A DNA stretch of 25,230 nucleotides from positions 1-25,230 of IMG/VR virus record IMGVR_UViG_3300034093_001630, one strand, 5' to 3'. Shown here in pieces: positions 1-25,230 of the stretch. The stretch comes from a virus. The position numbers and the translations under genes were made by a program. The number at the start of each line of letters is the position of its first letter. Within the stretch, counting starts at the first letter, position 1. A model generated the notes under the pieces. That model worked only from the letters and a program-made list of their open reading frames with translations, was not told the DNA's origin and made no database searches.

Positions 1-6
1 AAAACA

Positions 7-15
7 TGATATAAT
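7..15 (+). promoter_or_regulatory. Extended -10 promoter (TGA-TATAAT) of the first gene
   Basis: TGA precedes TATAAT at 10-15 and six bases separate it from the ATG at 22. The -35 position would fall outside the window. The spacing predicts a leaderless transcript. Confidence 0.6.
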
Positions 16-21
16 TAATAT

Positions 22-147
22 ATGGAAAAACATAAGTGCTTTTTTTGCGATAAAGAGGCAACTCATTACGATGTCGTTGTAGATCACGCCGACTTTATAG
101 TTGCCGATGTTTGTTTCCATCACCTATCTATGAGTCTTTCATCATAA
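22..147 (+). CDS. Small zinc-knuckle protein, 41 aa
   Basis: The reading frame begins MEKHKCFFCDKEATHYDVVV and has a CxxC pair at residues 6-9 and a Cys followed by two His near residues 31-34. This pattern can bind one zinc ion. The ATG lies exactly 6 nt after a TATAAT hexamer, so the mRNA probably starts at the A of the ATG with no ribosome-binding site. Its TAA stop is followed directly by the ATG of the next gene. Function is unknown; a DNA- or protein-binding zinc knuckle is the natural guess. Confidence 0.7.
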   Translation: MEKHKCFFCDKEATHYDVVVDHADFIVADVCFHHLSMSLSS

Positions 148-378
148 ATGAGTAAAAGAATACTTAAGGATGGATCAGAAGTTGATTCATTTGATAAGCC
201 AGTTGATTTAATTATTCACACCAAAGCCCCTGAAAAATGGAAACTAACTGATTTAGAAACAGGCGAAGAGTATCTTGGATCTGAAATAATTACTGACTTT
301 GCAGAAATATTAAGAGAAAAAGTAAACACAAACAAAATAGGCACTTGGGTAAAAACCAAGGGCAAGCAAGTTGACTAA
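148..378 (+). CDS. Conserved-looking phage protein of unknown function, 76 aa
   Basis: A soluble, charged 76-residue protein with a central KAPEKWKLTDLETGEEYLG stretch. I recognise this only as the style of small hypothetical proteins common in actinobacterial phages. The ATG follows the TAA of the upstream gene with no spacer, so it is probably translated by coupling. Its last codons (GTT GAC TAA) contain the -35 box TTGACT of the next gene's promoter. No domain can be assigned. Confidence 0.75.
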   Translation: MSKRILKDGSEVDSFDKPVDLIIHTKAPEKWKLTDLETGEEYLGSEIITDFAEILREKVNTNKIGTWVKTKGKQVD

Positions 379-399
379 ACACCTACTTTAAGGTATACT
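371..399 (+). promoter_or_regulatory. TTGACT-17-TATACT promoter, leaderless gene at 406
   Basis: TTGACT at 371-376, a 17-bp spacer, TATACT at 394-399, then 6 nt to the ATG at 406. The -35 box overlaps the stop codon of the upstream gene. Confidence 0.75.
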
Positions 400-405
400 G
401 AATAT

Positions 406-690
406 ATGGAACAATGGATTAACAACTATGCCTCATACATACTTGTATTGAGTGGTGCTGCTGCCATGTTTACCATTGGTCGTAAAAAACGATGGGGATG
501 GCTCTGGTTTATATTTAATGAGTTTATGTGGACAGCCTATGCTCTAATTACAAAGCAGTATGGCTTTATCCTTGGTGCTATCCTATATGGTGTAGTTGGA
601 GTTAAGTCATACATTAGATGGAAAGACTTATCATTAGACAAACACTCTTGGAGCAAGTTCCTTCGTTTAGTCTGGTCACGCAATGATTAA
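406..690 (+). CDS. Small membrane protein, possibly a PnuC-like half transporter
   Basis: A 94-residue protein with three likely membrane segments at about residues 8-25, 30-47 and 52-68, followed by a basic tail. Aromatic residues are frequent (WGWLWF, NEFMW) and the third segment ends YGVVGVKSYIRW. The length and the Trp-rich pattern recall a three-helix half of a PnuC/SemiSWEET-type transporter. PnuC imports nicotinamide riboside, which would fit the NMNAT-like gene at 16544-17305, but this is inference from pattern only. Translation is predicted to be leaderless. The gene heads a chain of overlapping genes to 1237. Confidence 0.7.
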   Translation: MEQWINNYASYILVLSGAAAMFTIGRKKRWGWLWFIFNEFMWTAYALITKQYGFILGAILYGVVGVKSYIRWKDLSLDKHSWSKFLRLVWSRND

Positions 691-889
691 CATGGAGATA
701 CCTGATCCATTTCAAACCTTTGTAGCCAAGAAGTATGCCAACGCTAAAGGTTATGTGCATGACTTTTTTACTGGGGAGTGGTCTTATAGGTGTATTGCTT
801 GTAAGGATGATCTTTATGCTCCCTCCCGCAAAATTATGACAAAGATTAGATTGTTTCATACCCGCAATGAATGCCTTGGAGGATACTGA
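683..889 (+). CDS. Small C2HC zinc-finger-like protein
   Basis: A protein of 68 residues, or 65 if the ATG at 692 is used. It has a CIAC pair in the middle and an HTRNEC pair near the C-terminus, so C-x2-C and H-x4-C could bind zinc. It overlaps the upstream stop by 8 nt, or starts 1 nt after it if 692 is the start. Neither start has a good ribosome-binding site, so coupling to the upstream gene is likely. Function is unknown. Confidence 0.65.
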   Translation: MINMEIPDPFQTFVAKKYANAKGYVHDFFTGEWSYRCIACKDDLYAPSRKIMTKIRLFHTRNECLGGY

Positions 890-1035
890 TGAGAATTAAG
901 GTTAACCGTGGTACACAGACTGCTGGCTACTCTATTGGGTTTTATCTATACAATTGGGGATATCCTGTTGCCAATGAGTGGGAGTTGGGTGTATACTTTT
1001 TAAAGTGGTATATAGGAGTGGAGTTGTTTAGATGA
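889..1035 (+). CDS. Unknown protein rich in aromatic residues, 48 aa
   Basis: Starts at the ATG that overlaps the previous stop (TGATG) and ends at TGA 1033-1035, again overlapping the next ATG. The product, beginning MRIKVNRGTQ, is rich in Tyr, Trp and Gly and has no recognisable domain. Overlaps on both sides are the main support that it is a gene. Confidence 0.6.
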   Translation: MRIKVNRGTQTAGYSIGFYLYNWGYPVANEWELGVYFLKWYIGVELFR

Positions 1036-1127
1036 ACGAAGCAGAGTTTGACTTAGAGTTTACTGTTGAAGAAATGATTAATCTTTATGGTATTAATAGC
1101 CTTGAAGATTTAGATAGGATTGACTAA
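1032..1127 (+). CDS. Acidic mini-protein, 31 aa
   Basis: Begins MNEAEFDLEFTVEEM and is strongly acidic. It overlaps the genes on both sides by 4 nt and 1 nt (ATGA and TAATG). It is too short for domain assignment and is supported by position in the overlapping series. Confidence 0.5.
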   Translation: MNEAEFDLEFTVEEMINLYGINSLEDLDRID

Positions 1128-1237
1128 TGGATACTGAAGAAGAGTTTAATTTAGAAGACATTACGAACGCCATAGTTAATCAGGCTAAGGCTGATGTTAA
1201 ATCTAAGTTTGGTAATAAGAAACGGCATAGACAGTAG
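1127..1237 (+). CDS. Small charged protein, 36 aa
   Basis: Starts in a TAATG overlap with the previous gene. An acidic N-terminus (MDTEEEFNLED) is followed by a basic C-terminus (KKRHRQ). This is the last gene of the chain that begins at 406; the promoter of the next gene follows directly. Function is unknown. Confidence 0.5.
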   Translation: MDTEEEFNLEDITNAIVNQAKADVKSKFGNKKRHRQ

Positions 1238-1239
1238 AC

Positions 1240-1268
1240 TTGACTTATCCCCTCGCAAAGTGTATACT
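1240..1268 (+). promoter_or_regulatory. TTGACT-17-TATACT promoter of the Excalibur gene
   Basis: TTGACT at 1240-1245, 17-bp spacer, TATACT at 1263-1268. A second hexamer, TATAAT at 1269-1274, follows directly. Unlike most genes here, this one has a leader of about 23 nt and an AAAGGA ribosome-binding site. Confidence 0.7.
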
Positions 1269-1297
1269 TATAATATAACTACTACAAAAGGATAAAA

Positions 1298-1549
1298 ATG
1301 AAAAAGACAATCGCATCAATCGCTATTATTGGACTATCAGTTGCCCTTGCTACCCCATCTAATGCATCAGAAATCTTTGCTGATTGCAAAGCAGTAAACA
1401 AGGTTTATAAGTATGGAGTAGGACTTGAAGGTGCTCAGAACATGGTTAAGGGTAAGCCAAGAGCCTCAAAGCATGATGTAAACAAGGCAATCTATGAGGC
1501 TAACAAGAAGAAGGATCGTGACAAAGACGGAATTGCTTGCGAGAAGTAA
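1298..1549 (+). CDS. Secreted Excalibur calcium-binding domain protein
   Basis: An 83-residue protein. Residues 1-24 (MKK, a hydrophobic run, then SNAS) form a signal peptide. The mature part contains FADCKAVNKVY and ends in DRDKDGIACEK, the DxDxDGxxCE signature of the Excalibur domain. The two cysteines probably form a disulfide and the acidic loop binds calcium. Excalibur domains occur on secreted proteins of Gram-positive bacteria, so this product is probably exported and may act at the host envelope; that role is inference. Its stop overlaps the next start (TAATG). Confidence 0.88.
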   Translation: MKKTIASIAIIGLSVALATPSNASEIFADCKAVNKVYKYGVGLEGAQNMVKGKPRASKHDVNKAIYEANKKKDRDKDGIACEK

Positions 1550-1707
1550 TGCAAACCTGGACCGTAGATGTAGTGCATAAGCCTACTGGACAAACTTCTC
1601 AGGTTATTTGGACAACTCAGGCTTACTCAGACCTTGATGAAAAACAGGTTTTTGATATAGCCATGCAGGAACTATCTATTAAAGTTAGTATGAATGATGT
1701 AGTATGA
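1549..1707 (+). CDS. Unknown protein, 52 aa
   Basis: Begins MQTWTVDVVHKPTGQTSQVI in a TAATG overlap and ends in an ATGA overlap with the next gene. It looks like a small alpha/beta protein with an amphipathic helix near residues 28-45. No family is recognised. Confidence 0.6.
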   Translation: MQTWTVDVVHKPTGQTSQVIWTTQAYSDLDEKQVFDIAMQELSIKVSMNDVV

Positions 1708-1805
1708 TCTGTAAAACCTGCGGTAGGGACAAAGAAAACATTAACTACTGGGATACTCATCAAACTATGAGTGATTACAAGGTGTGGTGTGCCAAGAGAG
1801 CCTAA
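1704..1805 (+). CDS. Mini zinc-knuckle protein, 33 aa
   Basis: Begins MICKTCGRDKEN, with a CxxC pair at residues 3-6 and a third Cys near residue 29. It overlaps the upstream gene by 4 nt. It could be a single zinc knuckle or part of a heteromer. Function is unknown. Confidence 0.5.
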   Translation: MICKTCGRDKENINYWDTHQTMSDYKVWCAKRA

Positions 1806-1815
1806 GATTACGAAG

Positions 1816-1902
1816 ATGGACTGGAGAGCCTTGGGCTATTGGCCTGTTTACAAAGATGGAAAGAAGGTTTGGGAAAAAGATGATAAAGCATCAAAAGACT
1901 AA
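1816..1902 (+). CDS. Mini-protein, 28 aa
   Basis: Begins MDWRALGYWPVYKDGKKVW. It starts 10 nt after the previous stop and overlaps the next gene by 23 nt. The composition looks protein-like, but the length makes this tentative. Confidence 0.4.
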   Translation: MDWRALGYWPVYKDGKKVWEKDDKASKD

Positions 1903-2086
1903 GATAGTTCCACTGAGATTTATTGGAAATATATGTGGTGGATTTGCTGGTAACCATTTGTTTAAGGCTATGTGTCTTGATGAAGATGGTGACAATGGTT
2001 GGCGCTATAAATACCACGGGAAAATGTGGGTAATTTTAAACAAACCATATAAACTATGGGGCACATACTATATAATGGATATATAA
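1880..2086 (+). CDS. Unknown basic protein, 68 aa
   Basis: I chose ATG 1880 (MIKHQKTKIVPLRFIG) because the frame further upstream runs through two better-supported genes. The product is rich in Gly, aromatic and basic residues. Its 3' end carries the promoter of tRNA-Glu (TATAAT at 2071-2076). No domain is recognised. Confidence 0.5.
   Translation: MIKHQKTKIVPLRFIGNICGGFAGNHLFKAMCLDEDGDNGWRYKYHGKMWVILNKPYKLWGTYYIMDI
2071..2076 (+). promoter_or_regulatory. Candidate -10 element for tRNA-Glu
   Basis: TATAAT inside the end of the upstream gene, 15 nt before the tRNA. Six bases downstream places the transcript start near 2083. Confidence 0.45.
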
Positions 2087-2091
2087 AAATT

Positions 2092-2163
2092 GGCCCCATC
2101 GTCCATGGGTTAGGATACCAGGCTTTCATCTTGGTGAACAGGGTTCAAGTCCCTGTGGGGCTA
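2092..2163 (+). tRNA. tRNA-Glu (UUC)
   Basis: The acceptor stem GGCCCCA pairs with TGGGGCT, the anticodon stem is CCAGG/CTTGG with loop CTTTCAT, and the T arm is canonical (CAGGG TTCAAGT CCCTG). The discriminator is A and CCA is not encoded. The anticodon UUC reads GAA and GAG. Confidence 0.93.
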
Positions 2164-2171
2164 CAAATTTG

Positions 2172-2180
2172 TGGTATCAT
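2172..2180 (+). promoter_or_regulatory. Extended -10 promoter (TGG-TATCAT), leaderless oxygenase
   Basis: TATCAT at 2175-2180 is preceded by TGG and followed by 6 nt and then the ATG at 2187. This spacing argues for 2187 as the start rather than the in-frame ATG at 2169. Confidence 0.6.
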
Positions 2181-2186
2181 ATAGGT

Positions 2187-2870
2187 ATGGAAAAAATATA
2201 CTTAGATGAAGATAAAAAGGTTTGGATCATTGAAAACTTTCTTACACAAGAAGAATTAGACTGGTTTAAAACTCATACAGATGACCTTAACGGATGGTAC
2301 CCAACTATGAGATCGCCATACTCAAATATTTTAAACAAATTTTTAAATATTGTTCCTAAGTACGATGATACTGGCAATATTGTTTTTCCAAACAAAGATT
2401 CAGAAGTTATTGATCTTCCCGTCTTTTCTGATCCCGACGGAATTTGGGACAGGCTTGATTCTGTCTTACCTCCAACATACAAAAGACATGCTACGCTGCA
2501 AACATTTAAGTATATGACGGATGAAGAGATTAAAGAAAATGCAAACGGATCTGCTTTAGCAGAGTATGGTGTTGCTGTAGAAGATATTGACTTCGCAATG
2601 TACTGGCATGAAGATCCTGGAGCAGAAAGCAATATAAATGCCTCATTTAGTCTTTATCTTAATGATGACTTTGATGGCGGTGAATTAGAGTTTGGAAACC
2701 TACCAATTAAGATAAAGCCAAAGTCTGGAATGTTGGCCGTAATTCCTGGTGGAGACAAGTATAAGCATAGAGTAAACAAGGTTCTTGGACCTAACTCAAG
2801 GCACACACTGTATGGAAACTCGTTTATAGACATTGAGTCTGCACCAGAAAGCACTGCAGACGACTGCTAA
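2187..2870 (+). CDS. 2OG-Fe(II) oxygenase, prolyl-4-hydroxylase type
   Basis: A 227-residue protein of the double-stranded beta-helix dioxygenase fold, which uses 2-oxoglutarate, O2 and ferrous iron to hydroxylate a substrate. Iron ligands are H141 and D143 (WHEDP) and H194 (YKHRV); R205 (SRHTLYG) would bind 2-oxoglutarate. Between them lies the family core SLYLNDDFDGGELEFG. The substrate cannot be read from sequence; protein side chains, lipids or nucleobases are all possible. A second member is at 20019-20600, with about the same motifs but little overall identity. The promoter spacing gives the 2187 start. Confidence 0.9.
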   Translation: MEKIYLDEDKKVWIIENFLTQEELDWFKTHTDDLNGWYPTMRSPYSNILNKFLNIVPKYDDTGNIVFPNKDSEVIDLPVFSDPDGIWDRLDSVLPPTYKRHATLQTFKYMTDEEIKENANGSALAEYGVAVEDIDFAMYWHEDPGAESNINASFSLYLNDDFDGGELEFGNLPIKIKPKSGMLAVIPGGDKYKHRVNKVLGPNSRHTLYGNSFIDIESAPESTADDC

Positions 2871-2875
2871 AAGAG

Positions 2876-2884
2876 TGTTATAAT
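2876..2884 (+). promoter_or_regulatory. Extended -10 promoter (TGT-TATAAT) of the first peroxidase gene
   Basis: TATAAT at 2879-2884. The start site should be near 2891, giving a leader of about 23 nt that contains a perfect AGGAGG at 2900-2905, 8 nt before the ATG. Confidence 0.65.
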
Positions 2885-2913
2885 ATCATTATAACCTTTA
2901 GGAGGTATATTAA

Positions 2914-3702
2914 ATGAAATCTATATATGACATTGAGTTGGACTCTGCCGAAGGCACTCCAAACTTTCTTCAACAATTTAAGGGCAAAGCAGTTTTGCTC
3001 ATCAACACAACCGTGGGTTGTGGTAACGCTGGCCAAATGGAGTCCATTGAGTGGATCCAAGAAGATATGGCAGGAGAAGACTTTACTGTTGTAGCAATTC
3101 CTACTAATGACTTCTGTGGCCCAAGTATTACAAAGGGTAAGTGGTCAAAAGGTATTGAATGTGGTCTTGATTCAAAGAACTATGGAAAAGATGTATATGG
3201 TGTTACATTCCCATTCTCAGAAATGATTGTTTCTAATCCAGCAGAAATTCCATTGGAAGCACCATGGCTTGGAAAAGGTCCAGGACTTAACGGAAATGGT
3301 CAACCATTTGGAGAAAGACATGAACTTTATTTAGAAATCTCTCGTCAGATTGAAGCACTTGCTGCAGACAAAATTGAAAAAGGTATTATTGAAAAAACAG
3401 ATTACGAGTCACGCTACTTAAACCAGCACGATGGTGGATTTATGATGAACGCTAACTTTGAAAAGTATCTAATTGACAAAGATGGCTATGTAGTTAAGCA
3501 CTATCCTGCTACAACTCTAAACTGGGATGTAGAGCGTACCCTTAAGGAAGATCTTGCAGCACAAGGAATCTTTGCAAAGATGGGTCCAGATAGATCTGAG
3601 TACATATTCAATGAGGAGAATGCTGTTATTCGTGACCATATTGAAAGACTTATGGCTGGCGAAAGATCACGCATTAACCCTAACCTAGTTCTATCTAACT
3701 AA
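2914..3702 (+). CDS. Divergent glutathione-peroxidase-like thioredoxin-fold protein
   Basis: A 262-residue protein whose N-terminal part follows the glutathione peroxidase pattern: an FKGKAVLLINTTVGCG strand-turn with candidate peroxidatic C36, then AIPTNDFCGP where the family has FPCNQFG, then NANFEKYLIDKDG where it has WNFEKFL. Of the usual Cys-Gln-Trp-Asn tetrad, Gln is replaced by D66 and Trp by A179, while N180 remains. It is about 100 residues longer than the canonical copy downstream, with an insert near residues 105-175 and a helical C-terminus. It may be a thiol oxidoreductase other than a peroxidase. The perfect ribosome-binding site suggests high expression. Confidence 0.82.
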   Translation: MKSIYDIELDSAEGTPNFLQQFKGKAVLLINTTVGCGNAGQMESIEWIQEDMAGEDFTVVAIPTNDFCGPSITKGKWSKGIECGLDSKNYGKDVYGVTFPFSEMIVSNPAEIPLEAPWLGKGPGLNGNGQPFGERHELYLEISRQIEALAADKIEKGIIEKTDYESRYLNQHDGGFMMNANFEKYLIDKDGYVVKHYPATTLNWDVERTLKEDLAAQGIFAKMGPDRSEYIFNEENAVIRDHIERLMAGERSRINPNLVLSN

Positions 3703-3720
3703 CAGAAAGCGAAAGCAATC

Positions 3721-4149
3721 ATGAGTATATATGATTTGTCATTTATTGACAACTCTGGCAATGAAATAAAACTGGAAAGTTTTAAGGGTAAAAACATATT
3801 AATAGTTAATACTGCAAGCCATTGTGGTTATACAAAACAATATGAGGACTTACAAAAAATACAAAGCGATTCAGTAGTTGTTATTGGTTTCCCATGTAAT
3901 CAGTTTGGTAACCAAGAGCCAGGAACAACAGAAGAAATTAAAACATTCTGTACAAATGTATACGGAATAACATTTCCTATTTCTCAAAAGGTAGAGGTCA
4001 ATGGTCCTAACGCACATCCAATCTATAACTATTTAAAGGGAAATTCTGGTGTTACAAACATTGGCTGGAACTTTGAAAAATTCTTAATATCTTCTGATGG
4101 GTCAATTACTCATTATCCTAGTTCTCATCAAGTATCAGATATTGTTTGA
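3721..4149 (+). CDS. Glutathione/thioredoxin-dependent peroxidase (GPx family)
   Basis: A 142-residue GPx/BtuE-type protein with the full catalytic set: C35 in NTASHCGYTKQ, Q61 in FPCNQFGNQEPG, and W116-N117 in WNFEKF. These enzymes reduce hydrogen peroxide and organic peroxides using thioredoxin or glutathione. The length is a little short of the usual 160 residues, trimmed at the C-terminus. It lies 18 nt after the divergent homologue, so the pair probably arose by duplication and is co-transcribed. The ribosome-binding site is weak. Its stop codon lies inside the -35 box of the next promoter. Confidence 0.92.
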   Translation: MSIYDLSFIDNSGNEIKLESFKGKNILIVNTASHCGYTKQYEDLQKIQSDSVVVIGFPCNQFGNQEPGTTEEIKTFCTNVYGITFPISQKVEVNGPNAHPIYNYLKGNSGVTNIGWNFEKFLISSDGSITHYPSSHQVSDIV

Positions 4150-4174
4150 CAACTAGTTCATCTTAAGGTATACT
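4146..4174 (+). promoter_or_regulatory. TTGACA-17-TATACT promoter, leaderless gene at 4181
   Basis: TTGACA at 4146-4151, 17-bp spacer, TATACT at 4169-4174, 6 nt to the ATG. The -35 box includes the TGA stop of the peroxidase gene. Confidence 0.8.
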
Positions 4175-4180
4175 TGAGTT

Positions 4181-4354
4181 ATGAGTATAGATGAAATGAC
4201 ACTAAGAGAAGAAATAGCAAAGGCTATAGAGTTAATCCCTATTGAGACTGCGGTAACAAATGCTTTAGGTATGCGTATTGCAGCAGCAAAGGTTGCAAGA
4301 GGAGATGGCAATTACATGAGTAGTTTATTTGAAAGACAGGTGGATTTTGAATGA
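4181..4354 (+). CDS. Small helical protein, 57 aa
   Basis: Begins MSIDEMTLREEIAKAIELIP and is predicted mostly helical. The start is fixed by the perfect upstream promoter and 6-nt spacing. It ends in an ATGA overlap with a small membrane protein. Function is unknown. Confidence 0.7.
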   Translation: MSIDEMTLREEIAKAIELIPIETAVTNALGMRIAAAKVARGDGNYMSSLFERQVDFE

Positions 4355-4440
4355 TTAGTTTATTCTTTTTGGTACCAGCATTTATTGCAGGGTACGTAGC
4401 ATGTTACTTTATTATGACATACAAGGTTAATCAAGATTAA
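4351..4440 (+). CDS. Single-span membrane mini-protein, 29 aa
   Basis: Begins MISLFFLVPAFIAGYVACYF: one hydrophobic segment followed by a short polar tail. It overlaps the upstream gene by 4 nt, and its TAA overlaps the proposed ATT start of the next gene. Confidence 0.55.
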   Translation: MISLFFLVPAFIAGYVACYFIMTYKVNQD

Positions 4441-4885
4441 GCCTACAGCACACATCTACGATGTCGATGGAACATTGGCCAATGTAGATCCTTACCTTCA
4501 CTATGTTCGTGGCTCTAATAGGGACTACGATGCCTTTCATGGTGCTTCTATAGATGCCCTGCCAAATGTAGAGGTAGTTGAAATGCTTAATAATTCTGTT
4601 AGTGACGGGCACTCTATATTAGTTGTAACATCTCGCAAAGAAAAGTATCGTGGTCTAACTTCTATGTGGCTTGCTAAAAATAATATTAGATCTCACGGCT
4701 TGTTTATGAGGGCAGATGACGACAACAGACCAGACTATGAGGCAAAGAAAGATATACTTGATAAGATTACACAACTCTGGGATGTTACACATGCAGTAGA
4801 TGATAATCCCAACGTGATAAGATTGTGGGAAGATAATAAGATTCCTACAACAAAGATAGGAACTTGGGATGGGAATAAGAATTGA
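4436..4885 (+). CDS. HAD phosphatase, polynucleotide 3'-phosphatase-like, AUU start
   Basis: A 149-residue protein. HAD motif I is HIYDVDGTLANV at about residues 7-18, motif II is VVTSR, a Lys sits in YEAKKDIL and motif IV is AVDDNPNV. The order, including the WLAKNNI and MRADDDNRPDYE segments, matches the phosphatase half of T4 polynucleotide kinase, which removes 3' phosphates from nucleic-acid ends. The first ATG/GTG/TTG codon in frame is the TTG at 4475, which lies after motif I, so the real start must be upstream. The frame is closed by TGA at 4415, and the ATT at 4436 overlaps the upstream stop (ATTAA), 9 nt after AAGG. It may serve RNA or DNA repair. Confidence 0.82.
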   Translation: MKPTAHIYDVDGTLANVDPYLHYVRGSNRDYDAFHGASIDALPNVEVVEMLNNSVSDGHSILVVTSRKEKYRGLTSMWLAKNNIRSHGLFMRADDDNRPDYEAKKDILDKITQLWDVTHAVDDNPNVIRLWEDNKIPTTKIGTWDGNKN

Positions 4886-4910
4886 CTTACACTATAGAGA
4901 ATGGTATGAT
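4882..4910 (+). promoter_or_regulatory. TTGACT-17-TATGAT promoter, leaderless gene at 4917
   Basis: TTGACT at 4882-4887 overlaps the stop of the HAD gene. A 17-bp spacer leads to TATGAT at 4905-4910, followed by 6 nt and the ATG at 4917. Confidence 0.75.
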
Positions 4911-4916
4911 TATAAT

Positions 4917-5054
4917 ATGAATAAGAGAGTTAAAAAGATTTATAAGTGTGCCTCTTGTGAAACAATGATTACGATCATAACAAGAGTACACGAACTTCCA
5001 GAATCAATTATTTGTCCATGTGATAACGTAGCAGAAAATCAGGGGTCAAAATGA
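4917..5054 (+). CDS. Small zinc-ribbon protein, 45 aa
   Basis: Begins MNKRVKKIYKCASCETMITI, with a CxxC pair at residues 11-14 and a CPC pair at 33-35, which together could bind one zinc. An in-frame start exists at 4869, but the promoter with 6-nt spacing places the start at 4917. It overlaps the next gene by 4 nt. Function is unknown. Confidence 0.7.
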   Translation: MNKRVKKIYKCASCETMITIITRVHELPESIICPCDNVAENQGSK

Positions 5055-5212
5055 AACAGTCAAACGAAAAAGTATCTCAGCACAAAATTAAGAGAGCAGA
5101 CAAAAACAAGAAGAGAGTACAAGGCAAACCACATCTTTCTAAGTTTGAACGAAAGCAAAAAAGAATAAGAGAAGAACTACTTCTTGGAGTAATAAACACA
5201 ATATCCAAATAG
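5051..5212 (+). CDS. Highly basic protein, 53 aa
   Basis: Rich in Lys and Arg (HKIKRADKNKKRVQGK), with a helical C-terminus. This composition fits nucleic-acid binding. It is coupled to the upstream gene by an ATGA overlap. No family is recognised. Confidence 0.65.
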   Translation: MKQSNEKVSQHKIKRADKNKKRVQGKPHLSKFERKQKRIREELLLGVINTISK

Positions 5213-5226
5213 GTCTGGAGTTTATC

Positions 5227-5370
5227 ATGGTAAATGAAGATGATTTAAAAAATATATCAAAAGATTTAAAGCGTTATATTATTAAACAGCATATGAAAAG
5301 ATATTACTACTCAACTGTTGCTTTTGGATCTTTTATTATCGGAATGCTTGTAGGCATATTAATCAAGTAG
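5227..5370 (+). CDS. Small C-terminally anchored membrane protein, 47 aa
   Basis: A charged helix of about 25 residues followed by one hydrophobic segment (STVAFGSFIIGMLVGILI) at the C-terminus. A TCTGGAG ribosome-binding site precedes the ATG. The tRNA-Met gene follows 6 nt later and may be co-transcribed. Confidence 0.65.
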   Translation: MVNEDDLKNISKDLKRYIIKQHMKRYYYSTVAFGSFIIGMLVGILIK

Positions 5371-5376
5371 GGTCTA

Positions 5377-5451
5377 GCACCAGTAGCCAAGTTGGTTAAG
5401 GCACCGAACTCATAATTCGGCTATTCGTAGGTTCAAGTCCTACCTGGTGTA
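5377..5451 (+). tRNA. tRNA with CAU anticodon (Met, possibly Ile2)
   Basis: The acceptor GCACCAG pairs with CTGGTGT with a G-U first pair. The anticodon stem CCGAA/TTCGG carries the loop CTCATAA, and the T arm GTAGG TTCAAGT CCTAC is canonical. The anticodon CAU means elongator Met, or Ile2 if the first base is modified to lysidine. CCA is not encoded. Confidence 0.9.
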
Positions 5452-5485
5452 CAAAGTTTTATTTTATAAAATTAAAGGAGTTTAC

Positions 5486-6136
5486 ATGAAAGAGTTTCAA
5501 AAAATAATTTGGCAAACACATCAATGGGAATATGATGAACTGCCAGAACTTTACAAGAAAACAAGTGATACCTGGAAAGTAATGAACCCAAATTGGGAAT
5601 ATAGATATATACCCAATAGCCAAATTAGAAATGAAATAGAAAAAATATCAACAAACTATAAGTTGTTGGAATGCTTTGATAGACAGCCAAACATGCTTAG
5701 CAAGGCAGATGTCTATAGAGAAGTAATGGTATATGAATATGGTGGTTTGTGGGCAGATATGGACTCTGTGTGCCTGTTTCCTGTAGATAAAATTATTGAA
5801 ACTAATACTGATAAAGAAATGATTTGTATTCCGCCAGTTTATAAGTTTGGAATGAATCCAGAAACAAACTACCAGCCAGAGTCAACGGAAGACTCGCTTA
5901 ACAGGCTTTTGTCAGGAACTGAATCTGGATACTGGATATCCAATGCAGCATTTTTAGGGAAAAAGCATAATAAGATCTCAGAAGAAATAGTCAAGGCAAT
6001 GAGCGGAGAGTGGAACTTTAGAGAAAGCAGTTTTATGGGCACTAGAGCAGAACTTTATGAAAAATATCACAAAGACATGTCTTTAGATCTTCTTTGTGCT
6101 TTTCATGATGGAAGACTTAATTTAAGAAGCCTATAA
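5486..6136 (+). CDS. GT32-type glycosyltransferase (DXD)
   Basis: A 216-residue protein starting at ATG 5486, which has AAAGGAG upstream. The N-terminus has the GT32/Och1-like pattern FQKIIWQTHQWE, then NPNWEYRYI and NMLSKADVYREVMVYEYGG, followed by the DXD metal site in LWADMDS. Such enzymes transfer a sugar from a nucleotide sugar using Mn2+. It is the first gene of a modification cluster with the SGNH hydrolase, carbamoyltransferase and second glycosyltransferase to 9687. The acceptor may be a virion protein, a host surface glycan or modified DNA. Confidence 0.85.
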   Translation: MKEFQKIIWQTHQWEYDELPELYKKTSDTWKVMNPNWEYRYIPNSQIRNEIEKISTNYKLLECFDRQPNMLSKADVYREVMVYEYGGLWADMDSVCLFPVDKIIETNTDKEMICIPPVYKFGMNPETNYQPESTEDSLNRLLSGTESGYWISNAAFLGKKHNKISEEIVKAMSGEWNFRESSFMGTRAELYEKYHKDMSLDLLCAFHDGRLNLRSL

Positions 6137-6146
6137 ACATTTTTAT

Positions 6147-6220
6147 ACATCTGTAACTCAGTTGGTTAGAGTACCTGCCTTATATGCAGAGAGCCGTAGG
6201 TTCAAGTCCTACCAGATGTA
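6147..6220 (+). tRNA. tRNA-Ile (UAU)
   Basis: The acceptor ACATCTG pairs with CAGATGT. The anticodon loop CTTATAT sits on a CCTGC/GCAGA stem whose outer pair is mismatched, and the T arm GTAGG TTCAAGT CCTAC is canonical. The UAU anticodon reads AUA directly, a codon that is frequent in this AT-rich window. Most bacteria read AUA with a modified CAU tRNA, so this is an unusual addition. Confidence 0.88.
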
Positions 6221-6222
6221 CC

Positions 6223-6297
6223 GTGGGCCTAAAGCATTAAAGTGATGCTCAGGACTTTTAATCCTGAGAAGAAGGAGCATTACCTTCTAGGCCTACT
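6223..6297 (+). tRNA. tRNA-Lys-like (UUU) with atypical arms
   Basis: It sits 2 nt after tRNA-Ile and 2 nt before tRNA-Arg. The acceptor strands GTGGGCC/GGCCTAC pair, extendable to 9 bp. The anticodon stem CAGGA/TCCTG carries the loop CTTTTAA, which gives UUU (Lys). The T loop is AGCATTA rather than TTCRANY and the D loop lacks the GG pair, so the normal D-T contact cannot form. It may be a structurally minimal tRNA, a decaying one or a tRNA-like RNA. Confidence 0.6.
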
Positions 6298-6299
6298 AA

Positions 6300-6372
6300 A
6301 CCTCTGTAGTTCAGTGGACAGAACGTTGGACTTCTAAGCCAAGCGTCGCAGGTTCGATTCCTGCCAGAGGTG
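6300..6372 (+). tRNA. tRNA-Arg (UCU)
   Basis: The acceptor ACCTCTG pairs with CAGAGGT, the D stem is GTTC/GAAC, the anticodon loop is CTTCTAA (UCU) and the T arm GCAGG TTCGATT CCTGC is canonical. It reads AGA/AGG, with AGA the common Arg codon here. The next promoter's TATAAT begins 2 nt after the tRNA. Confidence 0.92.
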
Positions 6373-6379
6373 CTATAAT
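6371..6379 (+). promoter_or_regulatory. Extended -10 promoter (TGC-TATAAT), leaderless peptide at 6386
   Basis: The hexamer at 6374-6379 directly abuts the tRNA-Arg 3' end and is 6 nt before the ATG at 6386. Confidence 0.65.
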
Positions 6380-6385
6380 AGCATA

Positions 6386-6472
6386 ATGAAAACAAAGTAT
6401 TACATCCATGCCGTTTTTTTTAAAATAAAAAGTATTTTTAGAAAAAAAAATAAAGATAGGTATATTTATTAA
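6386..6472 (+). CDS. Leaderless basic leader peptide, 28 aa
   Basis: Begins MKTKYYIHAVFFKIKSIF and is rich in Lys and aromatic residues. Its start is set by the 6-nt promoter spacing and its TAA overlaps the ATG of the SGNH gene (TAATG). The SGNH gene has no ribosome-binding site of its own, so the peptide probably serves to bring ribosomes to it. The peptide may have no other role. Confidence 0.55.
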   Translation: MKTKYYIHAVFFKIKSIFRKKNKDRYIY

Positions 6473-7419
6473 TGAATCCTCTATATGCGATGGTTGATGG
6501 TGGAAGCCATGGTGGAAGGCACCACCCAGACTATCAAGAAAATACAGACTACTATGTTAATAACTACTTGCACATGCCTCTTGGCTATTTAGATAAAAAC
6601 TCTAAAAGGTTTGGGTTTAAGGCCAGAGCGGGTATAGTTGTAGATGCAAACACTGAGTATGTAACAAATAATTTTGGATTTAGGTGTAAAGATTGGGATG
6701 GTGCTGCTGAAATACTTGCTGTTGGTTGCTCTAATACTTACGGGCTAGGTGTTCCTAGCGATGCCTCTTGGCCTAAAATTTTAGAAAAAATGACTAACAA
6801 AAATGTACATAATCTTTCTCATCCTGGAGCATCCATACAGGAATTAGTTTTTCAAATGTTTTCTTATTTTAAAGAATTTGGAAACCCAAAAACTATTGTC
6901 TGCCTTTTCCCAGATCCATTTAGAATGATTGTTCCTACTAAAAAAGGTCTTGTTGGTGTTACAAAAGATATAGAAAAAAATAAATTTATAGAAAGTATTC
7001 ACTTAGAAAGATATACAAATGAAAAGATTTCAGATAGACCGCAATACTTAAAAATTCCATATGACTACTATGACATTCTGCCTATGGAGTTTGCTTTATT
7101 TTTTTCAATGAGAGCAATACATATGTTAGAACAATACTGTGCTGCAAGTGAAATTAAATTAATTTGGTCATCTTGGAATTTTCCCATTTTAGATATTTTT
7201 GATCAGATAGAAAACCTACCCTTTACTAATTTTATAAACAGCAAAGAGTTTATTGTTGATACTGGAATTGAAAAACAATGTCATACAAGTTATGAAAACA
7301 TAGATAATAAATATTTTGGTTCAGGACAAGATATAGAAAGCGGACCAGAGCATGCACACTGTGGGGTTCACAAACATATACACATTGCAGAAGAATTTTA
7401 TAAAGAACTAATAAAATGA
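6472..7419 (+). CDS. SGNH-hydrolase-like protein (putative esterase or acyltransferase)
   Basis: A 315-residue protein. After an N-terminal NNFGFRCKDW segment, residues near 81-100 read ILAVGCSNTYGLGVPSDASW, in which the Ser of GCSNT matches the block I nucleophile. The C-terminal AHCGVHKHIHIAEEF provides a His of the block V type. The Gly and Asn blocks are less clear. SGNH enzymes add or remove acyl groups, often on glycans. It overlaps the carbamoyltransferase gene by 4 nt, so both probably act on the same molecule. Confidence 0.75.
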   Translation: MNPLYAMVDGGSHGGRHHPDYQENTDYYVNNYLHMPLGYLDKNSKRFGFKARAGIVVDANTEYVTNNFGFRCKDWDGAAEILAVGCSNTYGLGVPSDASWPKILEKMTNKNVHNLSHPGASIQELVFQMFSYFKEFGNPKTIVCLFPDPFRMIVPTKKGLVGVTKDIEKNKFIESIHLERYTNEKISDRPQYLKIPYDYYDILPMEFALFFSMRAIHMLEQYCAASEIKLIWSSWNFPILDIFDQIENLPFTNFINSKEFIVDTGIEKQCHTSYENIDNKYFGSGQDIESGPEHAHCGVHKHIHIAEEFYKELIK

Positions 7420-8849
7420 TAATTCTTGGCATAAATGAAACTACTCATGACGCATCTGTATCCTTAATCAAGAATGGAGAAATACTTTTTGCAGGTCATT
7501 CAGAAAGATATAGCAAACAAAAAAATGACTGGTTTACTAATAAAGAATTAATTAAAGATGCATTGCAGTATGGGTATCCAGATCAAATAGCATACTATGA
7601 AAAGCCTTTACTTAAGAAACTTAGAGTAAAGACTAGAGGTGGGTTTGGTGGCGACAAACCATGGTTTGAAACAACAGAACTTGGAGATTTGCCAAGAAAA
7701 AACTTTGGTCACCACTATTCTCATGCATCAGCAGGTTACTATACAAGTGCTTTTAGCGATGCATGCATTGTTGTTCTCGATGCAATTGGTGAATTTAATA
7801 CCTCAACAATTTGGGTTGGTGAAGGAGAAAGAATTAAACTAAAGTATAAACAAAACTATCCAGTTAGTTTTGGTTTGTTCTACTCTGCATTTACACAACT
7901 AATTGGACTTATGCCCAATCAAGAAGAGTACATCATGATGGGCATGGCTGCTTATGGAGACTGGACCAAACATTACAGAAAAGTAAATGAATACTTTCCA
8001 AATACAAATAAGCAAAAATATAACTTTCATAAGGGAATAACTGATTGGGGTTCTATAGAATCAGAGCAAGATAAGTTTGATATTGCAGCAGCGGTTCAAT
8101 TTGTTTATGAGCAAAGACTTAACGAGTTTATGCATATGGCATACTCGATTACTGGAAAAAAGAATTTAGTTTTTATGGGTGGGTGTGCACTTAACTCTTC
8201 AGCAAATACACTGCTATGGAATATATTTGATATGATTTGGATCATGCCTAACCCTGGAGATGCTGGTAGTTCTTTAGGTGCAGCAGCAGCCTTATACGGA
8301 AAACACCTTGACTGGAAGACTCCATATCTTGGTTATGATCTTGGAGGAGAGTATCCTGTTCAGCAAATTGTGGACGGTATATTTAAAGATGGAATCGTAG
8401 CAGTAGCAACAGGTAGAGCAGAATACGGTCCAAGAGCATTGGGCAACAGAAGCATTCTTGCAGATCCAAGGGATCCACTAATTAAAGACAAAGTTAATTT
8501 AATCAAACAAAGAGAGTTGTTTAGACCATTTGCTCCAGTAGTCCTAGAAGAGTGTGCGTCTAAATGGTTTGATATGGACTTTGCAAGCCCTTATATGCAG
8601 TATACAGTTAAATGTATTCAGCCAGGTAAGATACCGTCGGTTGTTCATGCTGATGGAACATCAAGAGTTCAGACGGTTAATAGGGATCAGCATCGTGGTC
8701 TATATAGGGTTTTAAATAGGTTTTATCTTGAAACTGGAGTACCAGTTTTACTAAATACTAGTTTAAATATAAAAGGACAGCCACTACTTAATGATGAAAC
8801 TGACATTATTAAATGGGAAAAAGAATACAACTTTACAATATGTAGGTAA
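7416..8849 (+). CDS. NodU/CmcH-family O-carbamoyltransferase
   Basis: A 477-residue protein with the whole family layout. The N-terminus GINETTHDASVSL and the His-rich GHHYSHASAGYYTSAF belong to the Kae1-like domain, then GGCALN, then the C-terminal YrdC-like part with EYGPRALGNRSILADPRDP and RPFAPVV. These enzymes make carbamoyl-adenylate from carbamoyl phosphate and ATP and transfer the carbamoyl group to a hydroxyl of a sugar, an antibiotic or, in some phages, hydroxymethylcytosine. The acceptor here is unknown. Neighbouring glycosyltransferases favour a glycan. Confidence 0.93.
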   Translation: MIILGINETTHDASVSLIKNGEILFAGHSERYSKQKNDWFTNKELIKDALQYGYPDQIAYYEKPLLKKLRVKTRGGFGGDKPWFETTELGDLPRKNFGHHYSHASAGYYTSAFSDACIVVLDAIGEFNTSTIWVGEGERIKLKYKQNYPVSFGLFYSAFTQLIGLMPNQEEYIMMGMAAYGDWTKHYRKVNEYFPNTNKQKYNFHKGITDWGSIESEQDKFDIAAAVQFVYEQRLNEFMHMAYSITGKKNLVFMGGCALNSSANTLLWNIFDMIWIMPNPGDAGSSLGAAAALYGKHLDWKTPYLGYDLGGEYPVQQIVDGIFKDGIVAVATGRAEYGPRALGNRSILADPRDPLIKDKVNLIKQRELFRPFAPVVLEECASKWFDMDFASPYMQYTVKCIQPGKIPSVVHADGTSRVQTVNRDQHRGLYRVLNRFYLETGVPVLLNTSLNIKGQPLLNDETDIIKWEKEYNFTICR

Positions 8850-8851
8850 GA

Positions 8852-8860
8852 TGCTATAAT
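8852..8860 (+). promoter_or_regulatory. Extended -10 promoter (TGC-TATAAT) of a candidate RNA gene
   Basis: TATAAT at 8855-8860 lies 5 nt after the carbamoyltransferase stop. Six bases later, at 8867, the structured segment begins. Confidence 0.6.
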
Positions 8861-8866
8861 AGTAGT

Positions 8867-8942
8867 AAGGGTGTGGTTAGCCTATATTTGTCGGGAAACA
8901 TTTATAGCCTATGTTGCAACACCACACCCTCCTAACTTTTTT
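8867..8942 (+). ncRNA. Candidate structured RNA A (about 75 nt)
   Basis: A 9-bp closing stem, GGGTGTGGT at 8869-8877 with ACCACACCC at 8921-8929, encloses a second hairpin. That hairpin pairs CTATA with TATAG and TGT with ACA around a 2x2 TT/TT internal loop and a CGGGAA loop. A run of six T at 8937-8942 could end the transcript, although 7 nt separate it from the stem. There is no open frame and no tRNA pattern. It could be a trans-acting RNA or the leader of the glycosyltransferase gene 26 nt downstream. Confidence 0.55.
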
Positions 8943-8967
8943 AGTTTATACCTAAAAGAAAGAAAAT

Positions 8968-9687
8968 ATGAAGCAAATAATATCTTATTCTCTTTATGGT
9001 AGTAACCCAAAGTATCTTATTGGTGCTATTAAAAATGCCATCATTGCTCAAAGAATAATGAAAGACTTTATTCTATTCTTTTATGTTGGTGCTTCTGTTC
9101 CAGATTGGTGTGTACAAACACTGTCACTTTTTGAAAATGTAGAGATACTTAGAATGTCTGGAGCAGAAGATTCAAGTGCTATGTTTTGGAGATTTCATGC
9201 CTTTGCAGAAGGCGCAGACTATGTACTTGTAAAGGATGCGGATGCTAGGCTAAGCCTAAGAGATTTATATGCTCATCAAGAGTTTGTAGAGTCTGGACTT
9301 AACTTTCATATAGTAAAAGATCATCCAGTTGGTCATAATATAGAAATGCTTGCTGGATGTTTTTCTGTAAAGGGAGAGAATGTTGCAGACATACATAGTC
9401 TAATATCTAGTTATCCAGTTAATGGAAACTTTGGATGTGATCAAGATTTTTTAAGAGATATGATCTATCCTAGAGCAAAACAGTCTATGTTAGTACATGA
9501 TTCATACTTTGGCACAAAATCTGAGTATCCAAGCATAACAAAAGATATAGACTTTGCTAGAGTATGGACCTTAGATATGATTGGTGCAGCATTAAACGAA
9601 GATGACTCTTTTGTATATGGTTGGGATGTTGAGAAGTCTATTGAAGAGGCTGGTAAAAACCAGTATATCTACAACATAGGTGACTGA
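8968..9687 (+). CDS. Second glycosyltransferase-like protein (GT-A type)
   Basis: A 239-residue protein with a central MFWRFHAFAEG segment, YVLVKDADARLSLRD carrying a DxD-type metal site (DAD), and FHIVKDHPVGHNIEM, ending with GCDQDFLRD. This order resembles glycosyltransferases of capsule and virion-glycan clusters. The upstream A-rich ribosome-binding region is weak. Its TGA ends at 9687 and the convergent gene's stop begins at 9688. It probably acts with the GT32 enzyme and carbamoyltransferase. Confidence 0.75.
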   Translation: MKQIISYSLYGSNPKYLIGAIKNAIIAQRIMKDFILFFYVGASVPDWCVQTLSLFENVEILRMSGAEDSSAMFWRFHAFAEGADYVLVKDADARLSLRDLYAHQEFVESGLNFHIVKDHPVGHNIEMLAGCFSVKGENVADIHSLISSYPVNGNFGCDQDFLRDMIYPRAKQSMLVHDSYFGTKSEYPSITKDIDFARVWTLDMIGAALNEDDSFVYGWDVEKSIEEAGKNQYIYNIGD

Positions 9688-9816
9688 TTACTTTTTAGGA
9701 TGCTTTACTTCGTACGGTGCAATCTTAGACTTGATGCGACCATCTTTATACAGTCTAACAATCCAACCATCTTTGATCTGAATTGGATTAAACGCTGATG
9801 ATTTTTTCTTTGGCAT
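9688..9816 (-). CDS. Small basic protein, 42 aa
   Basis: Begins MPKKKSSAFNPIQIKDGWIV and continues RLYKDGRIKSKI, a pattern of beta strands and basic residues. It starts in a TAATG overlap with the upstream gene. Its stop touches the stop of the convergent + strand gene. It looks like a conserved phage mini-protein; function is unknown. Confidence 0.7.
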   Translation of the reverse strand: MPKKKSSAFNPIQIKDGWIVRLYKDGRIKSKIAPYEVKHPKK

Positions 9817-10796
9817 TATAGTGAGTGTCTTTCTGTTTGTACCTTTGTATAATCCTTACCAAAGTCAGCAAATAATGCCTTATCTTTTTCACGATTAACA
9901 ATTCCTCTTGACCATGAGAAACCTGCATCTCCACCCCATGCTAACCACATAATGTATCCGTTAGAGGGGTTTGCTGAGTTGCCCCAGTCTTTACCCTTCT
10001 TGTCTACTTCATGGCGTGAGAAGTACGAGAACATTCTCTTAACAGTACTGAGAGAGATAGTTTCTCCTCTTGCTAACTGCCCTGCACGAGTCCAACCAAC
10101 TGCAGTTCCTGCACCAGTTGCTTTACCATCTTCCTTAAACTTAATTGCTCTACGTGCAGCAGATCTTGCTCCTGCTGGTGGTGAGTACCCTTCGGCCTTT
10201 GATACTGAATCTGTTTCGTATTCAACTGTATCATCGTCTTCCCATAGGTCATCTGCTTTTGCAGCAGGCACACAGTTAGGAACTGGTCTACCATTTGCTC
10301 CTGGTTTCATGCCACGCTGTACATATCCATCCCAGCAAGGTGCTTGCTTATTTACATTAGCACAGCAATCTGATTTCATTTCTCCAGCCTGGCACTGTGG
10401 GCACTCTTCGCATGTAACATTTAGTTCTTTACACATAGGGCATCCGCAACCCTCGTATTCTTTTTTAATCTTTTCTTCTTCTTCGTTATACGACTTGCCC
10501 ATCTGTGAATCGTACATTGCCATTGCTGTTTCTGAATCCATTGTGTGATTATCTATATCTGCTTTTTCAGCATCCTTGTACATCATGCCAATACTGTATG
10601 CTGTTGGCTTCCATGTACCGTTTTCTTCTTTGTGTATTCTAACTGACATTGCTGGGTTTTCTGGTGGCATTGAAACCAAAGCATATTCTGATCCAGGTGT
10701 ACCAAGTATCCCACCCTCAGTCATAATGTGCTCTATAACGCCATGCACAACCCCCTCAGAGGTTGATCCCATAACAAAGTCGCCTTCTTTTAGCAT
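9816..10796 (-). CDS. Phage protein: SH3-like N-terminus and head-associated C-terminal domain
   Basis: A 326-residue protein. Residues 1-75 (LKEGDFVMGSTSEGVVHGVI onward) look like a small SH3-like barrel. Residues about 113-150 are Cys-rich (CGCPMCKE, CEECPQC, DCCANV) and could bind zinc. Residues about 205-305 contain PPAGARSAARRAI, GAGTAVGWTRAGQLARG, MFSYFSRHEVDKKGKDW and MWLAWGGDAGFSWS. I know this last pattern from phage proteins, often near portal or prohead-protease modules; its activity is not established. Translation is predicted leaderless. Confidence 0.75.
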   Translation of the reverse strand: MLKEGDFVMGSTSEGVVHGVIEHIMTEGGILGTPGSEYALVSMPPENPAMSVRIHKEENGTWKPTAYSIGMMYKDAEKADIDNHTMDSETAMAMYDSQMGKSYNEEEEKIKKEYEGCGCPMCKELNVTCEECPQCQAGEMKSDCCANVNKQAPCWDGYVQRGMKPGANGRPVPNCVPAAKADDLWEDDDTVEYETDSVSKAEGYSPPAGARSAARRAIKFKEDGKATGAGTAVGWTRAGQLARGETISLSTVKRMFSYFSRHEVDKKGKDWGNSANPSNGYIMWLAWGGDAGFSWSRGIVNREKDKALFADFGKDYTKVQTERHSL

Positions 10797-10802
10797 ATGA
10801 TT

Positions 10803-10811
10803 ATTATATCA
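10803..10811 (-). promoter_or_regulatory. Extended -10 promoter (TGA-TATAAT), leaderless gene at 10796
   Basis: The hexamer at 10803-10808 contains most of the HNH gene's TAA stop (10804-10806). Six bases separate it from the ATG. Confidence 0.7.
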
Positions 10812-11076
10812 TGCCGTTTAGCCTGTTATGGGTCCTTATTCTGTGGCAGTTGGCACAAACCACCTCACACTTTTCGATCTCTTTCTTTATAGCCTTCCAT
10901 GAAAAACCATCATGGATCATCCTTGACACATTGTATTTCTTGTCTCTTATGTGATCGAAATCTAAGATAATATGATTATTGATTCCACAGTCTACACAGC
11001 CAGAATCCTCTTTTATCTTGGCAAGCATCTTCTTATACTGCTGCTTATTATAATGGTCTAACTCTTTGTCAGTCAT
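10804..11076 (-). CDS. HNH endonuclease
   Basis: A 90-residue protein starting MTDKELDHYNKQQYKKMLAK. The HNH core reads CVDC at residues 27-30, LDFDHI with D41-H42, and CANCHRIRTHN at 74-84. It therefore has a Cys4 zinc site and the His/Asn nuclease motif. It is about the size of a free-standing phage homing nuclease or a packaging-associated HNH. I chose ATG 11076 because an upstream in-frame start would run through the candidate RNA and its promoter. The -10 ends 7 nt before this ATG. Confidence 0.88.
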   Translation of the reverse strand: MTDKELDHYNKQQYKKMLAKIKEDSGCVDCGINNHIILDFDHIRDKKYNVSRMIHDGFSWKAIKKEIEKCEVVCANCHRIRTHNRLNGMI

Positions 11077-11083
11077 TGATATT

Positions 11084-11089
11084 ATTATA
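11084..11089 (-). promoter_or_regulatory. -10 element of the HNH gene
   Basis: TATAAT followed by 7 nt and the ATG at 11076, so the transcript has no leader or a 1-nt leader. No -35 match is seen. Confidence 0.6.
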
Positions 11090-11099
11090 CCGCAAAATA

Positions 11100-11187
11100 T
11101 TAGGCCCCACACAGGCAATTCACCTGACTTGCGCCACGGTCTCTATCCAATGGGTAACTAATCCATCACTAAGGTCCTGTGTGGGAC
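11100..11187 (-). ncRNA. Candidate structured RNA B (about 85 nt)
   Basis: Begins 6 nt after a TATAAT that follows the pstS stop. A perfect 10-bp closing stem pairs CCCACACAGG (11185-11176) with CCTGTGTGGG (11115-11106). Inside are shorter hairpins, including ATGG/CCAT and CAGG/CCTG. The inner segment has a weak resemblance to a tRNA D arm (TTGGATAGAG), but no tRNA can be folded. A short AT-rich stretch follows the stem. No open frame with a start fits. Confidence 0.55.
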
Positions 11188-11193
11188 ACTTCT

Positions 11194-11199
11194 ATTATA
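11194..11199 (-). promoter_or_regulatory. -10 element of candidate RNA B
   Basis: TATAAT lying 3 nt after the pstS stop codon. No clear -35 and no TGn extension. Confidence 0.5.
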
Positions 11200-11202
11200 C
11201 TA

Positions 11203-12246
11203 CTACTTTGACCCTACTTCTGAGATCCTTGCCTTAGAAAACTTTAACATTGATCCAGAAATTGGAGAGTAGCCAAGGTCTTTGGCTTTCTTTCCACAAA
11301 CATCAATCATATAGTTAAAGAACTTTTTTACTGAATCGTTGGCCTCACTCTTTTGTTTTGATGCTATTCCGTATGTAAAGGTAGATATGTTGTATGCAAA
11401 TCTATTAGGATTGTTATAGTTAACCTTTACTACCCCGTTAGGTTCTGGAGCAAAATCTTTTAAAAATACTGATGCTGCACTCACAGTTGGCTGCATAAAA
11501 GATCCTGCTTTGTTTTGAATTGAAGCAGTCTTTAGTCCTCGTGCATAAGATATTTCGTTGTATCCAATAGACCCGTTAGTTGTTGTTTGAATCATTGCAA
11601 CTCCCTGCGATCCAGATGCTGATGACATAAAAGATTTATTGATGTCTCCAGGAAAGGCTGCATTAAAATTTTTGTTTCCTGACTTTGTCCAGATCTTTGG
11701 CTCAACTGCATTTAAATATGAAGTAAATACTTCTGAGGTTCCAGATCCGTCTATTCTATAAACCACTTTAATTTTTGTTGCTGGAATCTTTGGAGTTCTA
11801 CCATTGTGTATATTTTCAGAAACAATTTGTGGATCGTTCCATGTAGTTATTTGTCCTGCAAAAATTTTTGCAAGAGTATCTGTGCTCATTCTAATTGTTG
11901 AAGTGTACTTGTCTAAACGATAAATAATTCCAACTGGACCTGCCACCAATGGAACGTATACAAATTCTTTAGAGGGCTTTCCTTCGGTTGCTGAATATGG
12001 GACATCAGACATTGCAAAATCTGTAATACCATTTGCAAACATGTTCTTTCCAGCCCCAGAACCTGAAGCGGTATACACAACAGAATCTCCAGTAGTCTTA
12101 GCAAAATCAACCCTACATCTGTCTATAAAAGTAGCAGCAAATGTGGATCCAGCACCTTGAAGGTTATAAGCGTATGAGTTAGTAATAAAAAAAGCATTAG
12201 CGAATATGGCTAATGCTATTGGTAAAGCAATGAATTTAAATTTCAT
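11203..12246 (-). CDS. pstS: Phosphate ABC transporter substrate-binding protein PstS
   Basis: A 347-residue periplasmic-type binding protein. Residues 1-26 are a signal peptide (MKFKFIALPIALAIFANAFF, then NSYA). The mature protein opens with LQGAGSTFAATF, a PstS signature. It continues with the phosphate-contacting GSGAGKN, the segment VYRIDGSGTSEVFTSYL and the later SGSQGVAM and GSIGYNE. PstS captures inorganic phosphate for the PstCAB transporter, so the phage copy would raise host phosphate uptake during infection. Phage pstS is known from cyanophages. No other pst gene is seen here. Translation is predicted leaderless. Confidence 0.95.
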   Translation of the reverse strand: MKFKFIALPIALAIFANAFFITNSYAYNLQGAGSTFAATFIDRCRVDFAKTTGDSVVYTASGSGAGKNMFANGITDFAMSDVPYSATEGKPSKEFVYVPLVAGPVGIIYRLDKYTSTIRMSTDTLAKIFAGQITTWNDPQIVSENIHNGRTPKIPATKIKVVYRIDGSGTSEVFTSYLNAVEPKIWTKSGNKNFNAAFPGDINKSFMSSASGSQGVAMIQTTTNGSIGYNEISYARGLKTASIQNKAGSFMQPTVSAASVFLKDFAPEPNGVVKVNYNNPNRFAYNISTFTYGIASKQKSEANDSVKKFFNYMIDVCGKKAKDLGYSPISGSMLKFSKARISEVGSK

Positions 12247-12252
12247 AATTAC

Positions 12253-12258
12253 AGTATA
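12253..12258 (-). promoter_or_regulatory. -10 element, leaderless pstS
   Basis: TATACT exactly 6 nt before the ATG at 12246. No -35 match is visible. I saw no convincing Pho box. Confidence 0.65.
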
Positions 12259-12314
12259 TAGGACAAGAGTATAAAGTTTTGTTATAATTGGTAAACTAAG
12301 AATTAAATTTAGAT

Positions 12315-12435
12315 GAATAATGAGCAGTTTATAGACGACTGCTCAGGTCTATTAGCCACGAAGATTCAACTCCTGCTAACTCTCTTCTCATAAGAGCATC
12401 CGTTGTAAAACCTTTTAAAGTCTCATAGCGGAATG
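12315..12435 (-). ncRNA. Candidate structured RNA C (about 120 nt)
   Basis: Starts 6 nt after TATAAT at 12442-12447, which follows the hsp20 stop. Four pairings can be drawn in order: CATTCCG with CGGATG (one bulge), CTCTT-ATGAG-AAGAG, TTAGC with GCTAA, and GAGCAGT with ACTGCTC at 12322-12344. An alternative is a short frame (MRRELAGVESSWLIDLSSRL) within the same stretch. A TATAAT at 12283-12288 on the + strand might give an antisense transcript. Confidence 0.5.
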
Positions 12436-12441
12436 TTATCC

Positions 12442-12447
12442 ATTATA
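12442..12447 (-). promoter_or_regulatory. -10 element of candidate RNA C
   Basis: TATAAT begins immediately after the hsp20 TAG stop. There is no TTGACA-like -35. Confidence 0.5.
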
Positions 12448-12852
12448 CTATTGAATTTCAATAGTCTTTGGAAGTTTGTCTTCTGGGATCTGCTTTTCAA
12501 GTCTGACATCTAAGATACCGTCTTTGAATTCAGCCCCAATAACCTCAACAAACTCAGGAAGGGTGAAGATATCTGTAAACTTACGGGTTGCGATGCCCTT
12601 GTGTAGATACTCTGCTCCCTCTGGCAACTCAGTGTCCTGCTTTTCGCCCTTGATTGTAAGTTTGCGATTGTCTAGCGATACTGAGACATCATCCTTAGAA
12701 AAACCAGCCAAAGCAAATGACAGAATATACTCTGTATTATTTAATTTGATCTGATTATAAGGTGGATAGTTTGTTGCTGTTGTTACCTTCTGAAAATTTG
12801 AGAAGGTGTTGAAGAATGGATCATTAAAAAGATCCAGTGCTGTTTTTACCAT
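12448..12852 (-). CDS. Small heat-shock protein Hsp20 (alpha-crystallin type)
   Basis: A 134-residue protein. The N-terminal arm ALDLFNDPFFNTFSNFQ is followed by the alpha-crystallin domain at about residues 35-125: EYILSFALAGFSKDDVSVSL, RKLTIKGEK and FKDGILDVRL. The C-terminal tail has an I-x-I-type end (KTIEIQ). These ATP-independent chaperones hold unfolding proteins; phage copies are known in cyanophages. It has a good AAAGGGG site and a leader of about 51 nt, unlike the leaderless genes around it. The leader can form CCC-AAAT-GGG and may be temperature-sensitive, but this is speculation. Confidence 0.94.
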   Translation of the reverse strand: MVKTALDLFNDPFFNTFSNFQKVTTATNYPPYNQIKLNNTEYILSFALAGFSKDDVSVSLDNRKLTIKGEKQDTELPEGAEYLHKGIATRKFTDIFTLPEFVEVIGAEFKDGILDVRLEKQIPEDKLPKTIEIQ

Positions 12853-12909
12853 GTTATTCCCCTTTCAAGCGAATAAATTAATTTACCCCCCATTTGGGCA
12901 GGCATAAAT

Positions 12910-12938
12910 ATTATAGCATAGAAAAGCAGGCTAGTCAA
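12910..12938 (-). promoter_or_regulatory. hsp20 promoter with -35 inside a terminator hairpin
   Basis: TTGACT at 12938-12933, 17-bp spacer, TATAAT at 12915-12910, also preceded by TGC. The -35 lies in the loop and arm of the terminator that ends the upstream operon. Confidence 0.75.
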
Positions 12939-12952
12939 CTACCCTAGCCTGC
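12922..12952 (-). terminator. Rho-independent terminator after the holin-like gene
   Basis: A 9-bp stem GCAGGCTAG/CTAGCCTGC with a 9-nt loop, followed on the - strand by TTTT. It ends the operon that runs from 14527. Confidence 0.8.
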
Positions 12953-12964
12953 TAATCTAATTAC

Positions 12965-13231
12965 TTACTTCTTTGCTGCTGCTTTCTTTGCAGGAGCCTT
13001 CTTGACAACCTTAGCAGCCTTAACTGCCTTGTCTACCTCATCTACTGAAGGCATCTTTCCAAATGCTGGATCAGAAGGGTTGGCTGCTCTCAAGATCACT
13101 GGCACAAGTGCACCAAGTAGTGAGTATGCCAGTGTCTGTGGATCTGTTACACCAGAAGCATACATTGCTGTTGCTGCTCCAAGTACTGATCTTCCGTATG
13201 ACGCTAGTGCGTTTTTGATTTGTTGATTCAT
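12965..13231 (-). CDS. Holin-like small membrane protein with Lys/Ala tail
   Basis: An 88-residue protein. Residues about 14-50 (GRSVLGAATAMYASGVTDPQ and TLAYSLLGALVPVILRAA) form one or two hydrophobic helices. They are followed by NPSDPAFGKMPSVDEVDKAV and a C-terminal tail rich in Lys and Ala. The helix-DP-helix-NPxxxxFG pattern is familiar from small phage proteins annotated as holin-like. A perfect AGGAGG site suggests high expression. It ends an operon and is followed by a strong terminator. A lysis role is inference; another membrane role is possible. Confidence 0.75.
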   Translation of the reverse strand: MNQQIKNALASYGRSVLGAATAMYASGVTDPQTLAYSLLGALVPVILRAANPSDPAFGKMPSVDEVDKAVKAAKVVKKAPAKKAAAKK

Positions 13232-13241
13232 AATTTTCCTC

Positions 13242-13391
13242 CTAGGAATTTATTGCTTGACTATAGTGTAAATCACACAGGTCAACAATTCTGCTTTCAG
13301 AACTTGCCCAAACCTGTGTACTTTCATCCTCGCACAACTCTTCTTCACATATGAATAAGTTAAGATTCTTGGTGTGCTTAAGGACGATCAT
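13242..13391 (-). CDS. Small Cys-rich protein, 49 aa
   Basis: Starts in a TAATG overlap with the upstream gene and ends just before the ribosome-binding site of the holin-like gene. The product begins MIVLKHTKNLNLFICEEELC and ends VDLCDLHYSQAINS, with three Cys and a His that could bind zinc. The layout resembles the first gene of the window (Cys pair, then C-x2-H near the end). The gene is short enough to be missed by length filters. Confidence 0.65.
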   Translation of the reverse strand: MIVLKHTKNLNLFICEEELCEDESTQVWASSESRIVDLCDLHYSQAINS

Positions 13392-13795
13392 TACACTATT
13401 CTATCATAGTCTTCTGGTAACAGTTTCTTTAGTTCTTTGTATGCCCCAGAAATTTTCTTCATTGAGTGGTAGTGCGGGAATGCTGATCCCACTATCCCAT
13501 ACTCGTCAAAATAGGCAATTTCAGGCTCAATATCATTAATAAATTTGTTTAATGATGTTTGGAAATCTTCTATGTATTGATAAGCCCAGTCTCTAGAATC
13601 TGAAACAAATTTTAAAAAATCCTCGTTGGCTTTTTCTTGATCTGTTTTATTTTCATCATTGCTGGCTTGCTGCATTATTAAAAGATTAATTGTATTAGCA
13701 AGAATCTGACGATTTGTTTTTCTTTGTAGCATATATAAAGATAAAAACAGCAAGACTAAGAATGACAGGACACCAACAAGAATTGACTCTATCAT
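13391..13795 (-). CDS. N-terminally anchored membrane protein, 134 aa
   Basis: Residues 4-22 (SILVGVLSFLVLLFLSLYM) form a membrane anchor, followed by a long helical, charged domain with DFLKFVSDSRDWAYQYIED and a C-terminal ISGAYKELKKLLPED. It looks like a family seen in freshwater phages with no known role. It overlaps the upstream gene by 4 nt and the downstream one by 1 nt. Confidence 0.72.
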   Translation of the reverse strand: MIESILVGVLSFLVLLFLSLYMLQRKTNRQILANTINLLIMQQASNDENKTDQEKANEDFLKFVSDSRDWAYQYIEDFQTSLNKFINDIEPEIAYFDEYGIVGSAFPHYHSMKKISGAYKELKKLLPEDYDRIV

Positions 13796-14031
13796 AACTC
13801 TTTACCACCTTCTCTAACCAGAAGAACTATAGCGCCGTTGTCCTCTAATGCTTTCTTTACCCGAATCATATATTCTATTGCTTCCTTTTTCATTTCAACT
13901 GTTTCCAAAGACATAAAGTCTTTTTCTTTAGCCTTAACAGTTAAAAAATGATCATTGTCTATGATCTGCAAAGAAAAATTTTTAGGACAAGAAACAGACC
14001 TAAAGGCTCTTTTCATTTCGTCAGTATACAT
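13792..14031 (-). CDS. Conserved phage-type protein, 79 aa
   Basis: A soluble alpha/beta protein ending in an amphipathic helix and strand (EYMIRVKKALEDNGAIVLLV). A GGAG lies shortly before the ATG and overlaps the WhiB stop. No function is recognised. Confidence 0.7.
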   Translation of the reverse strand: MYTDEMKRAFRSVSCPKNFSLQIIDNDHFLTVKAKEKDFMSLETVEMKKEAIEYMIRVKKALEDNGAIVLLVREGGKEL

Positions 14032-14032
14032 A

Positions 14033-14314
14033 TTACTCCATTGTTAAAGATTGCCATGTCTTGCCCCAATCAACTTTACTCTTGTGGCTAGAAAATTCTT
14101 TAGAGACTTCTCCATTTTCTAAATACACACCGCCCCAAACACCCCACTCTTTACCAGATATGCCAACAGAAAAACATTCTTTTCTTACTGAACATGAAGA
14201 GCACAGTGCATCTATTGCTGGCCTAAGCAACTCGTCTTCTTCATATTTATCAAAAAATAAATTTGTATCGTAATCTAAACAAACTGCTTCGTCTTTCCAC
14301 TTATGCTTGTTCAT
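14033..14314 (-). CDS. whiB: WhiB-family iron-sulfur transcription regulator
   Basis: A 93-residue protein with the four cluster-binding cysteines C12, C38, C41 and C47 in the order C-x25-C-x2-C-x5-C, followed by the family turn GVWGG at residues 58-62. WhiB proteins carry a 4Fe-4S cluster, bind the principal sigma factor and are restricted to Actinomycetota and their phages. A phage copy may redirect host transcription or respond to redox or nitric oxide. A basic C-terminal segment (SHKSK) could contact DNA. It starts directly after the upstream TAA. Confidence 0.95.
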   Translation of the reverse strand: MNKHKWKDEAVCLDYDTNLFFDKYEEDELLRPAIDALCSSCSVRKECFSVGISGKEWGVWGGVYLENGEVSKEFSSHKSKVDWGKTWQSLTME

Positions 14315-14527
14315 TTATTTCACATACTTGTCTGGAATTTCCCATCCTAAACTAGAAGGGACAAACTCCTTTTTCATCTGCCACTTGTCATTTTTGTAAA
14401 TGCCAAACTTAGAGTAGTATGCTTTCTCTGATGGAAAGGTCTCAACTACTGTCCAACCATCCCAAGACAGTTGTCTATTATTCTTTACTATTGATTCCAT
14501 AGTATCTAAAGAATTGATTATTTTCAT
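14315..14527 (-). CDS. Unknown protein, 70 aa
   Basis: Trp-rich, with RQLSWDGWTVVETFPSEKAY and FVPSSLGWEIPDKYV; probably a small beta-rich domain. It is the first gene of the operon that carries whiB. The leader starts with a GTGC-AAA-GCAC hairpin and has only a weak ribosome-binding site. Function is unknown. Confidence 0.7.
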   Translation of the reverse strand: MKIINSLDTMESIVKNNRQLSWDGWTVVETFPSEKAYYSKFGIYKNDKWQMKKEFVPSSLGWEIPDKYVK

Positions 14528-14562
14528 TGTGTTCCGTTCTCTTGTGTGCTTTGCACAGTTGA

Positions 14563-14568
14563 TGTATA
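14563..14568 (-). promoter_or_regulatory. Candidate -10 element of the whiB operon
   Basis: TATACA lies 35 nt upstream of the start at 14527 and follows closely the stop of the gene at 14574. The -35 is not clear. Confidence 0.4.
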
Positions 14569-14573
14569 CAAAC

Positions 14574-14924
14574 TTAAAATGTGTATACGTTTGTATTTAT
14601 ATTATTTAGTTTTGATGAGTGAACAATTTTTGAAACAGGTTCTTTCGGATTAGACAGAAATGCAAAATGGTTAACATCTTTGATGTTTTCTTCTAGCCAT
14701 TCTTGAGTAACCTTAAAAAACTTTATAGACTTTCCTCTCGATTTCATTCCTCGTTCAGACAAGTTAACAAACTCCATCGCCATAAGGTTTATGTTGTTTG
14801 GACCTGCAGAATAGATATAAAAGTTATTGTCTTCTTTTCTTAACTCAGAAAGGGCAACAGCCATTGATCTTAAGAAGATATTATAGTTGTTAAAACTACT
14901 TGTCCCTTGAACCCCTACTATCAT
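14574..14924 (-). CDS. SLOG/DUF2493-like nucleotide-binding protein
   Basis: A 116-residue protein starting MIVGVQGTSSFNNYNIFLRS, a Rossmann-type strand-loop-helix. It continues with a second strand ending IYSAGPNNINLMAMEFVNLS and a third KFFKVTQEWLEENI. This arrangement resembles SLOG proteins, which bind nucleotides and in some defence systems sense nucleotide signals. The assignment is from pattern only. It overlaps the upstream membrane-protein gene by 29 nt and has its own AGAAGGG site. Confidence 0.6.
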   Translation of the reverse strand: MIVGVQGTSSFNNYNIFLRSMAVALSELRKEDNNFYIYSAGPNNINLMAMEFVNLSERGMKSRGKSIKFFKVTQEWLEENIKDVNHFAFLSNPKEPVSKIVHSSKLNNINTNVYTF

Positions 14925-15309
14925 CGTTAATCCCTTCTCTTAGTTTGTCCATTATAAAAAGCATCTTATCTAATTGTACCTTATCCATACTTATTGTGTC
15001 AACTTGTTCTGCAGAGTCTTTATCAATCAACTGATCCACCAAAGGTGCTTTATAAAAAATATTATCTTTAATCCAATAAGCATTATTATCGACAATAATT
15101 ACCTTGATATTTGTTTTGTCATAATGATTTTTTGACTGTGTTTTTGAAATTATTTTTCTTGAATATTTTTTGCCAGCGCTATATCTATATAGAAGCATAG
15201 ACTGGCTTACTATTTGAGTTCTATTCTTTGGCCTTGATGCAAGAAGATATGTGCCTAAAACTAATAACATAGTTATAGTTAATCCAGCAGCGCCATACCA
15301 ATTATTCAT
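14896..15309 (-). CDS. Membrane-anchored basic protein, 137 aa
   Basis: I chose ATG 15309 (MNNWYGAAGLTITMLLVLGT), which has GGGAG 5 nt upstream; a TTG at 15321 lies 5 nt after the -10 and would be an alternative leaderless start. One N-terminal membrane helix is followed by a basic region and a short domain (KVIIVDNNAYWIKDNIFYKA). The C-terminus is acidic and overlaps the SLOG-like gene. Function is unknown. Confidence 0.65.
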   Translation of the reverse strand: MNNWYGAAGLTITMLLVLGTYLLASRPKNRTQIVSQSMLLYRYSAGKKYSRKIISKTQSKNHYDKTNIKVIIVDNNAYWIKDNIFYKAPLVDQLIDKDSAEQVDTISMDKVQLDKMLFIMDKLREGINDDSRGSRDK

Positions 15310-15326
15310 AGATACTCCCAATATTC

Positions 15327-15332
15327 ATTGTA
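15327..15332 (-). promoter_or_regulatory. Candidate -10 (TACAAT) of the gene at 15309
   Basis: Begins right after the TGA stop of the upstream gene, repeating the stop-then-promoter layout seen elsewhere. Confidence 0.45.
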
Positions 15333-15665
15333 TCACTTTTTTTCTGAAAGAACTCTGCTAATTTCTTCAAAAACTAGCCTTTTATTTTTTTCTAACAGGT
15401 TGACCGCTTGGGGATCAAAGGCTTTTGGACCCAGGTTTATTATTGGGTTTGAAGATGTTATGTCCATATCAAGAAAGCCATGACTCCAAAGATACATAGT
15501 CTCATTATAAAAATGTAAAGAAACATCTTTATGTAGTTCTGGATTTACCTTGGCAAGTTTGTCTGTAAAGTTATATAAAAACTCTCCAGTTTCTTCGTCT
15601 ATTCCTGCTGGTTCAAGTGCTCCAAAAAGTATAAGTCTTTCTATCTCTTCGTCTTCGGAATTCAT
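15333..15665 (-). CDS. Unknown phage protein, tandem paralogue 1
   Basis: A 110-residue protein with EEIERLILFGALEPAGIDEETGEFLYNFTDK, of which the core GIDEETGEFLYNFTDKL aligns with the next gene upstream, and a C-terminal extension with LGPKAFDPQAVNLL. It is mostly helical and looks like a small family common in aquatic phages. It overlaps the upstream paralogue by 4 nt. Function is unknown. Confidence 0.72.
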   Translation of the reverse strand: MNSEDEEIERLILFGALEPAGIDEETGEFLYNFTDKLAKVNPELHKDVSLHFYNETMYLWSHGFLDMDITSSNPIINLGPKAFDPQAVNLLEKNKRLVFEEISRVLSEKK

Positions 15666-15886
15666 ACTTTAACTTTCCAAGTCATTCTTGTTGGGCCTTG
15701 ATCAATTAACTGAAACATATGATTTTCATATTGGTCTTTTAATTGATTGTAGATTTCTGGACTTACTTCCTTCATCTTGTCTGTAATACCATACATCATC
15801 TCGCCAGTGGCATCATCAATTCCCTGGAATTCTACAGCACCCTGAAGCATTAAATGCTCTAGCATTGCTTCTTCTTGAAGGCCCAT
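15662..15886 (-). CDS. Unknown phage protein, tandem paralogue 2
   Basis: A 74-residue protein from ATG 15886 (MGLQEEAMLEHLMLQGAVEF), chosen because it starts 1 nt after the nuclease stop rather than inside that gene. Its GIDDATGEMMYGITDKM matches GIDEETGEFLYNFTDKL of the adjacent gene at the same relative position, so the two are probably a tandem duplication. Confidence 0.7.
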   Translation of the reverse strand: MGLQEEAMLEHLMLQGAVEFQGIDDATGEMMYGITDKMKEVSPEIYNQLKDQYENHMFQLIDQGPTRMTWKVKV

Positions 15887-15887
15887 G

Positions 15888-16295
15888 TTACTTACCAGAC
15901 TTTTTTCTAGCCTTTGCAAGAGCATCAAAATCTTTGACCTTGGTGTCACCTAAGTATCCCCAAGCATGTCCATCATTGATCATCTTATCATTAATAGAAA
16001 CGGTGTCTCCATCAAGATAAACCCAACCAAGAATACGACCAAACTTTTCAGATGAGTTCATCTTCTCAGTCTTAATTACAACAGACTTAGCACTGTCGAT
16101 AGCAGCCTTCAAATAAGCCTTTGCTTCCAGTCCTAAAGCCTTTTCAGCCTTGTCTGTAGTGCGAGACTCAGGCGTATCAATACCAGCCAGTCTGACTCTT
16201 GAAGTAAAAGAAATGTCAAACCCTAAATCAATTTCGACATCAATGGTATCTCCATCAACGACCTTTGTTACTTTCTTTACATAATATTCAAACAT
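15888..16295 (-). CDS. Staphylococcal-nuclease-like thermonuclease
   Basis: A 135-residue SNase-domain protein. Active-site residues fall at R35, D40 and E43 (VRLAGIDTPESR) and R87 (KFGRILGW), coincidentally the numbering of the staphylococcal enzyme, with the calcium-site DGDT at residues 14-17. It would cleave DNA and RNA with Ca2+. I chose ATG 16295, which overlaps the upstream stop (TAATG) and has GGGGGAG 6 nt before it. No signal peptide is seen, so it probably works inside the cell, for example in host DNA breakdown. Confidence 0.92.
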   Translation of the reverse strand: MFEYYVKKVTKVVDGDTIDVEIDLGFDISFTSRVRLAGIDTPESRTTDKAEKALGLEAKAYLKAAIDSAKSVVIKTEKMNSSEKFGRILGWVYLDGDTVSINDKMINDGHAWGYLGDTKVKDFDALAKARKKSGK

Positions 16296-16498
16296 TACTT
16301 TCTCCCCCATTTAACTTTATTCCAACCACGCTCATGGAAGTAATAAAGGATTGTTTTTGTAACTACCTCGAAACTTGCGATTGCACCTGCTGTAACTGGC
16401 TCTTTGGTTATAAGCCAAGCAATAGCAAATGTATCTGCTGTTCCAATTATACGCCAAGTAATTGCTTTTAATGCTGATCTTTGTTTGGTTACATTCAT
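16295..16498 (-). CDS. DUF2061-like membrane protein
   Basis: A 67-residue protein with RSALKAITWRIIGTADTFAI, a second hydrophobic stretch and the family ending YYFHERGWNKVKWG. Two membrane helices are likely. DUF2061 has no established function. ATG 16498 is preferred over GTG 16507 because GGGTGG lies at a better distance. A second member is at 17870-18100. Confidence 0.82.
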   Translation of the reverse strand: MNVTKQRSALKAITWRIIGTADTFAIAWLITKEPVTAGAIASFEVVTKTILYYFHERGWNKVKWGRK

Positions 16499-16543
16499 GA
16501 CGGCCACCCAATATTGCTTGGCTTAGTAATGAAGTTCCAGACT

Positions 16544-17305
16544 TTAGATGCCCATTTCTTTACGTTTTTGCGTAGCCGAAATAGCATGAATGTCTGCCCC
16601 CAAATCCACTTGTTCAATTTTATATCCTACATCTCTACCGTATACAATGTTGGTAATGTTAGGTAGTCTTAGTACTAATGCGCCATCCATAAATTCATCC
16701 TTGGCAATATATTCTTTTACCTGATCAAACTTAAGTGGATCTTTCTCACTTGTATTGTAGGTATTACGGACTCCAAGAAGTACTTGGTCAGTTCTCTTGC
16801 CAGCCTCCTTATAAAGGGCGTGGTGGCCTTCGTGCCAAGGCTGGTACCTACCCAGCATTAGTGTTGTAGGTGCAGACCAATCGTGAAGACTAAACTTATC
16901 AATGATGTGAGATGCTTTTGCTTCTGCATCTAAGTTGTGACTAATAAATGAGACATCAAACTCTGTTGGTCGTTCAAACATTTTATTTGTGTCTTCAAAA
17001 CGACCTTCAGCAAGGGTGTCCATAAATACTAATATGTCAGGCTTACCGAATGCTGCACGAGTAAGGTCTGTTGGGCAAACAAAGTCAACGATTACTGGTG
17101 CTACTCCCTGCTTAGAGATAAGTCTTGCCATCTCTCCCATGCGTCGTGCTTGTTCAAGTCGATCCTCTGGTGTAAAACCAAGATCTGAATTTACGGTTGC
17201 ACGAACCTCATCTGCATTAAGATGTATAGCATTAATACGCTCTTTTAGAGCCTTTGCTAATTCTGTTTTACCAGAACCAGGTAGGCCAATAATCTGAATA
17301 ATCAT
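16544..17305 (-). CDS. Fusion: CysC-like kinase plus NMNAT-like nucleotidyltransferase
   Basis: A 253-residue two-domain enzyme. Residues 1-140 are a P-loop kinase: Walker A GLPGSGKT at 7-14, HLNADEVR at 28-35 and VDFVCPT at 73-79, as in adenylylsulfate kinase. Residues 147-253 are a nucleotidyltransferase: LGRYQPWHEGHHALY with H158-x-G-H161, and ISATQKRKE at 242-250. These are the NMNAT/NadM-type signatures. The second domain may make NAD from nicotinamide mononucleotide or activate another phosphate ester; the first may phosphorylate APS or a small precursor. It overlaps the upstream DUF7455 gene by 1 nt (TAATG). Confidence 0.85.
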   Translation of the reverse strand: MIIQIIGLPGSGKTELAKALKERINAIHLNADEVRATVNSDLGFTPEDRLEQARRMGEMARLISKQGVAPVIVDFVCPTDLTRAAFGKPDILVFMDTLAEGRFEDTNKMFERPTEFDVSFISHNLDAEAKASHIIDKFSLHDWSAPTTLMLGRYQPWHEGHHALYKEAGKRTDQVLLGVRNTYNTSEKDPLKFDQVKEYIAKDEFMDGALVLRLPNITNIVYGRDVGYKIEQVDLGADIHAISATQKRKEMGI

Positions 17306-17556
17306 TAGTAATCTTTTCCCTTTGCTCTATTTTCAATAAGTTTTTCTCGCTCATCAACAATGCTAACCATAAATGCCATCATGCTGTTATAGCCGTCTGG
17401 AATAGACATGATCTTATTGTAGTGATGACCACAGAACATTAGTTCTCCAGACAATCCCGTAACTTTTACAAGTGCTTCTGCATTACATCTGTCACACCTA
17501 TCTAGTGGACTAAGGGTCCATTCCTGGACTTCTTCTTTTGCCAATATGTTAGTCAT
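17305..17556 (-). CDS. DUF7455-like zinc-binding protein
   Basis: An 83-residue protein from ATG 17556 (MTNILAKEEVQEWTLSPLDR). The core CDRCNAEALVKV, then GELMFCGHHYNK, has C-x2-C and CGHH for one zinc. This family is typical of Actinomycetota and their phages. Function is unknown. A TATACT follows the FmdB stop and would give a leader of only about 4 nt to this ATG; two earlier in-frame starts lie in or next to the promoter. Confidence 0.78.
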   Translation of the reverse strand: MTNILAKEEVQEWTLSPLDRCDRCNAEALVKVTGLSGELMFCGHHYNKIMSIPDGYNSMMAFMVSIVDEREKLIENRAKGKDY

Positions 17557-17566
17557 GATACTCATA

Positions 17567-17572
17567 AGTATA
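17567..17572 (-). promoter_or_regulatory. Candidate -10 (TATACT) of the DUF7455 gene
   Basis: Begins right after the TAG stop of the FmdB-like gene; the predicted start is about 4 nt before the ATG at 17556. No -35 match. Confidence 0.45.
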
Positions 17573-17758
17573 CTACCGCTTTCTGTTATCAGTGGAATAA
17601 AATCCACTACCGTTGAATACTGCTCCTATATTAGAGTATACACGAACTAAAGACTTATTGCAAGTCTCACATTGATATCCTGGATCATCTTCAGATATTC
17701 CACGAATTTTTGTGTATCTTACAGCACAAACCATGCAGTCATACTCATATGCTGGCAT
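17573..17758 (-). CDS. FmdB-type zinc-ribbon protein
   Basis: A 61-residue protein beginning MPAYEYDCMVCAVRY, with CxxC at residues 8-11 and 29-32 and the family ending FNGSGFYSTDNR. It binds zinc and is annotated as a putative regulator, but its biochemical role is unknown. An AAGAAGTAAG stretch precedes the ATG and overlaps the stop of the upstream mini-gene. Confidence 0.88.
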   Translation of the reverse strand: MPAYEYDCMVCAVRYTKIRGISEDDPGYQCETCNKSLVRVYSNIGAVFNGSGFYSTDNRKR

Positions 17759-17762
17759 AAAC

Positions 17763-17870
17763 TTACTTCTTTTTCTTTTCTTTTACATACCAAACTGGCA
17801 GTTTGAGTTCATCTCCAGACCACTCATAGCCTAAAGCCTTGACAACAAACCTAATAATCTTAATACGCAT
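17763..17870 (-). CDS. Basic mini-protein, 35 aa
   Basis: Begins MRIKIIRFVVKALGYEWSGD and ends in KEKKKK. It starts in a TAATG overlap with the DUF2061 gene and ends 4 nt before the FmdB-like gene. Function is unknown; position and composition support it. Confidence 0.55.
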   Translation of the reverse strand: MRIKIIRFVVKALGYEWSGDELKLPVWYVKEKKKK

Positions 17871-18100
17871 TACTTGATTCTCCTAAGCCAACGATTGTTC
17901 CAAATTCTTTCAAATATAAAATATCCAATAATTTCCCAGCCAACGTATACAAGGAATCCTATAGTTATAGGCTCTAAGTATTCATTTTCCCATTTACCAG
18001 TAATGATATATATTAAATAAGAAAATAGCAAACTAGCAACGCCTACGTGAAATGCGGTATAACTTATTGCCTTAATAGAACTTCTCTTTTTTGATTCCAT
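17870..18100 (-). CDS. Second DUF2061-like membrane protein
   Basis: A 76-residue protein with SSIKAISYTAFHVGVASLLF, a GKWENEYLEPI linker and WEIIGYFIFERIWN, the same plan as the gene at 16295 (KAI start, two helices, FHER/FERIW end). It overlaps the endolysin stop (TAATG), so it may be co-expressed with lysis genes. A role as an accessory lysis membrane protein is only a suggestion. Confidence 0.8.
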   Translation of the reverse strand: MESKKRSSIKAISYTAFHVGVASLLFSYLIYIITGKWENEYLEPITIGFLVYVGWEIIGYFIFERIWNNRWLRRIK

Positions 18101-18744
18101 TATAGGGCCACTGAGCCCTTTCCTCCGCCACCAGAAGACTTTTTTACTGCTGGCTTTGCTGATTTCTTTGCAGCATCTGCAGTTGTAGTCTTAACAGGTG
18201 TTACTGCTAACTTGTTTAGTAGTGGAGCATTCTCTTCTCCAGTATAAACTGGACGACCCCAACCAACCACAGCATTTACTAACTTCTTCTTGTTGTTCTT
18301 TACATATGCACGAGTCTTCTCTACGCACATTCCGCCATTGCGCTGGTCTCCCTTTGCAGTTCCTGAAGTGTTTCCTTCAATAACTTGAATTGTTCCGTCG
18401 CCATTGTTCTTAATACAAAGACCAACATGTGAAATACGATTTACGCCATCATCTGGGAAATCAAAATAGATCCAGTCTCCAGGAGTTGGATCATCATTAC
18501 GAGCATCTGACCAACGCTCATTCTTCTTAAACCAGTCTGCTGCTTGAACTGTTGATGCAGACTTAGGGAATGATTTTACTCCCGCAGTAAATGCACACCA
18601 AGAAACGAATGACTGGCACCATGGTTGGAAGTTAACCTTAATCCATGCACCGTACTTTGTTTCATTATCTTTAGGGCCTTCAATTGTGCCCAACTCTTTC
18701 TTTGCAACCTCAATGATTGCGTCTAGACTACCTTTTGCTGCCAT
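18100..18744 (-). CDS. CHAP-domain endolysin (peptidoglycan amidase/endopeptidase)
   Basis: A 214-residue protein. The CHAP domain covers about residues 5-165, with nucleophile C43 in PWCQSFVSWCA, H106 in ISHVGLC and E123/N125 in VIEGNT; TPGDWIYF is also typical. It would cut peptide or amide bonds in the cell wall at the end of infection. The tail (about 170-214) is rich in Ala, Lys and Gly, with KPAVKKSSGGGGKG, and may help wall binding. A perfect AAAGGAGG site is present and there is no signal peptide, so export would need a holin. Confidence 0.93.
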   Translation of the reverse strand: MAAKGSLDAIIEVAKKELGTIEGPKDNETKYGAWIKVNFQPWCQSFVSWCAFTAGVKSFPKSASTVQAADWFKKNERWSDARNDDPTPGDWIYFDFPDDGVNRISHVGLCIKNNGDGTIQVIEGNTSGTAKGDQRNGGMCVEKTRAYVKNNKKKLVNAVVGWGRPVYTGEENAPLLNKLAVTPVKTTTADAAKKSAKPAVKKSSGGGGKGSVAL

Positions 18745-18772
18745 GATATCCTCCTTTAGGAATCTTTATATA

Positions 18773-18781
18773 ATTATATCA
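18773..18781 (-). promoter_or_regulatory. Extended -10 promoter (TGA-TATAAT) of the endolysin gene
   Basis: Lies between tRNA-Asn and the endolysin. The start near 18766 leaves a 22-nt leader with a strong AAAGGAGG. Confidence 0.65.
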
Positions 18782-18783
18782 TG

Positions 18784-18856
18784 CTGCCCCACCTGGCCTC
18801 GATCCAGGGACATCCGAATTAACAGTTCGGCACTCTACCATCTGAGTTATAGGGCA
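18784..18856 (-). tRNA. tRNA-Asn (GUU)
   Basis: The acceptor TGCCCTA pairs with TGGGGCA, the D stem is ACTC/GAGT, the anticodon stem CCGAA/TTCGG carries the loop CTGTTAA, and the T stem is CCTGG/CCAGG. The T loop is ATCGAGG, a small departure from TTCRANY. The discriminator is G and CCA is not encoded. Confidence 0.9.
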
Positions 18857-18891
18857 AGGTAGGCAGTTTTAGTCATGCCCAGGACTTATAA

Positions 18892-19761
18892 TTAGTTTGA
18901 ACTATATGTTACCGTATTAATTGTAATCTTTGGAAGAGCACTCAAATACTCTTGAAAAGTTTTGAATGTGTTATTTTTTAAGTATTTTGTTGCTGAAGCC
19001 ACACTTGCTCCTGAAGACCCAGCAAGATTAAACTTAGCGTTAAGATTATTTCCCATATGGATTTCTACTGCTCCAAAAGTAGCAATATCAATACCAGGAT
19101 TAGTCTTTGATTGTCCGTTTGTTGATTTTTCAAAACTAGTTCTACTTGGTGTTAGAGCACCAACGCCAATTACTCCACTAACGCATGATGGGAATCCAAC
19201 AACATCTGCTCTTGCGTTATTTCCTGTTGCAGCAAAAACTGGAACATTCTTACTATTTAATAATGCAACTGCATTAACCGTTACATTGTTTCCTGTGCAC
19301 CAAGATGGTAGGTTAGTGTTAGATTGGCTAATTGATAAAGCATCAATGCTATATTTTTCTGCGTTCTTTGATACCCAATCAATTGCATTTACCAAAGACA
19401 AAGCATCATTGCGGTATGTGTTAGAGCCAGTGACCTCAACGTATCGAATAAATACAATCTTAACTGTAGGATCAGCCTTTAGTGCTCCCTTTACCATCCA
19501 GTCGCCATGCCAAGCACCAGATACATTTGGTTTTGGCCATACAGATAAGTTTGCAGCGCCTATACCTTCCATAAACTTACTTCCATTTGGACAAGTTGGT
19601 GTGTGTGTATTAAAGCATACTTCGTGAATAATCTGCGGGAACTGCTTTGAATCAATAGCAGTATCAATAATTGCTAGGACTTTCTGATCTTGTGCCTGTG
19701 ATGGCTGCATTGCTGTAAAAGCAAGTGCAATAGATAGTAGTGCGAGTAGTACTTTTTTCAT
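18892..19761 (-). CDS. Secreted subtilisin-like serine protease (S8)
   Basis: A 289-residue protein from ATG 19761, which has GGAGAAAACA before it; a longer frame upstream runs through the previous gene. Residues 1-23 are a signal peptide (MKKVLLALLSIALAFTAMQP, then SQA). The catalytic residues read D33 (AIIDTAID), H85 (GAWHGDW) and S250 (GSSGASVASA), with oxyanion N181 (AATGNN). Four Cys may form disulfides. It would be exported and could cut host surface proteins or process a phage surface protein. There is no propeptide domain of the usual size. Confidence 0.9.
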   Translation of the reverse strand: MKKVLLALLSIALAFTAMQPSQAQDQKVLAIIDTAIDSKQFPQIIHEVCFNTHTPTCPNGSKFMEGIGAANLSVWPKPNVSGAWHGDWMVKGALKADPTVKIVFIRYVEVTGSNTYRNDALSLVNAIDWVSKNAEKYSIDALSISQSNTNLPSWCTGNNVTVNAVALLNSKNVPVFAATGNNARADVVGFPSCVSGVIGVGALTPSRTSFEKSTNGQSKTNPGIDIATFGAVEIHMGNNLNAKFNLAGSSGASVASATKYLKNNTFKTFQEYLSALPKITINTVTYSSN

Positions 19762-19778
19762 TGTTTTCTCCTTGTTGT

Positions 19779-19997
19779 TTATTGTTTGATTTTTAAAACT
19801 ACTTGGCATGGGTCTCCGCCTTCTTCCCACTCTTGCTGTTCTTCTTCTGTCATGTAGGGATCTCCCTCATGAGTATTGCAGAATGGTTCTGTTATCCATC
19901 CCCGCTGAATTCCATTATCAAGCCAGATTTCAAACTCATCAAAGTCTGACTCTATGTTCTGAATGTCCTTTAGGATCTCTTCAAATTCTTCGTTCAT
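19779..19997 (-). CDS. Conserved acidic phage protein, 72 aa
   Basis: An acidic protein with GWITEPFCNTHEGDPYM and EEEQQEWEEGGDPCQVVLKI. The EPFCNTHxGxPM...EEGGDPC pattern is one I associate with small proteins of actinobacterial and aquatic phages. C and H residues may bind metal. The start is set by a TTGACA-17-TATACT promoter with 6-nt spacing. Function is unknown. Confidence 0.78.
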   Translation of the reverse strand: MNEEFEEILKDIQNIESDFDEFEIWLDNGIQRGWITEPFCNTHEGDPYMTEEEQQEWEEGGDPCQVVLKIKQ

Positions 19998-20003
19998 ATA
20001 TTA

Positions 20004-20032
20004 AGTATACCGAACAATCTATTCTTTGTCAA
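20004..20032 (-). promoter_or_regulatory. TTGACA-17-TATACT promoter, leaderless gene at 19997
   Basis: TTGACA at 20032-20027, 17-bp spacer, TATACT at 20009-20004, 6 nt to the ATG. It overlaps the 3' end of the oxygenase gene. Confidence 0.8.
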
Positions 20033-20600
20033 CTGGTAAAGAAAATATCCAAGCAGGAAGGCAGTATCTTGTCTTATCTCCAGAAACCATCTTTACTTCA
20101 TGCAAGTATTTGCTGCCAGTTTTAAATATCATCAGTGAGCCAGCAGGAGGTTTAGTAACAATATTAAGGTTGATGTATGAAAGTTCTCCACCTTCATAGT
20201 CATCATTTAAATAAATAATAGATGCATAATCTCTATTTAGTTTACTAGCCTCATCATATGTTGCATCTACATGTGGCACCATATTGTCTTTAGGCCTTTG
20301 CCTCAAAATCCTGCCAAACCCATAAACTTCAGACCTAGGAATTTTAGATAGTAGTTTGTCAAGTTTTCCTCTTATCTTATGAGACACTAATTCATCCTTA
20401 TACTCATAAAATTTATCCTCCCAGTCTGGATCTTGAAGGTGATTTAACTTATTCCAATCTTTATCTTCCAGCCCATTTATAATATTTAAAAATATATCAA
20501 CTTCTTCTTTTGATAAAAAATTTGGAATGCAAAATATGTTATCTTCAAGTTGTTTAACATCTGAAAACCCACAGTCATGAAGAAGTTTTATATCTATCAC
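20019..20600 (-). CDS. Second 2OG-Fe(II) oxygenase
   Basis: A 193-residue dioxygenase of the prolyl-4-hydroxylase type. H110 and D112 (VPHVDATYD) and H167 (YLHEV) bind iron; R178 (KTRYCLPAW) would bind 2-oxoglutarate. ASIIYLNDDYEGGELSYINL matches the core of the oxygenase at 2187. It starts at GTG in a TAGTG overlap with the Ntn hydrolase gene, so it is translationally coupled to it. Whether the protease-like neighbour shares its substrate is unknown. Confidence 0.9.
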   Translation of the reverse strand: MIDIKLLHDCGFSDVKQLEDNIFCIPNFLSKEEVDIFLNIINGLEDKDWNKLNHLQDPDWEDKFYEYKDELVSHKIRGKLDKLLSKIPRSEVYGFGRILRQRPKDNMVPHVDATYDEASKLNRDYASIIYLNDDYEGGELSYINLNIVTKPPAGSLMIFKTGSKYLHEVKMVSGDKTRYCLPAWIFSLPVDKE

Positions 20601-21124
20601 TATAGGCTAACCACATCAACTGGGCCCATACAAGATGGGTTAAATTTAATTGCTGCATTTACTGCCTGAACTACTCTATTCCTTGCATTTTTTTGTTTGT
20701 CTGTTGCATACATAACTCCGTAAGCATATTCTGATCCAGAGCCAATAGAAATATATGGAACTGAATACTTAGATAAAGACATATCTCCAGAACTGTGCTC
20801 ATAGATTTCTCCACGAATGCCAATAATCAAACTTAGTTCTCCGTCTTTAGAAGTATCAATCCAGAACTCGTTATAAAACTCACGAAGTTCTTTAATAAAC
20901 CTTGTGTGCATAAACTTATCTGTATCTTTAATGTTAGGTGCTGTTGGTTTAAAATTATGTCTAATTCTATCCCCGTCCATTGAGCCAGCGTATCCAATTA
21001 AATATGGGCCAGTCTTCCAAACCTTTGGTGATTCAAGTGAAAGAATAACTCCATCATCTGATGCTCCACGATCTCCAGCCATATAAACTTTTTCTTCATG
21101 GCGTAAAGCAACAATACAAGTCAT
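20600..21124 (-). CDS. Proteasome-beta/HslV-like Ntn hydrolase
   Basis: A 174-residue protein starting MTCIVALRHEEKVYMAGDRG. If Met is removed, T1, D17 and K33 fall at the exact catalytic positions of the proteasome beta subunit (Thr-Cys start, AGDRG, SPKVW). The later ISIGSGSEYAYG matches the conserved GSGS segment. The propeptide would be one residue. It is expected to form a self-compartmentalised protease; no partner ATPase is seen in the window. Roles could include degradation of host proteins or virion maturation. Expression appears to be controlled by a promoter inside a hairpin (21125-21183). Confidence 0.85.
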   Translation of the reverse strand: MTCIVALRHEEKVYMAGDRGASDDGVILSLESPKVWKTGPYLIGYAGSMDGDRIRHNFKPTAPNIKDTDKFMHTRFIKELREFYNEFWIDTSKDGELSLIIGIRGEIYEHSSGDMSLSKYSVPYISIGSGSEYAYGVMYATDKQKNARNRVVQAVNAAIKFNPSCMGPVDVVSL

Positions 21125-21183
21125 GACAAAGCCCTCTCCAGATAGGTGATACTCAAGTATACCATTACCCAGAGAGGGCTGTC
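21125..21183 (-). promoter_or_regulatory. Hairpin that masks the ribosome-binding site, with promoter inside
   Basis: In a read-through - strand RNA, GACA-GCCCTCTC (21183-21172) can pair with GAGAGGGC-TT-TGTC (21138-21125), a 12-bp stem with a 2-nt bulge, and GGTAAT with ATCACC extends it inside. The 3' arm holds GGAGAGGG, the ribosome-binding site of the gene starting at 21124. TTGACA-18-TATACT (21185-21156) starts a transcript near 21149, inside the loop, that lacks the 5' arm and leaves the site free. Confidence 0.65.
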
Positions 21184-21185
21184 AA
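21156..21185 (-). promoter_or_regulatory. TTGACA-18-TATACT promoter of the Ntn hydrolase gene
   Basis: TTGACA at 21185-21180 and TATACT at 21161-21156. The start near 21149 gives a 25-nt leader with GGAGAGGG. Confidence 0.7.
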
Positions 21186-21201
21186 CTATAACCTACAATG
21201 A

Positions 21202-21486
21202 CTAATTAGCCTTTTTGTCTACAGTCTTAAATGCATCATTTATTTCTGCGATTGTAAGTTTGCCATCGTCCAAAAAAGCCCTTGCCAGTCTTTCAACGAC
21301 TGTTGCTACGCCTAATAGACCTGCAAGCATTACTGCCTGAATTGTGTCAATTCCTACTACTGCTCCAGCACCAAGTACTGATAGGCCAGAAGCAGCAAAT
21401 ACTGCTACGATACGCATCAAGACATTTGGGAGAGCCTTCTGTGGGTGCTCCTTCTTGGGAGCCACTACTACTTTCTTAGTTGCCAT
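21202..21486 (-). CDS. Holin-like membrane protein with basic N-terminus
   Basis: A 94-residue protein. A Lys-rich start (MATKKVVVAPKKEHPQ) is followed by two hydrophobic helices (LMRIVAVFAASGLSVLGAGA and TIQAVMLAGLLGVATVVERL) and a polar tail. The size and plan fit a holin. The order with two more membrane proteins upstream suggests a lysis or envelope module. It starts in a TAATG overlap. Not certain. Confidence 0.68.
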   Translation of the reverse strand: MATKKVVVAPKKEHPQKALPNVLMRIVAVFAASGLSVLGAGAVVGIDTIQAVMLAGLLGVATVVERLARAFLDDGKLTIAEINDAFKTVDKKAN

Positions 21487-21698
21487 TATTTATCTCCTTT
21501 CCCAGCGAAATATCCGCCAATAATTCCAATTAGACCTACTAAGGCATTTTGAACTAAAGCGATAGCATCTTCATTGGTTCCATATTTTTCTCCTGTTGAA
21601 GATTGCTGCATAAGCATTGAGGCATATTCACCAACAACTACTAAGCCAATAAAACCAAGTATTCCAAGGGTAATTACCCACATTAATTTATCTTTCAT
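21486..21698 (-). CDS. Small two-helix membrane protein, 70 aa
   Basis: Helix 1 is at about residues 6-27 (MWVITLGILGFIGLVVVGEY) and helix 2 at about 48-66 (ALVGLIGIIGGYFAGKGDK). An AAAGGAGG site lies inside the last codons of the upstream gene. A holin or antiholin role is possible. Confidence 0.68.
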   Translation of the reverse strand: MKDKLMWVITLGILGFIGLVVVGEYASMLMQQSSTGEKYGTNEDAIALVQNALVGLIGIIGGYFAGKGDK

Positions 21699-21699
21699 T

Positions 21700-21906
21700 T
21701 TAGTCCTCCTTTCTTAGGGGGATTGTTATTAACCAAACCACTGTGACTGCTAATACAGCAATACCAACAATATCTCTGGCTGATCCTGTTAATGTTAACC
21801 AAGCAATAAAGAAGCCAAGGAGGGTAAATGCTTGAGCAATTATTTCCAAACCTGCATCTTTAAGCCATGTGAAGAATCCCTTCACAACCTTTTTTATTAT
21901 TTTCAT
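21700..21906 (-). CDS. Small membrane protein, 68 aa
   Basis: A basic N-terminus (MKIIKKVVKGFFTWLKDAGL) is followed by two hydrophobic segments (AQAFTLLGFFIAWLTLTG and IVGIAVLAVTVVWLITIP). The AGGAGG site is formed by the two final Arg codons of the PA14 gene. Part of the same operon as 21486 and 21202. Confidence 0.66.
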   Translation of the reverse strand: MKIIKKVVKGFFTWLKDAGLEIIAQAFTLLGFFIAWLTLTGSARDIVGIAVLAVTVVWLITIPLRKED

Positions 21907-21908
21907 TC

Positions 21909-24170
21909 TTACCTCCTCATCCCAATCATCATGTTGGCAATCTGTGAAACAATGATTACTGGAATAATGACTTCTTGGGCTTTCTCTCTCTGATCATCTG
22001 TCATATCGCTACCTAATTCAGAGAAATTAGATAGTAATTCTGCTACGTCCACCTCAAGTACTGCTCCAATTGGGTCTGCTAAAAATGCTTCTGTTTGTAC
22101 TTCTGTTACTGCATCTGCTAATGTAAATGGCATTGGTGTATCCCCTGCTGATTCTGCTCTGTCAGTAAACTCAACAAATGCTTCAGCAAGTGCTGGGTTA
22201 GACTTCATCTGCTCAGCAATCTCTGCAACTTCTGACGGCTTAATACCAAGGTCTTCTGCAACTTCTACTTTTGCTTCTTGCGTCAATGCTTTAAGAGTTT
22301 GACTTACTGCTGTGACTTGTTCAGCAGAAAGTGTAACTAATTTGTTGTCCTTGCTTGTAAGGTTAGCAATAACTCCAGATAAATCTTCTGCTGTTCCTGT
22401 ACCCTTTTCAGGAATAAGTTCTGCTAAAACCTCATCTTTAACTTCTACATCTGGCTCAGTCCACGGGTTTTCTTCAGGATCAGGTTCTGGTCCTGGTTCT
22501 GGCGAAGGTTCAGGAGCAGGCTCTTCTGTGGGTTCTTCAGTAGGCTCGGTAGTTGGTTCTGTAGTTGGTTCTGGATCTGGTGTAGGTTCTACTGTAGGTT
22601 CAGAAGTTGGCTCCTCTGTAGGTTCCTCCGTAGGTTCCTCTGTAGGCTTTGGGGATGGCTTTGGCGTAGGAGTAGGCTTTGTTTCCTCTGTAGGCTTTGG
22701 AGTTGGAGTTGGAGTTGGCTCTTCTGTTGGTTCAGGGCTAGGTTCCTCTGTAGGCTCTTCTGTAGGCTCTTCAGTTGGTTCATCTGTAGGCTCTGGTGAA
22801 GGTTCTGGGCTTGGTTCTTCAGTTGGTTCTTCAGTTGGCTCTGAAGAAGGTTCTGGAGTTGGTTCTGGAGTAGGCTGATTGGCTGCAGCGTTGGCTGCTG
22901 CTTGAGCAATGGCAGACTGAATTTCTCTTTGTAGTTGCTCATCATAGTAACGCCATGCATCATCAATAGCATTATTTAAATCAGTTATTGATTGATTATA
23001 TATTTGTATTTTGCTATTCTTTAACTCTAAAGCATCTTCTGTATCTGCAACGGCATCAATATGTTCCTGTGTCTTAGTTTGCAAAACCTGATTCATTGAT
23101 GACAGTGTTGCATTCTCAGAGTTGTATACGCTTAGTTTGTCATTGTATACCGCTAACTTGTTATTATAATTTGTTTGTGCTATATCCTTTGCTGCAAGTG
23201 CTGCGTCATATGCATCTATCTGTTCCTGTGTTGGTCCTGAGCCAGAAGAAAATGTATTAAGATTACAACTAAAGTTTTGTCCCCATACTCGTGGATCTCC
23301 AGCATAGTCGCATCCTGCTCCAGTCCAGCCTCCAGGAATTGCCCATCCAAGATGATAAGATCCTGGGCCTCCTCCGTTATACCACCAAATCTCTACACTC
23401 AATGTTTTGTCTTCGCTAACATCATATACTGGTGAATAATCGCTCCAAGTAGTTCCTTGCTCTATCCATTGATCTATTGCAAGATTTCCGTCTACATACA
23501 TTCTAAATCCATCATCTGTATATCCTGCAAAATATGTTGATGTGAACCAAGACGGTACTGTTATTTGACCAGTGAACTTAACTATAAAGTTTTCGTATCT
23601 GTTACCACAAACTGGTAGTTGCATGTGGCTTGAGTTCCAGGTGCCAGAACAAAGCACAGATCCTGGGGTAGCAACATTACCTTGTCTAACAAGAGTATAA
23701 ACAGTGTATGCCAAACCTGTTCCTCCAGCAGCCTGCATATTAGACTGTGTGGTTTGAAGATTAAGGTTGGCTATATTAAGTGCATCCTGTGCATCATTCT
23801 TGTCTTGAAAGGCATTGTTCCTATTCTCAAGAGCAAGGGCTACTGTTGCTGTCTGTCCATCCACATTTGACTGAGCAAGGTTCTTTGCTTCTAATGCTGT
23901 GGCTTCTGACTCTACTGCATCATCATAGGAATCATTGGCATCGTCTCTAAGTTCCATCGCATTTTTGGCATAGGTAAACTTATTTTCTGCTATGTCTATA
24001 AGATCTATAAGGTCATCTTGGTAGCCAAGGTCATCTACGCTATCGTTAAGTTCCTGTATTTCTTGGGCTGCAACTGTGAGTGGATCATCAGAGTGTGCAC
24101 CTTCTGGGGAGGTAATAAGCCAGCCAAACGCTAAAAGTGTGGCTGATAATATGCGTATTAGTCTTTTAAT
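21909..24170 (-). CDS. Exported PA14-domain protein with coiled coils and Pro-Glu stalk, AUU start
   Basis: A 753-residue protein from ATT 24170. Residues 1-26 look like a signal peptide (KRLIRILSATLLAFGWLI, then SPEGAHS), which lies upstream of the first ATG in frame (23957). Coiled coils follow to about residue 165. A PA14 domain lies at about 190-300 (YFAGYTDDGFRMYVDGNLAI, then WWYNGGGPGSYHLGW), then a second coiled coil. A repeat of PEPTEEPT-like units covers about 433-572, then a helical domain ending in a hydrophobic segment. PA14 domains usually bind sugars. It may be an adhesin or fibre on the virion or on the infected cell. Confidence 0.85.
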   Translation of the reverse strand: MKRLIRILSATLLAFGWLITSPEGAHSDDPLTVAAQEIQELNDSVDDLGYQDDLIDLIDIAENKFTYAKNAMELRDDANDSYDDAVESEATALEAKNLAQSNVDGQTATVALALENRNNAFQDKNDAQDALNIANLNLQTTQSNMQAAGGTGLAYTVYTLVRQGNVATPGSVLCSGTWNSSHMQLPVCGNRYENFIVKFTGQITVPSWFTSTYFAGYTDDGFRMYVDGNLAIDQWIEQGTTWSDYSPVYDVSEDKTLSVEIWWYNGGGPGSYHLGWAIPGGWTGAGCDYAGDPRVWGQNFSCNLNTFSSGSGPTQEQIDAYDAALAAKDIAQTNYNNKLAVYNDKLSVYNSENATLSSMNQVLQTKTQEHIDAVADTEDALELKNSKIQIYNQSITDLNNAIDDAWRYYDEQLQREIQSAIAQAAANAAANQPTPEPTPEPSSEPTEEPTEEPSPEPSPEPTDEPTEEPTEEPTEEPSPEPTEEPTPTPTPKPTEETKPTPTPKPSPKPTEEPTEEPTEEPTSEPTVEPTPDPEPTTEPTTEPTEEPTEEPAPEPSPEPGPEPDPEENPWTEPDVEVKDEVLAELIPEKGTGTAEDLSGVIANLTSKDNKLVTLSAEQVTAVSQTLKALTQEAKVEVAEDLGIKPSEVAEIAEQMKSNPALAEAFVEFTDRAESAGDTPMPFTLADAVTEVQTEAFLADPIGAVLEVDVAELLSNFSELGSDMTDDQREKAQEVIIPVIIVSQIANMMIGMRR
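22455..22870 (-). repeat. Degenerate 6/12-bp repeat encoding Pro-Glu/Thr units
   Basis: Short repeats of the form GAAGAACCTACA or GAACCTACTCCA, read on the - strand, encode EEPT, EPSPEP and PTPTP units. Variation between units indicates age or selection. The antisense frame is long and Gly-Ser-rich but is not a gene. Confidence 0.85.
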
Positions 24171-24209
24171 TTACCTTTCCCCCTTGCAGACGAGATGTCT
24201 GATAGGGTT

Positions 24210-24218
24210 ATTATATCA
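24210..24218 (-). promoter_or_regulatory. Extended -10 promoter (TGA-TATAAT) of the PA14 operon
   Basis: TATAAT at 24215-24210. The start near 24203 gives a 33-nt leader with a CAGAC/GTCTG hairpin and then AGGGGG, 8 nt before the ATT. Confidence 0.65.
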
Positions 24219-24229
24219 TTTTATTGCAC

Positions 24230-24262
24230 AAAAAAGGGGCTACCATTATTGGCAACCCCTTT
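24230..24262 (-). terminator. Rho-independent terminator of the coiled-coil gene
   Basis: On the - strand AAAGGGG pairs with CCCCTTT and is followed by a T run of six. It separates the Ig/coiled-coil gene from the PA14 operon promoter. Confidence 0.88.
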
Positions 24263-24275
24263 AGTGTTGGATTAA

Positions 24276-25230
24276 TTACTTAATCAGAGCGACCTTTGCT
24301 CGTGGATTCTTCTTGTTCCACTGAGTAGCCAACTTGTTAAATGCAGCCTTCATAGACTTAATCGCTGCAGCATTATCTGCAGTCAACTTAGCAATCTGTG
24401 CATCCTTAGCAAGAAGAGCAGCATCTGATGCAGTCTTTGCATCTGCAAGTGCCTTTGCACCCGCCACCTTCTCTGTTGCTACAGCATCTGCAACTGCCTT
24501 ATCTGCAGCAGCCTTTGCATCTGCAATTGCCTTATCTGATGTAGCCTTTAGATCAGCAAGTGCCTTAGCATGTGAAGCCTTTAGTTCTGCAAGTTCTGCA
24601 GTAACTGCTGCAAGTGAAGCATTCGCTGCTTCCAAGTCCAACTTGAACTGTGCAAGAATCTTATCTGCAGCAACGCCTGCTTCTGCAAGTGCCTTTAGAG
24701 CACTTTCTTCTGCCTTCTTTGCATCAGTTGCTTCTGCTGTTGCCTTTACTAGGTCAGCATTAGCCTTTGCTAGGCTTGCTGCTAGTTCAGACTTTGCCTT
24801 AACCTCTGCCTCTAGTTGAGCCTTTGTTGAAGCGTGTGCAGCCTTTTCAGCAGCAAGTGCAGCCTTTTCAGCAGCAAGTGCAGCCTTTTCAGCAGCAAGT
24901 TCTGATACTAGATCACGAACTGAAATCTCTGCGAATGGAGCAAGTGTTGGAGCAGTCAAACCAACTACTGCTGCTGCAACTGCATCTGATGATGTTGTTG
25001 GTGCAAAAGTAATTAGTGAGCGTGTTCCTGTTGTTGGAAGAGTAGCCTTAAAGGTTGCTGTTCCAAAATCTGTTAGTGTAGCACCAGTTGTTACTGTTGC
25101 TGTATCCATAACTGCTGTTGAAGCAAATACAGTTGCTGTAATTGACTTACCAGATACCTTGTTTCCAAATGCATCTGTTGCAGTTACAACGATGTCTTGC
25201 TTTGTACCAGCAGCACCTGTTGTAGGTGCA
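24276..25230 (-). CDS. Ig-like plus Ala-rich coiled-coil protein, 5' end outside window
   Basis: At least 317 residues are visible and the frame runs off the right edge. The first part (QDIVVTATDAFGNKVSGKSI) looks like a bacterial Ig-like domain of the Big_1 type, followed by a Ser/Thr-rich strand region. From about 24920 down to 24350 lies a long Ala-Lys-Glu coiled coil (LAAEKAALAAEKAAH and related), and the end is basic (NKLATQWNKKNPRAK). A strong terminator follows. It could be a fibre or surface protein; any signal peptide would be outside the window. Confidence 0.8.
   Translation of the reverse strand, partial: APTTGAAGTKQDIVVTATDAFGNKVSGKSITATVFASTAVMDTATVTTGATLTDFGTATFKATLPTTGTRSLITFAPTTSSDAVAAAVVGLTAPTLAPFAEISVRDLVSELAAEKAALAAEKAALAAEKAAHASTKAQLEAEVKAKSELAASLAKANADLVKATAEATDAKKAEESALKALAEAGVAADKILAQFKLDLEAANASLAAVTAELAELKASHAKALADLKATSDKAIADAKAAADKAVADAVATEKVAGAKALADAKTASDAALLAKDAQIAKLTADNAAAIKSMKAAFNKLATQWNKKNPRAKVALIK
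24838..24900 (-). repeat. Three perfect 21-bp tandem repeats
   Basis: Units at 24838-24858, 24859-24879 and 24880-24900 are identical and encode a 7-residue heptad (LAAEKAA). Perfect identity points to recent expansion and a possible length-variable site. Confidence 0.9.

Follow-up and report, generated by a model that had tools for sequence, protein, structure and literature searches.

The promoter of an HslV/proteasome-like peptidase gene in this uncultured phage is built into a predicted RNA hairpin that would mask the Shine-Dalgarno (SD) sequence of the same gene. Such an arrangement had been suggested in a first-pass annotation of the window, that is, the whole stretch of 25,230 nucleotides that makes up positions 1 to 25,230 of the IMG/VR record IMGVR_UViG_3300034093_001630, and the observation is confirmed here. 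The element, TTGACAGCCCTCTCTGGGTAATGGTATACTTGAGTATCACCTATCTGGAGAGGGCTTTGTCATG, spans 64 nt of the minus strand, from 21185 to 21122 (Table 1), and quite probably combines a promoter with a translational insulator that acts in cis. Under this model, a polymerase arriving from the upstream holin-like (lysis/late) genes would copy both arms of the hairpin, the 5' arm, an anti-SD, would fold onto the SD and the start codon of the next gene, and ribosome binding would be blocked; the untranslated read-through RNA, the existence of which we infer, may also be shortened by Rho-type polarity. A polymerase starting at the built-in sigma-70-like promoter would begin past the 5' arm and thus yield an open ribosome-binding site that can be translated. 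Because the read-through RNA would be masked and the gene's own RNA open, the first accessory gene, which in this phage encodes the HslV-like protease, would depend on its own promoter for the synthesis of its product; the strength of this effect is estimated from predicted folding energies, and its timing from the types of promoter and genes involved.

In the window, the element (21184-21124, minus strand) is predicted to form an outer stem of 19 pairs and an inner one of 7, at -32.6 kcal/mol, with a stability z-score of -6.6 and none of 200 shuffled sequences equally stable. The burial of the SD and of the bases beside the AUG that had been noticed originally is borne out by this fold, but the 12-bp stem ascribed to the hairpin is an underestimate. 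The protease promoter, with its 18-nt spacer, matches 11 of the 12 sigma-70 consensus bases and is among the two best matches in the region 18000-25230. The 5' arm includes the anti-SD GCCCUCUC and lies mostly within the -35/-10 spacer, overlapping the -35 hexamer; hence, the notion of a promoter placed between the arms fits the -10 but not the -35 and most of the spacer, which themselves constitute the 5' arm. As had been anticipated, the putative transcription start, placed from promoter geometry, falls past the entire arm, so that the promoter's own RNA would carry a leader of about 25 nt that is devoid of the 5' arm and folds more weakly than its own shuffles. There is no exact GAGAGGGC site elsewhere in the window, only the two arms, and the terminator scan detected no terminator-like site on the minus strand in the interval that separates the element from the upstream gene.

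The encoded protease starts with MTCIVAL..., that is, with a threonine directly after the start methionine. The name of the 94-aa holin-like gene upstream is tentative because the PHROG holin match is weak (E = 0.0018) and the match to a nuclease-labelled family is stronger (E = 3e-25). The stop codon of this gene is located 16 nt ahead of the -35, and typically 16-17 nt in relatives; given this gap, a terminating ribosome is not expected to melt the stem in most of the relatives.

Table 1. Features of the masked promoter and the adjacent genes in the window
Feature	Position	Strand	Remarks
HslV/proteasome-like peptidase gene, masked	20600..21124	-	174 aa; Pfam Proteasome, PHROG 'peptidase HslV family'
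Last holin-like gene upstream, presumed source of read-through	21202..21486	-	94 aa
-35 hexamer TTGACA	21180..21185	-	promoter scan; conserved in relatives
-10 hexamer TATACT, TGG ahead (extended -10)	21156..21161	-	in inner helix and loop
Outer stem, 5' arm UGACAGCCCUCUCUGGGUA	21166..21184	-	fold and covariation
Outer stem, 3' arm UAUCUGGAGAGGGCUUUGUCA	21124..21144	-	fold and covariation; last base is the A of the start codon
Shine-Dalgarno sequence GGAGAGGG	21132..21139	-	fully paired in read-through RNA (fold)
Start codon ATG of the HslV/proteasome-like gene	21124-21122	-	
Putative transcription start, ~7 nt past the -10	21149	-	from promoter geometry

Folding both transcripts computationally, as had been advised, gives an SD that is buried in the read-through RNA and nearly open in the gene's own RNA: the computed cost of opening is 19.7 kcal/mol in the former and 2.8 kcal/mol in the latter, keeping in mind that these folding energies leave aside co-transcriptional kinetics and ribosomes. 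Across 161 relatives that possess the arm, the computed medians are 14.7 and 3.1 kcal/mol, respectively, a median gap of about 12 kcal/mol; in 15 relatives without the arm, the two costs differ little or not at all. In a 119-kb relative, an SD can be recognised in 83 genes, and that of the protease is the most sequestered among them, at 16.4 kcal/mol, with the next-highest value at 12.1, the 90th percentile at 5.0 and the median at 2.5 kcal/mol. Among the four strong promoters scored in that genome, the protease promoter is the only masked one (16.8 kcal/mol in read-through RNA, vs 2.6-3.5 for the other three).

Can the pairing be traced through the evolution of this phage group? Relatives were collected by scanning viral contigs with the protease, which yielded 332 encoding stretches, the best 80 of which were taken, and two later scans added more. 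In the regions upstream of the protease, the promoter is nearly identical base for base, with a near-invariant -10 hexamer among 64 aligned relatives, and the arms fall into classes. Written as 5' arm/3' arm, these are GCCCTCTC/GAGAGGGC, CCCCTCC/GGGAGGGG and GCCCCTTC/G(A/G)AGGGGC, joined through the later scans by AACCCCTCTAG/CTAGAGGGGTT (L411), CCCCTTCTAGG/CCTAGAAGGGG (L395) and TTCCCCTACTTAGA/..GAGTAGGGGAA (L124); the arms of L124 and L395 are unrelated in sequence to those of the other classes. Because a MAFFT alignment of all variants put arms of different classes in the wrong places, pairs were counted on the alignment to a covariance model, which was built on 22 ungapped sequences and returned 81 strong matches (68 distinct rows). 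In these 81 matches, standard pairs occupy 91.6% of the pair cells, vs 37-50% after a shift of the partner by 1-3 columns, and double-sided changes are found in 10 pairs (shuffle mean 4.9) and 43 cells (shuffle mean 7.7). A comparison of related phages for compensating changes had been proposed at the outset, with varying arms that fail to keep their pairing as the refuting outcome, and this outcome did not occur: the arms vary, and pairing is kept, with double changes at 10 pairs and all five covariation measures above every one of the 500 shuffles (0/500). The covariance-model alignment leans towards the structure to which it was fitted, so an alignment-free duplex test was added, in which the native arm duplexes average -22.9 kcal/mol vs -20.4 (sd 0.29) for arms exchanged at random among the phages, a difference that was reached in 0 of 20000 permutations; relatedness among the phages is not wholly removed by the slide and shuffle controls or by this permutation. 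The support that the six distinct arm pairs appear to lend is independent of such fine statistics.

The two strands of the element are not equivalent. The sense strand is more stable than the complement in all 66 hairpins compared (mean -28.9 vs -22.7), an excess that is due to the use of G-U pairs, about 3.3 per hairpin. Together, the G-U pairs and the unanimous strand bias indicate RNA structure rather than DNA symmetry.

The element was introduced by the first-pass annotation as a device of the protease gene, and in this respect the original picture has to be revised, because other first genes are masked at the same junction. The covariance-model search finds one strong forward copy in 22 of the 24 records of 50-119 kb, and the remaining two, L124 and L141, show a weak, degenerate match at an unmasked protease site. 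At the 80 loci with the exact 5' half, the next gene is the protease in 75 cases, a methyltransferase-like gene in three, another gene in one, and the contig edge follows in one. Altogether, five first genes are masked, namely the protease, two kinds of methyltransferase-like genes, a TP_methylase and a fifth gene, always behind the holin-like genes. In L028, L061 and L094, a methyltransferase-like gene sits between the holin-like genes and the protease, and the full element precedes this gene; the 5' arm has disappeared from the protease site of these phages, where the -10 region is still present. (The methyltransferase label is a reading of the sequence by eye, the first genes of these three loci and of L124 having no match in Pfam.) In L274, the TP_methylase gene comes first and is masked, and the protease overlaps its end, without a promoter of its own. 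Two other genes intervene in L124, the first of which (methyltransferase-like) is preceded by a hairpin of the same plan with unrelated arms, whereas in L395 the fifth gene is first and is masked by yet another arm pair. The L124 hairpin (L124:1535-1582) begins a few bases past the upstream stop codon, and there a terminating ribosome might open the arm. For these inserted first genes, the cost of opening the SD is 13.0-19.8 kcal/mol in read-through RNA, up from 0.2-8.6.

Counted by distinct haplotype, the protease is masked in 112 of 124 cases when it lies directly behind the holin-like genes and in none of seven with an intervening gene; the seven consist of six tabulated haplotypes and L124, and the Fisher p of 3e-6 refers to the six, with rows that are not independent. 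The spacer G+C content is 65% in masked and 39% in unmasked promoters and, given this difference and the loss of the arm from protease copies, it appears that the spacer gained or lost the anti-SD within a promoter that persisted. All in all, the comparison of loci supports the view that the device belongs to the genomic junction rather than to the protease. The accessory genes in the group to which the window belongs lie between the holin-like and endolysin genes. The gene order of the window at 18100-21486 differs from that of L433-L481, distant relatives in which the order is often holin-like gene, endolysin, protease.

The mask is not universal, either. In 12 haplotypes (L403, L407, L083, L406, L418, L421, L425, L429, L432, L416, L055 and L089), the promoter lies directly behind the holin-like genes and the SD is unmasked or weakly masked; most, albeit not all, of these belong to two neighbouring parts of the protease tree. 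L430 has an unmasked site ahead of a methyltransferase-like first gene, and in the distant relatives, where the protease follows the endolysin, the same promoter type and the -10 are kept without a mask; neither promoter nor hairpin was found at the endolysin gene directly behind the holin-like gene. Given these cases, the mask is not essential everywhere, and thus appears to be a trait that one large group maintains but can do without.

Could the hairpin serve some other purpose, with the occlusion of the SD being incidental? One candidate is a transcription terminator, or a stem stabilising the 3' end of the holin-like operon, with the overlap with the SD reflecting mere thrift. This explanation, which we consider unlikely, would account for the location of the element, always at the end of the holin-like operon whatever gene follows, and for the TTTT that comes after some of its versions. 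There is, however, no conserved U-tract past the 3' arm, where we find CUUUGUC, CUUCAUG, CCUACAAUUUUG and UUAGUC, and none in L124 (GAAGAUAUG); the element is not picked by the terminator scan; all masked versions have as their 3' arm an SD that is suitably spaced from the start codon; and the hairpin always encloses the -10, for which termination has no need. The missing U-tract leads us to reject termination as the main role, although the element could add some termination besides.

Two further explanations have, in our estimation, very little chance of being correct. One takes the inverted repeat to be a DNA operator, bound by a dimeric protein that represses the promoter, in keeping with the dyad symmetry that covers the -35, the spacer and the -10, and with the inner GGTATA...TATACC repeat that is retained in some versions without arms. 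Yet the arms vary among relatives, differing in L411 and at the extreme, in L124 and L395, being unrelated, which is unlike the site of one protein; their spacing varies and bulges are present; the element is a single copy per record; and the protease promoter is without the arm once another gene intervenes. Together with the G-U pairs and the 66/66 strand bias described above, the arm turnover leads us to reject the operator. The other, which seems equally improbable, is an RNA processing or decay site (e.g. for RNase III) that parts the lysis mRNA from the accessory mRNA. A long, near-perfect stem present in the read-through RNA only is what such a site would look like, but it would be left unexplained why one arm coincides with the SD and start codon in each of six different arm sequences, and a cut within the 3' arm would take the SD away too; processing as an additional outcome beside masking is compatible with the data. 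A genome-wide repeat family was also considered and rejected, with at most one forward copy per record in the 24 long records, and so was autoregulation specific to the protease, given that the same element fronts other genes.

Several other features of the window deserve mention. A second promoter, TTGACA-17-TATACT (20032-19997, minus strand), stops 6 nt short of the start codon (ATG) of an ORF of 72 aa, the mRNA of which may therefore be leaderless. Promoters of similar type are scattered in the related 119-kb genome, several of them leaderless, and three with the exact 6-nt spacing are found in the 119-kb G012 at contig positions 70508, 64661 and 60910 on the minus strand. A tRNA-Asn gene (18783-18856, minus strand) lies just upstream of the endolysin gene, which starts at 18744, and TGATATAAT near the 3' end of the tRNA gene may represent a promoter created there. 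Five more tRNA genes (Glu, Met, Ile-TAT, Lys and Arg-TCT) are located at 2092-6373 on the plus strand, with glycosyltransferase-like and redox-like genes, so labelled by eye, among them. The minus-strand genes at 11203-12246 and 12448-12852 encode, again judging by eye, phosphate-binding PstS-like and Hsp20 small heat-shock-like proteins, and are likely host-derived accessory genes.

The closest parallel to the masked promoter is found in phage T4, where the longer early RNAs of gene e (and also of soc, 49 and I-TevI) hide the ribosome-binding site, and RNAs from the late promoters of gene e do not include the 5' strand, an arrangement reported to make a 100-fold difference (PMC3014915, citing McPheeters et al. 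1986). The likeness lies in an SD and start codon enclosed in a hairpin on read-through RNA and in an own-promoter RNA without the 5' strand, which here are computed and inferred. The predicted energy gap is consistent with a protein-yield difference as large as that in T4, about 100-fold. The T4 gene has the late promoter TATAAATA, whereas the element described here has TTGACA-18-TATACT and no TATAAATA; furthermore, unlike in T4, the read-through would come from holin-like, presumably late, genes, the anti-SD is largely in the -35/-10 spacer, and the device is fixed at one junction while the gene behind it changes. We claim no homology of sequence or genes with gene e. Thus, the T4-like masking originally put forward fares well with regard to geometry, the pairing kept, the median gap of some 12 kcal/mol and the masking bound to a junction, but not with regard to timing, with silent early read-through and a late promoter of the gene's own in T4. 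Here, with a sigma-70-like promoter and upstream genes of late appearance, the timing may be the reverse. A more comprehensive scenario, which we put forward tentatively and would rate somewhat below an even bet, is that an anti-SD encoded in the spacer of a host-type promoter shields any accessory gene at the lysis junction from late read-through while expression from its own promoter is kept, that on two or more occasions the arms arose anew or were completely replaced within an unchanged architecture, and that the timing is the reverse of that in T4.

Other systems share parts of this design. In mobE, a homing endonuclease gene of phage Aeh1, RNA structure at the ribosome-binding site lowers translation initiation of an inserted gene (PMC3014915). 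The gene, the phage group and the sequence are different here, where accessory genes at the boundary of the lysis genes are involved. In the transposons IS10 and IS50, the ribosome-binding site of the transposase gene is covered by an upstream arm in transcripts that enter from outside, and the transcript from the internal promoter escapes. The outer arm of those elements belongs to the transposon end, whereas here the arm is the promoter spacer, and no transposase match was obtained among the searched proteins beside the element. Classical phage morons are accessory genes with their own promoter that are insulated by a terminator. The accessory genes discussed here (protease, 2OG oxygenase, methyltransferase-like) resemble them in having a host-type promoter among lysis genes, but would be insulated on their 5' side at the level of translation. 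Finally, the SAS of Cluster K mycobacteriophages is a fixed 13-bp sequence, GGGATAGGAGCCC, in 11-19 copies per genome, and ESAS inverted repeats lie upstream of SAS, with little support found by the authors for an RNA hairpin (PMC3203893, PMC12699233). These, too, are inverted repeats just ahead of the start codons of different genes, overlapping or beside the SD; here, unlike in SAS/ESAS, the element is a single copy, its 3' arm constitutes the SD, the pairing covaries, and the SD region is CUGGAGAGGGC rather than the 13-bp SAS sequence.

A literature search of partial coverage found no described case of such masking in such phages. Masking of the ribosome-binding site on read-through RNA is known in itself, from work on a small number of T4 genes and on transposons. 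The present phage family, uncultured and derived from metagenomes, appears to follow the same logic in dozens of natural variants, with compensating changes, gene insertions and losses, so that one can ask when a phage needs an accessory gene to be insulated from the lysis operon. Moreover, the combination of a promoter with an anti-SD in its spacer is a compact natural part that is testable in a simple reporter.
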